Shown here piece after piece: positions 1 to 64,000 of a stretch of DNA of 64,000 nucleotides. The stretch is from NCBI GenBank assembly GCA_040752915.1, contig JBFMHB010000005.1, positions 1 to 64,000 on the forward strand. The letters run 5' to 3'. The DNA comes from Acidobacteriota bacterium. Lineage in GTDB: Bacteria; Acidobacteriota; UBA4820; DSQY01. Below the pieces are notes generated by a model. The model worked only from the letters and a program-made list of their open reading frames with translations, was not told where the DNA came from and made no database searches. Position 1 is the first letter of the stretch. Every line of letters starts with the position of its first letter. Position numbers and translations under genes: made by a program.

Positions 1-102
1 GGGGGGTGTCAATGGGAGGGAGGCTTGGCTGTTCCCCGCGCCAACCCGGGCCGGGCGGGCGGGGGTCGGCGCGGCGGGGATCTCTTCCAGGGATCCTCGG
101 GC

Positions 103-1503
103 CTAGGCGTTCAGGTACAGTTCGAACTCCCGGGGGTGGGGGCGCTCGGCGAAGTCGCGGGCCTCCTGGCGCTTGAGGGCCACCCAGGCTTCGAGGAGAT
201 CCTCGGTGAAGACGCCGCCTTCCAGAAGGAAGCCGTGGTCGCGCTCGAGGGCGTCGAGGGCCCAGTTGAGGGAGGTGGGCAGGGCCGGAATGGCGTTCAG
301 CTCCTCGGGGGGCATGTGGAACAGGTCCTTCCCGAGGGGAGATCCGGGGTCCAGTTTCCTCTTGATGCCGTCCAGGCCGGCCATGAGCATGGCCGCGATC
401 ACGAGGTGGCTGTTGCTGGTCGCGTCCGGCGGCCTGTACTCGATGCGAACGCTGTCCGGGGCCTTGGCGTACCCAGGGATCCGAATGGCGGCGGTGCGGT
501 TGCCCACGGAATAGGTGAGACGGACGGGAGCCTCGAAGCCGGGAACGAGCCGCTTGTAAGAATTGGTGCTGGGGTTCGTGAAGGCCGCCAGGGCCTTGCC
601 GTGCTGGAGGAGTCCGCCCACGTAGTGAAGGCCCGTCCGGCTCAAGGGGCCCTTGCCCGTGGCCGCGTAAAAGGCGGAGGTCTTCCCGTCGGTGAGGTAC
701 TGGTGGTAGTGGAGCCCGGAACCGGCTTCTCCGTAAAGCGGTTTGGGCATGAAGGTGGCCACCAGGCCGTAGTTCAAGGCCACGTTGCGAACGATCCATT
801 TGGCGAGGGCCACCGAGTCCCCGGCCTTGAGCAGGGGCATGAAATTGAGTTCGATTTCCACCTGACCCGCCGGGCCCACCTCGTGGTGGTGGTACTTCAC
901 GGGGATTCCCACGGCGGCGAGCCGGGCGCACATCTCCGCGCGAACGTCCTCGAACCGGTCTTCGGGGGAGGCGGCGTGGTAGCCCTTCCTGCGCGGCTCG
1001 TGTTCCGGCACGCGGGGGGATCCGTCGGGCGCGCCGGCTTCTCTGGAGAGGATCTTGTAGCCGCTATGCCCCGGGCGTCCGAACACCCGAACCTCGTCGA
1101 ACAGGTAAAACTCCAGCTCGGGAAGCCAGAGGCTGTGTTCACCCCTCCGGACCCTGGCGAGGTGCCGCTCGGCCTTGTGCGCCACGTAGCGCGGGTCTCG
1201 GGAAAAGCCCTCGTGGGCGTCCACGTCCACCAGGTCGCCGATGACGCAAAGGGTGGGCCGATCGGCGAAGGGGTGGAGGAAGGTGGAGGAGAGGTCGGGG
1301 ACGAGGACCATGTCGCCCGACTTCACCTTCCGGAAGCCCGTGACCGACGAGCCGTCCACGCCCACCCCCGCTTTCGCCGTGGCCGCCGTGAACCGCTCGG
1401 CGGGGAGGGAGAGGTGGTGCCAGCCTCCCAGAAGGTCGGTGTACATGAGGTCCACGAACTCGATGGACTTCTTCTGGATTTCGGAGAAGACGTCGATCTT
1501 CAT
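103..1503 (-). CDS. glnA: Glutamine synthetase, type I
   Basis: Cytoplasmic enzyme making glutamine from glutamate, ammonia and ATP. The 466-residue length and the succession of GS motifs support the call: VDGSSVTGF near the N-terminus, EVGPAGQVEIEL, GSGLHYHQYL, NPSTNSYKRLVPGFEAPV and RIEYRPPDATSN. At the place where adenylylated enzymes have a conserved Tyr (KNLYDLPPEE type), residues 392-401 read KDLFHMPPEE, so no adenylylation target is visible; this fits the GSI-alpha subgroup, which is controlled by feedback rather than by GlnE. It stands alone, about 60 bp upstream of the bd-like genes on the same strand. No PII or GlnE gene is in view. Confidence 0.95.
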   Translation of the reverse strand: MKIDVFSEIQKKSIEFVDLMYTDLLGGWHHLSLPAERFTAATAKAGVGVDGSSVTGFRKVKSGDMVLVPDLSSTFLHPFADRPTLCVIGDLVDVDAHEGFSRDPRYVAHKAERHLARVRRGEHSLWLPELEFYLFDEVRVFGRPGHSGYKILSREAGAPDGSPRVPEHEPRRKGYHAASPEDRFEDVRAEMCARLAAVGIPVKYHHHEVGPAGQVEIELNFMPLLKAGDSVALAKWIVRNVALNYGLVATFMPKPLYGEAGSGLHYHQYLTDGKTSAFYAATGKGPLSRTGLHYVGGLLQHGKALAAFTNPSTNSYKRLVPGFEAPVRLTYSVGNRTAAIRIPGYAKAPDSVRIEYRPPDATSNSHLVIAAMLMAGLDGIKRKLDPGSPLGKDLFHMPPEELNAIPALPTSLNWALDALERDHGFLLEGGVFTEDLLEAWVALKRQEARDFAERPHPREFELYLNA

Positions 1504-1563
1504 GGGAATCTCCGCTGTCTGCCGCTGAACCGCGCCGTTCGTCGCCCGCCTTGCCCGCGGACC

Positions 1564-2808
1564 CTACTCCTCGTCGTCGAGGCGCCGCACTCCGGACGAG
1601 GGAGGGCCGGGTATCTTCAGCGGCTGGGAGTCCGATGGAATGAGCTTTCGAACGCCCGATTCGGCCGGGTCCACCTTGTGAAGGCCCGAGTCACCGAGGC
1701 CCGGCCGCGGGGCCGTCTCCGTTTGGCCCTCCGCGGTGGCCCTTCTCAGGCGGGCCAGCATCCACGCGCAGAGGGCCACTCCCCCCGCGAAGAGCACAAG
1801 GAACAGGAGAATGGCGCCCCACTGGGGGATCTCGACGGAGCGTCCGGGAGACTGGGCGGCGAGGGCCGCCTCGCGGGTGACGTCCCGCATGAGCACCATG
1901 GCGAGGATGGTCAGGACGAGACAGCCCCCGGCGGCGTGGAGAAACGCGCCGGCCTTCACCGAGTTGATCCCCAGCAGGGAGAGAACGAGGGCTCCGAGAC
2001 CCGCCGCCAGACCCACCGCGAAGGCAATCGTGCCCAGGAGACTGCCGCCCATCAGAGACCGGAGGGACTCCGGGGACAGGACCAGGAGCCACCAGATCCC
2101 CACGGCGAAGTTCACGAGGGTCGCACCCGCGAACCAAGTGGTTCCGCTCCGGAATTGCCAGCGACCGACCTCCGGGTCCGCGGGCAGGCGCTTGGCTCCA
2201 CGGATGGCCACATAAAGCCCCGCGAGCGCCACGGAGGCCAATAGAACGTGAAAGAACCGTGGCAGGACCGTGAAGTCGGCCAGGTTGAACTGGAAGCCCG
2301 CCGGGTGGTCCAGGTACTTTTGGCGGAACCTCTCCGGGTCCGTCAGGAGGGCGAACACGTTGGCTTGCACGAAGCCCACGTAACCGAGGAGGGCCGTGAC
2401 GAGCAGGGCCACGTATGGGCCGGGCCCCCATGCCTGGGAGAGCTTCCTGCGAAGAAGGTAGAGGAGGGAGTACGCCGCCAGGAGAACGGGGATGACCAGC
2501 AGGAAAGGCGCGCCCAAAAGGATGCTGGCCGAGTAGAACAGGCGCCCGTGGATCACCTGGATGAAGAGGAGGGGCGCCACCCCGAATACGATGGCCATGG
2601 CCGTAGCGTAAGGGAGCAGGGCGGCGAGGCTCCTGGCCACTTCGAGGTGTTTCTCCCGGCCCTTGAAGAGAAAGGCGGACAGGAGGAGGCTGCCCCCCCA
2701 GGTGGCGTTCATGAAAAGCAGGTGGAGGAGGAAGGTCGTCCACAGGAGAGCCTTGAAGAGCCAGTAGGGGCCCGGGGCGGGGAGAAGGTCGGGAGAGGGG
2801 ACGGGCAT
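1564..2808 (-). CDS. Cytochrome bd-like membrane subunit (second CydA-like polypeptide)
   Basis: Polytopic membrane protein with about nine hydrophobic segments and a charged C-terminal tail of about 60 residues. The start is taken at the ATG that overlaps the stop of the upstream gene (ATGA, 2806-2810), giving MPVPSPDLL; a longer frame exists but would overlap further. Segments such as KALLWTTFLLHLLFMNATWG and PRFFHVLLASVALAGL place histidines in helices, as in cytochrome bd subunit I, so this looks like a second CydA-type polypeptide rather than CydB. Translational coupling says it forms one complex with the cytochrome c-tailed gene upstream. Probable role: electron transfer from quinol or cytochrome in the inner membrane. 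Substrate is not determined; I see no GRQPW quinol motif. Confidence 0.7.
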   Translation of the reverse strand: MPVPSPDLLPAPGPYWLFKALLWTTFLLHLLFMNATWGGSLLLSAFLFKGREKHLEVARSLAALLPYATAMAIVFGVAPLLFIQVIHGRLFYSASILLGAPFLLVIPVLLAAYSLLYLLRRKLSQAWGPGPYVALLVTALLGYVGFVQANVFALLTDPERFRQKYLDHPAGFQFNLADFTVLPRFFHVLLASVALAGLYVAIRGAKRLPADPEVGRWQFRSGTTWFAGATLVNFAVGIWWLLVLSPESLRSLMGGSLLGTIAFAVGLAAGLGALVLSLLGINSVKAGAFLHAAGGCLVLTILAMVLMRDVTREAALAAQSPGRSVEIPQWGAILLFLVLFAGGVALCAWMLARLRRATAEGQTETAPRPGLGDSGLHKVDPAESGVRKLIPSDSQPLKIPGPPSSGVRRLDDEE

Positions 2809-4316
2809 CACGGCGCGCCTCCCGCTCCGGGGCCGGTCAGGAACGCCGCCAGCATCTGCAATTCGGCGTCGGTACCGGTCCACGGCGGCATCTTTTCGTT
2901 GATCGAATCCATGGCAGCGACGAGGTCGGCGGCGTCACGGAGGCTCATGCCCTTGAAGGCGGGGGCGAGGGGACGAAAGGAGCCCTGGAGGGTATGGCAC
3001 GGGGCGCAGCGCCTGGCGAAGGCCTGGGCGCCGCCCTCGGGTTCGCGGGGTTGGGTTCCCTCCAGGAGGAAGGCCGCGACGGCCCGTGCTTCCTCCTGCG
3101 TGCCCGGAAAGGGCGGCATCGGGGCGCGCATGGAATCGGACCGGTAGACCAGCGCGGCGGCGTACTCGAGGTCGAGCCCAGACAGTCGGGGCCGCAGGGC
3201 GCGGGGCCCGCGAGAGACCCCGTGGCAAGCCGAGCACGCGACGCGGAAGATCTCCGCCCCCGCCTCGGCCTCACGGCCGGCGACGAACGACTGGCGGGCG
3301 TACGGCCACGAAGCGAGGAGACCCTTTTCCCTCAGGAGGGGCAAGTCGGGGGCGCTCACGTGGTTGGCGTACACGTAGCCCGGGACCAGGAATGGCTTCC
3401 GTAACCCCTCTCTGGCCCATTCCGTCGCCGCCACGGCCACGAATGCGAAGAGCAGGAGGATCAGGGCCGCGGGGCGCCCGAAGGTGCGCGGGCGCCTGTA
3501 CACCAGAAGGAGGGAAAGGAGGAGGAGGTGCAAGAGCGCGGCCCCGAGGAGGATGGCCGCGTGAAGGACGGAGGGAGATGCCCAAAGAACGTCCTGCCGG
3601 TCCCCTGGGAGCAGGCGGAACACCCCCCAGGCCGAGGGCAGCAGGAGCAGGGCCGGAAGGGCCACCCAGAGGGCCGCCGGCTTGGCCACCTCGGCCTTGA
3701 GAATGCGGTCCGAAAGGGAGGAGGCGGCGGCGAGGGCATACGCCCCGGCCAGAACCAGGCACAGCAGCGTCCGGAAACACAGCGAGGGGAGGAAGTGGGG
3801 GTTGAAAAAAGCCGCCGCGAGAGAGGGCTTCTCCAACCAGGCCCCGGGCGTGAGCTGGAAGGCCAGAATCCCGTCGATGGCCACGAGCGACAGATAGGCT
3901 GAGGCGAAGTAAATCCAGCCCACGGCGAGGTGCGTCTTCCGCGGCAGGACCTCCCACCCGTAGACGTAGACCAGGAGGCTGACGATTTCCACGAGAAAGA
4001 AGACCCACTCGATGGCCCAGACCCACACGAAGGTTCGGATGAGCGCCGAGGTTGCCTCGGGGCTGATGAGGCCGATGGTGAACCAGATGCCCACGCCGGT
4101 GACCGCGCCCACCACCAGAGTCCAGAAGGCGAAGAACTGGGCGAAGCGCTTGAGCCACTGCCTCAGGGCCGGATCCTCGGCGGCCCGACCCCGGTGCTCC
4201 ATCCAGACGATGAAGAGCCCGCCGCCGATGGCGAACTGGGAGATGAAGACGTGGATGACCGCGATCAGCGCGATGATCCAGCGCCCGAAGGCCACGTCCC
4301 AGACCGGGTAGTTCAT
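2808..4316 (-). CDS. Cytochrome bd subunit I-like protein with C-terminal dihaem cytochrome c
   Basis: The N-terminal 330 residues hold about nine membrane helices, beginning with a CydA-like first helix carrying a His in an IHVFISQFAIGGG context. The C-terminal 150 residues are a soluble dihaem cytochrome c: haem attachment motifs CSACH (residues 361-365) and CAPCH (437-441), with candidate axial Met residues in MRAPMPPF and NEKMPPW. The fusion implies a periplasmic electron entry or exit wired directly to a bd-type membrane core. Members of the bd superfamily with c-type extensions are known from genome surveys; their exact reaction is less certain than that of classical CydAB. Stop and start overlap (ATGA) with the downstream CydA-like gene. 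The usual CydB partner is not seen. Confidence 0.8.
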   Translation of the reverse strand: MNYPVWDVAFGRWIIALIAVIHVFISQFAIGGGLFIVWMEHRGRAAEDPALRQWLKRFAQFFAFWTLVVGAVTGVGIWFTIGLISPEATSALIRTFVWVWAIEWVFFLVEIVSLLVYVYGWEVLPRKTHLAVGWIYFASAYLSLVAIDGILAFQLTPGAWLEKPSLAAAFFNPHFLPSLCFRTLLCLVLAGAYALAAASSLSDRILKAEVAKPAALWVALPALLLLPSAWGVFRLLPGDRQDVLWASPSVLHAAILLGAALLHLLLLSLLLVYRRPRTFGRPAALILLLFAFVAVAATEWAREGLRKPFLVPGYVYANHVSAPDLPLLREKGLLASWPYARQSFVAGREAEAGAEIFRVACSACHGVSRGPRALRPRLSGLDLEYAAALVYRSDSMRAPMPPFPGTQEEARAVAAFLLEGTQPREPEGGAQAFARRCAPCHTLQGSFRPLAPAFKGMSLRDAADLVAAMDSINEKMPPWTGTDAELQMLAAFLTGPGAGGAP

Positions 4317-4377
4317 GCCTCTCCGTCCCTTTCCGTCCCCCCCGCCTCCTCTGGTTCCGTGCCCCGCGCCCGGCGGC

Positions 4378-5517
4378 TCACTTGAGCGTGTTCTTCGAAA
4401 TGACCAGCCGCTGGACCTGGTTGGTCCCCTCGTAAATCTGGGACAGCTTGGCGTCCCGCATGATCTTCTCCACGATGAAGTCCTTGGAGTACCCGTCGCC
4501 CCCCATGATCTGGACGCAGTCGGTGGCCACCTTCATGGCCACGTCGGTGGCGTAGTACTTGGCCATGGCCGAATAGGTTCCCACCTCCTTGTCGGCGTCC
4601 GTCAGGAGGGCGGCGTTCCAGACGAGGAAACGGGAGGCGGTGATCTCGGTCAGCATCTCCGCGAACATGAAGCCGATGGCCTGGAAGGAGGCGATGGGCT
4701 GGCCGAACTGGCGGCGGTTCAGGGCCCATTTCTTGGCCACTTCATAGGCCTCCCGGGCCATTCCCACGGCCGCCGAGGCGACCCCCGCGCGGGTTCGGTT
4801 GAAAGTCTTCATGGCGATGAGAAAGCCCATGTTCTCCTTGCCGATGACGTTCTCCGCGGGCACCTCCACGTCGTGGTACTCGATCTCCACCTGGCAGGAG
4901 GCGCGCTGCCCCATCTTGGGCAGTTCCCGGCCGATCACCACCCCCGGCGAGTCGGCGGGCACCACGATGGCCGACATCCCGCGGGCCCCCCGGCCGGGAT
5001 CGGTGTTGCAAAAGACCGTGTGGAACATGGCCTGCTTTCCGTTGGTGATGAAGCGCTTCTGGCCGTTGATGAGGTAGACGTCACCCTTCCGGACGGCGGT
5101 GGTCTTCACCGCCCCGGCATCGGAGCCCGCCTCGGGCTCCGTGAGGCAGAAAGCCGCGAGGCCCCGGGCCTCCACGAGCCGCCCGAAGATCTTCTTCTTG
5201 AGGGCGTCGCTCCCCCCCACGAGCAGGGGGGTGAGGGCCAGGTTGTTGGCGTCGATGCAGATGCCGATTCCCGAACAAGCCGCGCCCAGCTCCTCGCTCG
5301 CCAGGCACCCCTCGAAGGAGGAATGCCCGGCGCCCCCGTACTCCTTGGGGATGGCGCCGTTGATGATGCCCTCGTCGTACGCTTTCTGCACAACCGGCCA
5401 CGGGAATTCGCAGGTCTCGTCGTACCGCCTCGCCACGGGCCGGACCTCCCGGTCCGCGAAGTCCCTTGCCTTCTCAACGAGTTCGCGGTGTTCCTTCGAT
5501 AGATCGAAATTCACCAT
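4378..5517 (-). CDS. Acyl-CoA dehydrogenase
   Basis: FAD-dependent dehydrogenase introducing the alpha-beta double bond into an acyl-CoA (beta-oxidation or amino-acid catabolism). The 379-residue length, the FAD/substrate signature CLTEPEAGSDAGAVKTTA, and the C-terminal IYEGTNQVQRLVISK, whose Glu is the usual catalytic base, are all present. The sequence fits short/butyryl-CoA type enzymes, but chain length cannot be read with certainty. It stands alone on the minus strand, 61 bp upstream of the cytochrome pair. A second acyl-CoA dehydrogenase lies at 24008-25150; the two are clearly different sequences. No ETF genes are in the window. Confidence 0.93.
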   Translation of the reverse strand: MVNFDLSKEHRELVEKARDFADREVRPVARRYDETCEFPWPVVQKAYDEGIINGAIPKEYGGAGHSSFEGCLASEELGAACSGIGICIDANNLALTPLLVGGSDALKKKIFGRLVEARGLAAFCLTEPEAGSDAGAVKTTAVRKGDVYLINGQKRFITNGKQAMFHTVFCNTDPGRGARGMSAIVVPADSPGVVIGRELPKMGQRASCQVEIEYHDVEVPAENVIGKENMGFLIAMKTFNRTRAGVASAAVGMAREAYEVAKKWALNRRQFGQPIASFQAIGFMFAEMLTEITASRFLVWNAALLTDADKEVGTYSAMAKYYATDVAMKVATDCVQIMGGDGYSKDFIVEKIMRDAKLSQIYEGTNQVQRLVISKNTLK

Positions 5518-5638
5518 GATCTCCCTCCAGAGTCGGGAGGGACTCAGGACTCAGTGACTCAGGGACTAGGATACAGCACCCGTTTGCGCGGTCTTTTTCC
5601 CAGTCCCCCAGTCCCCTGGTTCCTTAGTCCCTTTCCTT

Positions 5639-6409
5639 TCATTTCACAAGCCCCTCCAGGGGCGAGGACGCCGTGGCGTACCGCTTCATGGGGATGCGCC
5701 CCGCCCGGAAGGCCTCGCGTCCCGCCTCCACGGCCTTGCGCATGGCCGAGGCCATGAGGACGGGATCCTTCGCCGCCGCCACGCCCGTGTTCATCAGCAC
5801 GCCGTCCACGCCCAGCTCCATGGCCCGCACCGCGTCGCCCGCCGTGCCCACTCCCGCGTCCACGATCACGGGAACGTCCAAGAACTCCTTGATGATGGAG
5901 ATGTTGTGGGGATTCTGGATGCCCATCCCCGAGCCGATGGGCGCCCCGAGGGGCATCACCGCCGCGGCGCCCGCGTCTCTCAGCCGCTTTGCGTTGACGA
6001 GGTCGTCGTTGGTGTACGGGAGGACCACGAAGCCCTCCTTGACGAGGACCTTGGTGGCTTCGAGGAGGCCCGCGTTGTCGGGGAACAGGGTCTTCTCGTC
6101 ACCGATGACCTCCAGCTTGATCCACTCGGACATGCCCGCCTCGCGCCCCAGACGGGCCGTGCGGATCGCCTCGTCGGCCGTGTAGCACCCCGCCGTGTTC
6201 GGAAGGAGGAAGTACTTCTTGGGGTCGATGAAGTCCAGGAGGGAGGCCTTGGTCCGGTCCAGTTCGACGCGCCGCACGGCCACCGTGACGACCTCGGCCC
6301 CGCTGGCCTCCAGTGCCTTCGCCATGGTCTCGTAGTCCGGGTACTTGCCCGTTCCCAGGAACAGGCGGCTTCGGAATGTCTTGCCCGCGATCGCTAGGGT
6401 GTCGCCCAT
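5639..6409 (-). CDS. thiG: Thiazole synthase ThiG
   Basis: Forms the thiazole phosphate moiety of thiamine from deoxyxylulose phosphate, dehydroglycine and ThiS thiocarboxylate. The protein is 256 residues from the ATG giving MGDTLAIAG; the longer frame adds 18 unlikely residues. Diagnostic stretches are [48 protein letters not shown] (with the Schiff-base Lys region), [14 protein letters not shown] and [11 protein letters not shown], in ThiG order. No thiS, thiH/thiO or thiF is adjacent, so the pathway is dispersed. Interestingly its substrate DXP is also the substrate of Dxr encoded at 21491. Confidence 0.95.
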
Positions 6410-6581
6410 GGGGTCCTCCGGCGGAAGCGGAAAGCATATCAAAGTCCGCCGCCCGGGCACCACCCCGGCGGCCGGCCGGTCCTCCTGTTGACAAGCGGCG
6501 GGAGTGGCCCCATTGTGAGATCAGAATTCATTGCGGGCCAGGGCCTTGTGTCCTGGAGATCCAAGCAGGGTAGGAGGTGCC
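6410..6581. promoter_or_regulatory. Divergent intergenic region thiG / receptor kinase
   Basis: This 172-bp stretch separates two divergently transcribed genes and must hold both promoters. I do not see a convincing -35/-10 pair or a TPP riboswitch-like fold upstream of thiG. A clear ribosome-binding site AGGAGG sits at 6572-6577, just before the GTG start of the kinase. Confidence 0.4.
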
Positions 6582-9200
6582 GTGTCGGACGATGGTTTCG
6601 GCATCCGCCCCGGTGTTTCTCTCGGCCATTACCGCATCGAAGCCCTGCTCGGGGCGGGTGGAATGGGCGAGGTGTTCCGCGCCCGGGACCTCCGCCTGGG
6701 GCGGGACGTGGCGCTCAAGGTCCTTCCAAGGGCCTTTTCACAGGATGCGGAGCGCGTGGCTCGCTTCGAGCGTGAGGCGAGGATCCTGGCCTCCCTGAAT
6801 CACCCGAACCTTCTCGTGATATACGACGTGGGGGAGGACGGCCCCTTCCGTTTCACCGTCACTGAACTCCTGGAGGGAAAGACCCTCCGAGACGTCCTCG
6901 ACGGAGGGCCCTTTGGGCGCGACCGCTCGGTTAACACGGCGCTCCAAATCCTTAAGGGACTTGGCGCGGCGCACGCACGGGGAGTCGTCCACCGGGACCT
7001 GAAGCCAGAGAACATCTTCGTCGGCCCGGAAGGGCACGTGAAGATCCTCGATTTCGGCCTTGCCACCCAGCCTTCCCCGCGCCCCGGGACCTCCTCCGAA
7101 GAGACCGCCCCGCTGGGGGCCAGAACCACCCCAGGGGGCCTGTTGGGCACGTACCAGTACATGGCGCCGGAACAGCTCCGTGGGGAGCCCGTGGATCCGA
7201 GGGCAGACCTCTTTGCGGTCGGGCTTCTCCTTTTCGAGATGCTCACGGGGCGTCACGCCTTCGCGCGCCCCTCCCCGGCCGAGGTTGTCGCGGCCCTGCT
7301 TCGCGAGCCCGCCACGGATCCGCGTGCATTTGATTCCTCTATTCCGGAGTCACTGTCCTTGGCGGTCCTTCAGTGTCTCGAGAAGCGTCCTAAGGATCGT
7401 CCTTCGAGGGCCAGCGACCTGGCCCAAAGGCTGTCGGGAAAAGCCTCTCCGGACTCCCGTCCGGGTTTGCGGAACATTCTTCAGCGCCGCCGTCTGCTCA
7501 TTTGGATTGGTCTCCTTTCGGGCGTTTCCGCCGTCCTTTTCTGGATCGTGCTCGGGCGTGGAGGGGACGGGCCTCCGGCCGTCCAACCCCGGCAGGTGAC
7601 GGCCGGGACCTCCGTGGAATCCGAACCGGCCCTTTCACCCGACGGCCGGACGGTGGCCTACGCCGCCGAGACGGGCGGAAGGAGGGACGTGTGGATCTCC
7701 GACGTCGGTGGAGGTCCCGCCCTGCGCCTCACCGCCGACGGAGAGTCCAACCGCTCCCCTGCCTGGTTTCCTGACGGGTCGGCCCTGGCGTTCGTCTCGT
7801 GGAGGGGAGGGCGGCCCGGGATCTGGAAGGTTGGGCGCCTCGGGGGAGCTCCCGTCTCCCTGTTGAAGGACGCCGAGGATCCGGCGGTTTCGCCGGACGG
7901 GTCCCTCCTCGCCTTCACTCGGGCAGGGAGAGATGGATTCCTCCGTATCGGGGTGGCCTCACTGGACGCCCCGGGCGAGGCCCGCCTCCTTTCGGACGGG
8001 AGTGGAGGGATCTGGGACCACCGCCACCCGTCCTGGTCTCCGGACGGAAGGGTCCTCTGCTACGAAGATCACAATGACCTCTGGCTTCTGCCTCTTGACG
8101 GTGGGCCGGTCCGCGCCCTCACCCGAGACGATCCGCCCGACACCTTTCCCCGCTGGGCGCCCGACGGCGACCACATCTATTTCACTTCTCTGCGCGAGGG
8201 GACATCTGCGATCTGGAGGGTGTCCACCGGATCGGGGCGGACAGAGCGCATCACCCTGGGCGCCGGCTCCGAGGTCGCTTCGAGCCTGTCCCGCGACGGC
8301 CGTCGGCTGGCCTATTCCACCTCCATCAACCGCGGGGGCCTCGTCCTGGTGAACCTCGCCACCGGGGACCGGACCTCCCTCCGCCCAGGCCGGGAGGCCT
8401 ACGAGCCGGACCTTTCGCCGGACGGCACGTCCCTCGTCTTCACCAGCAACCGGGGCGGGCGCTTCGATCTCTGGCGCGTACCGCTGGACGGAGGCCGTCC
8501 CGCGGGAGAACCGGAGCGCCTGACGGAAACCAAGGGAAGCTGCTCCCACCCGACGTTTTCTCCCGACGGAAAGTGGATCGCCTACCACCGTCTTGAAGAA
8601 GGGAAGCGCGACGTCTGGCTGCTGCCCTCTGTGGGGGGCGAGTCGTTCCGGGTCACCGGAGAGGGGTCTTCCGATTTCCTTCCGGAGTGGTCGCCGGACG
8701 GCCGCTTCCTGGCCTTCATTTCGGATCGCTCGGGGTCAAACGAAGTCTGGGCCGTCCCGGTGACGGACGGGCGGGCGAGCGAATCCTGGGAGCGGCTCAC
8801 GCGCCTGGGCATCGGCCTCTTCGGATTCGCATGGAGTCCGGACGGACAATCTCTCGCCTGCGTCGCGGGGACGGCCGGGAGCAGCGACGTCTGGCTCTGC
8901 CCGTTGGGCGGCGGCGAGGCCAGGCGGCTGACTTACGAGGCGGGCGCCCGGTTCGTCGCCTGGGATGCCCCGGGCCGTCGCCTCCTCGTGACGGGCACCT
9001 GGGGCGGGGCGAAGTCCGGGATTCGGGCTGTCTCGCCGGAAACGGGTGTCCTGGCCCCTGTTCCTGAGACTCGGCCCTCGGAGCCCGGGGGCGAGCCGCA
9101 GGATTGCGGGGTATCGGCCGACGGACGCCTGCTGGTGTTCTACGAAGCGGCCGCCTCGGGGGACATCTGGGTCCTCGAGGCGATGGACCGGCCGTTCTGA
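6582..9200 (+). CDS. Membrane Ser/Thr protein kinase with TolB/PD40 propeller sensor
   Basis: Bacterial Hanks-type receptor kinase, 872 residues. The GTG start at 6582 is chosen because of AGGAGG 5 bases upstream; the frame is open further but lacks a better site. Kinase domain (about residues 10-280): glycine loop LLGAGGMGEVFRA, VALKVL lysine, VVHRDLKPEN, ILDFGLA and MAPEQL. A single membrane helix follows (LLIWIGLLSGVSAVLFWIVL). The remainder is at least ten PD40/TolB-type blades of the form SPDGRxLAF...DVWxx, expected outside the cytoplasm. This is a frequent architecture in Acidobacteriota. Ligand and phosphorylation targets are unknown. The gene lies 52 bp upstream of the small-protein/radical SAM pair in the same direction, so co-transcription is possible. 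Confidence 0.93.
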   Translation: MSDDGFGIRPGVSLGHYRIEALLGAGGMGEVFRARDLRLGRDVALKVLPRAFSQDAERVARFEREARILASLNHPNLLVIYDVGEDGPFRFTVTELLEGKTLRDVLDGGPFGRDRSVNTALQILKGLGAAHARGVVHRDLKPENIFVGPEGHVKILDFGLATQPSPRPGTSSEETAPLGARTTPGGLLGTYQYMAPEQLRGEPVDPRADLFAVGLLLFEMLTGRHAFARPSPAEVVAALLREPATDPRAFDSSIPESLSLAVLQCLEKRPKDRPSRASDLAQRLSGKASPDSRPGLRNILQRRRLLIWIGLLSGVSAVLFWIVLGRGGDGPPAVQPRQVTAGTSVESEPALSPDGRTVAYAAETGGRRDVWISDVGGGPALRLTADGESNRSPAWFPDGSALAFVSWRGGRPGIWKVGRLGGAPVSLLKDAEDPAVSPDGSLLAFTRAGRDGFLRIGVASLDAPGEARLLSDGSGGIWDHRHPSWSPDGRVLCYEDHNDLWLLPLDGGPVRALTRDDPPDTFPRWAPDGDHIYFTSLREGTSAIWRVSTGSGRTERITLGAGSEVASSLSRDGRRLAYSTSINRGGLVLVNLATGDRTSLRPGREAYEPDLSPDGTSLVFTSNRGGRFDLWRVPLDGGRPAGEPERLTETKGSCSHPTFSPDGKWIAYHRLEEGKRDVWLLPSVGGESFRVTGEGSSDFLPEWSPDGRFLAFISDRSGSNEVWAVPVTDGRASESWERLTRLGIGLFGFAWSPDGQSLACVAGTAGSSDVWLCPLGGGEARRLTYEAGARFVAWDAPGRRLLVTGTWGGAKSGIRAVSPETGVLAPVPETRPSEPGGEPQDCGVSADGRLLVFYEAAASGDIWVLEAMDRPF

Positions 9201-9252
9201 CGTTTCGGGATGCGCCTCCCTCCTGTTGGGAGACGGATCCAAGGAGGTGACC

Positions 9253-9537
9253 ATGCCGTCAGCCGTCCTACCCTGCCACGTGGCCGGTACGCTCTTCTTC
9301 TTTCGGGAGGTCCACCCCCCGATCGAAGACCTTCCGAGGTACCGGGTCCTGAGGGACATCCTCTTCCGGCTGGCGGAAGAGGGGAAAATGGAGGAGCCTC
9401 TCGACGGACCCACCGCAGAGACGTTTGCGGAGTTTCTACAGTTCGTATTGGCGAAGGTTCCGATTCCGAATCCCCTTCCGGGCATGCCCTTCAGTTGCTG
9501 TTCGGTGCTCCTCGGACCCATCCGTCCGGAGGGCTGA
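9253..9537 (+). CDS. 94-residue protein beside radical SAM enzyme (candidate peptide substrate)
   Basis: Small protein of no recognised family. Its start is well supported: AAGGAGGTGA directly precedes the ATG at 9253. The stop lies only 6 bp before the radical SAM gene, so the pair is almost certainly one operon. Visible features: an N-terminal Cys (PCHV), a helical acidic middle part rich in Leu/Glu/Phe (about residues 25-68), then a Pro/Gly-rich tail with an adjacent Cys-Cys (FSCCSV) near the C-terminus. This leader-plus-Cys-tail layout resembles a RiPP precursor, but it could equally be a partner or chaperone of the enzyme. No transporter or protease gene is adjacent. Function is unassigned. 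Confidence 0.7.
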   Translation: MPSAVLPCHVAGTLFFFREVHPPIEDLPRYRVLRDILFRLAEEGKMEEPLDGPTAETFAEFLQFVLAKVPIPNPLPGMPFSCCSVLLGPIRPEG

Positions 9538-9543
9538 GGACGG

Positions 9544-10812
9544 ATGGAAGGTCCGGCGGCCCCTTCGGGGGCGGCGCCTAAACGGGCTGAGTGCGGCGGG
9601 TCGGGGCGGAGCGCTTTCCGCGGGCTCTCCCTCGGCCTGACGGCCCGGTGCAACCTGAGTTGCGCGTATTGCTACCAGCGGCGTGCGTCCCGCGACATGG
9701 ACCCTCGTACGGCGAGCCTCGCCCTCGGCATGCTGGAGGAACGCGGAACCCCTCCCTTCCGGCTCGAGCTCACGGGGGGCGAACCCCTCCTGTCCCGGGA
9801 ACTCGCCCTCGCTTGCGCGGAGCGATTCCGGACCTTCGCGGGCTCCGAATCCGAGTGCGTCCTCGCCACCAACGGGCTCTTCTTGGACGGGACCCTCCTG
9901 GACCGGCTCGTGGAATTTGAGGTCACACTGGCCCTGAGCTTCGACGGCGTTTCGGGGGCGCAGGACCTCCGCGCTCCGGGGAGCGGCGAGCTCCTCGTGA
10001 GCATCCTCGGATCCATCCGGAAGAACCATCCCGCCTACTTCCGCCGGAGGGTCCGGATCTCGGCCGTACTGGTGCCGGAGACGGTTCCACATCTCGCCGA
10101 ATCATGCCGGAGGCTCATGGACACCGGCGTATCGGAGATCCGCTTCCAGACCGCGGCGGGTGCGGACCGCCGCTGGAGTCCCGGGGACGAACCCCTCCTC
10201 TTCCGGCAGGTGGAGGAGGCGGCATGGGATGCGGCGCGGCGGTACGAGGAGGCGGGAAGCATTCCCCTGGAATTTCTGCGGCCTCAGGGGGACGGAGCGG
10301 GCCTTCGGGAAAGGGTGGAGCCCTCCTGCAACACATTGAGCGGTGAGTCCCTTTTCGTGGACCCTTGGGGGGTGGCTTGGACCTGCCCTCTCTTCGCGAC
10401 CTCTCTTGTTCGCGACCCGGCCATGTTCCAAAGGTTCGAGCCTGCGGTGCGCCTGGGGCCAGCGGATTCGCCGGCGGTTTGGGATCGTCTTGTGGATGCG
10501 CGCTCGGCGGCCCTGACCTCGTCTGTCCTTGCGCCCAGGACCTGGGATGGGGCCTCGGCCGGATCGTGCGGAAGCTGTCCTGCAACGCCCCACTGCCGCT
10601 CTTGCCCCGCGACCCGCTTCCTCTACGCCAATGGGCGGGAGGGGAGCGGCCCCCCACCCTTTCACTGCGCCTTCGAACGGGCCGCCGCCGAGGGCCAGAG
10701 GCGCTTCGAGGCTCTAGCGGGCCCGATTCCCCCCCGGCGGTTTGCCGTCGCCGTTGCGGTGGGGCGCCGATGGTTCGACGGATCGAGTGGTGGAACCCGT
10801 GAGGGTGACTGA
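9544..10812 (+). CDS. Radical SAM/SPASM peptide-modifying-type enzyme
   Basis: 422 residues. The radical SAM [4Fe-4S] motif CxxxCxxC is present as CNLSCAYC (Cys36, Cys40, Cys43), followed by the glycine-rich LELTGGEPLLS. The C-terminal third is Cys-rich: SCNTLSG, WTCPLF and a cluster GSCGSCPATPHCRSCPA, as in the SPASM domains that bind auxiliary clusters in enzymes maturing peptides or proteins (anSME, PqqE and sactisynthase families). Six bases separate it from the preceding 94-residue ORF. The reaction is not readable from sequence. It converges on the DUF3857 genes, with a hairpin between (10821-10842). Alternative role: sulfatase-type maturation, but no sulfatase is nearby. Confidence 0.85.
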   Translation: MEGPAAPSGAAPKRAECGGSGRSAFRGLSLGLTARCNLSCAYCYQRRASRDMDPRTASLALGMLEERGTPPFRLELTGGEPLLSRELALACAERFRTFAGSESECVLATNGLFLDGTLLDRLVEFEVTLALSFDGVSGAQDLRAPGSGELLVSILGSIRKNHPAYFRRRVRISAVLVPETVPHLAESCRRLMDTGVSEIRFQTAAGADRRWSPGDEPLLFRQVEEAAWDAARRYEEAGSIPLEFLRPQGDGAGLRERVEPSCNTLSGESLFVDPWGVAWTCPLFATSLVRDPAMFQRFEPAVRLGPADSPAVWDRLVDARSAALTSSVLAPRTWDGASAGSCGSCPATPHCRSCPATRFLYANGREGSGPPPFHCAFERAAAEGQRRFEALAGPIPPRRFAVAVAVGRRWFDGSSGGTREGD

Positions 10813-10820
10813 AACGAAAC

Positions 10821-10842
10821 GGGCGGTCCAAAAGGACCGCCC
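10821..10842. terminator. Hairpin between convergent genes
   Basis: GGGCGGTCC and GGACCGCCC (9 bp, perfect) enclose an AAAA loop, in the 54-bp gap between the stops of the radical SAM gene (plus) and a DUF3857 gene (minus). There is no strong U-tract on the plus strand; on the minus strand a T-rich stretch (GTTTCGTTTC) follows. It probably acts as a shared terminator. Confidence 0.7.
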
Positions 10843-10866
10843 GCCGCGTTCAGCCGTTGCCGCGGA

Positions 10867-12744
10867 TCAGGGTTTTGCCGACCAGACCACGGTGCGGCCC
10901 GCAGGATTGTGGGCGCCCGCAAAGAGCGCCTTCAGATCCCCGTAGGCGTCGGGGGCCACCACGGCACCCGAGAGTTCGGCTTTCCATTCGTAGGCGAGGC
11001 CCTTCTCGGAGGATTGGAAGGCCCGATGGAAGGAGCCCGCCCGGTTCCGGATCTCGGTGGGCGGGGGCACGTAGAGAGGCCGGAGGCCCTCGGGAAGGGT
11101 GAAGGTCACCGTCACGTGCTCCCGGCCCGCGTGGGGCAGGACGGTGGGGAGGGATCTCCGGCTCACGTGGCTGTTGGCGAAAGCAGCCAAAAGGGACGGC
11201 TTGGGCACCCCGAGGGCGAGCGCTTTGGCTCCGGAGGCCGACGGAGAAGGGGCGGTGAAGGAGGTCTTGATGACCACCTGGCCGGGCTCCAGACGTACCA
11301 CGTCGGACTTCGCCACCTCCGCTCCGGGCAACACGGAGGAAAGGAGGGCCGACAGGACCGCCTTCTGGTCCTCCGCCGATCCCTGAACGGCGTAAAAGGG
11401 GCTGTACCGTCCCGAGAAGAGGACGGTGCCTTCGCCGGACAGCGAAAGGTCTGAAGCGACCTTGACGTCGAGATTGGCCCAAAGGAGGTCCGTACCGGGG
11501 TAGTCCAGGGTGTGAAGCTCCCCGATGCCGGCCACCAGGGGCAGTCCCTTGAGCCCGGCCAGCTCCCTCTGGGAGCGTTCCGAGAGGGGGGCGGTGGGAT
11601 CCAGCCACAGGGGGCTTTGGCCCATTTCCACGCGGAGGATCGGCCTGTCCATCAGAGCCAGGGAGGGCACCGGGGCAGGATCGAGCCCGCCCGGAACGGC
11701 CGGGTATCCGAGGGCGATGGCGGCCTGAAGGCCGGCGCGAGTGAGCATGGACTGAAGGAGGACGGCCTTGTCGAGGGCGTGTCCGTACCCGGCGTCGAAG
11801 GTGTCGGCGGCGGCGCGAGGCTCGTGGTCGAAGGCGGCCAGCGGCCACGATACGTTGTTGATGGACTCGGCCACGTAGGCATGAAGCTTGAGGGCCCGCT
11901 CGAAGCCGCCCTGGACGTTCCGCAGGAGTTCGTCCACCTTGGCGTCCAGGGCGGGGGAGGATGCCGCGGCGGCCTTCGCGACCAGCCTCGAAAGGATGCT
12001 GTTCTGGTGGCCCCAATCCGGGCACGTGGAGAAGACGAGGGTGGGGAGGAACCCGTCGGCTCCGTGATGCAGTTCGCTGGGGGGGACGGCGGGGACGTTG
12101 GAGAGGGTCCACGTGGTCGTTTCCGCTCCGGAGGCTCGGGTGACGGAGGGGGAGGCTTCGGCGCCGAAGAGGCGGGCGTGGACCTCCATGCCTTCGGGGA
12201 CCGTCAGGGAAACCTCCCGCACCAGGGCGGGCCGGTCGTTCTGGAGGACCACGGCCCCTTCGAAGAACCGGCGCCAGGGCTTGCGGTCGGCGACGGTGTA
12301 ATCCAATTCCACCACGGCGTTCACGTCGAGGCCCACCTTCGTGATGACCATCTCCCGCCAGAGGGCGTAGGCCGGCGCCTTCTCGAGGGCGAAGGGGGTC
12401 CGCTCGTTGAAGGAGTTGGGTTTGGCGTCCACCGTGAGGCCTTCCGGCGTGTAGGTCCGGCACCGGGTCACCGAGAGGTCCTGAAGCTCCTTGTGGAAGG
12501 CGACGTAAGGGTCTCCCGCGTCGTCCATGCCCTGGTAGGTCAGCATCTTCTCGCGCAGGGAGACGGACTTCTCCACCCGGCCGTCGGGATGGAGGGTGAA
12601 GGCGATCTTTTCCGAGAGGACGAGGACGTCCGCCGAGGGGTATTCCTTGGCGGTGGGGGTGGCGGCGTACTGCGGCGGAAGCCCGGCCGCCCAGAGGGGA
12701 AGGACCGCGGCGAACAGCGTGGCGATCAGAAGCGTTCTTTTCAT
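10867..12744 (-). CDS. Exported DUF3857 protein with degenerate transglutaminase-like domain
   Basis: 625 residues from MKRTLLIATLF, chosen because it opens a signal peptide (cleavage after about LPLWA) and has GGAGAG upstream; an ATG at 12789 that overlaps the previous stop (ATGA) is the alternative. The N-terminal half is DUF3857-like, with alternating beta-rich segments. The middle resembles a transglutaminase core, but the expected GVCxD catalytic Cys position reads GYGHALDKAVLL, and no clear catalytic His follows; a DPTAPLS remnant of the Asp region is present. It is therefore probably a non-catalytic paralogue of the following gene's product (12786-14765), acting in the periplasm or on the surface. 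The two genes are adjacent and likely co-transcribed, this one second. Confidence 0.8.
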   Translation of the reverse strand: MKRTLLIATLFAAVLPLWAAGLPPQYAATPTAKEYPSADVLVLSEKIAFTLHPDGRVEKSVSLREKMLTYQGMDDAGDPYVAFHKELQDLSVTRCRTYTPEGLTVDAKPNSFNERTPFALEKAPAYALWREMVITKVGLDVNAVVELDYTVADRKPWRRFFEGAVVLQNDRPALVREVSLTVPEGMEVHARLFGAEASPSVTRASGAETTTWTLSNVPAVPPSELHHGADGFLPTLVFSTCPDWGHQNSILSRLVAKAAAASSPALDAKVDELLRNVQGGFERALKLHAYVAESINNVSWPLAAFDHEPRAAADTFDAGYGHALDKAVLLQSMLTRAGLQAAIALGYPAVPGGLDPAPVPSLALMDRPILRVEMGQSPLWLDPTAPLSERSQRELAGLKGLPLVAGIGELHTLDYPGTDLLWANLDVKVASDLSLSGEGTVLFSGRYSPFYAVQGSAEDQKAVLSALLSSVLPGAEVAKSDVVRLEPGQVVIKTSFTAPSPSASGAKALALGVPKPSLLAAFANSHVSRRSLPTVLPHAGREHVTVTFTLPEGLRPLYVPPPTEIRNRAGSFHRAFQSSEKGLAYEWKAELSGAVVAPDAYGDLKALFAGAHNPAGRTVVWSAKP

Positions 12745-12785
12745 CTCTCTCTCCGGCTTTCCAGCTCTCGATCTCTCCTCGCCGT

Positions 12786-14765
12786 TCATTTCCCCACCAC
12801 CACCAGGGCCTTGGACAGCCCGTTGACAGCCTCCACGGCGTCCCTCAGACCCGGGTACTCCGCGGCGGGAACGATCTTCTTCTTGACGGCGAGCCTCTCT
12901 CTAAGGACGAGAGCGCCGTTCTCCACCGCAAGGGACGCAGAGAAGTCCGCCGAGGGGGACTCCACGGCCTTCACCTCGGGGGCGGACTTGAGGCCGTAGC
13001 CCTTGGGAAGGGCCAGACGCTCCTCGAAAAGGAACTCGCGAGTGGCCCTCAGAAAGATGTCGTACTTGCGCTCCTTGCCCTTCACGGCCAGCAGGAAATC
13101 CGTGAGCCTCGGGCTCTGGAGGATGTTGCGGGCCAGGGGAGGGGTGAGGATCATCTCCTTTCCGGTGACCATGGCGTACCCGGGGGCCTCCACGCGGAGG
13201 CTCATCCGGAAGGGCTTCGTCACGTCGATGGGGTCCGTGTAGGAGTAGTCCACGAGGCGCGCGGCGGGGGAAATGGCCGCCACGAACTTCTCGAGGTTGG
13301 AGCGGACCTCGGCGGCGGGGCTGTTCACGACCAGCCAGACCAGGTTGGTCTCGCTGTAGGCGCCCCCCGAAATGGAGAGGGTAGTGTCGAGGTCGCCCTT
13401 CTCGTTGATCGAACCCGTGGAGACGACTCGGATGAAGTTCTCCGAAGCGTCGGCCGGAGGCGTCTCCATGAGGACCTCGCCGCGGGGAGAGCCGATGACG
13501 TAGTTCTGGGGCCTCTCGGCGGAGGACCAGACCTCCCGGCTGAAGGGGCACCAGGTCGGGTCGTAGAGTTTGTACTGGTTGGGCGCGATTTCCGTGGCCA
13601 CGACGCAGTGGTTGAACTGGTCCGCCGGAATATCCTCCACGCGGGCCCCGGCCATGGTCATGGCGGGGAACGTGTTCTTGAACCCCGCCGCGCGGAACAT
13701 GGTGACCAGCATGCCGGCGATGTCCTTGCAGACGCCCGCCCGGTCGTTGAAGTCCATCTTGCCCGGGTGAAGGGTGTAGCCTTCGCCCTTGCCCATGCTG
13801 ATGCCGCTGTAGCGGATCTGCCGCGCCACCCACGCCAGGAGCGCGAGCCTCTTTTCGTCGTCGGTCTTCAGGCCGCGAATGATCTCCTGGGTCTTGGCGA
13901 GGATGGCTTCGTCATACGCGAAGGTGTCCACGTCCTCGTTCACGTGGTAGAACCACCGGCTCTTCTCGGGCCAGTCCATGACCGTCGCGAGCACCAGCTT
14001 GGGGAAGGCGTCCGTGTCCTCCACCATGCGCGGCTCGCGCTCGGCGGCGGGGACGTTCTCCTTCCACCACGTGTAGGACAGGGTCTTCTCGTCGAAGCCC
14101 GCCTCGTGGCCCAATTCGCCGTTGTAGACGCGGGCCCGGATGGGCTTGTCCTTGGGAAGGACGATGGTGTAGCTCTTGCGCACGATGGGCCGGTCCCCCT
14201 GGAAGAGCACCACGTCGTAGTAGTGACCGCGCATGGGAGGGATGTAACGCTCGTCGTCCTGCGAAACCTGATCGCGCAGGTAGGCGATGACGAAGCCCTT
14301 GGAGTAAGTCTTGATCTCCACGGCGTCGCCCGGGTGAAGCTTGGGCACGCTGGCCACCTTCATCCTGGGGCCCCAGTAGATCATGTACTGGGGCTGGGGC
14401 AGGTCATGGACACGCCCCGCGGGCACTTCTTCCGGCCTCCCGTCCCTTCGAAAAACGGTGAGGCTCTTGACCTCGGCGTAGGAGGAGGCCGGATCGTAGT
14501 CGAACCTCAGGGTGGCGCATTCGGCCGCCCCCTTCTCCGTGAGCACCTTGATGAGTTGGGTGCGGTTCACGTGGCTCAACCCCGAGTCTTCCACGTCCAC
14601 GCGGGTTTCGTCCGAAACGACCACCGCGTCCGCCCCGGGGTATTTTTCGGCCGTCACCCCCTTGAGCTTCTCGAAGGTGGGGCCGTACTCGGCCGCCCTC
14701 CAGGCCAGCCCGCTCCAAACCGCCAGAACGAGCGCCGCGACCAGCGCCCTTCCCGCTCTCCGCAT
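12786..14765 (-). CDS. Exported DUF3857/transglutaminase-like protein
   Basis: 659 residues from MRRAGRALVAALVLAVW, which gives a signal peptide and has GAGGAGG upstream; the longer frame adds 29 residues without a site. The N-terminal DUF3857 domain is followed by a transglutaminase-like core with an apparently intact triad: Cys in RAGVCKDIAGM, His in FNHCVVA, Asp in LYDPTW. The C-terminal 200 residues form a further beta-rich domain. Such proteins are common in Bacteroidota and Acidobacteriota and are exported, but their substrate is unknown. First gene of a two-gene unit with the degenerate paralogue (stop overlaps a possible downstream ATG at 12789). Confidence 0.85.
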   Translation of the reverse strand: MRRAGRALVAALVLAVWSGLAWRAAEYGPTFEKLKGVTAEKYPGADAVVVSDETRVDVEDSGLSHVNRTQLIKVLTEKGAAECATLRFDYDPASSYAEVKSLTVFRRDGRPEEVPAGRVHDLPQPQYMIYWGPRMKVASVPKLHPGDAVEIKTYSKGFVIAYLRDQVSQDDERYIPPMRGHYYDVVLFQGDRPIVRKSYTIVLPKDKPIRARVYNGELGHEAGFDEKTLSYTWWKENVPAAEREPRMVEDTDAFPKLVLATVMDWPEKSRWFYHVNEDVDTFAYDEAILAKTQEIIRGLKTDDEKRLALLAWVARQIRYSGISMGKGEGYTLHPGKMDFNDRAGVCKDIAGMLVTMFRAAGFKNTFPAMTMAGARVEDIPADQFNHCVVATEIAPNQYKLYDPTWCPFSREVWSSAERPQNYVIGSPRGEVLMETPPADASENFIRVVSTGSINEKGDLDTTLSISGGAYSETNLVWLVVNSPAAEVRSNLEKFVAAISPAARLVDYSYTDPIDVTKPFRMSLRVEAPGYAMVTGKEMILTPPLARNILQSPRLTDFLLAVKGKERKYDIFLRATREFLFEERLALPKGYGLKSAPEVKAVESPSADFSASLAVENGALVLRERLAVKKKIVPAAEYPGLRDAVEAVNGLSKALVVVGK

Positions 14766-15056
14766 CGGTGCCTCCTCGGTTGGCGCGGTTCCGGTTCTAC
14801 CGCCGGCGCCGCGAAGGGGGGATTCTAGCAGAAAGGGAAAGATTGCGCGCATCCCGGGGCCGAGGGCCGCTCTCGCGGGCCGAAGGGCCCGATTCGGGGG
14901 GCGAGCCGCCCGGAGAGGGGATTCGGGGGAGGCCCCGAGACCGGCCTTCCGCCCCGCGCTCGAGCCGTCCGCCGGTCGTTCGCCAGCGCGCCCGGCATGA
15001 AAAGGGCTCCCCGCCGAGGCGGGGAGCCCTGGATGAGTGGCGAGGCGGGCCCGGAA
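14766..15056. other. Intergenic region between malate dehydrogenase and the DUF3857 operon
   Basis: 291 bp with no gene. It holds the malate dehydrogenase terminator (15004-15029) and must hold the promoter for the minus-strand DUF3857 pair. The segment 14840-14990 is GC-rich and shows no recognisable motif. Confidence 0.6.
15004..15029 (-). terminator. Rho-independent terminator of malate dehydrogenase gene
   Basis: GGGCTCCCCGC (15004-15014) pairs perfectly with GCGGGGAGCCC (15019-15029) around a CGAG loop. Read on the minus strand it is followed by CTTTTC. It lies 28 bp beyond the malate dehydrogenase stop. Confidence 0.85.
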
Positions 15057-16067
15057 TTACAGGCTCTTGAGCATCCCATCGGCCTCGTCGCAGGTCTTCT
15101 TGACGCCGTCCACCGATTTGGCGAGGGCGGCCTTTTCTTCGGGCGTGAGGTCCAGCTCGATCACCTTCTCCACGCCGTTCTTTCCGATGATGGCCGGAAC
15201 GCCCACGAAGAGGCCGTTGACACCGTACTCCCCTTCGAGCTTGGCGCAGACGGGCAGGATCTTGCGCTTGTCGTAGATCACCGCCTCGGCCATTTCGAGC
15301 GCGGCCCAGGCGGGGGACACGAAGGCCGAACCGAAGCCCAGCAGGCCCACGACCTCGCCGCCGGCCTTGCGGGTGCGCGCCTCGATCTTGGCGAGGGTGT
15401 CGGCGTCGAGGAACTTGGTGACCGGGATGCCGGCGATGAGGCAGGAGCTGCGCACCGGAACCATGTCGTCCCCGTGGCCTCCGAGGACGATGGCGTTCAC
15501 GTTCTCCACCGACACCTTGGCCGCCTCGGCCACGAAATAGCAGTAGCGGCCCGAGTCGAGCACGCCCGCCATGCCGAAAAGCTTGCTCTTGGGCGGCGCC
15601 AGCCGCTTGTCGAGGGTGTAGACGATGGCGTCCAGGGGGTTGGCGATGGAGATGATCATCGCGTTGGGGCAGTACTGCTGGATGCCCTTGGCCACCTCGA
15701 TGGTGACCTTGAGGTTGATGGCGAGAAGCTCCTCGCGGCTCGGGAAGGTCCCGTCCGGGCGGGCCTTGCGGGGCACGCCGGCGGTGTTGATGACCATCTC
15801 CGCCCCGGCCAGGGCCGAATAGTCCTTGGAGCCGACGAGCTTGATGTCGCGGCTGATCGTGGGCAGGCCCTCGGCGATGTCCAGGCACTTGCCGATGGCC
15901 ACCGACTGCTTCTTGAGCACCTCCTGGCGCTCGGGAGGATCGTTTGGGCCCGCCATGGGCGCCGGATCCACCAAACCCACTTCCCGGGCGAGCCTCCGCT
16001 GGGCGATCTCCTGGGTGAGAACGCCGCCGATGAACCCACCGCCGATGAGACCGATCTTGTTCAGCAT
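15057..16067 (-). CDS. mdh: Malate dehydrogenase (LDH-like type)
   Basis: 336 residues, NAD-dependent interconversion of malate and oxaloacetate. Start at the ATG giving MLNKIGLIGGGFIGG, preceded by AGGAGATG; the frame continues far upstream as antisense of fumarase and is not coding there. Seen: Rossmann glycine motif IGGGFIGG, substrate loop INTAGVPRKARPDGTFPSRE, NAD/substrate ISIANPLDAIVY, catalytic His in LGGHGDDMVPVRSS. The loop is longer than the common GVPRKPGMSR form. Divergent from the fumarase genes, which act at the preceding TCA step, so joint control through the shared 216-bp promoter region is likely. Confidence 0.93.
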   Translation of the reverse strand: MLNKIGLIGGGFIGGVLTQEIAQRRLAREVGLVDPAPMAGPNDPPERQEVLKKQSVAIGKCLDIAEGLPTISRDIKLVGSKDYSALAGAEMVINTAGVPRKARPDGTFPSREELLAINLKVTIEVAKGIQQYCPNAMIISIANPLDAIVYTLDKRLAPPKSKLFGMAGVLDSGRYCYFVAEAAKVSVENVNAIVLGGHGDDMVPVRSSCLIAGIPVTKFLDADTLAKIEARTRKAGGEVVGLLGFGSAFVSPAWAALEMAEAVIYDKRKILPVCAKLEGEYGVNGLFVGVPAIIGKNGVEKVIELDLTPEEKAALAKSVDGVKKTCDEADGMLKSL

Positions 16068-16159
16068 GTGCCCATCTCCTTTCAGTGTGCCTCTGGGTTC
16101 CGCCCCCCAGCGGTCCCGCGGCGTACCTACGCCGTGGCCCCGCCGGACTCGTTGAGCCG

Positions 16160-16231
16160 AGTATACCACCACACGGGGCCTGTGCGGGACAAGGACGGCA
16201 CTTGTCACCGGAGGTCCGTGGGGGGTATCAT
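16160..16231. promoter_or_regulatory. Divergent promoter region mdh / fumarase
   Basis: On the minus strand TATACT (16165 down to 16160) is a good -10 for malate dehydrogenase, though no -35 sits at ideal spacing. On the plus strand TTGTCA (16202-16207), 18 bases, then TATCAT (16226-16231) is a plausible promoter for the fumarase alpha gene, about 50 bp before its ATG. Prediction by consensus only. Confidence 0.4.
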
Positions 16232-16283
16232 CCACCCTTCGGGGGCCTGGAGATCCGGGCCCTCCACTGCACGGGGGAGGCCC

Positions 16284-17123
16284 ATGAGGACGGTGAAGGC
16301 TCAGGAGGTCACCGAGGCCCTGGCCAGGGTGGCCATGAACGCCAATTTCGACATCGGCGCGGACATGCTCAAGGCCTTCGACGAGGCCCTTGCGCAGGAG
16401 AAGTCCGAGGCCGGGCGGGAGGTCATCCGCCAGATTCAGGAGAACGCGCGCATCGCCCGCCAGGAATGCGTGCCCTACTGCCAGGACACGGGGTTCGCCG
16501 TCGTCTTTGCCGAAGTGGGGCAGGACGTGCGCGTGGAGGGGAACCTCACGGAGGCCATCCACGCGGGCATCCGGAAGGCCTACGGGGAAGGGTACCTGCG
16601 CAAGTCCATCCTGAACGACCCCATCCAGCGCAAGAACACCGGGGACAACACGCCGGCCGTGATCCACTACGAGGTGGTCCCCGGGGACAAGATCCGACTG
16701 ACCTTCGGCGCCAAGGGAGGCGGGAGCGAGAACATGTCCAAGCAGGCCATGCTCAAGCCCGCCGACGGCCTTGAGGGGGTCAAGCGGTTCGTCCTCGAAA
16801 CGGTGTCCGCGGGCGGCGCCAACGCCTGCCCGCCCCTGGTCATCGGCGTGGGCCTCGGGGGCACCTTCGAGAAATCCTGCATTCTTTCGAAGAAGGCCGC
16901 CATGCGCTCGCCCTTCCACCGGAACCCCGATCCCTTTTACGCGGCCCTGGAGGACGAACTGAAGGTCAGCCTGAACAAGCTGGGCATCGGGCCCATGGGG
17001 TACGGCGGCACGGTGACGGTTCTGGGGGTCAACATCGAGGTCTACCCCTGCCACCTCGTGGCCCTGCCGGTGGCCGTGAACGTGAACTGCCACGCCGACC
17101 GGCACGGCGAAGTGGAACTCTGA
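16284..17123 (+). CDS. Fumarate hydratase class I, alpha subunit
   Basis: 279 residues; N-terminal catalytic half of the two-subunit, oxygen-sensitive [4Fe-4S] fumarase/tartrate dehydratase family. Start at ATG 16284 with GGGGGAGG upstream. Candidate cluster Cys residues lie in ECVPYCQDTGFAVVF, GGANACPPLVIGVG and FEKSCILSKKAA. Family-typical stretches NTGDNTPAVIHYEVVPGD and FGAKGGGSENMSK are intact. The beta subunit follows after 10 bp, so the pair is translated together. Assignment to fumarase rather than L-tartrate dehydratase rests on the neighbouring malate dehydrogenase. Confidence 0.92.
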   Translation: MRTVKAQEVTEALARVAMNANFDIGADMLKAFDEALAQEKSEAGREVIRQIQENARIARQECVPYCQDTGFAVVFAEVGQDVRVEGNLTEAIHAGIRKAYGEGYLRKSILNDPIQRKNTGDNTPAVIHYEVVPGDKIRLTFGAKGGGSENMSKQAMLKPADGLEGVKRFVLETVSAGGANACPPLVIGVGLGGTFEKSCILSKKAAMRSPFHRNPDPFYAALEDELKVSLNKLGIGPMGYGGTVTVLGVNIEVYPCHLVALPVAVNVNCHADRHGEVEL

Positions 17124-17133
17124 GGAGCGGAAG

Positions 17134-17688
17134 ATGGCCGAATACACGTTGAAGACGCCCCTCACGGACGGGGATGTGGAGAAGCTCCGGATCGGCGACA
17201 GCGTCCGCCTCTCGGGCGTGATCTACACGGCCCGGGACGCCGCCCACAAGCGCATGATCGAGGGCCTCGACAAGGGCCAGCCCCTGCCCTTCGACATCAA
17301 GGGTTCCCTGGTCTACTACGTCGGTCCGAGCCCCACCAAGCCGGGAAACGTCATCGGCTCGGCGGGTCCCACGACGGCCTACCGCATGGACCCCTACGCC
17401 CCGCGGCTCATGGAGATCGGCATGAAGGGCATGATCGCCAAGGGCAAGCGAAGCGACGCCGTGAAGGAAGCCATGGCGAAGCACAAGGTGGTCTACCTGG
17501 GCGCCACGGGCGGGGCCGCGGCCCTCATCGCCAAGTGCATCAAGAAGTGCGACGTCATTGCGTACGAGGACCTGGGCCCCGAGGCGGTTCGGCGACTCGA
17601 GGTGGAGGACATGCCCCTGGTGGTCGTCACCGACTGCCACGGAGGCGACCTCTACATCGAGGGCCGGAAGAAGTACGAAGTCTCCTGA
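17134..17688 (+). CDS. Fumarate hydratase class I, beta subunit
   Basis: 184 residues, C-terminal half of class I fumarase. Recognisable: LRIGDSVRLSGVIYTARDAAHKR, YVGPSPTKPGNVIGSAGPTT with the substrate-binding Arg/Thr region, YRMDPYAP, and YLGATGGAAALIAKCI. It follows the alpha subunit by 10 bp with GGAGCGG upstream. The complex hydrates fumarate to malate in the cytoplasm, feeding the divergently encoded malate dehydrogenase. Confidence 0.92.
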   Translation: MAEYTLKTPLTDGDVEKLRIGDSVRLSGVIYTARDAAHKRMIEGLDKGQPLPFDIKGSLVYYVGPSPTKPGNVIGSAGPTTAYRMDPYAPRLMEIGMKGMIAKGKRSDAVKEAMAKHKVVYLGATGGAAALIAKCIKKCDVIAYEDLGPEAVRRLEVEDMPLVVVTDCHGGDLYIEGRKKYEVS

Positions 17689-18003
17689 CACACCTCCGAA
17701 CGAGAGGCCCGTTCGGCGGCGGATTCGACCGGGGGCGGGCCTTCGCGGCCGCCCTCTCGCTCATTTCCACGTTTCCCGCCGTTGCAGTCGTTTGTCCCAC
17801 GTCCTTACCCTTGCCCCCCCGCGGACTCGCCGGTTCTTTGTGTTCCTGATTCCGCCCTACCCACCCGAAGCCGTCACCTTCCGTTCTTCTCCAATCCGAT
17901 TTCCCAAATCCCCAGTCCCAAATCCGAAATCTCAAATCCCCATCCCCCATACCTCCCTTGCCAACCGGGGCGTGAAACGCCATTCTCTAATGGGAGGCGG
18001 CGG
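17689..18003. other. Intergenic region with CCCAAATC-type repeats
   Basis: 315 bp without a supportable gene between fumarase and the subtilisin gene. Positions 17891-17945 hold an imperfect run of CCAAATCC/CCCAAATC units (see repeat). The last 15 bp carry the ribosome-binding site GGGAGG for the protease. The pyrimidine-rich 17790-17880 stretch has no clear promoter. Confidence 0.6.
17891..17945. repeat. Degenerate CCCAAATC tandem repeat
   Basis: About six imperfect copies of an AAATCCC-like unit with spacings near 7-8 bp. The same unit recurs as a cleaner array at 25254-25292, always in noncoding DNA, suggesting a genome-wide intergenic repeat of this organism. Confidence 0.7.
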
Positions 18004-19812
18004 ATGAAGCGCGCGGCGGCGGTTCTCGTTGTCGGCCTGTGGGCCCTCGGGGTTGGCGCCGGATCTCCGGGGGGGGCGTGGCCGTCGGAGAAGGTGGACC
18101 CCGCGGTCCTTCGCGAGGCCGAGGCGGGATCGGCCGAATTCCTCGTCCTCATGAAAGAGCAGGCTGACCTGTCGGCGGCGCGGACACTCCGCACAAAGGA
18201 GGAGAAGGGACGCTTCGTGGTGGAGCGCCTGAGGGAGACGGCGGAGAGGAGCCAGGGGCCCTTGCTCGCGGAACTGGCGGGCCTCGGGGCGGAGGTGCGG
18301 CCCTTCTGGATCGCCAACATGGTCTGGGTCCGGGGCGGCCTCGACGCGCTGTCGGCCGCGGCCTCGCGGGCGGAAGTGGACCGGATCGTTCCGAACCCCC
18401 ACGTGGGCGCCCGACTGCCCGAAGAGGAGGCGGCGGGCCGCGAGCCCCTGGCCGTGGAGTGGGGCGTCTCGCGCGTCAACGCCCCCTACGCCTGGGGCCT
18501 GGGCTACACGGGCCGGGGCGTGGTGGTGGCCGGGCAGGACACGGGCTACCAGTGGAACCACCCGGCCTTGAGGCCCCACTACCGGGGCTGGAACGGGACG
18601 ACGGCGGACCACGATTTCAACTGGCACGACGCCATCCACTCGGGCGGTGGGTCCTGCGGCGCCGATTCCCTCGTGCCCTGCGACGATCATGGCCACGGGA
18701 CCCACACCATGGGCACCATGGTCGGGGACGACGGGGGAAGCAACCAGATCGGCGTGGCGCCGGGGGCCGTGTGGATCGGCTGCCGCAACATGGACCGGGG
18801 CAACGGCACACCCGCCACCTACACGGAGTGCTTCCAGTGGTTCTTGGCCCCCACGGACCTCGACGGCGAAAACGCAGATCCGAGCCTCGCCCCCGACGTC
18901 ATCAACAACTCCTGGGGCTGTCCGTACTCCGAGGGATGCACCTACCCGGACATATTGAAGGCCGTGGTGGAGAGCGCCCGGGCGGCGGGCATCGTGGTGG
19001 TGGCGTCTGCGGGCAACTCCGGAAGTTCCTGCGGGAGCGTGGCGGATCCTCCGGCGATCTACGACGCCGCCTTCTCCGTGGGCAACACGACGGGCACCGA
19101 CGCCATCGCAACCTCCAGCAGCCGCGGCCCTGTCACCGTGGACGGGAGCAACCGCCTCAAGCCCGACGTGACGGCCCCGGGCACCTCGGTGCGCTCCTCC
19201 TACCCGACGAGCACGTACGCCACCTTAAGCGGCACGAGCATGGCGGGGCCCCACGTGGCGGGCGTGGTGGCCCTCCTCCTCTCGGCGCGCCCCGACCTCA
19301 AGGGCGACGTGGACGCCGTGGAATTCCTCCTGGCCTCCACGGCGGACCCAAAGACCTCCACCCAGACCTGCGGCGGCGTCCCCGGATCCTCCATCCCCAA
19401 CAACACCTTCGGCCACGGCATCGTGGACGCCCAGCGCCTCTTCACCCTCGACAGCGACGGCGACGGCTCGGGAAACCTCGCGGACTGCGCCCCCGCCGAC
19501 GGCTCGGCCTACAGCGCGCCCAGCGAGGCCCGAAACCTGACCCTCTCGTGGGCGGGGACCACGGTTCTCTCCTGGCAGGCGCCCTCGGCCCCCGGCGGCA
19601 CGGAGGTCGTCTACGACCTCCTTCGGAGCGCCGATCCGGCGGATTTCTCGGCCGCCGTCTGCGTCGCCTCCGGAACGGCGGCCCTCACGGCTTCCGACGG
19701 GGACGCGCCGTCGGGCGTGGCCTATTACCTCGTCCGGTCCCGGAACGCCTGCGGCGCTTCCCTCGGGACCCGCTCCGACGGCGCTCCCCGCAGCGCCCCC
19801 TCCTGCCCCTGA
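18004..19812 (+). CDS. Secreted subtilisin-like serine protease (S8)
   Basis: 602 residues. Start at ATG 18004 ([13 protein letters not shown]) opens a signal peptide and follows GGGAGGCGG. An I9-like propeptide covers about residues 35-140. The catalytic domain shows Asp in [17 protein letters not shown], His in [13 protein letters not shown], oxyanion Asn in VINNSWGCP and Ser in [13 protein letters not shown], so it is complete. Several Cys pairs suggest an extracellular disulfide-stabilised enzyme. The C-terminal 100 residues resemble a fibronectin type III-like domain ([20 protein letters not shown]). Single gene; degradative role inferred. Confidence 0.95.
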
Positions 19813-19902
19813 CGGCCGGTCCCGATGGGACGTCGGACCGCGATCCCTCGCGCGTTGCGGGCCTAGCCCTTTCGTGGTAAGGTCTTTCGAGGAAGGAAGG
19901 CC

Positions 19903-20703
19903 ATGGCCCACGGACCCGCTCCGTCCGAAAAAGAGCCCCATCCGCTGCTCAGGCTCGTGGACCCCCAAAACATCCCCGGGCACGTGGCCATCATCATGGA
20001 TGGGAACGGGCGCTGGGCCACGGCGAGGGGCCTGCCCCGCATCGAGGGTCACAAGGCGGGCATCGAGGCCGTGAAGGACGCCGTCACGGCGGCCTCCAAC
20101 CTTGGCGTCCGGAACCTCACCCTCTACGCCTTCTCCATGGAGAACTGGAAGCGGCCCCAGCCCGAGGTCCACGCCCTCTTCCGCCTCCTCCACAAGTTCC
20201 TCACCGACGAGGCCCACCGCCTCCTCGAAAACGGGATCCGCTTGCGGACCATCGGGCGCCTCGAGGATCTGCCCGCCCGCAACCAGAAGCTCATCCGCGA
20301 TCTCGAGGAGAAGACCCGCGACGGCAAGTGGACCCTCACCCTGGCCCTCTCCTACGGCGGCCGGACGGAGATCGCGGACGCCTGCGGCGCCCTCCTCAAG
20401 GAGAGGTTGGCGGCCGGAAACGGCGGGCCCGTCCAGCCCGAGGAGCTGGGGCGCCACCTCTACGCCCCCGACCTCCCGGACCCGGACCTGCTCATCCGCA
20501 CGAGCGGGGAGTACCGGATCAGCAATTTTCTGCTCTGGCAAATCGCCTACGCCGAACTGGTCATCCTCGACGTCCTCTGGCCGGACTTCCGGGAGCAGCA
20601 CTTCTACGAGGCGGTGCTGGACTTCCAGAGGCGGGACAGGCGTTACGGCGGCGTTTCGGGGGCGGCCGCCCGAGGCCCTTCGGGAAAGGCGAGGCCCCGG
20701 TGA
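19903..20703 (+). CDS. uppS: Isoprenyl transferase (undecaprenyl pyrophosphate synthase)
   Basis: 266 residues; cis-prenyltransferase making the C55 lipid carrier for peptidoglycan. Seen: HVAIIMDGNGRWA (catalytic Asp and pyrophosphate site), LTLYAFSMENWKRP, LALSYGGRTEI and IRTSGEYRISNFLLWQIAY, all in order. First of four tightly packed genes: its TGA overlaps the GTG of cdsA (GTGA, 20700-20703). The order uppS-cdsA-dxr-rseP is a classic bacterial envelope operon. The C-terminal 25 residues are basic and variable. Confidence 0.95.
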   Translation: MAHGPAPSEKEPHPLLRLVDPQNIPGHVAIIMDGNGRWATARGLPRIEGHKAGIEAVKDAVTAASNLGVRNLTLYAFSMENWKRPQPEVHALFRLLHKFLTDEAHRLLENGIRLRTIGRLEDLPARNQKLIRDLEEKTRDGKWTLTLALSYGGRTEIADACGALLKERLAAGNGGPVQPEELGRHLYAPDLPDPDLLIRTSGEYRISNFLLWQIAYAELVILDVLWPDFREQHFYEAVLDFQRRDRRYGGVSGAAARGPSGKARPR

Positions 20704-21494
20704 AGCGCATCCTTACGGCGCTCGTGCTGATCCCCCTCTTCCTCGGGAGTCTGCTTGCTCCCCACCCCGGCTTCTTCGGGGCTTTCGTGGCCGTCGCCAT
20801 CCTGCTTGCGGGCTGGGAGCTCGGGCGCATCGCCCAGGCCACCGAGCTGGAGCCCTTCCGGAAGACCCTCGCTCTCCTGGCGGCGGCCTTCCTGCTCCCC
20901 GTGGCCTGGCCCGACGTCTTCACGGTGGACGAAGTGCTCGCGGCCGGCCTGCTCATCCTCCTGATCCTGGGCCTCTTCCGCCGCGCCGATCTGGGAAAGA
21001 CCCTCGTTTCGGCGTCCGTGACCCTCTTCGGGGCCCTCTACGTGGGCTTCCTGCTGGCCTACATCCTCCGCCTGCGCCTGGAGCGCGGCGGCGTGGGGCT
21101 GGTCTTCCTCCTCGCCCTGGGCGTCTGGCCGGGCGACTCCCTGGCCTACTACGTCGGCAAGGCCTTCGGGAAGCACAAGCTCAACGAGCGCGTTTCTCCC
21201 AAGAAGACCTGGGAAGGCGCCGCCGCGAACGTGGCGGGTGGGCTCCTCGGAGTCGCCGTCGGCAAGGTTCTCGGCCTGGCCGCGCTGGAATGGGTGGACG
21301 TGGCGGTCCTGGGCCTGATCTTCCCGGTCTTTGGCATGATGGGCGACCTGTTCGAGTCGGCCCTCAAGCGGAAGGCGGGCGTGAAGGACTCGTCCGGGCT
21401 CCTGCCCGGTCACGGAGGCGTCCTGGACCGGCTCGACAGCGTCTTCTTCAACGGCCCCATCCTCTTCTACTACCACCAGGCCATCCTCGCATGA
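20700..21494 (+). CDS. cdsA: Phosphatidate cytidylyltransferase
   Basis: 264 residues; makes CDP-diacylglycerol in the inner membrane. The GTG start at 20700 overlaps the uppS stop; the upstream open frame is antisense-like and rejected. About seven hydrophobic segments. The family signature is complete near the C-terminus: VSPKKTWEG, and later LKRKAGVKDSSGLLPGHGG followed by DRLDS. Overlaps dxr by ATGA (21491-21494). Confidence 0.94.
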   Translation: MKRILTALVLIPLFLGSLLAPHPGFFGAFVAVAILLAGWELGRIAQATELEPFRKTLALLAAAFLLPVAWPDVFTVDEVLAAGLLILLILGLFRRADLGKTLVSASVTLFGALYVGFLLAYILRLRLERGGVGLVFLLALGVWPGDSLAYYVGKAFGKHKLNERVSPKKTWEGAAANVAGGLLGVAVGKVLGLAALEWVDVAVLGLIFPVFGMMGDLFESALKRKAGVKDSSGLLPGHGGVLDRLDSVFFNGPILFYYHQAILA

Positions 21495-22654
21495 GCCAGG
21501 GCGTCGTCATCCTCGGCTCCACGGGGAGCGTCGGCGAGACGGCCCTCAGGGTCCTGCGCGAACTGAGGGAGTCCTTTCACGTGGTGGGGCTCGCCGCGGG
21601 CCGCCGGGCCGACCGCCTCATGGAGCAGATCCAGGAGTTCTCGCCGTCCGTCGTCTCCGTCGCCTCCGGCGAGGATGCCCGGAGGATCAGGGCGCGTTTC
21701 CCTCGCCTGGAAGTGGCCTACGGTCCCCACGGGAACACGGTGGTGGCCGACGCGCCCGACGCCCGCACCGTGATCGCCGCCATCGTGGGCGCCGAAGGCC
21801 TCGCTCCCACCTTCAAGGCCGTCCAGAAGGGCAAGCGCGTGGCCCTGGCCAACAAGGAGGCCCTCGTCATGGCGGGGCGCCTCGTCATGGACGGGGCGCG
21901 GCGGTCGGGGGCCGAGATCCTCCCCGTGGACAGCGAGCACTGCGCGGTGTACCAGTGCTCCCGGGGCGAGAGCGCCAAGCACATCCTCCGCGTCCTCCTC
22001 ACGGCTTCGGGCGGGGCCTTGAGGGATTGCCCCCTGGAGGATCTGGAGGGGGCTTCCCCCGAGCAGGTCCTGCGCCACCCCACGTGGCAGATGGGCCCCA
22101 AGATCACCGTGGATTCGGCCACCATGATGAACAAGGGCCTGGAGGTCATCGAGGCCCACCACCTCTTCTCCCTCCCCGTGGACCGGATCTCCGTCCTCAT
22201 GCACAGGGAGAGCATCGTCCACTCGCTGGTGGAGTTCGTGGACGGCTCCGTCCTCGCCCAGCTCGCGGAGGCGGACATGGCCCTGCCCGTCCAGTACGCC
22301 CTCACGTATCCCGTGCGCAAGCCTTGCCCCATGCCCCGGCTGGACCTCGCCCACATCGCGGGCCTGACCTTCTCGGCTCCCGACGAGAAGCGCTTCCCCT
22401 GCCTCTCCCTCGCCCGGCAGGCGGCCCAGACTTCTGAGGCCCACAAGGTGGCCCTCAACGCCGCGAACGAGGTGGCCGTGGGGGCCTTCCTCGAGAAGAG
22501 GCTCTCCTTCGGCGGCATCCCGCGCCTGATCCGGCGGGTGCTCGACGCCACGGTCCCCACCACCCTCGCGAGCCTCGAGCACATCCTGGCCCTGGACAAG
22601 GCCAGCCGCGCCGCGGCGCTCGCCTTCCTCGAGCATCCGGAGCGACTCACGTGA
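21491..22654 (+). CDS. dxr: 1-deoxy-D-xylulose 5-phosphate reductoisomerase
   Basis: 387 residues; second step of the non-mevalonate isoprenoid pathway. NADPH motif ILGSTGSVGETALRVL at the N-terminus, ALANKEALVMAG, metal/substrate site PVDSEHCAVYQ, TASGGALRD, HPTWQMGPKITVDSATMMNK and MHRESIVHSLVEF are all present. Starts inside the cdsA stop (ATGA) and its own stop overlaps the rseP start. Supplies precursors for UppS encoded two genes upstream. Confidence 0.96.
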   Translation: MSQGVVILGSTGSVGETALRVLRELRESFHVVGLAAGRRADRLMEQIQEFSPSVVSVASGEDARRIRARFPRLEVAYGPHGNTVVADAPDARTVIAAIVGAEGLAPTFKAVQKGKRVALANKEALVMAGRLVMDGARRSGAEILPVDSEHCAVYQCSRGESAKHILRVLLTASGGALRDCPLEDLEGASPEQVLRHPTWQMGPKITVDSATMMNKGLEVIEAHHLFSLPVDRISVLMHRESIVHSLVEFVDGSVLAQLAEADMALPVQYALTYPVRKPCPMPRLDLAHIAGLTFSAPDEKRFPCLSLARQAAQTSEAHKVALNAANEVAVGAFLEKRLSFGGIPRLIRRVLDATVPTTLASLEHILALDKASRAAALAFLEHPERLT

Positions 22655-23979
22655 TGGTCCTCGAATCGGCGCTCACGATCCTCCTGTTTCTCCTGGTCCT
22701 GGGCGCGCTGATCCTCGTCCACGAGATGGGCCACTACCTGGCGGGCCGGCTCCAAGGCTTCGCCGTGGACGCCTTCAGCATCGGCTTCGGCCCGCGGCTT
22801 CTGGACCGGAAGGGCGCCTACAACAGGTGGCAGATCCGCTGGATCCCCATGGGGGGCTTCGTCAAATTCCGGGGCGAGGCGGGCCCGGACGACGAGGCGC
22901 CGGCGGACGCGGGGCCCGGCAGGCCCTTCTACGAGATGCCGAGGTGGCGCCGCTTTCTGGTCCTCGTCATGGGCGTGACCTTCAATGCCCTCCTGGCCTA
23001 CGGCCTTTTCGCGGGGCTCGTCTGGCACGGGGTGGAGGAGTCCCTCCTGCGGGAGCGGGAGCCCCGCGTGGGCTTCGTGGCGCCCGGCCTCCCCGCCGAG
23101 AAGGCGGGCGTCCGTCCGGGCGACGTGCTGGTGCGGCTCGGGTCCCGGAAGGTCTCCAACTGGGACGACGCGCGGGAAGAGATCGCCCTCAACCAGAAGC
23201 CCTACGAACTCGTCCTCCTGCGGGGCGGGGAGACCCTCTCCGTGAGGGTCGAGCCCGTGGCGGCCACCTTCCTCAAGCAGCCCGTGGGGGAAATCGGCGT
23301 CTTTCCGGCCCTGCCTCCCGTCATCGGGGCCGTGGCGGACCCCTCTCCGGCCCTGCGCGCGGGCCTCGCGCCGGGGGACCGCATCGTCTCCCTCGACGGG
23401 CAGACCTTCGCCTATTGGGACGAGTTCCAGCGGGCCATGGCCTCCTCTGATGGCGCGCCCCGGCGCCTCGTGGTGGAGCGGGAGGGGAGCCGCCGCGAGG
23501 TGGAGGTCGCCCCCGAGTACAACGCCGAGGCGGGACGGTACCTCCTGGGCATCGCCCCCCAGGAGTCGGTGTGGACCCGGTACCCCTTCCCCTCCAACTT
23601 CGCCAAGGCCGCCTCCCTCACCCTCCAGCAGTCCACCCTCGCCTACCGCACCCTCAAGCGCCTCGTGACCCGCCAGGTGGGCCTGAGCGCCCTCTCGGGG
23701 CCCGTGAGCATCGCCTACATCACGGGGAAGGTGGCCCGCACGGGGCTCTACAACCTGCTCATGCTCGTGGCCGTGATCTCCCTCCAACTGGCCTTCATCA
23801 ACCTCCTTCCCATCCCCGGTCTCGACGGGGGGCAGATCATCGTGCTGGCCGCGGAGGGGCTCTTCCGGCGGGACCTGCCCATGGCCGTGAAGGACCGTAT
23901 CCTCCAGGTGGGCTTCGTCCTGCTCATCCTCTTTTCGGTGGCCGTGCTGTTCCTCGACGTGGCCAAGTTCTTCAAGTGA
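22651..23979 (+). CDS. rseP: RIP zinc metalloprotease RseP
   Basis: 442 residues from GTG 22651 (overlapping the dxr stop) or 441 from the next ATG at 22654. Site-2 protease of the inner membrane: HEMGH zinc motif in the first helix, second zinc-region motif LLPIPGLDGGQI near the C-terminus, and two PDZ domains between (about residues 115-290), as in E. coli RseP. It cleaves membrane-anchored anti-sigma factors and signal peptide remnants. No sigma/anti-sigma pair is in the window. Last gene of the uppS operon. Confidence 0.95.
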   Translation: MMVLESALTILLFLLVLGALILVHEMGHYLAGRLQGFAVDAFSIGFGPRLLDRKGAYNRWQIRWIPMGGFVKFRGEAGPDDEAPADAGPGRPFYEMPRWRRFLVLVMGVTFNALLAYGLFAGLVWHGVEESLLREREPRVGFVAPGLPAEKAGVRPGDVLVRLGSRKVSNWDDAREEIALNQKPYELVLLRGGETLSVRVEPVAATFLKQPVGEIGVFPALPPVIGAVADPSPALRAGLAPGDRIVSLDGQTFAYWDEFQRAMASSDGAPRRLVVEREGSRREVEVAPEYNAEAGRYLLGIAPQESVWTRYPFPSNFAKAASLTLQQSTLAYRTLKRLVTRQVGLSALSGPVSIAYITGKVARTGLYNLLMLVAVISLQLAFINLLPIPGLDGGQIIVLAAEGLFRRDLPMAVKDRILQVGFVLLILFSVAVLFLDVAKFFK

Positions 23980-24007
23980 GACGGCGGGCGCCGTCCGGAG
24001 CCGACCC

Positions 24008-25150
24008 ATGGATTTCGAACTGAACGACGACCAGAAGATGATCCGGGACATGGTCCGCGCCTTCGCCGAGGAGAAGATCCGCCCAGGCGTGGCCCGGCGC
24101 GACGCCGAGGGGGCCTTCATCGCGGACCTCCTTCCGGGCCTGGCGGAACTGGGCCTTCTGGGAATGGTCGTCCCCGAATCCCTGGGGGGATCGGGGCTCG
24201 ACACGGTGGCCTACGCGGTGGCCATCGAGGAGCTGGCGCGGGTGTGCGCCTCCACCGCCGTCACGGTGTCGGTGACCAATTCCGTCTGCCAGGAGCCCAT
24301 CCTCCGCTTCGGAACGCCCGCCCAGCGGGAGCGCTTCCTCCCGCCGCTGGCCAAGGGCGAGCGCCTGGGCGGCTTCTGCCTGACGGAGCCGGGGGCCGGC
24401 ACCGACGCCGGCGGCATCCGCACGCGCGCCGTCCGGGACGGGGACGCCTACGTCCTCAACGGCGCCAAGGCCTGGATCACGAACACGCACGTGGGGCGCA
24501 CCTTCGTCGTGGTGGCCGTGACGGACCCCTCCAAGGGCGCGCGCGGAACGTCGGCCTTCGTGGTGGAGGCGCCCGCGCCGGGCCTGGTCTTCCTTCCCGA
24601 AGAGAAGAAGATGGGCCTCAAGGCCTCCATCACCTCGGGCGTGGCCTTCGAGGACTGCCGGGTGCCAGCCGAGAATCTCCTCGGGGAGGAGGGGATGGGG
24701 CTGAAGATCGCCCTGCAGACCCTCGACGCCTCGCGCATCGGCATCGCCGCCCAGGCCGTGGGCATCGGCCAGGGCGCCTTCGAGGAGGCGGTGCGCTACT
24801 CGAAGGAGCGGCAGACCTTCGGCAAGCCCCTGTGCGAGCACCAGGCCATCCAGTTCATGCTCGCCGAGTCGGCCACGGCGCTGGACGCCGCTCGCCTGCT
24901 CACCTACCGGGCCGCCGCCCTGAAGGACGCCTCGTCGCCCTCCCTCGGCCTGGCCTCCAGCATGGCCAAGCTTTACGCCAGCGAGGCCGCCAAGCAGGTC
25001 TGCGACGCCGCCGTCCAGGTCCACGGCGCCTACGGGTACAGCCGCGAGTACGCCGTGGAGCGCTTCTACCGCGACGTGCGCGTGACCACCATCTACGAGG
25101 GCACCTCCGAGGCCCAGCGCATGGTCATCGCCAAGGCCCTCCTGCGCTAG
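24008..25150 (+). CDS. Acyl-CoA dehydrogenase
   Basis: 380 residues. FAD/substrate motifs CLTEPGAGTDAGGIRTRA and AWITNTHVGRTFVVVAVTD; C-terminal TTIYEGTSEAQRMVIAKALL holds the catalytic Glu; the Arg-rich RxxFG region appears as KERQTFGKPLCEHQAIQF. Best fits short-chain/butyryl-CoA type, without certainty. It lies 28 bp after rseP in the same direction; co-transcription is possible but functionally unrelated. No adjacent ETF. Confidence 0.93.
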   Translation: MDFELNDDQKMIRDMVRAFAEEKIRPGVARRDAEGAFIADLLPGLAELGLLGMVVPESLGGSGLDTVAYAVAIEELARVCASTAVTVSVTNSVCQEPILRFGTPAQRERFLPPLAKGERLGGFCLTEPGAGTDAGGIRTRAVRDGDAYVLNGAKAWITNTHVGRTFVVVAVTDPSKGARGTSAFVVEAPAPGLVFLPEEKKMGLKASITSGVAFEDCRVPAENLLGEEGMGLKIALQTLDASRIGIAAQAVGIGQGAFEEAVRYSKERQTFGKPLCEHQAIQFMLAESATALDAARLLTYRAAALKDASSPSLGLASSMAKLYASEAAKQVCDAAVQVHGAYGYSREYAVERFYRDVRVTTIYEGTSEAQRMVIAKALLR

Positions 25151-25225
25151 TTTCGAACCGCCACGAACGTTCCGGCCGGAGTCCTGGACCTCCTGGGCTC
25201 CGCTTTCACGCTTCATGCCCTGTAA

Positions 25226-25503
25226 GAGGCGTCGCCCGACGCCGAGGTTTTCTCAATCCCAAATCCCAAATCCCAAATCACAAATCCCAAATGTCCTCGC
25301 CCTCTCCGGCCCGGCGCCTTCGGCGCCCGCATCCTCAACGTACGGAAAGTACGATTCCGGTGCGGGCGCCTCGCCTTCCTTGCCTTAGGGCCATCGGCGT
25401 CGGGACGCGCCTCCCTCCCTCCGGTCGGTCGGCCACAGCGAGGGTCCGAAGCACAGCCCCCGCGCGCCTGCCGCTGTGGGAGGCGTCGCCCGACGCCGAG
25501 GTT
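25226..25503. repeat. 24-bp direct repeat pair with internal hairpin
   Basis: The sequence GAGGCGTCGCCCGACGCCGA followed by GGTT occurs at 25226-25249 and 25480-25503, identical over 24 bp. Its core GGCGTC-GCCC-GACGCC forms a 6-bp stem, as in REP-type extragenic elements. Confidence 0.8.
25254..25292. repeat. CCCAAAT tandem repeat
   Basis: Five near-perfect heptamer units of CCCAAAT (one has CACAAAT). Related to the degenerate array at 17891-17945. Too short and spacer-free to be a CRISPR. Confidence 0.85.
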
Positions 25504-25573
25504 CGCCCTCAAAGGCCTTCTCTCATCGTAGGGGCGGCCCTCCGCGGCCGCCCGCCTACGAAGGCCCCCAGTG

Positions 25574-25629
25574 TAGCGGCCCTTGCTCGCCAAGGGCCGG
25601 CCCTTCGGCCGATGCGAGCATCGGCCGCT
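25574..25629. repeat. Imperfect inverted repeat
   Basis: TAGCGGCC (25574-25581) and GGCCGCTA (25622-25629) are exact inverse copies. The next bases (CTTGCTCGCC versus the inverse GATGCTCGCATC) also match in part, giving arms of about 18-20 bp around a GGCCGGCCCTTCGGCC-type centre. Probably an extragenic palindromic element. Confidence 0.6.
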
Positions 25630-25741
25630 AAGGGGCAAGGGTCAGGTCTTGTATTGCGACATTCCGGATCGGGTGGATTGGATCCTGACGCGAAGTCCTT
25701 TCGTCTCCCGTCCCTCGCCTCCCGTCTGACGTCTCTCGCCT

Positions 25742-26743
25742 CTAGGGGGCCGGGCAGGCGCCCGAAGCGATGGGGCGCGCTAGGAGGATGCCTTCGAGCC
25801 TCTCGTAGTATTCGTGGCGCAGATCGCTGTTGTCGCTGTCCTTGCAATAGTCCGTATCGCCGGAGTCGTAGCCGCAGGTGGAGCGCCCGGTCGTGAGCGT
25901 GTAGGCGCATCCGCTGGCGCTGGCCCAGCGGTACGCAACCGGGCGGCGGGTAGAATCGTAGCCGTACCACATCTTCCCTTTGCCCACGCCGTCGGACGCA
26001 GAGACGTCGTCGTAGGAGCTTCGTCTCGTGTCCTTGCCGTGTCCGCTCTCCGCCGAGTCAATGACGTAGATCCAGAATTCGTCCTGGTTTACCGTCGAGG
26101 CCACCGGAAAGGTCCAGGCCAGCATGACGTGGCCCGTGCTCTGGCTCCCGCAGGACTTGCCCTCCATGAAGGAGCGCCAGGCGTCCGAATAGCGCACGAC
26201 GAGGATGTCCCCCGGCTGGATCTTCTGGTGATCGGTGAAGACGTACCAGAGCGCGTTGCAGTTTTCCGAGCGGCCGGCCAGGATCTCCCGGAAGTAGTCG
26301 TAGAATCCCCAGGCCCGGGGGCGGAGGTCGGGGTCGTCGGGATCCGTTGGGTCCGGCGGATGAAGCCTCAGCGAATTGGCGAGGAGGTCCGCGTAGTGGA
26401 GGGGGGAGGCCGGCTCCAGCACGAACTCGCCCACGAATCCGGAACAGTCGTACTTGTAAATCCCGTCGTCCTCCGCCATGACCGATTGGGCGTGGTGGAC
26501 GTACTCGGTCTGGCGGAGATTCCCGAAAACGTAGGCCATCCGGTCGTACACGGCTCGCGCGGGCGTCCCGGCCGGAGGCCGGTGAACGCGGCTCCCGGGC
26601 AGGGCGGGCGCCGCCTCGGTTTCGCAGGACGTCGAGGAGACCTGGGCCCTGTCGCTTTCTTGGGATGCCTGGGCGCATACTCCCGCGCCGTGCGCCGCCA
26701 GGGCCCAAATCAACGATCCCGTCACGAACCACGAGTTGCGCAT
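25742..26743 (-). CDS. Exported NlpC/P60-like (papain-fold) protein
   Basis: 333 residues from MRNSWFVTGSLIW, which starts a signal peptide (cleavage near GVCAQA) and has GGGAGG upstream; the frame upstream is antisense of the next gene. A DCSGF motif (YKYDCSGFVGEF) with candidate catalytic Cys is followed after about 100 residues by GDILVVRYSD and then STGHVMLAW with candidate His, the order found in NlpC/P60 amidases. Insertions are larger than usual, so the match is by motif. It could hydrolyse peptidoglycan peptides or be a general exported amidase. Several Cys in the C-terminus suggest disulfides. Confidence 0.6.
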   Translation of the reverse strand: MRNSWFVTGSLIWALAAHGAGVCAQASQESDRAQVSSTSCETEAAPALPGSRVHRPPAGTPARAVYDRMAYVFGNLRQTEYVHHAQSVMAEDDGIYKYDCSGFVGEFVLEPASPLHYADLLANSLRLHPPDPTDPDDPDLRPRAWGFYDYFREILAGRSENCNALWYVFTDHQKIQPGDILVVRYSDAWRSFMEGKSCGSQSTGHVMLAWTFPVASTVNQDEFWIYVIDSAESGHGKDTRRSSYDDVSASDGVGKGKMWYGYDSTRRPVAYRWASASGCAYTLTTGRSTCGYDSGDTDYCKDSDNSDLRHEYYERLEGILLARPIASGACPAP

Positions 26744-26799
26744 GGGGGCTTGCCTCCCGCTCTCCATCAGAGTATGAGCGATGCGTATGTGGAGGCGCA

Positions 26800-27813
26800 T
26801 CACCATCCTACGACGATCTTGCCGAAGTGGCCGCCCCGCTCCATGAGGCGGAAGGCGTCGGGGGCCTCGTCGAAGGGGAAGAGGCGCCCGAGGACGGGGC
26901 GGAGGCCGGAGGCGGAGACGGCGCGGTTCATGCGGAGGAACATCTCGCGGCTGCCGACGAAGATGCCCCGAACGGTGACGCTCTTCATGAGGAGCCAGGT
27001 GACGGCGACGGGGGCGGAGGCGCCCGAGAGGACGCCGATCATGGAGACCTGGCCGCCAATGCGCGCGGCCTTGAGGGAGCGCTCGAAGGTGCCGGCGCCG
27101 CCCACCTCGATGACGTGGTCCACGCCTTCGCCCGACGTGGCCTTCAGGACGGCCTTGTCCCAGTCGGGGTCCCGGGCGTAGTTGAAGCCCGCCTCGGCGC
27201 CCAGCTCGAGGGCCCGGGCGATCTTCTCGTCGCTCCCCGAGGTGATCAGGACGCGGGCGCCCGCCGACTCGGCGAACTGGAGGGCGAAGACGGAGACGCC
27301 CCCGGTGCCGAGGACGAGGACCGTCTGGCCGGGCAGGAGAGGGCGGGGCCCCTCGAAGAGGGCGTTCCACGCGGTGAGGGCGGCGCAGGGGAGGCAGGCG
27401 GCCTCCTCGGGGGAGAGGTGGGGAGGCACGGGGACGCATCCACCCTCGGAGAGGAGGACGTACTGGGCGAGACAGCCGTCCAGGGGGCCTCCGAGGGTGG
27501 TCTTGCGGGCCTCCGCCGTGGGTTCGCCGGCGAGCCAGCCCTGGCAGAAGGTCCCCATGACGCGGTCTCCAGGGCGTACGGAAGCCACGTCCTCGCCCAC
27601 TTCCTCCACGACCCCGGCCCCGTCGGAGCAGGGGATGAGGGGGAGGGGCTGGCGGGGATTGTAGGAGCCCCTCACGGTCATGAGATCGCGGAAGTTCAGC
27701 GAGGCGGCCTGGAGGCGCACGAGAACCTGGCCCCGTCCCGGCCGGGGCGTCTCGCGCTCGGCGGCCTTGAGGTTTTCCAGCCCGAAGGAACCCTGGATTT
27801 CGAAGACCTTCAT
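26800..27813 (-). CDS. MDR-family NAD(P)-dependent alcohol dehydrogenase/quinone reductase
   Basis: 337 residues from the ATG with GGAGG upstream. GroES-like N-terminal half with LIPCSDGAGVVEEVGEDV, then a Rossmann fold with VLVLGTGGVSVFALQFA. The zinc-ligand GHE motif of classical alcohol dehydrogenases is not seen, so it is more likely a zinc-independent or quinone-type member. Substrate unknown. Last host gene before the prophage. Confidence 0.88.
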   Translation of the reverse strand: MKVFEIQGSFGLENLKAAERETPRPGRGQVLVRLQAASLNFRDLMTVRGSYNPRQPLPLIPCSDGAGVVEEVGEDVASVRPGDRVMGTFCQGWLAGEPTAEARKTTLGGPLDGCLAQYVLLSEGGCVPVPPHLSPEEAACLPCAALTAWNALFEGPRPLLPGQTVLVLGTGGVSVFALQFAESAGARVLITSGSDEKIARALELGAEAGFNYARDPDWDKAVLKATSGEGVDHVIEVGGAGTFERSLKAARIGGQVSMIGVLSGASAPVAVTWLLMKSVTVRGIFVGSREMFLRMNRAVSASGLRPVLGRLFPFDEAPDAFRLMERGGHFGKIVVGW

Positions 27814-28393
27814 TGCGGCCTCCTCGGAAAGGAAGAATCTACCACATGGATCAAGGTGAGTAAGTGAGTCAGTGAGTAGGGGAATAGGAGAAGAGTAGGT
27901 GAGCAGGGGAGGAGGGACGCCGCCGAAGGGGGGCCGGGGCGTGCGCACCGCAAGCACGAGGAGGCGGAATCGGTAGACACGGGAGGGGCCTGGGTGTTCC
28001 CCGTGTCGTGAACCAAATGGGTTATCCATGTCCTGATTGCACCTCCCCTGTTCCAATGAAGGCTTGCTCTTGGTTTTGCCTTTTCCGGGAAGAAGCGGGA
28101 TGAGGCGGGAAATGGCGGGAAGTGGTTGGAGGGAAAAGGGTTGGGGAACCACCGGCGGGATGTGAGTGGGGCAATACCAGGCGGAGGCGAAATGTGGAAA
28201 TGTTGTGGAAAGCGGGTTGAGGCATCACTTGGTTTTGCCCCAAGGTGGCGAAAGGCAGGGTGAAGATGCGGACGGTATTGAAATGCCCATGGATAGGCGT
28301 TTGAGGGCGTTTAAATCGGCCGGAGTCCCGGGGAGGGCATCGGCGGGGGGCGCGGTTTGTGAATTACATAAACGTCGATGCGGCTAAATGGCT
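27814..28393. other. Host/prophage junction region
   Basis: 580 bp without a convincing gene. From the left: promoter side of the MDR gene with a GTGAGT-type low-complexity run (27858-27886); a 19-base tRNA-Leu D-arm-like segment (27963-27981) that overlaps a GACACGGG/CCCGTGTC hairpin; then a less GC-rich part (28020-28393) with repeated GCGGGA and CTTGGTTTTGCC motifs that probably is the left end of the Mu-like prophage. The exact end (expected 5'-TG) is not determined; TGTCCTGATTGCACC near 28030 is one candidate. Confidence 0.5.
28069..28239. repeat. Left-end repeats, candidate transposase-binding sites
   Basis: CTTGGTTTTGCC occurs exactly at 28069-28080 and 28228-28239. Between them, GGCAATACCAGG near 28168 resembles its inverse with three mismatches. 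MuA-type transposases bind several such sites at each prophage end. They lie downstream of the repressor stop, where Mu attL sites are found. Confidence 0.5.
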
Positions 28394-28828
28394 CTAACTA
28401 CTAAGTATCTTCGCTTTGAGGGCGGCGAGCTCGTCGTCGGTCAAGAGACCCTTCTCTTTTAGGACAGCCAGGCGCTCGAGTTGGGTGATGGGGTCGGGCG
28501 CGGGGGCGGTGAACATGCGCCCGGGACGGCCAGCGCCCACAAAGGGCTTGGCCGCCGGCGCCGCGATCCGCGCCGCGTCGGCGGCCGGGCCCCCAACAAA
28601 CATGCCTCCCTCGCCAGTTAAGAGCCATTGAATATTGAGGCGATAAATAGTCGCGAGAATCCCTAGCCTGTCAAGAGAGAGATAGTTCTGGCCAGTAATT
28701 GCGGCACTGAGTGCGCCGGGCGTGATGCCCAAAGATTGGGCTATATCCTTCTGTTTACAGCCTAAGGCGTGAACAAAGCTCTTCAACCTAACCGCTATCT
28801 CCTTGTTCATGCTGGCGTTATGAGCCAT
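28394..28828 (-). CDS. Phage repressor: XRE helix-turn-helix with C-terminal SHOCT-like helix pair
   Basis: 144 residues (138 if translation begins at the second ATG, 28810). N-terminal HTH: QKDIAQSLGITPGALSAAI, followed by a typical repressor stretch IQWLLTGEGGMF. A low-complexity linker leads to a C-terminal SHOCT-like segment, ITQLERLAVLKEKGLLTDDE, likely for oligomerisation. It is divergent from the Ner-like gene, with a 69-bp operator/promoter region between: the position of Mu c. Expected to shut off the early promoter and maintain lysogeny. No Shine-Dalgarno is seen at either start. Confidence 0.8.
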   Translation of the reverse strand: MAHNASMNKEIAVRLKSFVHALGCKQKDIAQSLGITPGALSAAITGQNYLSLDRLGILATIYRLNIQWLLTGEGGMFVGGPAADAARIAAPAAKPFVGAGRPGRMFTAPAPDPITQLERLAVLKEKGLLTDDELAALKAKILSS

Positions 28829-28852
28829 TGCGCACCGTCACTTTAGACCCTC

Positions 28853-28881
28853 TTGATTTTGAGATTTAGCCCAGCTATATT
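28853..28881 (+). promoter_or_regulatory. Early promoter of the prophage
   Basis: TTGATT (28853-28858), a 17-base spacer and TATATT (28876-28881) form a good sigma-70 promoter 17 bp before the Ner-like ATG. The AT-rich surroundings contrast with the GC-rich window. The repressor promoter on the other strand and the operators must overlap the same 69 bp. Confidence 0.65.
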
Positions 28882-28897
28882 TACGAAAGGAGGCGTA

Positions 28898-29239
28898 ATG
28901 AACACCACCCAACTGCTACGGTTCCTCCCTCTCGACAAACGCGCCAGGGGCGAGTGGATCCTGTATGCCCTCCACCAGAGCGGCCACACGATCGAGGCCC
29001 TATCCAAACAGCACGGAGTGGGCCGGAGCTCGGCGTGCCAATGCCTGCGTACCCCGATGCCCAAGTGGGAGCGCATCATCGCCGACGCTCTCGGCGTCCG
29101 CCCCGAACAGCTCTGGCCCGAGCGCTACGGCCCCGACGGGAAACCGAACCGGAAGCGTGGCCGTCCGCTCGGGTATTCACCGAAGAAGCATAAAGCCCAA
29201 CAAGAAGCCGCGCAATATCCAGCGCCGGAACGGCGCTAG
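28898..29239 (+). CDS. Ner-like DNA-binding protein
   Basis: 113 residues from the ATG after AAAGGAGGCG; the longer frame reaches into the promoter. Residues 10-65 fit the Ner/Nlp family: EWILYALHQSGHTIEALSKQ, then a recognition-helix-like RSSACQCLRTPMPKWERIIA and ALGVRPEQLWPERY, the typical Ner end. The basic C-terminal tail follows. First early gene, divergent from the repressor, like Mu ner; expected to down-regulate early transcription. Confidence 0.8.
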   Translation: MNTTQLLRFLPLDKRARGEWILYALHQSGHTIEALSKQHGVGRSSACQCLRTPMPKWERIIADALGVRPEQLWPERYGPDGKPNRKRGRPLGYSPKKHKAQQEAAQYPAPERR

Positions 29240-29250
29240 AGGGAGGTCGC

Positions 29251-29991
29251 ATGGCCGAGGTCGTGAAGGTTGGAGAGCGCGAGATCCTCCCCGTGGAGTA
29301 CCAGGGCCAGCGCGTGCTGACGCTGCGCCAGGTGGACGAGCTGCATGGGAAGCAAGACGACTCAGCAGGGCGGAGATTTCGGGCCCATCGTGATGAGTTT
29401 GTCTTTGGCGAAGACTACTTTGAAGTGCGCTACGACGAGTGGGCGAGCGCACCGGCACTTTCAAGTTTGGTTCGGACGGGAACGTTGGACCAAAGAGGCG
29501 GCCACCGGGGCCACCTCATCCTTCTCGCCGAAACGGGCTACCTCCTCCTGGTAAAGGTCTTCGACGACCCCATCGCCTGGCAGATCCAGCGGGGGCTCGT
29601 GTGCTGCTACTTCCGCGCGAAGGCGGCCCAGGACGACCCATTGACCCAAGCCCGGCTCACGCACGCCGAGGCGGAGCGTTACGCCAACGAGGGGATGCGG
29701 TTGACCCTGGCCCACCTCTTCGGAGACCGCTACAACCACCGCATCAAGACCCTCACAGAACTCGACCAGGTCCTCGTGGACGGGATGCAGATCCGGGGCC
29801 ACTGCGGCCCCGAGGTCCAGGCCCAGTGCGCGTACTGGGGCCTCTCCCAGGCCGGCCCCACGCGCTTCGACGCCATCGAGCGCGCCAAGTGGCGGCAGAG
29901 CGCCACGCCGGACGAGATCCACGCCGAGATCCAGTGGCTGCTGCGCGCCATCAAGAACCAGGCGAACCGCGGGATGATCCGCGTCCGCTAG
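29251..29991 (+). CDS. ORF6N-domain antirepressor-like protein
   Basis: 246 residues with GGGAGG before the ATG. Residues 12-60 match the ORF6N DNA-binding domain often found in phage antirepressors: LPVEYQGQRVLTLRQVDELH...FVFGEDYFEV. A central LILLAETGYLLLVKVFDDP and a helical C-terminal half follow, of no recognised family. Located between ner and the transposase, where regulators of the lysis-lysogeny switch sit. A second ORF6N protein is at 39815. Confidence 0.7.
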   Translation: MAEVVKVGEREILPVEYQGQRVLTLRQVDELHGKQDDSAGRRFRAHRDEFVFGEDYFEVRYDEWASAPALSSLVRTGTLDQRGGHRGHLILLAETGYLLLVKVFDDPIAWQIQRGLVCCYFRAKAAQDDPLTQARLTHAEAERYANEGMRLTLAHLFGDRYNHRIKTLTELDQVLVDGMQIRGHCGPEVQAQCAYWGLSQAGPTRFDAIERAKWRQSATPDEIHAEIQWLLRAIKNQANRGMIRVR

Positions 29992-30012
29992 GTTCCCGGA
30001 GGAGGGGGGGGC

Positions 30013-30453
30013 ATGATCCGTCGGAAGGCTGAAGCGCTGATCCCATGCCTCTTCGAGATCCCGTCGCCGGCGGAGCCCCTGTCGGCGACGATGGACTACC
30101 GGGCGGCGGTCTCCCACCTGGTGGGGGAGGTCTTGAAGGCCATGCCCGCGGACCGCCACGCCGTGGCGGCGGAGATGTCGCGGCTGTCGGGGCGGGAGAT
30201 CTCCAAGTACATGCTCGACGCGTACGCCTCGGAGGGCCGCGAGGAATTCAACATGCCCTTCTGCCTGGCGCCCGTTCTCGAAGCGGCCTGCGAGAGCCAC
30301 GCCTTCACGCGGTGGCTGGCGGACCTGCGGGGCGGGCGGCTCCTTTTGGGGCGGGACGCGCTGAATGCAGAGATCGGCCGGCTGGAGCGCGTGAAGGACG
30401 AAGCCGCAAAGAAGATCCGGGACCTCAAACGCATCATGGGAGACACTGAATGA
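30013..30453 (+). CDS. Conserved-type phage early protein of unknown function
   Basis: 146 residues, GGAGG before the ATG. Mostly helical; a heptad-like C-terminus (AEIGRLERVKDEAAKKIRDL) suggests a coiled coil and oligomerisation. The central part, AAEMSRLSGREISKYMLDAY, looks like an HTH. No family is recognised with confidence; early position ahead of the transposase suggests a regulator. Its TGA overlaps the next ATG. Confidence 0.65.
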   Translation: MIRRKAEALIPCLFEIPSPAEPLSATMDYRAAVSHLVGEVLKAMPADRHAVAAEMSRLSGREISKYMLDAYASEGREEFNMPFCLAPVLEAACESHAFTRWLADLRGGRLLLGRDALNAEIGRLERVKDEAAKKIRDLKRIMGDTE

Positions 30454-30932
30454 GCGAGGGCCTTTCGAGGACGGACCTGACGCGGATCCCGCGCGGGCCC
30501 GAGGACGTGGCGTGCCCCGCCAAGCGCATGCTCCTGCCGCCGGGGACGTGCGAGCACGAGGCGAAGGGTTGGCTCCAGAGCGGACGGCGCGAGGCCCACC
30601 GGTGTGCTGGCGAGGCCTGTCCCAACTGGCGGCCCGTGTGGGGAGAGGGCGCGCCCTCCCGGCCGGAGCCCGTGGAGCGGCCTGGGCCGATCCGCCCGCC
30701 GGCGCCACCCCCCCAGGCTCCCAAGGCCGCGCCCAAGACGCCTGCTCTCACGCCCGCTTCGGTCCGCACGGCACCGCGCCCAACGGCGACCCAGAAGCCC
30801 ACGAAGGCCCCAGACAAAGGCAGGGCGAGGGTTCGCGCGACGGCGCACCCCCCGCCTGGGGGCCACTCTGCGCGCCGCGGCCCCGCCCTCCTCGCCCGGT
30901 TTCTTTGGGGCCTTCTCGGGGGCCGACGGTGA
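30450..30932 (+). CDS. Small early protein with Cys-rich head and Pro-rich tail
   Basis: 160 residues beginning at ATG 30450 (ATGA overlap). The first 60 residues carry Cys in VACPAKR, GTCEHEAKGW, HRCAGEACPNW, which could bind a zinc ion. The rest is low-complexity Pro/Ala/Arg. Its TGA overlaps a GTG (30929) of the transposase frame. The tail could be real or reflect read-through into GC-rich DNA. Function unknown. Confidence 0.5.
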   Translation: MSEGLSRTDLTRIPRGPEDVACPAKRMLLPPGTCEHEAKGWLQSGRREAHRCAGEACPNWRPVWGEGAPSRPEPVERPGPIRPPAPPPQAPKAAPKTPALTPASVRTAPRPTATQKPTKAPDKGRARVRATAHPPPGGHSARRGPALLARFLWGLLGGRR

Positions 30933-33223
30933 GCCCGCGCCAGGGGTTTGTGAAAACGGCAAAACGAGCCTCTGAAACCCCCTCGTCAGAGGCTCGCTCC
31001 GGAATCTTCAGAGGCTCGCGAGCCTCTGAACGGAAGTGCCTGTGCGAAGAGGCACTTGCGCGGATGCGCGCCGAAGGGCCCGCCTGGGTGACTCTCTCCT
31101 TCGGAGGCTCGCTGGTTGGAATAACTGGACACGCACTCAAGTGCCGAATGCTCCGCGCCCGGAAAAAATCTACTGTAGATTTCACAACGCGGGTGGTCCG
31201 GGAGGGGAAAAAGCGGGTCCTCTACCTGGACGCATGGACTCTCCCCGAGCCAGGTCCCACCCGGTACGCTGTGTGGAGAACGAAGCAGTTGGTGGAGGCC
31301 GAACTGGGGCAAATGCCCCAGGAGCCCCCCCCCGTCTCGAAGCCCTCCGCGCCCCCCTGCGCGGAGGCCCCGCCCGCCGCCTCCTCCCCCCCGGGGGCGG
31401 CGGGCACCCCTTCCTTCTATAAAGAGGAAGGGACCGAAGCCGCCCCTCGTATCCTCACCTCTTCCCCCGGCGGGCCCCCGCCTACCCGCCGGGGGTCTTT
31501 TTCCAAGGGAGGCCCGAGCGAGACGGCCCTACGCTCCACGTGGGGGGACGTCCACCACGGGACGCGCCTCGATGCCCTCCACCGGCGCGACGCCGTGCTG
31601 GCGGTGCATCTCCTTCTGGCGCAGGGCCTGACCTTGACGGAGGCCCTCGACCAGACGTCCACGGCCCTCGGGCTGAGCCTGTGGACCCTACGGGCCTGGT
31701 GGCGGCGGGTGGAGGGTTTGCCCAAGGACCTCTGGCCCTCGGCCCTGGTGGGCCGCTACCAGGGCCGGACGGCCTTGGCCCCGGTGACGGAGGCGGCGTG
31801 GGAGTGGTTCAAGGCGGCCTACCTGGACCGCTCCCAGCCCGAATTCGCGGACATCTACCGCCGCGCGATGGACCTGGCCCCGGAGAGGGGCTGGAGGGTG
31901 CCCTCAGAGGCCGCCCTCCGCCGGCGTTTCCGCCAGCAGGTGGACCCGCTGGTCGCGACCTATCTCCGAGAGGGCTCCGAAGCCCTCCGGGCGCGCCTGC
32001 CCCAGGCGCGTGTGGACAAGACGGGGGTCCCTGCGGGCCAGGCCATGAGCCTCGACGGCCTGAAGCTCGACAGCCTATGGGTGCAGTTCCCCGGCGAAAC
32101 GCCCGCCACCAACGCCGCCGTGGCCCTGTGCGCCCGAGACATCCATTCGGGCCGGATCGTCGCGGGCCGGCTGGGCGAGACCGAGTGCACGGACCTCATC
32201 TGCGGGGCGGTCTACGACCTATTGGGCGTCTGTTGGCCGGAGACCCTCCAGATCGATAACACCCGGGCCATGGCGAACAAGTGCGTGACGGGCCAAAGCC
32301 CCCACCGCCACCGGTTCAAGAACAACCCCTGGACGGATCCCGTGGGCCTATTGGTGCTCTCGCAGATCTCCGTCTATTGGACCAACCCCGACACGGACCT
32401 TGCCTCCCCTGGACAGAAGCCCGTGGAGCGCTCATTCCGGGACCTCCACAAGATGGTCCGCCACAACCCGCGCTTCCACGGGCGAGGCTTCTCGACGGCC
32501 ACGGCCGTCCCCTCGTGGGAAGTGGAAGAGGTTCTCGCGGAGGAGATCGTCCGGTACAACGCCATTCCCCAGCGGCGGACCCAGGTCTGTGGGCGCCGCC
32601 TCTCCTACGACCAGGCGTGGGAGGCCAGCGTACAGCACGCCGGGCTCCGGCGGTGCCCCGAGGAAACACGGGACCTGTGGCGCCTGCGGTGCGAAGTGGC
32701 CACCATCAACCGCCGCACAGGCGAGATCGCCCTCCGGGCCGGGGTGGGGCCCCACGGAGCCAAGCCAAGGTACGCCCATGATCTGCTCTACCGTCTCCCC
32801 GGAGAGATGGTGACCGTGTGGTTCGATCCGGACCACCTCGACCGCCCCGTGCAGGTCCGGACCATGGACGGGGGCTTCCTGTGCGTGGCGGAGCCCTTGA
32901 GGAACCTGGGCTTCCAGAATACGGCCGACGCCCGCGTGTGGAAGCGGATGCGCCAGCAGAAGATCCGGGCGGTCCACGCGGCGGCCGATGCCCACGTGCG
33001 GATGGAGGCCCTCGGGCGAAAGGTCCGGGCCCTCCCCGGGGACGCCCCCCTCGCTCCCCGCTCCGCCCTGGCCCTCGTCCCGGCCACCCCGGGCGAGCCG
33101 CCGCCGAAGGCAACGCCCGACCTGACCGACGCCAACCAGGTCCGGATGTCCTTTCAAGAACGCATGGAAGCGCTGATGCCGCCCAGCATGCTGGAGCCGG
33201 CCTTTGGCGCCCGACCGGAATAG
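30929..33223 (+). CDS. Mu-type DDE transposase (MuA-like)
   Basis: 764 residues from GTG 30929 (GTGA overlap with the previous gene). Catalytic triad: Asp376 in AMSLDGLKLDS, Asp443 in LQIDNTRAM, Glu500 in KPVERSFRDLH; the spacings 67 and 57 match MuA. HTH-rich binding region about residues 215-330, C-terminal domain about 265 residues, as in MuA. Compared with MuA there are about 107 extra N-terminal residues, followed by a Pro-rich linker. The DNA for residues 12-190 is full of inverted repeats, including a terminator-shaped hairpin (31464-31500), so the true start is uncertain; ATGs at 31063, 31147 and 31312 are alternatives. Integrates and replicates the phage by transposition with the MuB-like ATPase that follows. 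Confidence 0.9.
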   Translation: MSPRQGFVKTAKRASETPSSEARSGIFRGSRASERKCLCEEALARMRAEGPAWVTLSFGGSLVGITGHALKCRMLRARKKSTVDFTTRVVREGKKRVLYLDAWTLPEPGPTRYAVWRTKQLVEAELGQMPQEPPPVSKPSAPPCAEAPPAASSPPGAAGTPSFYKEEGTEAAPRILTSSPGGPPPTRRGSFSKGGPSETALRSTWGDVHHGTRLDALHRRDAVLAVHLLLAQGLTLTEALDQTSTALGLSLWTLRAWWRRVEGLPKDLWPSALVGRYQGRTALAPVTEAAWEWFKAAYLDRSQPEFADIYRRAMDLAPERGWRVPSEAALRRRFRQQVDPLVATYLREGSEALRARLPQARVDKTGVPAGQAMSLDGLKLDSLWVQFPGETPATNAAVALCARDIHSGRIVAGRLGETECTDLICGAVYDLLGVCWPETLQIDNTRAMANKCVTGQSPHRHRFKNNPWTDPVGLLVLSQISVYWTNPDTDLASPGQKPVERSFRDLHKMVRHNPRFHGRGFSTATAVPSWEVEEVLAEEIVRYNAIPQRRTQVCGRRLSYDQAWEASVQHAGLRRCPEETRDLWRLRCEVATINRRTGEIALRAGVGPHGAKPRYAHDLLYRLPGEMVTVWFDPDHLDRPVQVRTMDGGFLCVAEPLRNLGFQNTADARVWKRMRQQKIRAVHAAADAHVRMEALGRKVRALPGDAPLAPRSALALVPATPGEPPPKATPDLTDANQVRMSFQERMEALMPPSMLEPAFGARPE
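30965..31029. repeat. Four copies of an 11-bp inverted motif, including a 22-bp palindrome
   Basis: TCAGAGGCTCG occurs at 30986-30996 and 31008-31018, and its inverse CGAGCCTCTGA at 30965-30975 and 31019-31029. The last two abut as a perfect 22-bp palindrome; the first two form an 11-bp stem with a 10-base loop. A one-mismatch copy lies at 31101-31111. This pattern suggests a protein-binding array or RNA hairpins just before the transposase core. Confidence 0.85.
31344..31504 (+). terminator. Four consecutive hairpins ending in an intrinsic-terminator-like element
   Basis: Stem 1: 31344-31352 with 31359-31367 (9 bp). Stem 2: 31373-31381 with 31396-31404 (9 bp). Stem 3: 31408-31416 with 31424-31432 (9 bp with one GU). 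Stem 4: CCCCCGGCGGG (31464-31474) with CCCGCCGGGGG (31485-31495), 11 bp, followed by TCTTTTT. It lies inside the transposase reading frame. Stem 4 has the full form of a rho-independent terminator, suggesting attenuation of the transposase or a later true start. Confidence 0.65.
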
Positions 33224-33232
33224 GAGGTGATC

Positions 33233-34198
33233 ATGACGCAGACGCAGAAGCAGGAGCTCAACGTGGTGGAACCCCTCGATGGAGAGGATCTCCGCCGGCG
33301 ATTCGCGGAGGAGGTAGCCGAGTCGGGCCTCTCCCAGGCGAAGATCGCCCGGGAGGTGGGCACCAATCCCTCGTACGTGAACCAGTACCTCAAAGATGGG
33401 ACTTGCGCCGGAGCTCGAGAGGAGTTCGAGGCGAAGGTCCTCCGGTGGGTCCGGACCCGGGAATCCCAGCGCGCGCTGGACCGGATCCTCCCCGGGGAGG
33501 ACGTGTTCTTCCCGACGCCCACCTCCAGGAGGGTGCTCGCGGCCCTCGCCTACGCCCAGGCAGGGCGGTCTATGGCCGTCGTGTACGGCGGGGCGGGGCT
33601 CGGGAAGTCCACGGCGGCGCGGCACTATGCGACGGCCGCGTCGTCCGTTTTCCTGGCCACCGTGAGCCCCACCAGCCGGAAGCCAGGAGGCCTCCTCAAG
33701 GTCCTCTGCCGCACCCTGGGCCTCAAGGCGAGCATCTGGCCCACGGACATGGAGCGCTCCGTGGTAGAGCGGCTCGCCGGCACGCGGGGCCTGCTCATCG
33801 TGGACGAGGCCCAGCACCTCACCGTCGAGTCCCTGGAGACCCTGCGGGCCATCCACGACGCCGCCGGCATCGGCCTGGCCCTCCTCGGGAACGAGCGCGT
33901 CTACACGCAGATGGTCGGGACCCGAACGGCCGAATTCGCCCAGCTGTTCAGCCGGTTGGGCCACCGCGTGAAGCTTGTGAACCAGACCGCGGGCCCCGAC
34001 GCCGAGGCGCTCCTCGACGCATGGGTGGCCCCTGTAGACGCGCCGGCCCGCACGCGCCTCCTGGGCATCGCCGCCAAGGACGGCGGGCTCAGGCAACTGA
34101 TGCAGACCCTGAAGATGGCGACCATCGCGGCGGGCGGTGAACGGGTCACCGCCTCGCACGTGTCGGGAGCCTTCGCAGATCTCGGAGGTGACGAATGA
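33233..34198 (+). CDS. MuB-like AAA+ ATPase, target DNA activator
   Basis: 321 residues from the ATG after AGGAGGTG. N-terminal HTH (about residues 30-60: SQAKIAREVGTNPSYVNQYL), then an AAA+ domain with Walker A YGGAGLGKSTAA and Walker B LLIVDEAQHL, and a sensor-like LGNERVY. Length and order (HTH-AAA-C-terminal helical domain) match MuB. It binds target DNA and delivers it to the transposase; 9 bp separate the two genes. Its TGA overlaps the next ATG. Confidence 0.92.
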   Translation: MTQTQKQELNVVEPLDGEDLRRRFAEEVAESGLSQAKIAREVGTNPSYVNQYLKDGTCAGAREEFEAKVLRWVRTRESQRALDRILPGEDVFFPTPTSRRVLAALAYAQAGRSMAVVYGGAGLGKSTAARHYATAASSVFLATVSPTSRKPGGLLKVLCRTLGLKASIWPTDMERSVVERLAGTRGLLIVDEAQHLTVESLETLRAIHDAAGIGLALLGNERVYTQMVGTRTAEFAQLFSRLGHRVKLVNQTAGPDAEALLDAWVAPVDAPARTRLLGIAAKDGGLRQLMQTLKMATIAAGGERVTASHVSGAFADLGGDE

Positions 34199-34554
34199 AG
34201 AAGATTCTCGCGGTGCTTCTCGCGGCGGCGCTCCTGGCGCTGGCCGCCCTTCCGGCCCTGGGCGCGATCCCCAACCGCTATCTCGGGGACCGGGCCAAGC
34301 CCTTCTCGGTCACGGCCTCGGACGTCGCGGCGACGGTGACCCTCCCCGTGGGCAAGCAGGGCGTCTTCCTCGTGGTAACCAACGACGGGACCGAGGACGT
34401 CTACCTCGCCCTCAACCTGGCGGCCACCACCACAGACGGGTTCGTGCTCAAGCCCAATGAGGAGGTCCAGGTCCCCGTGGCCCTCACGAGCCTCGGATAC
34501 GTCTGCGCGGCCACGAAGACCACCGTGCTGCGCGGCTGGATCCTCTACTACTAA
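34195..34554 (+). CDS. Exported small beta-rich protein (early cassette 1)
   Basis: 119 residues, ATGA overlap with the MuB-like gene, so surely translated with it. A clear signal peptide (KKILAVLLAAALLALAALP, cleavage after LGA) precedes about 95 residues of alternating hydrophobic strands, ending in a Trp/Tyr-rich tail. No family recognised. First of four exported proteins in a row at a place where Mu has small cytoplasmic early proteins. Confidence 0.75.
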   Translation: MKKILAVLLAAALLALAALPALGAIPNRYLGDRAKPFSVTASDVAATVTLPVGKQGVFLVVTNDGTEDVYLALNLAATTTDGFVLKPNEEVQVPVALTSLGYVCAATKTTVLRGWILYY

Positions 34555-34564
34555 GGAGGCCTGG

Positions 34565-35566
34565 ATGAAGCGGATTTTCCTCAGCCTGGCCCTTCTGCTC
34601 GCGACAGCGGTGCCGACCCTCGCCGGCTTCGGGTCGCTGGCCCGCCCCACCCGTCCCGTGACGGACCTCCGCTGCACCAAAGACGGCGCGGACGTGGTCC
34701 TGACCTGGACCACTACCCCCGCGAGCGCCTACCGGTACGTCGTGTGCCGCGGCGTGCTCCAGCCCAAGTTCAGGGCAGAGAAAGTCGTGGCCGTCCTGCC
34801 TCTCGGCAGCACGGGATGGCGGGACTACGGCGCCATCACCCGCACGGTCCTGGGCGTGGCGGTGAACGAGTTCTACCGCGTCTATGCCCTACCCGGGGAG
34901 GCCCCGGCCCCCGGATTCTCCCGCAAGCTCAAAACCGTCCGGCACGAGTATCGAGAAAGGCCCCGGGACCGCAGCCAGGTGCTGCGAATGGACGTGTCGA
35001 ACGGCTCCCAGTTCAACTTGGACCCCCGCGCCGAGGTCATCGGACGCGACAACGGGTGGCAGATGCCGGGCTCCCGGTCCTCCTCCTCGACCTTCCTCTA
35101 CGACCTGGAGAACTTCCCCACACCCGGGGGCGCCGTGGGCCGCGAGGTCTGGCTCTCCGGCCAGCCGGACGAAGCCAAACCCAACACCTGGCTCCACTCG
35201 GGCTACTACGCGGGGGTCACCCACACCCCCGCCGGGGGGGACGAAACGGTCACCGCCTCCACCGCCAGAGAACTGTCGGCGCCGGCCGTGAGCCGGGACG
35301 GGAATGTCGCCACCGTCACGATCACCGCGCCCCCGCAGGACACGGCCGGGGCCGTACAGGGCATCCAATGGTACCGCTCGTACCTGGGCGTGGCCGACGC
35401 CGAAACCATGACCCTCCTCGCCACCCACCCGCCCACCACCCTGGAGATCCAGGACGACATCACCGCCGTCCCCGCCAACTGGTACGTCTTCTACTTCTAC
35501 CGCCTCGTCTACAAATCCGGCCTGTCGGACTTTTCCAAGTCCTCCACCTCGCCCCTGCGGCGTTGA
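34565..35566 (+). CDS. Exported protein with fibronectin III-like domains (early cassette 2)
   Basis: 333 residues from the ATG after AAGGAGG. Signal peptide RIFLSLALLLATAVPTLAG. Residues about 25-110 look like a fibronectin type III domain (PTRPVTDLRC...VVLTWTTTPASAYRYVV), and about 230-325 like a second (LSAPAVSRDGNVATVTITAP...YFYRLVYKSG). The middle is Ser/Pro/Asn-rich. Predicted periplasmic or cell-surface. Homology not recognised beyond the fold pattern. Confidence 0.75.
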   Translation: MKRIFLSLALLLATAVPTLAGFGSLARPTRPVTDLRCTKDGADVVLTWTTTPASAYRYVVCRGVLQPKFRAEKVVAVLPLGSTGWRDYGAITRTVLGVAVNEFYRVYALPGEAPAPGFSRKLKTVRHEYRERPRDRSQVLRMDVSNGSQFNLDPRAEVIGRDNGWQMPGSRSSSSTFLYDLENFPTPGGAVGREVWLSGQPDEAKPNTWLHSGYYAGVTHTPAGGDETVTASTARELSAPAVSRDGNVATVTITAPPQDTAGAVQGIQWYRSYLGVADAETMTLLATHPPTTLEIQDDITAVPANWYVFYFYRLVYKSGLSDFSKSSTSPLRR

Positions 35567-35577
35567 AAAGGGAGCCC

Positions 35578-36240
35578 ATGCGCAAAGTGCTCTGGTACAT
35601 CGAACAGTGGACGCCCGTGGTGGCAATCGTCCTGGCGATCCTGGCCACGATCGCCGTCTCCTGGGCCCACCTGCTGGCGGCCGATCCGCCGGTCAAGATG
35701 GCCTGGACCATGGATCCGGCCTTCTTCCCCCTGCGGGCCGCGACCCTCACGGCCTACCCCGTGGCGGCCAGCGACTTCGAGGTGCCCGTCCGGTGTGCCT
35801 ACCTCGGGGACCTCGACACCTACGTTTGGCAGTTCAAGGCCCACGTTCCCGAGGCGTTGAAGACGGGCGACTGGATTCTCTACGGCCAGGGCCCCGGGGG
35901 CCTCACCGTCTGCCAGCACATCTGGCTGGCACCCGGGACCACCGGGGCGCTGGCGCCCGTCACCTGGGAGCAGGGCGAGGTCTGGAACGTCGGGGACGGC
36001 GCCACCACGACCTTCCCCAAGCCCGCCATCGAGGAATCCCTCGTCGCCCGATGGGAGATCCTTGTGGACGGAAAGCCTGTCGCCCCCGACGCCGGCGGCC
36101 TCATGCCTCCCATGGCCGGCGCCCGCACCGTACAGCTTCGGGCCGTCCTCGCGGGATCGCCCCTCCACCACGAGCTCCTCGGCCCCATGCTCCGGCTCGA
36201 GTTCGCCGAGGGCCGCGACACCCAGAAGGACCGCACATGA
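35578..36240 (+). CDS. Membrane-anchored protein (early cassette 3)
   Basis: 220 residues, AAAGGGAG before the ATG. One N-terminal hydrophobic helix (VVAIVLAILATIAVSWAHLL) would serve as a signal anchor; the remaining 180 residues are soluble, beta-rich, with two Cys (VRCAYLG, LTVCQH). No recognised family. Stop overlaps the next ATG (ATGA). Confidence 0.7.
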   Translation: MRKVLWYIEQWTPVVAIVLAILATIAVSWAHLLAADPPVKMAWTMDPAFFPLRAATLTAYPVAASDFEVPVRCAYLGDLDTYVWQFKAHVPEALKTGDWILYGQGPGGLTVCQHIWLAPGTTGALAPVTWEQGEVWNVGDGATTTFPKPAIEESLVARWEILVDGKPVAPDAGGLMPPMAGARTVQLRAVLAGSPLHHELLGPMLRLEFAEGRDTQKDRT

Positions 36241-36932
36241 GAAAAGCCCTCCTTCTCCTGTTCATGGCCGCCCTGGCGCTCCCCGCGCTGGGGCAGCCCA
36301 TGCCCTGCACCGTCGGGGGCTCGGCCCGCCTCGAGGTCTTGGGCCCCGAGGACCCCACCAACCTCTGGCAGCAGGCGGGCTACGTGTCCTTCTGGCTCTC
36401 GTCCGACGCCACCGTCGCCGTGGGCGGAAGCCAGGGGGCCCTCCATTACGCCAACGGGCACTTCTCCTCGTGCCTCTCCGGGGTCGCGAACACCTCCTGG
36501 CCCGGGGGCGTCTGCCCCGACGAAGGGGCGGAAATCGTGGGGGCCGTCCTCTACTGGTCCGACGAGAACACCCTCGACCAGCGGGCCTTCTTCGCCGTCG
36601 GCACCCTCCTCGCCTCCGCCAGTGTGGCCGAGGGCACCTGCACCATGCGCGAAGTCCCAGAGCCCACCGCCACGGTGGACGCGGGGATTGTCACCCTCAC
36701 CTGGTCCGCCCCGCCGGAGGCGGCCGCAGGCCTGGTCACCGGCTACCAACTCCAGCGCTCCGCCGACGGGATCTCCTTCGCCAACGTCGGCTCCGTCGTA
36801 ACGGCCCCCACCACGACGGACACGCCGGGTCCCGGCACCTGGCACTACGCCTTGAAGCTCCGCTTCAAGGGCACCGGATACGACCGAATGACCCCCAAGC
36901 GCGGCCATGCCGTGCAGGTGGTGGTGCCGTGA
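36237..36932 (+). CDS. Exported protein with C-terminal fibronectin III-like domain (early cassette 4)
   Basis: 231 residues with a signal peptide (KALLLLFMAALALPALG). The N-terminal half contains four Cys (CTVGG, SSCLSG, GVCPDE, EGTCTM) likely in disulfides; the C-terminal 85 residues fit fibronectin III (IVTLTWSAPPEAAAGLVTGY). Overlaps both neighbours by 4 bp. Unknown role; surface modification or superinfection exclusion are possible inferences. Confidence 0.72.
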   Translation: MRKALLLLFMAALALPALGQPMPCTVGGSARLEVLGPEDPTNLWQQAGYVSFWLSSDATVAVGGSQGALHYANGHFSSCLSGVANTSWPGGVCPDEGAEIVGAVLYWSDENTLDQRAFFAVGTLLASASVAEGTCTMREVPEPTATVDAGIVTLTWSAPPEAAAGLVTGYQLQRSADGISFANVGSVVTAPTTTDTPGPGTWHYALKLRFKGTGYDRMTPKRGHAVQVVVP

Positions 36933-37246
36933 GCGGGCGTCTCCACCTCGTGGAATCCCGGACCGGGGAGGGGGCCATGCCCCCTCCCCCCGCGGCCGTC
37001 TTCGCCGAGGTCGAAGCCTCCTTCCGCCTCGAGGCCGACGAGGCCCTGCGGATCTTCGTTTCCTATCGGAACCTCCTGTCCGAAGAAATGCTCCAGGGCT
37101 CCGTCCACGAGGACACCCTCAAGCAGACGAGTCTCGCCCTGCAATTGGCGGGCGAGAGATTCCGGGAGTGGGCCCGCGCCTTCGCCGCCCTCCAAAGGGC
37201 CGACGGCCGCTGGGCGCCACGCCCCCAGGGAGAGACGGGCGCATGA
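36929..37246 (+). CDS. Small helical early protein
   Basis: 105 residues from GTG 36929, coupled by GTGA to the gene before and by ATGA to the one after. Predominantly alpha-helical (VFAEVEASFRLEADEALRIF, LKQTSLALQLAGERFREWAR). No signal peptide, no family recognised. Confidence 0.65.
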   Translation: MSGRLHLVESRTGEGAMPPPPAAVFAEVEASFRLEADEALRIFVSYRNLLSEEMLQGSVHEDTLKQTSLALQLAGERFREWARAFAALQRADGRWAPRPQGETGA

Positions 37247-37479
37247 CGTACAGCGACGAACACCTCGACCACTACGGGGAGCGCTTCACTGCGATGGGCC
37301 TGTCCCGCACGGGCCTGACCTTCGAACGCTACCTTACCAACCCCCGGCACTACGAGGGCCTCCTCGTCACCGCCCTGCGGGCGGCGCCCGTATTGAAACC
37401 GGGCCTCCCGGCCCTCGCCGGCTGTTGCCCCGAGGGGGGCGCAAACCTCCTTCCCTTCGTCTCCGGAGTCCGGACGTGA
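37243..37479 (+). CDS. Small early protein of unknown function
   Basis: 78 residues, ATGA start and GTGA end overlaps. Contains ERFTAMGLSRTGLTFERYLT, helical, and a short tail with a Cys pair (AGCCPEGG). No family recognised; the tight coupling supports that it is real. Confidence 0.6.
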   Translation: MTYSDEHLDHYGERFTAMGLSRTGLTFERYLTNPRHYEGLLVTALRAAPVLKPGLPALAGCCPEGGANLLPFVSGVRT

Positions 37480-38009
37480 GCGGGGCCCTCGCCTTGTCCG
37501 ACATCGAGCGCATGGCGGAGGCCTATGCTGCCGCCTGCGAGGACCTGAGACGGGACCTTGACGTACTCGAAGGGGCCATCCGCCAGGCCAAGCGGGCCAT
37601 GGTCCCCAATCTCCTGCGGCGGGCCGCCGTGGCCGCCGGCGCCAAGGCAACCCTGCGCAAGGCCGTCGAAGAAAACCCATCCCTCTTCAGCAAGCCCCGG
37701 ACCCGCGTGGCCCACGGGGTGCAGGTGGGGTACCGGAAGGCCAAGGGCAAGCTGGCGATCGAGGACGAAACCCTGACCCTCAAGCTCATCCGGAAGCACT
37801 TCGCCGACCAGGCCGACGTCCTCATCGAGACCACCGAAAAGCCCGTAAAATCGGCCCTCAACCAGCTCCCTGCGGCGGACCTCAAGCGTTTGGCCGTCAC
37901 CGTGCTGGAGGCCGGCGACGAGGTCGTCGTCAAGGTCCTCGAGGGCGAAGTCGAGAAGCTCGTGGACGCATTCCTCCACGAGGCCGACGCCCTGGGCCCG
38001 GGGGGCTGA
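37476..38009 (+). CDS. Gam-like host-nuclease inhibitor
   Basis: 177 residues from GTG 37476. A long N-terminal helix (IERMAEAYAAACEDLRRDLD) is followed by VGYRKAKGKLAIEDETLTLK and KPVKSALNQLPAADLKRLAV. Size, helical N-terminus and position in the early operon resemble Mu Gam, which binds double-stranded DNA ends and blocks host exonucleases; this is by pattern, not by a diagnostic motif. Confidence 0.5.
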   Translation: MSGALALSDIERMAEAYAAACEDLRRDLDVLEGAIRQAKRAMVPNLLRRAAVAAGAKATLRKAVEENPSLFSKPRTRVAHGVQVGYRKAKGKLAIEDETLTLKLIRKHFADQADVLIETTEKPVKSALNQLPAADLKRLAVTVLEAGDEVVVKVLEGEVEKLVDAFLHEADALGPGG

Positions 38010-38010
38010 G

Positions 38011-38247
38011 ATGCTGAAGGCGGCGCGCCTCCGGACGAGCGAGCGGCTGCAGCGGGTGGACGACCTCCTCTCCGACGGCCACGAATACTCCACCCTGGAG
38101 ATCGCCCTGAGCGCGCGCGTGTGCGCCGTCAACTCCTGCATCGCCGAACTGCGCGCCAACGGGCGGTCCATCCGCTGCCGCCGCGTGGGCGACCTTTGGT
38201 ATTACCGGCGGGTGGACGTGACCCCCCGCCTCTTCCGGAACCGGTAG
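38011..38247 (+). CDS. Small winged-helix-like protein
   Basis: 78 residues, starting one base after the Gam-like stop. ERLQRVDDLLSDGHEYSTLE followed by CIAELRANGRSIRCRRVGD and a terminal WYYRR wing suggests a helix-turn-helix/winged-helix fold as in replication-initiation or phage regulatory proteins. Function unknown. Confidence 0.65.
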   Translation: MLKAARLRTSERLQRVDDLLSDGHEYSTLEIALSARVCAVNSCIAELRANGRSIRCRRVGDLWYYRRVDVTPRLFRNR

Positions 38248-38256
38248 GAGAGCCCC

Positions 38257-38712
38257 ATGACCGCCCCCGCCAAACCCCGCCGCACCCTGGATTCCAGAAC
38301 CCGGGAGATCATGTGGATTCATATGGCCAAGGCCCACTTCGGGTGGGACGACGATCTCTACCGCGACGTCCTCGAGGACGTGGGCGGGGCCCGATCCGCC
38401 AAGGACCTCACGCCCCTCGGCCGCGCCCGCGTCCTGAAGCACATCGAGCGCCTCGGCTGGCGCCCCAGGCGAAAGCCCCGGCGCTTTCAGAAGGGCCCCC
38501 GCCCCGACTCCTCCCGCGCGCGCTACCTCGCCAAGATCGATGCCATGCTCTACGAGGCCGGCCGGGAGCGGGCGTACGCCGTCGGGATTCTCAAGCAGAT
38601 GTTCGGGGCGGGCGCGCCCGACCGCCTCGAATGGGCCGAGCCCGCCCAGCTCCACAAGCTCGTCGCCGCCCTCGTCTACGACCAGCGGCGCCGGAAGGGA
38701 GGCCGCCGGTGA
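38257..38712 (+). CDS. GemA-like regulatory protein (Mu gp16, DUF1018)
   Basis: 151 residues with AGGAGAG upstream. IMWIHMAKAHFGWDDDLYRD and ARSAKDLTPLGRARVLKHIE fit the DUF1018/GemA family of Mu-like phages; the C-terminal LEWAEPAQLHKLVAALVYDQ is also typical. GemA modulates host gene expression and DNA topology in Mu. Ends by GTGA overlap with the Mor-like gene, the arrangement seen in Mu-like phages. Confidence 0.85.
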   Translation: MTAPAKPRRTLDSRTREIMWIHMAKAHFGWDDDLYRDVLEDVGGARSAKDLTPLGRARVLKHIERLGWRPRRKPRRFQKGPRPDSSRARYLAKIDAMLYEAGRERAYAVGILKQMFGAGAPDRLEWAEPAQLHKLVAALVYDQRRRKGGRR

Positions 38713-39074
38713 GTACCTGGGACCGGATCCTCCACCGCATCGGCGCCACCCCCACCCGTGCCCTCATGGAGCGCTTCGGCGGCCGCCGGCTATACATCCC
38801 CGCCAGGATCCCCGCGGACCATCCCCTGCGAGAGATCCTCGCCCCCCAGGCCTGCGACCTCCTCTGCCGCGAATGGGGCTCCTCCATCCTCCACGTGCCG
38901 CGCTTGGGCTCCCTCGGCCAGCGCGAAGAGCGAAAGCAGGCCATTCTCGACGCCCTGGCCGCCGGGGCCCCCATCGCCTCCGTCGCCGCCCGCTTCGGCG
39001 TGAGCGAGCGATGGGTCTACCAGATCGCCCACGAAGCCCAACGGTCCCTGTTTTCCCAGGAGGACGCCCCGTGA
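38709..39074 (+). CDS. Mor-type transcription activator
   Basis: 121 residues from GTG 38709. C-terminal HTH: ERKQAILDALAAGAPIASVA then ARFGVSERWVYQIAHEAQRS, as in the Mor/C family; the N-terminus (GGRRLYIPARIPADHPLREI) gives the Mor dimerisation pattern. In Mu, Mor turns on the middle promoter and C the late promoters; only one such protein is seen here, so it probably activates the late operons, perhaps at the palindrome 48321-48351. Confidence 0.85.
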   Translation: MSTWDRILHRIGATPTRALMERFGGRRLYIPARIPADHPLREILAPQACDLLCREWGSSILHVPRLGSLGQREERKQAILDALAAGAPIASVAARFGVSERWVYQIAHEAQRSLFSQEDAP

Positions 39075-39289
39075 CGAAGACCGCCAAGCCCGAGCGTAGC
39101 CTCACCGGCCTCCGCCCCTGCCCCTTCTGTGGGAGCGTCCGCCTCTCCTCCATCACCCTGCGCGACCAAACCACGCGCGCCCTGCGGCCCCTGCTCCTCC
39201 AGTGCAACGACTGCGGCTCCACGGGCCCCGTGGGAGAGACCCTGGATCAGATCCGCCGCCTGTGGGACGTGCGGGCCCAGGAGGTATGA
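39071..39289 (+). CDS. Lar-like zinc-ribbon protein
   Basis: 72 residues from GTG 39071 (GTGA overlap). CPFCGS and, 29 residues on, CNDCGS form a four-Cys zinc ribbon, as in the Lar/restriction-alleviation family of phage proteins (LRPCPFCGSVRL...QCNDCGSTGPVGET...LWDVR). Suggested role: countering host type I restriction; not certain. Confidence 0.75.
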   Translation: MTKTAKPERSLTGLRPCPFCGSVRLSSITLRDQTTRALRPLLLQCNDCGSTGPVGETLDQIRRLWDVRAQEV

Positions 39290-39311
39290 CCATGCCCTTG
39301 ACAGCGCCCAA

Positions 39312-39515
39312 GTCCGGGCCCTATATTCCCGGTGGCTGGGGAGTGCCCAGCCCGGGTCTAGCAGCCCGGACCAGAGGCGCGAAGGCGCCGGTGGCGCCGT
39401 TTTTGTCGCGCATGCAGGCCCCTCTTCTGGGCGGCCTGCGGGGAGCCGCAAGGCTCGCCGGTCCTCTGGCCGGTCTGCTAGCCCGCAGGTCGCCCACCCC
39501 TCTAGCAGGGGGCGG
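39312..39515 (+). ncRNA. Candidate structured RNA in gene-free gap
   Basis: The 259-bp gap between the Lar-like gene and the next gene contains several strong stems. GGCTGGG (39334-39340) pairs with CCCAGCC (39346-39352). GGCGCC (39384-39389) and GGCGCC (39393-39398) form a stem followed by GTTTTTG. The 14-bp stem 39429-39442 with 39482-39495 has one GU and encloses AGCC-GCAA-GGCT (39444-39455, a GNRA tetraloop) and a CCGG hairpin. CTGCTAG (39475-39481) could instead pair with CTAGCAG (39502-39508). Read in any frame the sequence makes no convincing protein. A small RNA or leader of the next gene is likely. Confidence 0.5.
39384..39404 (+). terminator. Terminator-like hairpin with T-run
   Basis: GGCGCC-GGT-GGCGCC followed by G and five T. 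Short, but of intrinsic terminator form. It splits the structured region into two halves, so it may end the early transcript partly. Confidence 0.45.
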
Positions 39516-39548
39516 GCGGGAAGTTCACCCGCTCCAGAGGAGGCCCGC

Positions 39549-39818
39549 ATGGAACAGACCCCGGCAGAAACCGATCCATCCCCCAGCCCCGCCCTGAGTG
39601 ATTCATTCCTGGACATGACCTCGCACCTGGAGCGCGCCCGCGCGGTGCTCTCCCACATCCTCGAATCGCTCCCCAACGCGGGCGACCCGCGCGAAAAGGC
39701 CTTTGCCGAGATGGGCCACTGCGCCTGGCTCATCACCGCCGCCGAAGAACTGCTGGACCTGGCGTCCCAAGACGCCGGGCGTTTTGAAGCCGAGCTGTTA
39801 GGAGGAGGTGCCCGATGA
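39549..39818 (+). CDS. Small helical phage protein
   Basis: 89 residues, CAGAGGAGG upstream of the ATG. Helical (HLERARAVLSHILESLPNAG, EMGHCAWLITAAEELLDLAS). No family. Coupled to the ORF6N gene by ATGA. Confidence 0.65.
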   Translation: MEQTPAETDPSPSPALSDSFLDMTSHLERARAVLSHILESLPNAGDPREKAFAEMGHCAWLITAAEELLDLASQDAGRFEAELLGGGAR

Positions 39819-40606
39819 CCACGAACGCCTTAGCGATACCCGAGGAAGTGTTGAGCGCCATCCACCACATCGAGGGCCTGCCGGACTTCATGCTGGCGTC
39901 CGAGGCCGCCGACCTTTACGGGGTCGCGCCCAAGCGAGTGACAGAAGCCGTAAGGAGAAACCCGGACAGGTTCCCCGCGGACTTCGTCTTCCGGCTCACA
40001 AAATCCGATGTGGAGAAATTGCGGTCGCAAAATGCGGCCGCAATTTCAAGGATGGCCCGGATCGAGCCCTTAGCCTTCACCCACGAGGGGATGAACGCCC
40101 TCTCTGGCGTGCTCAAATCCTCCATCGCCGCCGCGCGGTCGGTCCAGATCAACCGGGGGTTCAGCGAAATGGAGCGCCGCATCCAAGCCGGGGCCGGGCT
40201 GCCCTCCGGCGCCCCCGTGCTCCCAGATGCCCTCACCCCGGACCAGTTTGACCGGCTCCTTCAGGCGAAGGTGGTCCTCACGGGGGCCGAGTACCTGGCG
40301 CTCAAGCGCCCGCCCAGGCGCAGGTTGGCCCTTGTGCCACCCTCTCCCGCGCAGGCCGCGGCGGTCCGGAAGCAGGTGGAGATTGGCGATACTCTGATGC
40401 CGGGGCTGTTCGGTTCGCCGGAGAAGGGCATCATCGACCTGGCGCGGATCCGCCACCCGAGGCCCCTGACCCGCCGCGAGAAGCGCGAGATCAAGGCCGC
40501 CCTGGCCGAGACCCCGCGCCCCACCCACGCGGCCATCGCCCGCCGCGTCGGGCGCCCGCGCCGCACCGTGGACCGCTACATCGAAACCCTCCAGGGACGC
40601 GTGTAG
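39815..40606 (+). CDS. ORF6N-domain DNA-binding protein with C-terminal HTH
   Basis: 263 residues. Residues 25-110 are an ORF6N domain (MLASEAADLYGVAPKRVTEA...FPADFVFRLTKSDVEKLRSQ...AFTHEGMNALSGVL). The C-terminal 60 residues hold an HTH: RREKREIKAALAETPRPTHA, AIARRVGRPRRTVDRYIETL. Two DNA-binding parts point to a regulator or antirepressor. Last gene of the plus-strand early operon, followed by a strong terminator. Confidence 0.75.
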   Translation: MTTNALAIPEEVLSAIHHIEGLPDFMLASEAADLYGVAPKRVTEAVRRNPDRFPADFVFRLTKSDVEKLRSQNAAAISRMARIEPLAFTHEGMNALSGVLKSSIAAARSVQINRGFSEMERRIQAGAGLPSGAPVLPDALTPDQFDRLLQAKVVLTGAEYLALKRPPRRRLALVPPSPAQAAAVRKQVEIGDTLMPGLFGSPEKGIIDLARIRHPRPLTRREKREIKAALAETPRPTHAAIARRVGRPRRTVDRYIETLQGRV

Positions 40607-40654
40607 GCGGCCCTTCACCGCCTCCTCAAGAGTGGGGAGGCGGCATCACCACAC

Positions 40655-40683
40655 GGGCGGGGCTTCGCGGCCCCGCCCTTTTT
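40655..40683 (+). terminator. Rho-independent terminator of the early operon
   Basis: GGGCGGGGC (40655-40663) pairs with GCCCCGCCC (40670-40678) around TTCGCG and is followed by TTTTT. A second hairpin, CCGCCTCC/GGAGGCGG, lies just upstream (about 40618-40643). It isolates early transcription from the convergent minus-strand head operon. Confidence 0.9.
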
Positions 40684-40817
40684 CGTCGCTTGCGTTCGGT
40701 TTGAGGGGGCGTTATATTCGGGTTGCGGCGCACGTGACGCGGTGCGATTCTCCCGTCCGTGACCGCTCTCGGCCCGGGTGGCCCGGGGGCGGGAGTATGT
40801 AGGGTTTCCGGGAGGCC

Positions 40818-42047
40818 CTACCGGGCGCCGCTTTCCCCTTCAGCCTGGGGCCTGATGAGCGCGCCACGCTTCATCATGCGGCGCACCTCGGAGGCGTCCG
40901 CCATGTGCAGCGTGGTGAGGTAGAGCTTGCCGCGCTGCTCGTCGGTCTTGACGGCCGCCTTCCAGACCTTGCCGTTCCGGTCCAGGAGAAAGACCAGGTT
41001 CCGGTCGCGGTCGGCGATCACCATTCCCCGCTCCAAGACCTCGGGCAGGATCTGGCGGTAAGCGTCCGCGTCCAGTTCGGGGTGGCGCCCCGCCTGCTTG
41101 TCCATGGTCGCCTTCGAGAGCCGCACCACCTGAGTCTTGGCGTCCAGCTTTCCCTGGACCTCCTTGTCCACGACGCCGCCGGGGATCTCGCCCTGGCCGT
41201 CCTTCAGCCACTCGTCGAGGATGGGGCTGGCCATGACCTGGCGCACGGAGGCGCGGGCGAGAGCCGTGCCGGCGGCGGCGGTCTTATCGGTGAGGGCGGT
41301 GCGCAGCAGGGCCTGCCGGTCCTTCCCCGGGTTGCGCGCCCACGCGGGGTCGAGGCCCTGGTCCACCGTCTCGACGACGCCGGTCCGCTTGTTAACCCAC
41401 TCCCTGGGATGCTCGGCGGGCGCCTCCGTCCGGGTGCCCTCCCGGCCCGAGAGCCGGGCGTGCTCCGAGGGGCCCACCTGGCGCACCCAGCACTTGCAGC
41501 CCCAGCCGTTCGGGGGCATGTGGGTCTCCCACCAGGGGTCATCCGCGCGTAGGAGGGTACCGCTCCAGGCCACGTGCTCGGGCCGGTGGTGGAGGCTCGG
41601 GCCGAGCTGGTAGAGCAGGTAGGGCAGGGCGTCCTTCGTGCGCTGGATGCGGTCCCACTGCCCCGCGGCGTAGGCGGCGCGTGTGTTGGCGTCGAAAATC
41701 GTCCGCAGGCGGCGGGGGGAGCCGAGGCGGGCCGTCACGCTCTCGCCCGTCTTTGGGTCCACGGCCTCCTTCGTGCCCCACCAACCCTTCTTCTGGAGCA
41801 CTGGGGCGAGGTCCTTCTTGAACTGCTGGAAGGTCTGGCCCTTCGCGAGGGCCGAGTCCAGGGCGCCCCGGATGTCATCCAGGATGTCGAGCTGCATGGC
41901 CTTGGCGACCGTGAAGGCGCTGGCGTGCTCCTCGCCCCAGACGTCCTGGTAGGAGAATCCGGGGCGCAGGTCCTTGCCCCGGAGGTAGTCGAGGGCGCCC
42001 TGCGGAACCGGGCCTCGGAACGCATAGCCGGGCCGTGGCTGGGCCAA
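40818..42047 (-). CDS. Mu F-like minor head protein with C-terminal nuclease-like domain
   Basis: 409 residues. The start is a TTG (42047) with GGGAGG upstream. The N-terminal 250 residues fit the SPP1 gp7/Mu F head morphogenesis family (DDIRGALDSALAKGQTFQQF; RTIFDANTRAAYAAGQWDRI; HVAWSGTLLRADDPWWETHM; PPNGWGCKCWVRQ). The C-terminal part (LPEVLERGMVIADRDRNLVF...) resembles the barnase/EndoU/colicin-like domain often fused to these proteins. Last gene of the minus-strand late operon, next to the portal as in Mu. Confidence 0.85.
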   Translation of the reverse strand: MAQPRPGYAFRGPVPQGALDYLRGKDLRPGFSYQDVWGEEHASAFTVAKAMQLDILDDIRGALDSALAKGQTFQQFKKDLAPVLQKKGWWGTKEAVDPKTGESVTARLGSPRRLRTIFDANTRAAYAAGQWDRIQRTKDALPYLLYQLGPSLHHRPEHVAWSGTLLRADDPWWETHMPPNGWGCKCWVRQVGPSEHARLSGREGTRTEAPAEHPREWVNKRTGVVETVDQGLDPAWARNPGKDRQALLRTALTDKTAAAGTALARASVRQVMASPILDEWLKDGQGEIPGGVVDKEVQGKLDAKTQVVRLSKATMDKQAGRHPELDADAYRQILPEVLERGMVIADRDRNLVFLLDRNGKVWKAAVKTDEQRGKLYLTTLHMADASEVRRMMKRGALIRPQAEGESGAR

Positions 42048-42057
42048 AGGGGCCTCC

Positions 42058-43614
42058 CTAGGGGTTCGGGCCGGGGTCCCCGAGCGCGCGCGCCTTAAAG
42101 GCCTTCAGCGCGAGGGATCGGACGAGGCCCGCCGTGTCCATCGTGTCGAGGAGCCCGGGGAGCTTCGCGAGAAACTCGGCTTCCGTGGCGCAGGCATCGG
42201 CGAGCGCCTGAATGGGGTCCACGACCGGGGCCAGAATGGGCTCCCAGTCGTCGGGGGGCTCCAAGAGCGCGTCCAGCTCGTCCTGGTCCGGAGAGGGGGT
42301 CCCCTCCGGCCCCCCGGCCTGGTTCCGCGCCTTGGCCGGTGCGGCGTGTCGGTTCGCGGCGGCCGCCGGCGCGCCCAAGATCTCCGCGTCCCCCTTCTTC
42401 GGCGGATCCGGCAGGCCCAACTTGTCCCGCACGACGGAGGCCTCCACCCGCAGGCCCAGGGGCACGAGCTTGGCGAGGGCGTCGGCCAGGGCCCCGATGT
42501 CCTCGGGGTCCTTCACGAAGACCTGCGCGGAAGGGTAGCGCGCCTGGGGACCCCAGTTCAGATCCACGAAGGGCTTGACCAGGTAGCGGTTGATCGTGTT
42601 GCCGAGGGCCTTGGCGTCGGCCCTCTTGATGTCCTGCCGCACCTCCTCCTGGCTGGCCTCGTTGCCGAGCTTCCCGGGTGTGCCTTCGGTGGATGCCGTC
42701 TGCCCGAGCACGGCCTTGCTCGTCTGTTTGTCGAGCCACTCGGCGAGGGCCTGGAAGAGATCGCCGCTGGAGTTGCCCTTCATGGCGTCCTGGAACTCGA
42801 TCCTCATGCTGTCGGGCAGGATCGCGGCGGCGTCCATCCCCAGGTTGGCGACGGCCGTGCGCAGGACCTTCAGATCCTCCGCCGTGGCACTGGGGCCGTA
42901 GCGCCCGATCCGCAGGGGCATGCCGTATACCTCGGCGAAGGCGAGCCAGTCCGTGAGGTCGTAGCTCTTGCACATGTACGTCACGGCGGCCAGGCGGGCC
43001 AACCCCCCGCGCAGGGGGATCCCGGTCTTGAGCCGGGGGAAGTGGACGACGAACTTGAAGGGCGGCAGGGGGATGCCGTAGACCGTGTCCGTCTCGTCCA
43101 AGAGCCGGACCTGTCGGCCGCTCTCGCGGTCGAAGACGAAGAACCGCGGGTCCCGCCACTCGTAATCCCGGGGCCACCACTGTTTTCCGGACGTGTCCCA
43201 GAAAATCTCGCAGACCGAGTACCCTTTTCCGATCCCGTCCAGGAGGTCGTCCACCAGTTCCCCGAACTCGGGCCGGCGCGTCAGCTCGCGGACGGCGTCG
43301 GCGATCTCGGCGTCGCGGCCTTCGTCGCTCGCCGCCTCCACCATGACCGGGAGGCCCGAAACGGCCCGTTTCCGTGTGCCCAGGACCGATGCGTAGTGGG
43401 GCTCCCGCTCCTCCATCTCTTCGGCCAGCGTAAGGTATTCGTGGGCGTCGCCGTCAGCGGCCGCCCGCAGGATCCTCGCCAGGCGCTCCGGAGTGAGCCC
43501 CCCCCCGACGGGATTGTGCCACGGGGTGCGGACCCCCACGAGGGTGGGGGCGGCGATCTCCCGTTTCAGATCCTCCGTGCGGACCGGCTGTCCCCAGGCG
43601 TCGTAGAGCGTCAT
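42058..43614 (-). CDS. Portal protein (Mu gp29, DUF935)
   Basis: 518 residues, close to Mu gp29. DUF935-typical segments: LAEEMEEREPHYASVLGTRK, DDLLDGIGKGYSVCEIFW, WLAFAEVYGMPLRIGRYGP and TEGTPGKLGNEASQEEVRQD. Forms the dodecameric DNA channel at the capsid vertex. ATGA overlap with the terminase gene. Confidence 0.93.
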   Translation of the reverse strand: MTLYDAWGQPVRTEDLKREIAAPTLVGVRTPWHNPVGGGLTPERLARILRAAADGDAHEYLTLAEEMEEREPHYASVLGTRKRAVSGLPVMVEAASDEGRDAEIADAVRELTRRPEFGELVDDLLDGIGKGYSVCEIFWDTSGKQWWPRDYEWRDPRFFVFDRESGRQVRLLDETDTVYGIPLPPFKFVVHFPRLKTGIPLRGGLARLAAVTYMCKSYDLTDWLAFAEVYGMPLRIGRYGPSATAEDLKVLRTAVANLGMDAAAILPDSMRIEFQDAMKGNSSGDLFQALAEWLDKQTSKAVLGQTASTEGTPGKLGNEASQEEVRQDIKRADAKALGNTINRYLVKPFVDLNWGPQARYPSAQVFVKDPEDIGALADALAKLVPLGLRVEASVVRDKLGLPDPPKKGDAEILGAPAAAANRHAAPAKARNQAGGPEGTPSPDQDELDALLEPPDDWEPILAPVVDPIQALADACATEAEFLAKLPGLLDTMDTAGLVRSLALKAFKARALGDPGPNP

Positions 43615-45116
43615 CCGAACAGTCCTCCATGGGCCTTGAATCCGGCCGTCACGCGCACCGCGCGCTCCGCGCGGTCCCCATCCTCCCCGCGCCGCACCGT
43701 TACGGGCTCATACCCGAACAGCTCCGGGCCGTCTTGACGGGAGGCCCAGTACCCGAGAAGGAGGGCCATGCCCGCGTCGCCGTGCCTTTTGAGCCCACGT
43801 TCGTCGGCCTGCCGGGCGTCCGGCAGGCGGGGTACGCCGTTGACGACCTTGAACGCGCGCAAGTCCTTATGGACGTCGGCGTCACGGGGCACGATGATGG
43901 TGCCGTCCTCGAAGGCCGCCTTGAACGGCGCCGTGTTCTCGGCATACCAGGAGGGGGACAGCCACACCTCACGAATCCGCGCACCGTACCGGAGGGCGGC
44001 CACCTCGGCGATGTATTGCCCGTTCCCTCGGGCGTCCACCGCCCCCGCCACGAACTGGGGCAACCGGTCGGCCATGTAGAAGAGGGCCCGCTCCTGCTGG
44101 CGAAAAGGCATGTTGCGGAGCTCGACGAGGAACGGGAATCTGCGGGTCATGTCCTGCTGGATCTGCCAGGGGGCGAAGACCGACAGGTCCCCGGTCCTCC
44201 CAAAGTCCCACCCGAAGCCGCTCGTGCGCTTGGGGTCGAGTGCCGCCAGCAGGGGGGCGACGTCGCCCTGGAGCCAATCGTCCACGGCCGCCTGCCTCTC
44301 CGCTTCGGAGACCGCGAGGAAGTTTTCCGGGGCGGACCACCGCAACACCGGCAGGTCCTGCATCCGCGCTTCGATGAGGTGTCCGGGCAGCCATGAGCCC
44401 TCGCTGTGCCGAGGGACGCAGAACAGCTCTTCCTGGGCGTCGTCCCCGTAGAACTCGATCAGCTCGCGCCGCCACGCCTCCTCGGCATCCGGACTCCAGG
44501 GCCGCCCCTGGACGAGGCAGATGCGCTTGTAGAGCCCGGCCGCCAGGGCGTCGTCCAGGGTGACGCGGTGGATGCTGTACGGCTTCCTCTTCGCTCGGAC
44601 GTCCGTGACGAGGGCGTTGAAGGGGTTGTCCACCCCGTTGTGCGTGGACAGGACGTGCACCTGACCGCCCCACATCAACATGGCCAGCGCCGCCTTGAGG
44701 AGCGCCGAGAGATTGTCGTGGAACGCCGCCTCGTCGAGGACGATCCGGCCCTGCTTGCCGCGCAGGTTGGAGGGGCGGCTGGAGAGGGCGGTCACCCGGA
44801 AGCCCGAGGGGTAGTGGATGCGAAAGGCCTGAATGTCGCGGCCTTCGTCCTCGATGACGATCTCCTCCATCGCGGAGGCGGCGAGCTGGTAGTGGCGCGA
44901 CCAGTCCGCGCCGTCGCGGATGAATTCTTGGGCCATGTCCCGGTTGTAGCCCACGTACCAGGTGTCCATCCCCTTGGAGGAGGCGGCGAGGAGGGCGCAG
45001 TCCGCGGCCTCGCACCAGGAGAGCCCGATGCGGCGGCTCTTTTCGATCACCTTCACCGGCGATGGATCCTGGCACCACGCTCTTTGGTAGGGGAGAAGAG
45101 CAAACGGGACCGTCAT
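43611..45116 (-). CDS. Terminase large subunit (Mu gp28-like)
   Basis: 501 residues; DNA-packaging motor with ATPase and nuclease parts. Adenine/Walker A-like region VKVIEKSRRIGLSWCEA, Walker B GRIVLDEAAFHD, followed by HVLSTHNG coupling motif. The C-terminal RNase H-like nuclease begins with FGWDFGRTGDLSVFA and ends near RHGDAGMALLLGYWA. Order gp27-gp28-gp29-F is Mu-like but here on the minus strand. Confidence 0.92.
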   Translation of the reverse strand: MTVPFALLPYQRAWCQDPSPVKVIEKSRRIGLSWCEAADCALLAASSKGMDTWYVGYNRDMAQEFIRDGADWSRHYQLAASAMEEIVIEDEGRDIQAFRIHYPSGFRVTALSSRPSNLRGKQGRIVLDEAAFHDNLSALLKAALAMLMWGGQVHVLSTHNGVDNPFNALVTDVRAKRKPYSIHRVTLDDALAAGLYKRICLVQGRPWSPDAEEAWRRELIEFYGDDAQEELFCVPRHSEGSWLPGHLIEARMQDLPVLRWSAPENFLAVSEAERQAAVDDWLQGDVAPLLAALDPKRTSGFGWDFGRTGDLSVFAPWQIQQDMTRRFPFLVELRNMPFRQQERALFYMADRLPQFVAGAVDARGNGQYIAEVAALRYGARIREVWLSPSWYAENTAPFKAAFEDGTIIVPRDADVHKDLRAFKVVNGVPRLPDARQADERGLKRHGDAGMALLLGYWASRQDGPELFGYEPVTVRRGEDGDRAERAVRVTAGFKAHGGLFG

Positions 45117-45652
45117 GGGGCGATGCCGAGGATCTGCCGCCGGATGGCGGCGGCGGCGTCGTCCGACAGTCCGCCTTTCTTGACCGTGGCCACCACGTCC
45201 TCGGCCGCCTGGGCCGCGCGCGCCTTTACTTCGGAAGCGAACCGCTTCTGGCTGACGCTGGCGCGGCCGACATCGGCAATGGAGCGCGCGGCCGAGGATA
45301 GCAGCTTGACGCGTTCCGCGGGTTCGGCATCGCCAGCCTCCTGAAGGGCCAGCAGCGCTTCGAAGAGGTCCGTCTGCACGAGGCTAATGACGGCCGCCGA
45401 CCGGGCGTCTTCTTCGTCGGGCGCCGCTTCCGCAATGAGCTGGGCGGCCTGGGTGGACGCCTTGATGGCGGAGAGCTTCCGTTCCAGGGTCTGTCCGTAG
45501 CGGTGCAGGGAGCTCTTGGAAATCTCGTAGCCCTGCTCCGTCAGCCATTCGGCGAGGGCCGTGTAGCCCGCGAAGCCGCCCTGGACCAGGCGGGCTTCCA
45601 GGGCGCGACGCACCTCCTCCGGGAGCTGGGTCACGGCGGGCCGCTGGGGCAT
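45113..45652 (-). CDS. Terminase small subunit-like protein (Mu gp27, DUF3486)
   Basis: 179 residues from the ATG giving MPQRPAV; a longer frame adds 14 residues overlapping the upstream gene. DUF3486 hallmarks: LPEEVRRALEARLVQGGFAG, LTEQGYEISKSSLHRYGQTL, then a long helical region. Recognises phage DNA for packaging. Overlaps the large subunit by ATGA. Confidence 0.85.
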   Translation of the reverse strand: MPQRPAVTQLPEEVRRALEARLVQGGFAGYTALAEWLTEQGYEISKSSLHRYGQTLERKLSAIKASTQAAQLIAEAAPDEEDARSAAVISLVQTDLFEALLALQEAGDAEPAERVKLLSSAARSIADVGRASVSQKRFASEVKARAAQAAEDVVATVKKGGLSDDAAAAIRRQILGIAP

Positions 45653-45656
45653 GGCC

Positions 45657-45968
45657 TCACCAGTCCCTGGGCGGGCGCGCGATGCCGGATTCACATGCGA
45701 CGGCGTATTCCACCACGTCCACGCCGTCGCGGGTCAGCTCGGCGCGCCAAGTCGGGCCGAGTTTGCCGTGGATCCTCACCAGACCCCGGATCTCGAGGTA
45801 CGCAAGCTCCCTCCGGACCTGACTTGGGGTGGCGGGCAGGTCCACGTCCTGACAGATGCGAAGCAGGAGCGATTCCAGCACCGGCAGAGGGCGGCCCGCG
45901 TCCAGGGCGCGCAGGAGCCGCCACCGGATCTCCTCACGCTGTGCTTTCTCCAGATCGATCTCGGGCAT
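45657..45968 (-). CDS. Mu gp26-like protein (VpaChn25_0724 family)
   Basis: 103 residues. Winged-helix-like: REEIRWRLLRALDAGRPLPV, TPSQVRRELAYLEIRGLVRI, then the conserved end LTRDGVDVVEYAVACESGIA with RPPRDW. This protein sits between gp25 and gp27 in Mu-like phages. Function unknown. Confidence 0.8.
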   Translation of the reverse strand: MPEIDLEKAQREEIRWRLLRALDAGRPLPVLESLLLRICQDVDLPATPSQVRRELAYLEIRGLVRIHGKLGPTWRAELTRDGVDVVEYAVACESGIARPPRDW

Positions 45969-45978
45969 GGGTCCCCCT

Positions 45979-46320
45979 TCACTCCTTGCGCTTGAGGTGC
46001 GCGTCAAACTTTTCGTTGAGCCGGTCGAGCTTGGCATCGATAGAGGCGCTGAAGCGGATCCAGTCCTCCCGCCGCACGTACTCGTTCGGCAACTGCCCTT
46101 CCAGCCGGAGGATCTGCCGCTCCAGATTCGCGTGGGCCACCTCGTTGGCCGCGTGGTCTTTGCTGTTCTCCCGCAGGGCCTCGTCGACGCGGTGCACCTC
46201 CCGGAGCGAGAGCCACTTGATCGCGGCAAGAAAAAGGCCGGTCCACCCTGCGAGGATGCCGGCCATGACCTTGACGGCTGTCCAATCCACGTTGAGGACG
46301 TATCCCTGGGGGTCGGGCAA
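45979..46320 (-). CDS. Membrane/coiled-coil protein in Mu gp25 position
   Basis: 113 residues beginning with TTG, supported by AAAGGA 7 bases upstream. One transmembrane helix (MAGILAGWTGLFLAAIKWL) then a coiled coil (AHANLERQILRLEGQL, ASIDAKLDRLNEKFDAHL). Size and layout correspond to the DUF2730-type gp25 family. Confidence 0.7.
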   Translation of the reverse strand: MPDPQGYVLNVDWTAVKVMAGILAGWTGLFLAAIKWLSLREVHRVDEALRENSKDHAANEVAHANLERQILRLEGQLPNEYVRREDWIRFSASIDAKLDRLNEKFDAHLKRKE

Positions 46321-46333
46321 GACGGTGTCCTTT

Positions 46334-46927
46334 CTATCCGGCGAGGCTCTCCGGGAGTCCGTCCCGGAGACAGCAGCTTAGTTGCAGGGCGGGGTCCGTG
46401 GTATTGCGCGACAGGCGATAGGCCCAAGCCAGGCGGTCGGCACGAGTGGAGTGTCCCGCCGCGAGGAGCCGGTCGAAACATCGCCGCAAGTAGAGCAACA
46501 CCAGTTCCGAGCAGATGACCCCGAGAGGGAGCAGGTTCACCGGGTCCCGGCCTCTCAACCGTCGCCAGAAGAGAACGGGCAGGAAGGCGAGAATCTGGCC
46601 CCAGCCGTACGCGGCGTGGTTGTACCGGGTCCAAATGTAATGGAGGGCCTCCCTGCGGATCTCCTTGGGGACGTCGGGAGCAAAGACCACCAGGTCACCG
46701 GCATCGAACCGGGTGCGATACACCTCGATGGGGCGGACCTTGGTTTTCTCAAGCGCCTCGATGACCTGCGTTCGGGACAGCACGAGGAGCGAATGGCTTG
46801 GGGTCTGGAGCCCCATGAGATCCCTCCGGGCGGTCAGGTGGGCGATGCTGTCGGAGAGAAACCCCTCGCCCCGCAGAAACCCGATGTCCCCGGGCCGGAT
46901 GTCTTGCCAGCGCTCCACCCTCTGCAT
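46334..46927 (-). CDS. Permuted papain-fold (YiiX/NlpC-like) protein
   Basis: 197 residues from ATG 46927 (MQRVERWQDIRPGDIGFL); the frame extends 21 residues further upstream. Candidate His in TPSHSLLVLS comes first and candidate Cys in GVICSELVLLYL later, the circularly permuted order of YiiX/YebB-type NlpC/P60 enzymes. RYNHAAYGWGQILAFLPVLF is hydrophobic. It may act as a lytic or lipid-linked amidase in the lysis block. Confidence 0.65.
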   Translation of the reverse strand: MQRVERWQDIRPGDIGFLRGEGFLSDSIAHLTARRDLMGLQTPSHSLLVLSRTQVIEALEKTKVRPIEVYRTRFDAGDLVVFAPDVPKEIRREALHYIWTRYNHAAYGWGQILAFLPVLFWRRLRGRDPVNLLPLGVICSELVLLYLRRCFDRLLAAGHSTRADRLAWAYRLSRNTTDPALQLSCCLRDGLPESLAG

Positions 46928-47006
46928 GAGACGCCCCTGAATAAGGGGCCGCTGTTTTCGACGCGCGGGCACAGCGGCCGAAGCCCGCACCGGAAAGGAG
47001 AGCCGC

Positions 47007-47582
47007 CTAGAAGCGGTAGCCCAGGGCCAGGCGAGTTTCGACCACGTTGGCCTGGGGAACCAGGAACCGACTGACGTGACGGAAGGCTACCTGGCCGTTG
47101 AGAAACCAGCGGGCCGTCAAATCATAATCGAGCCCCACGGCGCCCATCACCCCGAGCCGCTCCGTATCCCCATGGAAATACCCGGTGGGACCAATCAGGG
47201 TGTAGACGCAGGCCTTTTCCCCCGGGTTAACGGTGTAGCGGTAGGCGAGATCCACCAGGGTGTACTCGTACGAAAAGGCCGGAGCGTCGAATGTGTCGAA
47301 GTTGTGGCGCCTGGCCCATTCGACGAGGGTCGCCCCGTCCCGCGCGATGGCCACAGTGACCCCGTGGCGGGGGGTGAGGTATACACTCCCAGCCAGGGAC
47401 ACTTGCCATTGCGTCGAGTCGAGGCTGTAGGCGTAGTTGCCGGAGCCCGTCCAGAGGTGGCCCGTGCCGATCTGGACCGAGAAAGCCGGAGCCTTCGCGG
47501 GCGTTTCCGCGGAGGCCGGGGCCGTCAGGGCGAGGCACAGAATCGAAAGGAGTACGGTGATCCACAGGAATGGCCGTCGCAT
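47007..47582 (-). CDS. Phage-encoded outer-membrane beta-barrel protein
   Basis: 191 residues. Start at ATG 47582 has AAGGAGG 8 bases upstream and opens a signal peptide (RPFLWITVLLSILCLALTAP, cleavage near ASA). The mature part shows alternating aromatic strands and ends in a terminal Phe (LALGYRF), the outer-membrane insertion signal. It resembles PagP/OmpW-like small barrels, but none firmly. The reading frame is open upstream into the holin-like gene without a stop. Probable role: lysogenic conversion of the cell surface or lysis. Confidence 0.65.
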   Translation of the reverse strand: MRRPFLWITVLLSILCLALTAPASAETPAKAPAFSVQIGTGHLWTGSGNYAYSLDSTQWQVSLAGSVYLTPRHGVTVAIARDGATLVEWARRHNFDTFDAPAFSYEYTLVDLAYRYTVNPGEKACVYTLIGPTGYFHGDTERLGVMGAVGLDYDLTARWFLNGQVAFRHVSRFLVPQANVVETRLALGYRF

Positions 47583-47819
47583 GCGTTTTCCTCCTTGCCT
47601 AGAAACGACACGAACCCCGCCCACGGAGCCGATGGGGCGGGCGGCGCGAATGCGGCCGTAGACGGCGAGCGCCGCCCCCCCCATCGTCAGCAGGTCGCTC
47701 GTCAGCCCGTCGAGATCCACACCGTCGACCTCGATACCGTGCATTCTCAGGACCTGGGCCAATAGGACGGCGACCACGCCCCAGAAGGTTCGGCTGGCCA
47801 GGAGGTCCTTCGGGCTCAT
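47583..47819 (-). CDS. Holin-like small membrane protein, frame continuous with the barrel gene
   Basis: Begins at ATG 47819 (ATGA overlap with the endolysin stop) as MSPKDLLASRTFWGVVAVLL and has two hydrophobic segments (FWGVVAVLLAQVL; LLTMGGAALAVYGRIRA), like the small phage proteins next to endolysins. There is no stop before the barrel gene's Shine-Dalgarno, so as read it would be a 270-residue fusion. A TAG in another frame lies exactly before that Shine-Dalgarno, which hints at a frameshift in the sequence or a recoding event. The end given here is therefore the limit of the holin-like part. Confidence 0.5.
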
Positions 47820-48280
47820 CGGGGGTTCTCGCGCATCTGAAAGTGGGCCGGGTCCCCGAAACGTTTTCCGGCGGCCAACCCCAGGGCCTCGGCGAGCCGA
47901 GCGATCTCCTCCCAATCGGGAATCTGGTCCTCGTCGGAGTCGGCCTTCGGATCCCACACGAGGCCCTCCTTGTTGCGCAGGGCCAAGTCGTACGCGCGCC
48001 CGAGGCCGTCCGGGCCAGGGAAATGGCGGGAGCGCTGCGACCAGGTGACGGGGAAGGAGTTCTGCCGCTGTGTGACAGGGGGTAATCCCGCGTCCGCGCG
48101 GAGCCGGTTAACCTCGCTCAAAGGACGGCGCCCTTGGGCATACAGGGCGGCCTGTTCTGTGGGGGTTCGCAGGGTCCAGGTGACAAACACGTCAAAGCCC
48201 TCCCGGCGGCACGCCTCCATGTGCTCCTGGCACAGGGTCCGCAGGGTGGGGGTCAGGGCATTCACGTCCCGGCAGGGCAT
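47816..48280 (-). CDS. Endolysin: M15-type L-Ala-D-Glu/D-Ala-D-Ala peptidase
   Basis: 154 residues, AAGGGAGG before the ATG. Zinc ligands are readable: SRHFPGPDGLGRAYDLAL gives His and Asp, GDPAHFQM the second His; VTWTLRTPTEQAALYAQGRR is the typical Arg/Gln stretch. Cleaves peptidoglycan cross-links during lysis. First gene of the minus-strand late operon, next to the divergent promoter region. Confidence 0.88.
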   Translation of the reverse strand: MPCRDVNALTPTLRTLCQEHMEACRREGFDVFVTWTLRTPTEQAALYAQGRRPLSEVNRLRADAGLPPVTQRQNSFPVTWSQRSRHFPGPDGLGRAYDLALRNKEGLVWDPKADSDEDQIPDWEEIARLAEALGLAAGKRFGDPAHFQMRENPR

Positions 48281-48320
48281 GGGGCCTCCCTTCTCCTAAA
48301 CATGAGCGCCCGCCCTTCCT

Positions 48321-48351
48321 CTGTCTATGCTGAAGACTTCAGCATAGACAG
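48321..48351. promoter_or_regulatory. 31-bp near-perfect palindrome between divergent late operons
   Basis: CTGTCTATGCTGAAG (48321-48335), a central A, then CTTCAGCATAGACAG (48337-48351): 15-bp arms without mismatch. It is midway in the 99-bp gap between the endolysin (minus) and protease (plus) genes. Symmetry suggests a dimeric activator binding site serving both directions, with the Mor-like protein as the obvious candidate. Confidence 0.75.
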
Positions 48352-48379
48352 GGCTCCCTCGCCGCCCTACTGTCTCAGT

Positions 48380-49369
48380 ATGCGAGCGACGGCGTGCGCC
48401 TGGAACGTCGAAATCCACATGGACGGAAGCTCCGTTCCCGCCTGGATCGAGTTGATCCCGGCCGGCACGGTCGTGGGGCGGGACGGGAGGGCGTGGACAA
48501 ACAGCGCCCCGGACGACATCGTGCGGGCCGCGCAGGACTCCGGAAAAGACATCGTGGTGGACTGGGAACACGCCACGGACCAGCGCGCCACGGCCGGGCT
48601 GGAGGCGCCTGCGGCAGGGTGGGTAAAAGAGATCCAGGCCCGCCAGGGGGCCATCTGGGGGCGTGTCGAGTGGACACCTCGTGCCGCCGACCAGATCGCG
48701 CGCAAGGAGTACCGCTACATCTCCCCTACCTTTTGGTATGACAAACTCACGGGGGCAATCCTGTCGCTCTCGTCCGTGGCGTTGACAAATTGTCCCAATT
48801 TGCGCCTGCCTGCACTGAACCGCCAGCAGGCGCCCGCAAAGCACGTTCACACGGAGGTCCCCATGAAGAGACTGTTGGAGGCCTTGGGCCTGAAGCCCGA
48901 GGTGACGGAGGACGACGCCGTCCAGGCGGTGCGGACCCTGCAAGGGGACCTCGTCGCCGCGAAGGCGGCCAACCGGGAACAGGCGCCGAGCCTCGACAAG
49001 TACGTCCCCCGGGCGGACTACGAGGCCATGCAGGCGCGGGCCGCGAACGCCGAACGGACACTCTCCGAAAGGGAGAAGGCCCAGGCGGAAGCGGCCATCG
49101 AGGCGGCTGTGGCCGACGCCGTTAAGGCGGGGAAAATCACCCCCGCCACGGTGGAGTACCACAAGGCGCAGTGCCGCACCGAGGGGGGGCTGGATCGGTT
49201 CAATGCCTTCGTGGCGGCCGCCCCGGCGCTCACAGCCGAAAGCGGTCTCGACGGCAAGCGCCCGCCCGCCGCCGGCACGGTGAAGGCGCTCAATGCCGAG
49301 CAGAAGCAGGTCTGCGCGGCCCTGGGCCTGTCCGAAGAGCAGTACCTGCAGTCCGTGGAGGTGAACTGA
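48380..49369 (+). CDS. Mu I-like phage protease/scaffold
   Basis: 329 residues from ATG 48380; an earlier ATG (48302) would place the palindrome inside the gene and is not preferred. The protease part reads WIELIPAGTVVGRDGRAWTN, DIVVDWEHATDQ, AAGWVKEIQARQGAIWGRVE, WTPRAADQIARKEYRYISPT and LSSVALTNCPNL, all Mu I-like. The C-terminal half (about residues 155-329) is helical, charged scaffold. Cleaves scaffold during capsid maturation. First gene of the plus-strand late operon. Confidence 0.9.
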   Translation: MRATACAWNVEIHMDGSSVPAWIELIPAGTVVGRDGRAWTNSAPDDIVRAAQDSGKDIVVDWEHATDQRATAGLEAPAAGWVKEIQARQGAIWGRVEWTPRAADQIARKEYRYISPTFWYDKLTGAILSLSSVALTNCPNLRLPALNRQQAPAKHVHTEVPMKRLLEALGLKPEVTEDDAVQAVRTLQGDLVAAKAANREQAPSLDKYVPRADYEAMQARAANAERTLSEREKAQAEAAIEAAVADAVKAGKITPATVEYHKAQCRTEGGLDRFNAFVAAAPALTAESGLDGKRPPAAGTVKALNAEQKQVCAALGLSEEQYLQSVEVN

Positions 49370-49370
49370 C

Positions 49371-49775
49371 ATGGCCCTCTCCGCCGATCGACTGACCCCG
49401 GAACGCGACGGAAAGACCTTCGTGTTCCCCGTGGCTGCCGCCGTGAAGATCTACGCCGGCGCCCTCGTCGCCCTCTCCGCCACGGGCTTCGCTACCCCCG
49501 GCGCCACCGCCGCGACCCTCAAGGGGCTCGGCCGGGCCGAGGAGCAGGCCGACAACGCATCCGGTGCCGCGGGGGACGTTCTCGTGAGGGTCGCCCGGGG
49601 CCTGTTCCGCTTCGCGAACAGCGCCGGCGCGGACGAAATTACCCTCGCCGACGTGGGTGCCACCTGCTACATCGTGGACGACCAGACGGTCGCCAAGACC
49701 AACGGCACGGGCACCCGGTCCATGGCGGGCACCGTCAGGGACGTGGACGCGTCCGGCGTCTGGGTCGAGTTCTAG
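49371..49775 (+). CDS. Capsid decoration-type protein (Mu gp33 position)
   Basis: 134 residues. LTPERDGKTFVFPVAAAVKI at the start and SMAGTVRDVDASGVWVEF at the end with CYIVDDQTVAKT between are typical of the small structural protein between protease and major capsid in Mu-like phages. Beta-rich; likely a capsid cement protein. Confidence 0.75.
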   Translation: MALSADRLTPERDGKTFVFPVAAAVKIYAGALVALSATGFATPGATAATLKGLGRAEEQADNASGAAGDVLVRVARGLFRFANSAGADEITLADVGATCYIVDDQTVAKTNGTGTRSMAGTVRDVDASGVWVEF

Positions 49776-49784
49776 GAGGCCGCC

Positions 49785-50678
49785 GTGATCATCAACCGAA
49801 CGAACCTGTCCGCCCTTTTCACCGGCTTCAAAGTCGTTTTCACGGAGGCATTCCAGGCCGCTCAGAGCCAGTTCGACCGGGTCGCCATGACCGTGCCATC
49901 GAGCACGTCCAAGGAGACCTACGCATGGCTGGGCACCGTCACCCGCTTCCGAGAATGGCTCGGCGACCGGGTCATCCAGAACCTGGCCACCCACGACTTC
50001 ACGATCAAGAACCGCTCCTTCGAAAACACGGTGGGCGTGGACCGGGACGACATCGAGGACGACGCCATCGGGATCTACCGCCCCATCCTGGCCCAGCTCG
50101 GCCAGGACGCGAAGACACACCCCGACGAACTCGTGTTCGCCCTGCTCGCCGCGGGGTTCGACAGCGCCTGCTACGACGGGCAGTACTTTTTCGACGCGGA
50201 CCACCCCGTCCTCGACGAACACGGCGCCATCCAGAGCGCGTCGAACGTCCAGGCCGGGGCGGCCACGCCCTGGTTCCTGCTCGACACGACGAAGGCCATC
50301 AAGCCCTTCATCTTCCAGAAGCGGAAGGACTACAAGTTCGTGGCCATGGACCAGGAGACCGACGAGGCGGTCTTCTCCCGCAAGCAGTTCCGCTACGGGG
50401 TGGATGCCCGGTGCAATGTTGGCTACGGCCTGTGGCAGCTCGCCTTCGGCAGCAAAGCCACGCTGGACGAAACCAACTTCAGCGCCGCCCGCGCAGCCAT
50501 GATGTCGCTCAAGGGCGACAACGGCAAACCGCTGGCCGTCCGGCCCAACCTCCTCGTGGTGCCGCCGTCGCTGGAGACCGCGGCCAAGAAGCTCGTGATG
50601 GCGGAGAATACGGCCAACGGCGCCACGAACATCCTAAAGGGCGCCGCCGACGTGCTCGTCTGCCCTTGGCTCGCGTGA
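49785..50678 (+). CDS. Major capsid protein (Mu T-like)
   Basis: 297 residues, near Mu T in length. IINRTNLSALFTGFKVVFTE, TVTRFREWLGDRVIQNLATH and VDRDDIEDDAIGIYRPILAQ followed by LLAAGFDSACYDGQYFFDAD are gpT hallmarks. Builds the icosahedral shell. AGGAGG precedes GTG/ATG region of the start. Confidence 0.94.
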   Translation: MIINRTNLSALFTGFKVVFTEAFQAAQSQFDRVAMTVPSSTSKETYAWLGTVTRFREWLGDRVIQNLATHDFTIKNRSFENTVGVDRDDIEDDAIGIYRPILAQLGQDAKTHPDELVFALLAAGFDSACYDGQYFFDADHPVLDEHGAIQSASNVQAGAATPWFLLDTTKAIKPFIFQKRKDYKFVAMDQETDEAVFSRKQFRYGVDARCNVGYGLWQLAFGSKATLDETNFSAARAAMMSLKGDNGKPLAVRPNLLVVPPSLETAAKKLVMAENTANGATNILKGAADVLVCPWLA

Positions 50679-50689
50679 GGATCTGAACC

Positions 50690-50923
50690 ATGACGAAGAA
50701 TCCCCCCAAAGCCTCCGAATCCGGCGCATCCCAGGGCAAAGGGTTTCTGCAGATCACCTCCCGGCGCGGCGGTTTCCGCCGCGCCGGGAGGGCTTGGCCC
50801 GCCGGCCCCATCACGGTGGAGGCCGCGGCATTCAGCGCTGGCCAGGTCCAAGCCCTCATGGACGAACCGATGCTCACCGTGGTGATCGTCGGTGCGGATA
50901 AGGCCACGCCCCCCCAGGAGTGA
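50690..50923 (+). CDS. HI1506/Mu gp35-like protein
   Basis: 77 residues: LQITSRRGGFRRAGRAWPAG and LTVVIVG fit the FluMu gp35 N-terminal family found just after the major capsid. Role in head completion not known. Confidence 0.75.
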   Translation: MTKNPPKASESGASQGKGFLQITSRRGGFRRAGRAWPAGPITVEAAAFSAGQVQALMDEPMLTVVIVGADKATPPQE

Positions 50924-50926
50924 ACC

Positions 50927-51349
50927 GTGCCCTACGCCACCGCCCAAGACATCGTGGATCGCCTCCCCAACGGTCAGGAGGGCTTGCTCCTCCTGGCCGA
51001 TCGGGACGGCGACGGCGTGGCCGATGAGGCGGTGGTGTCCGGCGCCCTGGGTGACGCGGCGGACGAGATCGACAGCTATCTGGCCGCTGTGTACACCCTG
51101 CCCTTGCCCTCCGTGCCGCCCGTGCTTGTCCGCCTCAGCGTCGACATCGCCATCTATCGCATGGCGGCCGATGCGGCGAGGGCGACGGAGGAACACCGCG
51201 TCCGCTATGAAGATGCGGTGAAGCTCCTGCAATCCATCTCGCGGCGCACGGCCGCTCTCCCGCTGCCGGACGGCGTCGAGCCTCCGGCGGCGCACATCGC
51301 CACCTTCAGCGCCGGTCCTCGGCTCTTCAAACGCGGAGGCTTGCCGTGA
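50927..51349 (+). CDS. Mu gp36-like protein (DUF1320)
   Basis: 140 residues. YATAQDIVDRLPNGQEGLLL, EIDSYLAAVYTLPLPSVPPV and LVRLSVDIAIYRMA fit DUF1320, the head-tail connector-type protein of Mu-like phages. GTGA overlap with the next gene. Confidence 0.88.
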   Translation: MPYATAQDIVDRLPNGQEGLLLLADRDGDGVADEAVVSGALGDAADEIDSYLAAVYTLPLPSVPPVLVRLSVDIAIYRMAADAARATEEHRVRYEDAVKLLQSISRRTAALPLPDGVEPPAAHIATFSAGPRLFKRGGLP

Positions 51350-51864
51350 CCGGCGCGGCCGTGCAGATCCGGATCGAGGGTGGGGATCGCCTGAGGGCCC
51401 GCTTGGAGCGCCTCCTGGCGCGGGCCGGAGGTCCCTCCCAGCGGGACCTCCTGGGCCGCCTGGGGGCCCTCGTGGAAAGCCAGACCCGGCGGCGCATCCA
51501 GGACGGCGGACCGGATCCGGACGGCCGCCCTTGGGAGCCCCTGTCGCCGGGGTACGCGGCCTGGAAGGCGGGGCGCTCCAGCGGGAAGATTTTGAGCCTG
51601 CACGGTCCCCTCCGCGACAGCCTGACGCATGAGGTGGTCTCCACGGAGGAGGCGCGCGTCGGATCGGGTCTCGTTTATGCCGCGATCCACCAGTTCGGGG
51701 GGCTGGCGGGCCGTGGGCACGTCCGGAGCGCCCGGAGCGGGGCCGAGTCGGGGGGCGCCTGGATCCCTGCACGGGCGTACTTGGGTGTCAGCGCGAACGA
51801 CCTCGACGATCTTCAGGACGAACTGGACGCCTGGGCCGACGACCTGGTAGAGGGTCGCCCATGA
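51346..51864 (+). CDS. Virion morphogenesis protein (Mu G / P2 S-like tail completion)
   Basis: 172 residues from GTG. Pattern LLGRLGALVESQTRRRIQDG with PDGRPWEPLSPGYAAWKAG, LSLHGPLRDSLTHEVV, VYAAIHQFGG, PARAYLG is that of the phage virion morphogenesis family. Helps complete the tail end for joining to heads. Confidence 0.88.
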   Translation: MTGAAVQIRIEGGDRLRARLERLLARAGGPSQRDLLGRLGALVESQTRRRIQDGGPDPDGRPWEPLSPGYAAWKAGRSSGKILSLHGPLRDSLTHEVVSTEEARVGSGLVYAAIHQFGGLAGRGHVRSARSGAESGGAWIPARAYLGVSANDLDDLQDELDAWADDLVEGRP

Positions 51865-52397
51865 TGCTCAACGGCGCCCTCGATGCGATCGCTGCTCGCA
51901 TGGCCCAGGCCTTCCCGGCCCTGAAGACGTGCGAGGTCCACGCCGGCCGGTTCGACGCCGATGAGCTCGCGCGCATCAGTGCGCGCGTCCCCGCGCTGTT
52001 CGTTTCGTGCCTGGGCTTTCAGAAGGTGACCAACGCCGGCACAGAACAGGCCGATGCCGACGCCGCCCTGGCCGTCTTCGTTTTGCTGGGGTCGACGCCC
52101 GGCCTCCCCCGGGACGTGGCGGCGCGCAACATGGTGGAGGCGCTGGTGGTCCTGATACAAAACGAGCGCTGGGGCCTGTCCGGGTGCGGAGAGGCCCGAG
52201 AGATCCGCGCCGAAAACCTTTATGGGGGGAAGATCGACGCCCAGGGTGTGGCCCTATGGGCCGTGTCGTGGCGTCAGGTGTTGCGTTTGGGGGCGCCGTG
52301 TTTCGATGAGAGCGGCACCATGCCCTCACACCTGTACCTGGGCATCGATCCCGACATCGGGCCGGACCACGTGGACGACTACCTGGAGGTGACATAG
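51861..52397 (+). CDS. Mu gp37-like protein (DUF1834)
   Basis: 178 residues, ATGA overlap. ALDAIAARMAQAFPALKTCE, ALFVSCLGFQKV, ALAVFVLLG and WAVSWRQVLRLG fit DUF1834, the tail terminator-type gp37 of Mu-like phages. The next gene's GTG begins on its last base. Confidence 0.82.
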   Translation: MMLNGALDAIAARMAQAFPALKTCEVHAGRFDADELARISARVPALFVSCLGFQKVTNAGTEQADADAALAVFVLLGSTPGLPRDVAARNMVEALVVLIQNERWGLSGCGEAREIRAENLYGGKIDAQGVALWAVSWRQVLRLGAPCFDESGTMPSHLYLGIDPDIGPDHVDDYLEVT

Positions 52398-52975
52398 TGG
52401 GCTCCTTCCAGGACGCCGACCTCCATCGAAGGGTGCATCACCTCATCCTCGCCGGCACGGTTGAGGAAGTGGACCTGTCCACGGCCCGGGCCCGTGTACG
52501 GGTCGGGGATCTGGTCACGGACCTTCTCCCCTGGCTCACGCGCAGGGCCGGGCCGGACGCGGACTGGTGGCCCGTGGAAGTCGGGGAGCAGGTGGTGCTG
52601 CTTTGTCCGTCTGGAGACCCTGCGTGCGGCTGGATTCTGCCTGCCCGGTACACAGGGGTGTTCCGCGCTCCCGCGGACCGCGCCGGCATCCACCTCGTGG
52701 TGTACGCGGACGGTGCGAGGGTCTCCTACGACCGCGAGAACCACTGTTTGAAAGCGGTTCTGCCGGCAGGGGGCACCGCGTTGCTCGTCGCACCGGGGGG
52801 CGTCACGATTCGAGGCGACGTGTCGCTCGAAGGGAACCTGGCCGTCTCCGGTGACGCCCAGGTGGGCGGGGAGGTCCGGGCCGAAGGGGATGTCGTGGCC
52901 GGGGCGATCTCCTTGCAGACCCATGTCCACGGCGGCGTCCAGACCGGCGGCGCCCAGACTGGGGGTCCCCAGTGA
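52397..52975 (+). CDS. Baseplate spike protein (P2 V / Mu gp45-like)
   Basis: 192 residues from GTG. OB-fold start (HHLILAGTVEEVDLSTARAR, VRVGDLVTDLLPWLTRRAGP), then repeated beta-helix turns (GVTIRGDVSLEGNLAVSGDA) and a terminal HVHGGVQTGGAQTGGPQ that fits the metal-binding HxH tip of gpV spikes. Punctures the outer membrane. Confidence 0.92.
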   Translation: MGSFQDADLHRRVHHLILAGTVEEVDLSTARARVRVGDLVTDLLPWLTRRAGPDADWWPVEVGEQVVLLCPSGDPACGWILPARYTGVFRAPADRAGIHLVVYADGARVSYDRENHCLKAVLPAGGTALLVAPGGVTIRGDVSLEGNLAVSGDAQVGGEVRAEGDVVAGAISLQTHVHGGVQTGGAQTGGPQ

Positions 52976-53304
52976 CCGGGATGGACGCCTCCACGGGCGC
53001 GGTCGTCGGCGGGATGGACCACCTGCGGCAGAGTGTGGACGACATACTCCGCACCCCGATCGGATCGCGCGTCATGCGCCGGGCGTACGGGTCCCGCCTG
53101 TTCGACCTGGTGGACCGGCCGATGACGGCGGGGCTCCTGATGGAGGTCTACGCCGCAACCGCAGAGGCCCTCGCTCGATGGGAGCCGCGCCTGGTCGTGG
53201 AGCGGGTGCAGGCCCTGGTCTCGGGCGCCGGGCACCTGGAGGTCACCGTGACTGGGCGTCTCGCCGCCGACGGAACGCCGACGGTCTTGGGGGTTTCGCT
53301 ATGA
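52972..53304 (+). CDS. Baseplate wedge protein W (gp25-like)
   Basis: 110 residues from GTG (GTGA overlap) or 107 from the next ATG. HLRQSVDDILRTPIGSRVMR with RAYGSRLFDLVDRPM is the GPW/gp25 signature. Sheath-initiating wedge component. Confidence 0.92.
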   Translation: MTGMDASTGAVVGGMDHLRQSVDDILRTPIGSRVMRRAYGSRLFDLVDRPMTAGLLMEVYAATAEALARWEPRLVVERVQALVSGAGHLEVTVTGRLAADGTPTVLGVSL

Positions 53305-54242
53305 CGACGGCCCTCGACCTCTCCAGTCTCCCGGCCCCCACGATCGTGGAAACCCTCTCCTTTGAGAGCATTGTGGCGGCGCTGAAAGCGGACTTGGCGG
53401 CCCGATACCCCATGTTTGACGCGTCGGGGCTGGAAAGCGAGCCCGCCGTCAAGATCCTGGAGGTGTGCGCCTACCGGGAGATGCTCCTGCGGGCCCGCGT
53501 GAACGACGTGGCGAAGGCCGTAATGTTGGCGTACGCCGTCGGGTCCGACCTCGACCAAATTGCGGCCCGATTCGAAGTGGGCCGGTTGGCCGCGGAATCC
53601 GACGCGGACTTCCGCGCCCGCATTCAGCAGGCCTACCACCGCGTGGCGGCCGCTGGACCGGTGGGCGCCTACCGCGCCCACGCACTGGCCGCGGCCTCTC
53701 AAGTCAAAGACGTGGCCGTGTCCTCCCCCTCCGAAGGTTCGGTCCGCGTGTGCGTCTTGGCCTACGAGTGGTTGGCCGTGAGCGAGGTGGACCCGGATGA
53801 GGCGCTCCTTGGGGCGGTGGCATTCCCCGACGTCTCGGCCCCTGCCGGCTACACCACGGTCGTTAGCCACGGTTCCCAGGGGCCCTTGGGCGCTGTGGCC
53901 CTTGCGCTGAGTCACGAGGATGTAAGACCCCTCACCGACCATGTGGTCGTCGCCGCGCCCACTCTCCGGCCCTTCGAGATACGGGCCACCCTCACGCTCT
54001 ACCCCGGGCCGGACACGGAGCCCGTGCTGTCCGCCGCCGCCGAAGGTCTCGATGCCTACCTCGCGAGCGTACGGAGAATCACGTACGACGTGACCCGCGC
54101 CGGGTTGGTGGGCGCGCTCGTGGTCCCGGGCGTGCACAACGTGGTTCTGGAGAGCCCCGCCGAGGACCTGGTGGCCGGGGAGACCGACCTGTACCTTTGC
54201 ACCGGCGTGAGCCTCCAGGCCGTGGAGGCGAGGCAGACATGA
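53301..54242 (+). CDS. Baseplate protein J
   Basis: 313 residues. LSSLPAPTIVETLSFESIVA, ILEVCAYREMLLRARVNDVA, AYAVGSDLDQIAARFEVGRL and AGPVGAYRAHALAAASQVKD are baseplate J hallmarks. Overlaps W and I by 4 bp each, keeping the P2 order V-W-J-I. Confidence 0.94.
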   Translation: MTTALDLSSLPAPTIVETLSFESIVAALKADLAARYPMFDASGLESEPAVKILEVCAYREMLLRARVNDVAKAVMLAYAVGSDLDQIAARFEVGRLAAESDADFRARIQQAYHRVAAAGPVGAYRAHALAAASQVKDVAVSSPSEGSVRVCVLAYEWLAVSEVDPDEALLGAVAFPDVSAPAGYTTVVSHGSQGPLGAVALALSHEDVRPLTDHVVVAAPTLRPFEIRATLTLYPGPDTEPVLSAAAEGLDAYLASVRRITYDVTRAGLVGALVVPGVHNVVLESPAEDLVAGETDLYLCTGVSLQAVEARQT

Positions 54243-55447
54243 CGGCCCGTCTACTCCCCCCCAACGCCACCCCCTTCGAGCGGGCAATGGAGGACGCAAC
54301 CGCCGCGCGCCTCGAAGCCGTGCCGACTCCGATCTCTACCCTGTACACACCCGCGGCGTGCCCCGCGCCCGCCGTGCCGTGGCTGGCCTGGGCCCTGGAC
54401 GTCCCGGTCTGGAATACCGGCTGGAGCGAGACGGTGAAGCGCGGCATTTGCGCGGCATCGTGGAGACTGCACCGTCGGCAGGGCACCCTCGGCGGGTTGA
54501 AGGCCCTGGCGGGTTGGGCCGGCGCTCAGGTCGTGAGGGCCGTCGTGCCCCCGTCCAAGCGTTTTGCCGGGGCGAGTCTGACGACGGCCGAGCGCAACGG
54601 GTTTTTGTTGAGCCACCCGCAATTGCGAATCTACCGCCACCGCACTCGGGGAAAGAGGATCCAAGGGGCCCTCTTCGGCCGGGCCGGCTACTCGGGAGCG
54701 TGCTGGCCGGCTGTGTCGGACGCAACGCTCCGGATCGCTCCCCAGGCGGTGGTGTGGCGCGCCGGCGCGGAAACGCCCTTGACCGTCATGGAACGCACCA
54801 CGCAGGTCACGCCCAAGACGGCTGTCACGATTTCGACTGTGGCCCAACGGGCCATTCGCGGCCTCCGGAGCTTCTGCGGGAGCATCGTCCGGTGGCCCCT
54901 GGCGGGCACCGCGGGCGCGAGGCTCTACACCTTGCGCGTGGACACCCCATACCTGGACGCGTCCGCGGTGCTCCGCCGGCACGAAGTCTCCCCCGGGCTG
55001 CAGCCCATCACGGTTCACCCTGACCATGTGGCAGAGCCTGGGCAAGGCGAGGGGATCTTCACTCGGGGTTTTTGCCAGGGGTTCTGGCGAACGAGTACGG
55101 CCCGGTTGAGGCTCTACGATCGCCTGTTCCTCTTCGACCCACAGGTGGCGACGGCCCGGAGGGGGGCCGGGGCGTTTCTCTCCGGGCACCTCGGCATGGC
55201 ACCCCACACGGCCATTCTCCAAGTGGCGATCCGCGGCCACCGGCCGGCCAAGGCCTTCGGGAGGTTTCTCGCCGGCTGCGCCCGCGCCTCGGATAGCGCG
55301 GCGCTGGACAAGGTGCGCACAGCCCTCGCCTGGGGTAAGCGCTGCTCGGATCGACTCTTCATGGACACCACCACACGTCGGCCCCTGCGGGCAGGCGCCC
55401 GGTGGACCGCCGGCGTCCCGATGGCCGGCCAACTCGCGAACGCCTGA
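54239..55447 (+). CDS. Tail protein I with long C-terminal extension
   Basis: 402 residues; P2 I has about 176. The first 170 residues fit gpI (LLPPNATPFERAMEDATAAR, WLAWALDVPVWNTGWSETVK, RRQGTLGGLKALAGWAGAQV). The remaining 230 residues, rich in Arg/Ala with Trp/Tyr, have no recognised family and may anchor fibres to the baseplate. Also contains a Cys-rich scatter unusual for gpI. Confidence 0.82.
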   Translation: MTARLLPPNATPFERAMEDATAARLEAVPTPISTLYTPAACPAPAVPWLAWALDVPVWNTGWSETVKRGICAASWRLHRRQGTLGGLKALAGWAGAQVVRAVVPPSKRFAGASLTTAERNGFLLSHPQLRIYRHRTRGKRIQGALFGRAGYSGACWPAVSDATLRIAPQAVVWRAGAETPLTVMERTTQVTPKTAVTISTVAQRAIRGLRSFCGSIVRWPLAGTAGARLYTLRVDTPYLDASAVLRRHEVSPGLQPITVHPDHVAEPGQGEGIFTRGFCQGFWRTSTARLRLYDRLFLFDPQVATARRGAGAFLSGHLGMAPHTAILQVAIRGHRPAKAFGRFLAGCARASDSAALDKVRTALAWGKRCSDRLFMDTTTRRPLRAGARWTAGVPMAGQLANA

Positions 55448-55459
55448 TCGGAGGCACCG

Positions 55460-57637
55460 ATGGAGAAGCGGGTCATCTTCAGGGACAACCAGGAAGTGCA
55501 GGCGAAGGACTTCAACGGCCAGCAGGACTACGGGGCCGACGGCCTCCGGCATCTCATCCAGGACTGCGTAAGCACCGGCCTGCACGTCTCCGGGGGTGCG
55601 GTGGCCCAGCAGTCCGCCACCGAGATCGTGGTGGCCCCGCTCCGCTTTTACAACGACGGCATGGTCTACGCGTCCGAACTGACCCAGGCCCTGAACCTCT
55701 TCGCGTACCTCCCCGTGGTCGCAAAAAAAATCGTGGCGGTGGTCGTGTGGGGCGAGGAGATCGAGAGCGACGTCGAGCCGCGGGATTTTCTGATCGACAT
55801 CACCACGGGAGAAACGGAACCACGGGCCGTCGCTATGACCACGGCCCGGATCGCGAACGTCAACACCCTGCCTGGGGCGGAGAGCGCGGACCCTCAGCCC
55901 CCCGTCATCCAATCGGGACATTTGGCCATCGCCTACGTGACGCTCACGCCGGCGGGGATCGAGACCATCGAGAACCTGGGCGCGGCCCACGTCCACGAGC
56001 TCGCCGACCACGCGGCACGCCTCGGTGTCGTGGAGACGTGGAAGGGCCAGGCCGAGCCCAGGATCCAGTCCATTGCCACGGACCTCTCGGCGCTGGCGAA
56101 GCGCACCGACGGCCTCGCGGCGAAGCGGCAGTTGGTGGAAATCGCCGCGGACGTGGCCCGGCTGAAGGAGGCGGCGCAACTGCCCGACACCTACGCGAGC
56201 TACGGCGCCGATTACTTCGGTGACGACGCGGAGAGCGACCCGGCGGGCGCCGGGTACGCGTGCCGGCTCGAAGGCGCGGGTCTCTTGTTCCCCTTCGCCG
56301 GGCAGGCCGTGGCCGCCCTCGCGCTGTTCAATCCCTATGATGCCGGGATCCGGAGGCACACCGACGACCTGGTTCTGCCTGCCTACACCAGCGCCGTCCG
56401 GATCCGAACGGACGGGTACGCTGGGGACCTTTCCCTCAGCCAGTACCAGGTTCAAAACCATACTGTCCGGAAATACGTGCGGACCGTGTGGGAGTACCGG
56501 TACGGCCCCCATTGGCTCTACTACTGGCCGTGGTACCACAGGCATTTTTGGACCTATCAAGGGGCGACGCGCTCTTGGGTGGCCCCGTATTACGGATACT
56601 GGGTCAAACGCTCCGACGACGCCTACGAGGTGGAAACCGCCACCACCACCGTGAATGGTGTCATCGTCTCCCAGACCTTTCTCGTCGCAAACGCCATGTG
56701 GCTGACCAAGGTAGGCCTCTACCTCACGCAGGTCGCCTCCACCGGGGACGTGCACGTGATTGTCTGCGAAACGGAGGGGGGCAAGCCGCTTCTCTCTAGG
56801 ACGATCACCCAGGTCACCGTCGCCCCTGCGGCGCTGCAAGCGTATCCCACAGAAACGCCCGTCGAGATCCCACCCGTGCTCCTCGAGGCCGGGAAGCGCT
56901 ACGCCCTGTGTCTGATCACGCAAGGGGCACATCGGGCCGCCCTCGTGAGCGGGAATGCGTACACCCAGGGGACGCTGTTTTTCGGCACCGACGGGGACTA
57001 CTTCGTCGGCGACCTGACGAAGGACCTCATGTTCGCGGTCTACGGTGCGACGTTCGCCCGGGCCCGCACAGAGGTGCAACTCCAGCCAATCAGCCTGGCG
57101 GGGGGTATCCAGGACTTGGCCGTTCAAGCCGCACAGGTGGTCCCCCACGGCACAGAGATCCGCTATGAAGTGCAGGTGGGTGGCAAGTGGTACGCTCTGG
57201 GGGACTCCGCCCTCGTGCTCTCCACCGGTCCCGACGTGGTGCCCCTCCGGGCCGTCTTGCTCGGGACCTCCGACCTGGCCCCCGGGTTCGTCCTTCAGGC
57301 CGGGGCCGTCACGGGCAGCCGGGCCGGCGCCGCCATCGTGCATTGGTCCAGCCTGCGCACCCTCGGCGCCCCCTCAACCGAGATCAAAGTGCAAATCGTG
57401 GCCGCCGGCTATGATGCCGCTCATCACACCCTCACCTGCGACCTGGTGGATGGCGTCACGACGTACAACCCGACGGCCACGACAAGCGCGTTGGAGCCCG
57501 ATGGAGAGGCCACTCGCTTCACCTTCACCTTTACCATCGCCGGGGGCATCGCCTCCTACAAGATCAAGCTTTCCGGGACCGGCGACGGCGCCGTGGCGCC
57601 CTTCGCCATCACCGAGAGAGTGGACGTGGCCTCGTAA
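55460..57637 (+). CDS. Large tail/baseplate protein (DUF4815-like), probable fibre adaptor
   Basis: 725 residues, GGAGGCACCG before the ATG. N-terminus MEKRVIFRDNQEVQAKDFNG and ...GMVYASELTQALNLFAYLP resemble DUF4815-type baseplate proteins; a coiled-coil-like stretch covers about residues 190-240. Residues 348-383 are strikingly aromatic (Tyr, Trp, His). The C-terminal half is beta-rich. In P2 order this is the place of H (fibre). Confidence 0.7.
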   Translation: MEKRVIFRDNQEVQAKDFNGQQDYGADGLRHLIQDCVSTGLHVSGGAVAQQSATEIVVAPLRFYNDGMVYASELTQALNLFAYLPVVAKKIVAVVVWGEEIESDVEPRDFLIDITTGETEPRAVAMTTARIANVNTLPGAESADPQPPVIQSGHLAIAYVTLTPAGIETIENLGAAHVHELADHAARLGVVETWKGQAEPRIQSIATDLSALAKRTDGLAAKRQLVEIAADVARLKEAAQLPDTYASYGADYFGDDAESDPAGAGYACRLEGAGLLFPFAGQAVAALALFNPYDAGIRRHTDDLVLPAYTSAVRIRTDGYAGDLSLSQYQVQNHTVRKYVRTVWEYRYGPHWLYYWPWYHRHFWTYQGATRSWVAPYYGYWVKRSDDAYEVETATTTVNGVIVSQTFLVANAMWLTKVGLYLTQVASTGDVHVIVCETEGGKPLLSRTITQVTVAPAALQAYPTETPVEIPPVLLEAGKRYALCLITQGAHRAALVSGNAYTQGTLFFGTDGDYFVGDLTKDLMFAVYGATFARARTEVQLQPISLAGGIQDLAVQAAQVVPHGTEIRYEVQVGGKWYALGDSALVLSTGPDVVPLRAVLLGTSDLAPGFVLQAGAVTGSRAGAAIVHWSSLRTLGAPSTEIKVQIVAAGYDAAHHTLTCDLVDGVTTYNPTATTSALEPDGEATRFTFTFTIAGGIASYKIKLSGTGDGAVAPFAITERVDVAS

Positions 57638-57646
57638 GGAGATCGT

Positions 57647-59167
57647 GTGCCGAGCCGCATCGACCGGTACCGCATGAAGGACGGCGTCACGCTGCTGGGG
57701 GAGAGCTACTTCAACCCCATCTGGGTGGATGTCGACCAGCGGCTGATCGCCCTCGAGGCGACCCGGTCGGACTACGATGCGGCCATCCTCGAGATTCAGG
57801 GACACGGGTTGGCGCAGATCACCGCGGCGCTCCAACCGCGGCTCGACGAGGCCGACGTCGACCTCCAGCTCCTGCACGACGGCCTGGAAGCCCTGCCTTC
57901 CGTGGCGTCGATGGAATACGTGAACGAGCAAATCACGGGGGCCGTGGAAAAACACGAGAAGCCCGACATCGACCCTCATTCGCAGTACTTGACCGCGTGG
58001 CGGCACGCGGCGATCCCAGGCAATCCCCACGGGACGACGGCGCTAATGGTAGGGGCCGAGCCGGCCCTTGGCAACCCCCCGGCGGACGGATACGTTCTCA
58101 GCGCCTCGGCGGCCGGGGCCCGCGCCTGGGTCCCCCAGGGCGATCCTCTGCTGTTCATAAAGGCCGACCCAGCCAGCGTGGTCTTCATCAAGACGGGCGC
58201 CCAGACGTTGGCGCTAAAAGCAAACACGCGGGCTATGATTGGCACCCGCCTGTTCACCTGGGCGGCGCAGGCTGCCGTCGCGATGCCCGCCCTGTCCGCC
58301 GGGACGGATTACGCGGTCTATGTTTGCACCGACGGCTCCGTGCGGGCCTCCTCGAACTGGACGGCGCCGGAGGGGTACACCGTGGCGACGTCCCGCCTCA
58401 TCGGCGGGTTTCATTACGGCCTTGTCGCTCCCGGAACGACCCTTGCCGGAGGGGGATTCAACACCACGGGCACACCCGGGACGGGATCGTACATCTGGAC
58501 TCAATCGGACCTGGATGCCCTGGTCGGTATCCACGCCCACAGCCTGTGGGATCTCAAGTGGCGCCCGGCGTGCCCCTCCCCCAAAGGCATGGCCCTCGTG
58601 GCCGGCCGGTTGTGGGTGGACCTGTACCTCCTGTGTGTGGACCACCACCTATACGGCACCTCCGGGGCCGGCCGGGGTCTCGCCGCCCATGGGACACCGC
58701 CGAAAATCCCGAGTCTTTTCGGAGGCAACGGCACGGTGACCTACGGTTCACTGACGTGGTTCGAGGCGGCCGAGATCGGCGCAGCACACGGCAAGAGATT
58801 GTTGCGGCATTCAGAGTTTCTGGCGGCCGCCGCAGGCGTGACCGTGGGCACGCGCGCCCCCTCGCTCCCCGTGACTGCCGCGCGCGTAAATGGACTGACG
58901 TCCAAATGGGGGCTGGAGCAAACCACCGGCGCCCTGTGGGCCTGGGCGGAGGGGCTTTTCGCAACAGGCAACGTAGGGACGTGGTACTTCGCGGAGAGCC
59001 GGGGCGGCATCGAGCCCCAGGCCCCGCTGGCCCTCCGCGTGGGGGGCTCATACGGGACCGAGGCGTCGGCCTGCGGCCCTTATTGCGCGTCGTTTGTCCT
59101 GTCCCCCGGCGAATCCGCCGCCAACACGGGCGCGCGGTACTGCGCCGAGCACGTGACCCTGCTTTAG
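57647..59167 (+). CDS. Tail fibre with C-type-lectin/Mtd-like C-terminal domain
   Basis: 506 residues. N-terminal 60 residues (MKDGVTLLGESYFNPIWVDV) look like a baseplate-binding part, then coiled coil and linker. The C-terminal 180 residues show the C-type-lectin pattern of Mtd-like/formylglycine-type folds: LTWFEAAEIGAAHGKRLLRH, WGLEQTTGALWAWAEGLFAT and LRVGGSYGTEASACGP. Likely the receptor-binding protein. No reverse transcriptase or template repeat is in the window. Confidence 0.78.
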   Translation: MPSRIDRYRMKDGVTLLGESYFNPIWVDVDQRLIALEATRSDYDAAILEIQGHGLAQITAALQPRLDEADVDLQLLHDGLEALPSVASMEYVNEQITGAVEKHEKPDIDPHSQYLTAWRHAAIPGNPHGTTALMVGAEPALGNPPADGYVLSASAAGARAWVPQGDPLLFIKADPASVVFIKTGAQTLALKANTRAMIGTRLFTWAAQAAVAMPALSAGTDYAVYVCTDGSVRASSNWTAPEGYTVATSRLIGGFHYGLVAPGTTLAGGGFNTTGTPGTGSYIWTQSDLDALVGIHAHSLWDLKWRPACPSPKGMALVAGRLWVDLYLLCVDHHLYGTSGAGRGLAAHGTPPKIPSLFGGNGTVTYGSLTWFEAAEIGAAHGKRLLRHSEFLAAAAGVTVGTRAPSLPVTAARVNGLTSKWGLEQTTGALWAWAEGLFATGNVGTWYFAESRGGIEPQAPLALRVGGSYGTEASACGPYCASFVLSPGESAANTGARYCAEHVTLL

Positions 59168-59176
59168 GAGGCCGGC

Positions 59177-60391
59177 ATGCCCGAAGCCTATCTGCACGGA
59201 GTGGAAATCGTCGAAGTCGATTCGGGGCCCCGGCCCATTCAGGCGGTCCGGTCGTCCGTGATCGGCCTCATCGGCACGGCGCCCGACGCGGACGCCGCCG
59301 CCTTTCCCCTGAACACGCCCATCCTCATCGCCGGCTCTCGCGTGGAAGCGGCCAAGCTGGACACGGTGGGCGCGAAGGAAGGCACCCTGCCACAGGCCAT
59401 CGACGACATCTTCGACCAGGGTGTGGGCGCCCTGATCGTGGTGGTCCGCGTCGAGGAGGAGGCCAGCGAGGCGGCCACCGTCACGAACATCATCGGGGGG
59501 ATCCAGACCGACGGGTCGTACACGGGGGTCCACGCCTTTCTGGGCGCGCAGTCGGCGGTTCATGTGACGCCGAGGATCCTTGTAGCGCCCGGCTTCACGG
59601 GCTACGTGACGCGCGACGCAGGCACCGGGGCCATCACCGGGGCGCCGGTGGTCGCCGAACTAGTGGCGATCGCGGATCGTTTGCGCGGTGTCATTCTCGC
59701 GGACGGGCCCAACACCACAGACGCCGAGGCCATCACCTACCGGGAACTCTTTGGCTCCAAGCGCGTCTTTGTCGTGGACCCCTCCGTGAAGGTCTGGGAC
59801 ACGACCGCCAACGCGGCGGCGGTGCTCCCTGCCTCGGCCCGCGTCGCGGGGATCATGGCCAAGAGCGACAACGAGCGGGGGTACTGGTGGAGCCCGAGCA
59901 ATCGTGAAATGCACGGCATCATCGGCACCGCCCGGCCGGTGGACTTCGCATTGGGGGATCCCAACAGCCGAGCCAACCTCCTGAACGAGAACGAGGTGGC
60001 CACCATCATTCACCAAGACGGCTACCGCCTGTGGGGGAACCGCACGTGCTCGGCCGACCCCAAGTTCGCCTTCTTGTCGGTGGTCCGGACCTTCGACATG
60101 GCGTGTGAGGCCCTGCTGGTGTCGCACCTCTGGGCGGTGGACCGCAATATCACCCGGTCCTACATCGAGGAGGTCACCGAGGGGGTGAACGCCTGGGTGC
60201 GCGACCAGGTGAAGAAGGGGGCGCTACTCGGGGGCCGCGTGTACGCGGATCCGGATCTCAATACCCCCGAGGCCATCGCCGACGGGCGCGCCTATTGGGA
60301 CATTGCGCTGACGCCCCCGGCGCCGGCGGAGCGCGTCACCTTCCGCGTGGCGCTCGTGAACGACTACATGACCGAGGTGCTGGCCGGCTGA
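59177..60391 (+). CDS. Contractile tail sheath protein (P2 FI-like)
   Basis: 404 residues; P2 FI is 396. YLHGVEIVEVDSGPRPIQAV, SSVIGLIGTAPDAD, GVHAFLGAQSAVHVTPRILV and ARVAGIMAKSDNERGYWWSP are typical. AGGAGG upstream. Contracts to drive the tube through the envelope. Confidence 0.95.
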   Translation: MPEAYLHGVEIVEVDSGPRPIQAVRSSVIGLIGTAPDADAAAFPLNTPILIAGSRVEAAKLDTVGAKEGTLPQAIDDIFDQGVGALIVVVRVEEEASEAATVTNIIGGIQTDGSYTGVHAFLGAQSAVHVTPRILVAPGFTGYVTRDAGTGAITGAPVVAELVAIADRLRGVILADGPNTTDAEAITYRELFGSKRVFVVDPSVKVWDTTANAAAVLPASARVAGIMAKSDNERGYWWSPSNREMHGIIGTARPVDFALGDPNSRANLLNENEVATIIHQDGYRLWGNRTCSADPKFAFLSVVRTFDMACEALLVSHLWAVDRNITRSYIEEVTEGVNAWVRDQVKKGALLGGRVYADPDLNTPEAIADGRAYWDIALTPPAPAERVTFRVALVNDYMTEVLAG

Positions 60392-60402
60392 AGGAGGTCA
60401 CC

Positions 60403-60906
60403 ATGATCGCGAACGTGCTGCGCAACCTGAATGCCTTTCTCGACGGCCGGGGCTACGCGGGCCAAGTTGAGGAACTCGAGCTCCCGAAACTCGCCGTCAA
60501 GACCGAGGAGCACCGCCCCGGGGGCTACGACGCGCCCGTGGAGATCGACCAGGGCATGGAGAAGCTAGAGGCGGCCGCGACCCTGTCCGGGTACGATTTG
60601 GACGTCCTCGCCTCGTGGGGCCTCGCGCCGGGCAAGTCCATCCCCTGGACGTTCAAGGGGGCCTTGGTGAGCGAGGACGGCACCGTCAACCAGGCGGTCG
60701 TGACCTTGCGCGGGCCGGTGAAGGGCGTCGAGCCCGGGACCTGGAAGCCTGGCGAAAAAAGCACGTTGAAGGTCACGATGGCGCCCCGGTATTACAAGCT
60801 CGCCATCGGAGGCACAACGGTCCACGAAATCGACGTGGAAAACCTCAAGCGGATCGTCAACGGCGAGGATCAGCTTCAGGCCATCCGCAACGCCATCGGC
60901 CTGTAG
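60403..60906 (+). CDS. Tail tube protein (P2 FII-like)
   Basis: 167 residues; P2 FII is 172. NVLRNLNAFLDGRGYAGQVE, LPKLAVKTEEHRPGGYDAPV, MEKLEAAATLSGYD and APRYYKLAIGGTTVHEIDVE mark the family. AAGGAGG upstream. Confidence 0.94.
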   Translation: MIANVLRNLNAFLDGRGYAGQVEELELPKLAVKTEEHRPGGYDAPVEIDQGMEKLEAAATLSGYDLDVLASWGLAPGKSIPWTFKGALVSEDGTVNQAVVTLRGPVKGVEPGTWKPGEKSTLKVTMAPRYYKLAIGGTTVHEIDVENLKRIVNGEDQLQAIRNAIGL

Positions 60907-60918
60907 AGGAGCGCGCGC

Positions 60919-61164
60919 ATGCGGTACACCCTCAAGTTCCCGGTGGACAATCCTGACGGCACTGCGCTGACGGTGGTCGAACTCCGACGCCCGAAGGGCC
61001 GCGACATGCGCGCCCTGCGGAGTGCTCAGACGGATCTCGACAAGAGCCTGGTTTTGATCGCGAACTTGGCGAGCCTCACCCCCGCCCAGGTGGACGAGAT
61101 GGACGGCGAGGACATCACGGCCCTTTCGGGGATTGTCGCAGATTTTTTCGGGGGGCCCCGCTGA
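60919..61164 (+). CDS. Tail assembly chaperone E (short product)
   Basis: 81 residues, between tube and tape measure. LKFPVDNPDGTALTVVELRR and RDMRALRSAQTDLDKSLVLI fit the P2 E-like/tail assembly chaperone pattern. The last codons run GAT TTT TTC GGG, containing the slippery heptamer used to make the longer E+E' protein. Confidence 0.85.
   Translation: MRYTLKFPVDNPDGTALTVVELRRPKGRDMRALRSAQTDLDKSLVLIANLASLTPAQVDEMDGEDITALSGIVADFFGGPR
61143..61149 (+). other. Programmed -1 frameshift slippery site
   Basis: T TTT TTC at 61143-61149 in the E frame; P2 uses T TTT TTG at the same place. A G/C-rich stretch (GGGGGGCCCC) follows at once and could pause ribosomes. After the slip the frame is open to 61298. 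Confidence 0.8.
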
Positions 61165-61298
61165 ACGTAGAGGCCATCGTGGCAGACGTCGCCATGGTCT
61201 TCCATTGGCCTCCCGACGTATTGATGGAGATGGATCTCGACGAGATGCTTCTCTGGCACGGGGAGGCGCGAGCGCGGGCAAAGTTGCTCTTCCGGTGA
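61143..61298 (+). CDS. E' extension, expressed as E+E' by -1 frameshift
   Basis: The -1 frame from 61143 stays open to TGA 61296-61298 and encodes NVEAIVADVAMVFHWPPDVL, MEMDLDEMLLWHGEARARAK, the GpE-type tail protein pattern. No ribosome-binding site or start precedes it, so it is made only as a 126-residue fusion with E. The tape-measure gene starts 4 bp later. The E to E+E' ratio controls tape-measure assembly in tailed phages. Confidence 0.82.
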   Translation, partial: FFRGAPLNVEAIVADVAMVFHWPPDVLMEMDLDEMLLWHGEARARAKLLFR

Positions 61299-61302
61299 GG
61301 TC

Positions 61303-63864
61303 ATGGCGGACCTAAACGTCGCGGTCATCATCACGGCCATCGACAAAGTGACCGCCCCCTTGCGGCGGATGACGGCGGGCCTCGTCAACTTTGAAAAAGT
61401 GGCCGCGCGGGGACGATCTCTCGCGTCCATAGGGCAACAGATGAGTGTGGCTGGGTATTTTGCCGGGGACGCGGCCGACCAGCTCACTAGGGCCATCGAG
61501 CGCGTGAGCGCGCCGCTCGTGGCCCTCGAGGACTCCGCTGCCAAGATCCGTAGCCTGCCCGGTGTCACCGCCGAGGTTTCTGGCCGGTTTGCGGCGCAGG
61601 CTCGTGCGTGGTCCCGTGGGTACTCGGACTCCACCTCCTCCTTTCTCGACACCTCGTACATGATGCTGTCCGCCGGCCTAAACGTGGAGGCCGCACTGGC
61701 CGCCACGGAAACGGGGCTGCGGGTGGCAAAGGGCACCATGGGGGACGCGACCGAAGCCGGGTCTCTTCTGGCCACGGTCTACAACAACCTCGGGGACAAG
61801 ACTCGGCCCGTGAACGAGGAAATGACCCGGCTGGGCGATATCTTGACGCGCACGCAGCAGCAGTTCCAGTTCGCCAACTTCGGCCAACTCGCCGAGGGCA
61901 TGAAATACGCGACGGCGGCGGCCATATCGGCCCGCATGGAACTTCCCCAGGTGACCGCCGTCATCGGACAGCTCAACAACGCGGGGGCGCAGGGGTCCAT
62001 GGCGGGCACGGCGTTCCAGGCCACCATGGCGAGGCTCACGGAGGCCTCCCAGGACCTGGGATTCGCGATTGCCCGGAACGCGGCCGGGGGTGTGGATTTT
62101 ATCGGAACCCTCGACAATCTCCGGAGCCGTCTCGGGGATCTCAGCGCCCTTTCCTCCAGCGATCAGCTCCGGCTACAAAAGGCCTTTGGCGGGCCGGAAG
62201 CTCTCAAGACGGTGATTCTCCTGTCGAAGAATATGGATGCCCTCAAGACGGGCTATCAGGCGGTCCAAGACAGCGCGGGCGCTGCCGCACAGGCACAGGC
62301 GGCCATGGAGAAGGCGCCGACCGCCGTAATGCAGAGGCTACGCAACAACCTCGACGATTTAAAGATGAGTCTGGCCGCGGCGATCCTTCCGCTGGTGGAG
62401 CGCATCGTTCCCAAAATCATCGCCCTGGTGCAGGCCTTCCGAGGCATGGTCGAGGCTCACCCGGGCCTGGTCAAAGTGGCGTCCGTTCTGCTGGTGGTGG
62501 CCGCGGCTACCCTGTCGGTTGTTGCGCCTGCGTTGGCCGTGGGCGGGTCCTTCATCACCATGGGGGGCATGGCCATGCAGGCCGTTGGGCAGTTGCCCGC
62601 GCTGGGAGCTGTCGCAACAAAGGCGCTGTCCGGAATCTCTGTGGGGCTCCGCGCCGTTGGCGCCGCCGCCACGGCCAATCCGATCGGCGTCGTGATCATG
62701 GCCGTCGCCTTGGCGGCCTACCTGGTGTATAAGTACTGGAAACCCATCGGGGCGTTCTTCGAGCGGCTCCTCCCTGGGATCGGAGCCACGATCCAGACGC
62801 TGTGGCCCTTCCTGGCCGCCTTGCTTGGGCCAATCGGCCTGGTCATCGCTGGGGTGGTGCTGATCAAGAGGCACTGGGCATCACTTCAACCGCTGGTTGC
62901 GGCCTGGTGGGCGTACCTCCGCAGGGCGGGCGCCTGGGCCGCAGGATTATTCTCTCGCCTAGTGATTGCCATGGGGCTCGGGCGGGTGGGGCCCATGCTG
63001 GAGCGGGTTCGCCCGATTCTGGCGCGTGTGGGAAAGTGGCTGGGGGCCCTATTCGCGTTCAGTCCGCTCTCAATGCTGGCGCGCAATTGGGGCCCCGCGC
63101 TGACGTTCCTTGGGGGGCTGTTTATTGCTCTTCAGAGGGTCATCGAGACCGCCTGGCCCGTGGTGGAGTGGGTGGTGGCCTCCTCCCCTTTGGCCACCAT
63201 CATCCGAAACTGGGAGGGCATCATCGGGTTCTTCGAGCGGCTCATGAATGGGGTTGAAGCGGTCGTTCAGCGGGGCTGGAAGATTGTTCGTGCCATTGCC
63301 GCCTGGTCACCCCTAGACCTTATTCCTGCGGAGTGGGCACCGCTCCGGACCTTCTTTGAGGAGTTGTGGGCGTCCATTGTGGGCGTGGTGGAGCGGGCGG
63401 TGGCCCGAATCAAAGGCATTCTGACCGGCCCACTGGAATCGATTCGGAACACCTTCGGTAACGCCTGGGGGTTGTTTGTGGAGGGCGGCAACGCGGCCGC
63501 CGGGTTGAAGCCCTCCCCGCTCAAGCGGATGGCTGCCGCAGGCGCAATCGGGACGACCCTAGCCGCGCCCTTGGCCGCGGCCGCCCCTGGCACGGCCCTG
63601 TCGCCTCCGGCCGCGTTCGCCCAATCCCAAAGCGACATGAAGGCGGGTCCGTTGACGGGGTTGTTTGGTGGGGCCCCTCCTGAGGCCGCTCAACCGGTGC
63701 CTGGGGTTGGCGGCGGCCCTGTGGTGCACCAGGCCAACACGTTTCACATCACGGTCCAGGCGGCCCCAGCACAGGACCCAAAGGCAGTGGCGGACATGGT
63801 GATTCTGGAGATCCGGCGCCGTGGCGCACGGGCGGCGAGGGAGGCCCTCTACGATGCCGACTGA
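61303..63864 (+). CDS. Tail tape measure protein (P2 T-like)
   Basis: 853 residues; P2 T is about 815. Begins with NVAVIITAIDKVTAPLRRMT, then long helices with SAGLNVEAALAATETGLRVA; a hydrophobic middle (ILPLVERIVPKIIALVQAF and several membrane-like segments, about residues 360-540); an Ala/Pro-rich linker and a terminal FHITVQAAPAQDPKAVADMV. Length sets tail length. Predicts a tail of about 125 nm by the usual 0.15 nm per residue rule. Confidence 0.93.
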   Translation: MADLNVAVIITAIDKVTAPLRRMTAGLVNFEKVAARGRSLASIGQQMSVAGYFAGDAADQLTRAIERVSAPLVALEDSAAKIRSLPGVTAEVSGRFAAQARAWSRGYSDSTSSFLDTSYMMLSAGLNVEAALAATETGLRVAKGTMGDATEAGSLLATVYNNLGDKTRPVNEEMTRLGDILTRTQQQFQFANFGQLAEGMKYATAAAISARMELPQVTAVIGQLNNAGAQGSMAGTAFQATMARLTEASQDLGFAIARNAAGGVDFIGTLDNLRSRLGDLSALSSSDQLRLQKAFGGPEALKTVILLSKNMDALKTGYQAVQDSAGAAAQAQAAMEKAPTAVMQRLRNNLDDLKMSLAAAILPLVERIVPKIIALVQAFRGMVEAHPGLVKVASVLLVVAAATLSVVAPALAVGGSFITMGGMAMQAVGQLPALGAVATKALSGISVGLRAVGAAATANPIGVVIMAVALAAYLVYKYWKPIGAFFERLLPGIGATIQTLWPFLAALLGPIGLVIAGVVLIKRHWASLQPLVAAWWAYLRRAGAWAAGLFSRLVIAMGLGRVGPMLERVRPILARVGKWLGALFAFSPLSMLARNWGPALTFLGGLFIALQRVIETAWPVVEWVVASSPLATIIRNWEGIIGFFERLMNGVEAVVQRGWKIVRAIAAWSPLDLIPAEWAPLRTFFEELWASIVGVVERAVARIKGILTGPLESIRNTFGNAWGLFVEGGNAAAGLKPSPLKRMAAAGAIGTTLAAPLAAAAPGTALSPPAAFAQSQSDMKAGPLTGLFGGAPPEAAQPVPGVGGGPVVHQANTFHITVQAAPAQDPKAVADMVILEIRRRGARAAREALYDAD

Positions 63865-64000
63865 GATTCTAATGGCTCTCGGCACGTTTCGATTCTCCGT
63901 GGACACCGCGGGGTACGAGGACTTGCGGCGCACGGCGGAGCAACGCTGGGCGGCCCAAGAACGGGTTCGTAAGGGCCCGGCGTTGCAGCACATGGGACCC
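63854..64000 (+). CDS. Tail protein U (P2 U-like), 5' part only
   Basis: 49 codons before the window ends. ILMALGTFRFSVDTAGYEDL and KGPALQHMGP match the gpU start. Overlaps the tape-measure stop by 11 bp. The internal ATG giving MALGTF is an alternative start. Confidence 0.85.
   Translation, partial: MPTEILMALGTFRFSVDTAGYEDLRRTAEQRWAAQERVRKGPALQHMGP

Follow-up and report, generated by a model that had tools for sequence, protein, structure and literature searches.

In bacteriophage Mu, the semi-essential early region between B and gam, with kil, gam and their neighbours, encodes small cytoplasmic proteins. Exported phage proteins that change the bacterial envelope are usually described as single genes. 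Llp-type exclusion proteins of phage T5 are made early and stop adsorption both to infected cells and to lysed fragments (PMC9586334). They may be regarded as the closest functional precedent for the locus described here, which belongs to a prophage of the window, that is, the whole stretch of 64,000 nucleotides that was analysed. The likeness would consist in a phage-encoded exported protein, made early (as predicted for the window phage), by which the receptor is blocked and the progeny spared. However, T5 Llp is a single small lipoprotein of the outer membrane and has a lipobox, whereas the cassette of the window phage is multi-gene and encodes larger beta-rich proteins with no lipobox.

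Three further comparisons are useful. The cassette occupies the same place as the Mu semi-essential early region, as the initial annotation had correctly noted, but its products are predicted to be exported and in other phages it is found elsewhere. Tail fibre and receptor-binding proteins resemble it in the fibre-like stretches seen in some members from related prophages, but the cassette proteins begin with signal peptides, and the four window proteins show similarity neither to tail-fibre families nor to the tail proteins of their own phage. Finally, a domain related to the FN3-like domains of the cassette occurs in large secreted proteins of Acidobacteria, whereas the phage proteins are short, stand alone and are encoded in prophages.

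Four genes between MuB and Gam

The window is part of contig C5 of a 3.07-Mb genome. The prophage starts near 28.4 kb and may be incomplete, because the contig stops at 65,782. It is Mu-like, with MuA and MuB followed by Gam and GemA (phrog_310, phrog_296, phrog_491 and GemA PF06252). Portal, minor head protein and terminase (phrog_113, phrog_220, phrog_2) are encoded on the minus strand, and protease, major head protein, sheath and tape measure on the plus strand; the contractile-tail sheath gene, which matches phrog_23, assigns the phage to the sheathed tail type. The late genes therefore lie on two strands, as seen in the region 40818-45694, where terminase, portal and minor head genes oppose those for protease, capsid and tail, whereas Mu has a single late direction. 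Anti-repressor-like genes are present on both sides of the early region (29251-29991 and 39815-40606; phrog_4608, phrog_4792). Near the terminase block, the only PHROG match of the gene at 46334-46990 is phrog_1128, annotated as enoyl-CoA hydratase/carnithine racemase-like, a label that is doubtful.

The gene for MuB, the target-DNA activator ATPase (33233..34198; phrog_296, E 2.8e-72; Phage-MuB_C, E 5e-12), is followed by four genes on the same plus strand, here called P1 to P4. P1 (34195..34554; 119 aa) is predicted, from the signal rule described below and from a homologue in genome G007, to consist of a cleavable signal peptide and a small beta domain. P2 (34565..35566; 333 aa) has a cleavable signal peptide and an FN3-like domain at each end, P3 (35578..36240; 220 aa) has a signal anchor or signal peptide and a beta-rich domain, and P4 (36237..36932; 231 aa) has a cleavable signal peptide, a novel N-terminal part and a C-terminal FN3-like domain. 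The next early gene (36929..37246, plus strand) looks cytoplasmic from its sequence and has no family match above cut-off in Pfam or PHROGs, and the interval ends with a Mu Gam-like gene on the same strand (37476..38009; phrog_491, E 1.6e-9; Phage_Mu_Gam, E 4.6e-7). The 4-bp overlaps reported previously, between the MuB stop and the P1 start and between P3 and P4, are real, and a third one joins P4 to the next gene (36929-36932), so that the cassette is tied into the operon at either end. A scan of positions 33000-38500 for sigma-70-like promoters found none, and the four terminator-like sites in the same interval all lie within MuB, a number not far above the shuffled expectation.

The initial annotation had described four consecutive exported proteins, three with a cleavable signal peptide and one with a signal anchor. 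A hand-made rule (a positive n-region and a hydrophobic core of 8-12 residues) flagged exactly P1-P4 among the 36 window phage genes checked, a set that leaves out two further listed genes with no clean translation; with random placement among the 36, four flagged genes would be adjacent with a probability of 33/58,905, about 6e-4. As a control, the rule was applied, with any start codon allowed, to the first 3.5 kb after MuB in 14 Mu-like contigs from IMG/VR; 2 of the 95 ORFs there passed, which indicates that exported proteins in this position are unusual. The signal peptides of P1, P2 and P4 are textbook cleavable ones, as had been claimed. The hydrophobic stretch of P3 (about residues 13-33) is ambiguous between an anchor and an uncleaved signal: its low-confidence structure model shows a helix at residues 2-33 with strands after it, and its homologues in genomes G001 and G002 have ordinary cleavable signal peptides. 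No cysteine is present at the cleavage site of P1-P4, and the lipobox model LPAM_1 scores 12.9 on P1 against a cut-off of 20. Export signals are kept in homologues that are 24-50% identical and belong to several phages. Predicted N-terminal export signals on all four proteins, conserved in the homologues, are thus well supported, with P3 perhaps anchored.

Searches of P1-P4 against Pfam, PHROGs and PDB sequences gave nothing above chance or cut-off, and tblastn against INPHARED found nothing. No relatives were found in IMG/VR with single-protein scans (P1, P2), two-row alignment scans (P2, P3, P4) or a four-row scan (P3). PADLOC models did not match P1-P4 up to E 0.1. With Pfam and PHROGs no enzyme-family match was obtained for the cassette proteins scanned, nor any match to hydrolases, holins or spanins, and in PHROGs none of the four matched a tail-fibre family. 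Structure models were poor (pLDDT 39.5 for P2 and 55.4 for P3), and the Ig-like matches that the fold search with P3 returned all fell short of significance (best E 0.027, TM about 0.2) and were not used as evidence. A decoy copy of the phages' own tail proteins was also considered: among the ORFs of five phages no tail protein resembles the cassette, and the idea of a simple decoy copy for receptor binding is therefore not supported.

P2 and P4 have a C-terminal domain in common, and the N-terminus of P2 matches an FN3-like family found in G001, G002 and a second prophage of the window's own genome (G000:C3), the signal peptide being part of the match. A domain like that shared by P2 and P4 recurs in large host proteins beside secreted-type P-domain, CBM96 and TIG domains; weak single-domain matches to such proteins were counted as domain sharing and not as cassette relatives. 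Of the earlier claim that two of the proteins carry fibronectin III-like domains, the shared and recurring domain stood up, but neither P2 nor P4 matches Pfam fn3 above the curated cut-off, and for this reason FN3-like denotes only a resemblance, an indirect one drawn through the host proteins.

Cassettes in other prophages of the host family

A search of the whole genomes of relatives identified P2 in G007, from the same host family, and in a scan of the genome contig collection the G007 locus was the sole match. On that contig lies a Mu-like prophage of a second kind, in which the four genes all recur in unchanged order, 24% (P1), 50% (P2), 44% (P3) and 35% (P4) identical to those of the window. 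The ATGA overlap between P3 and P4 is kept, and the P1 homologue has a matching position and the NDGT motif; it is also similar to the C-terminal end of the protein that comes first in the G001 cassette (37%, E 9e-8). However, the G007 cassette does not adjoin MuB: it lies about 16 kb downstream of it, in the late operon, between a tail-terminator-like gene (13825-14286, labelled from position, with no PHROG match) and a group including a phrog_669 endolysin and an Rz-like spanin, and no more than about a dozen bases separate it from either direct neighbour. The G007 virion has an Ig-type tail tube, and a sheath was not detected. Small lipoprotein-like genes stand just upstream of the terminase genes in G007 (C58:22662-22961) and in G001 (C60:14831-15148).

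A P3 profile search revealed two more members, in G001 and G002, and the four-row profile places P3 in four genomes (the window's, G007, G001 and G002) out of 396 in the phylum, in prophages only; P3 is the signature family of the cassette. In G001, four consecutive genes that are exported by the rule occupy the late slot of a Mu-like prophage. The first encodes a 239-aa protein that ends in a P1-like domain and matches phrog_511 and phrog_752, both virion families; the others encode a 431-aa protein, an FN3-like protein of 201 aa and the P3 homologue. G002 is a non-Mu prophage whose terminase has distant matches to podovirus-like phages; its cassette, again of four consecutive genes exported by the rule, lies between capsid and tail genes, structural labels that come mostly from order and size, the only PHROG structural match being at 26657-27382. 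In G000:C3, a second Mu-like prophage of the window's own genome, the late slot contains three cassette genes. They encode a 780-aa protein and an FN3-like protein, both exported, and an anchored protein that is probably related to P3 (hhalign probability 58%, E 1e-4). A stretch of the 780-aa protein weakly resembles a "tail fiber protein" of the Burkholderia phage BcepSauron (E 0.03, 50% over 41 aa), and weak matches to the virion-protein family phrog_511 occur among the relatives' cassette members. Some members from G001, G002 and G000:C3 look tail-fibre-like, a likeness that is otherwise read from sequence motifs. A further Mu-like match, in G039, showed no such cassette within the stretch read.

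In all, such sets were found in five phages, which come from four genomes of a single host family, with four consecutive exported genes in four of the five and three genes on C3. Homology searching, as had been proposed, thus yielded cassette relatives in four other phages, although no known family emerged for P1-P4 and no significant fold for P3. The proposed survey for the cassette next to MuB had a different outcome, since the related cassettes were found in the late slot or among structural genes instead: in four of the five phages the genes stand among late or virion genes, and the early operon of the window phage is the exception. In G007, G001 and G000:C3 the cassette is followed by lysis genes, which are remote from it in the window phage and in G002. 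The three related Mu-like prophages each encode an exported protein, RlpA-like as judged by eye, in their early region (L029:7998-8462, G001:C60:13483-14109 and G000:C3:61085-61528), so exported proteins in early regions are not confined to the window phage.

The phage proteins were compared all against all at a threshold of E<1e-8. At this threshold the window and G007 phages share the cassette only; MuB, at about 2e-8, just misses it, and part of a Mu-like core can therefore be recognised at weaker E values. G002 has the cassette genes alone in common with the other phages. The G007, G001 and G000:C3 phages are related along their length, commonly at 45-85% identity, but their cassettes differ: G007 has one similar to the window's, and the cassettes of G001 and G000:C3 are similar to one another and to that of G002. 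The G000:C3 prophage itself (36420-68209) is Mu-like, unlike the window's and related over its full length to those of G001 and G007. Since the cassette alone is common to phages that are otherwise different, it behaves as a horizontally exchanged slot. The carriers are a sheathed phage (window), one with no sheath detected (G007) and one with a podovirus-like terminase (G002), and the sequence comparison indicates that the cassette passes horizontally between phages of different virion type within one bacterial family.

Possible roles of the cassette

We propose, with a probability of about 0.4, that this is an exchangeable phage cassette whose exported beta-rich binding proteins work on the host envelope in the course of the lytic cycle, in masking or exclusion. 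As for localisation and purpose, which we infer, P1-P4 would leave the cytoplasm via Sec; P3 would stay at the inner membrane and the others would reach the periplasm or the cell surface. There they might bind host surface structures and mask receptors, and infected cells and lysis debris would no longer adsorb phage, which would amount to superinfection exclusion or lytic conversion. Expression of the cassette would begin with the lytic cycle in the window phage, where it was inserted between MuB and Gam, and would come late in the other phages, in which it neighbours lysis or virion genes. Conserved export signals, conserved gene order, a phage-borne P3 family in one host family and exchange between phages with almost nothing else in common are what the sequence itself shows. 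A cassette that moves between virion types and occurs in early as well as late positions is more easily reconciled with a host target than with a part of the virion, and the FN3-like domain shared with host proteins that carry secreted-type domains, together with the absence of PADLOC and enzyme matches, also speaks for action at the envelope. Against it stand the absence of a lipobox, unlike T5 Llp, and the fibre-like members, weak virion-family matches and structural-gene setting in four of the five phages, which would fit virion parts. Surface alteration or exclusion, as initially suggested, may still be considered the leading idea at this strength. Predicted export to the envelope agrees with it, but its timing early in infection does not generalise, because the other four cassettes lie among late genes.

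The second of the two main readings is that the products are exported virion appendages, fibre or decoration proteins with signal peptides that would accumulate in the periplasm and become part of the particles once lysis has opened the inner membrane. The 780-aa protein of G000:C3, with its signal peptide, tail-fibre-like stretches and weak likeness to BcepSauron, would suit such a role, as would the virion-family matches of the first G001 protein and a late slot that adjoins the tail terminator or separates capsid from tail genes. We nevertheless hold it to be somewhat unlikely, given that the cassette moves among contractile, non-contractile and podovirus-like phages, that in the window it sits in the early operon away from the late genes, and that an established tailed-phage precedent was not found in the open-access literature.

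The juxtaposition with lysis genes in G007, G001 and G000:C3 would agree with a set of lysis accessory proteins that weaken or span the envelope, but this role appears very improbable: the window phage and G002 have the cassette at a distance from those genes, matches to hydrolases, holins or spanins were not obtained, and lysis factors expressed early would do harm. Lysogenic conversion, in which the lysogen would produce adhesins for its surface or colonisation factors that benefit the bacterium, draws on the type of domain shared with large host proteins; yet overlaps bind the cassette at both ends, to MuB and to the gene that follows, and no sigma-70-like promoter was found (the one promoter type scanned), so that expression should follow the repressed lytic operon, and we consider conversion quite unlikely. 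That the export signals are incidental, namely hydrophobic N-termini of cytoplasmic proteins, is suggested by the hand-made nature of the rule, but they persist across families as little as 24% identical and the control count is low, so this explanation can hardly be maintained.

Envelope masking and virion appendages may also be joined in a broader reading, which we regard as unlikely: a kit traded within one Acidobacteria family, of Sec-exported fibre-like proteins that would assemble outside the cytoplasm and serve either as a surface shield or as appendages acquired at lysis. We found no account of such a cassette in the open-access literature. If this broader reading were true, neither the type of virion nor the timing of transcription would matter to the kit. 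The cassette would represent a portable host-interaction module, a conserved set of three to four exported genes that is exchanged among phages whose particles are unrelated and is placed in early or late operons, in Acidobacteria, a phylum whose phages are little studied.
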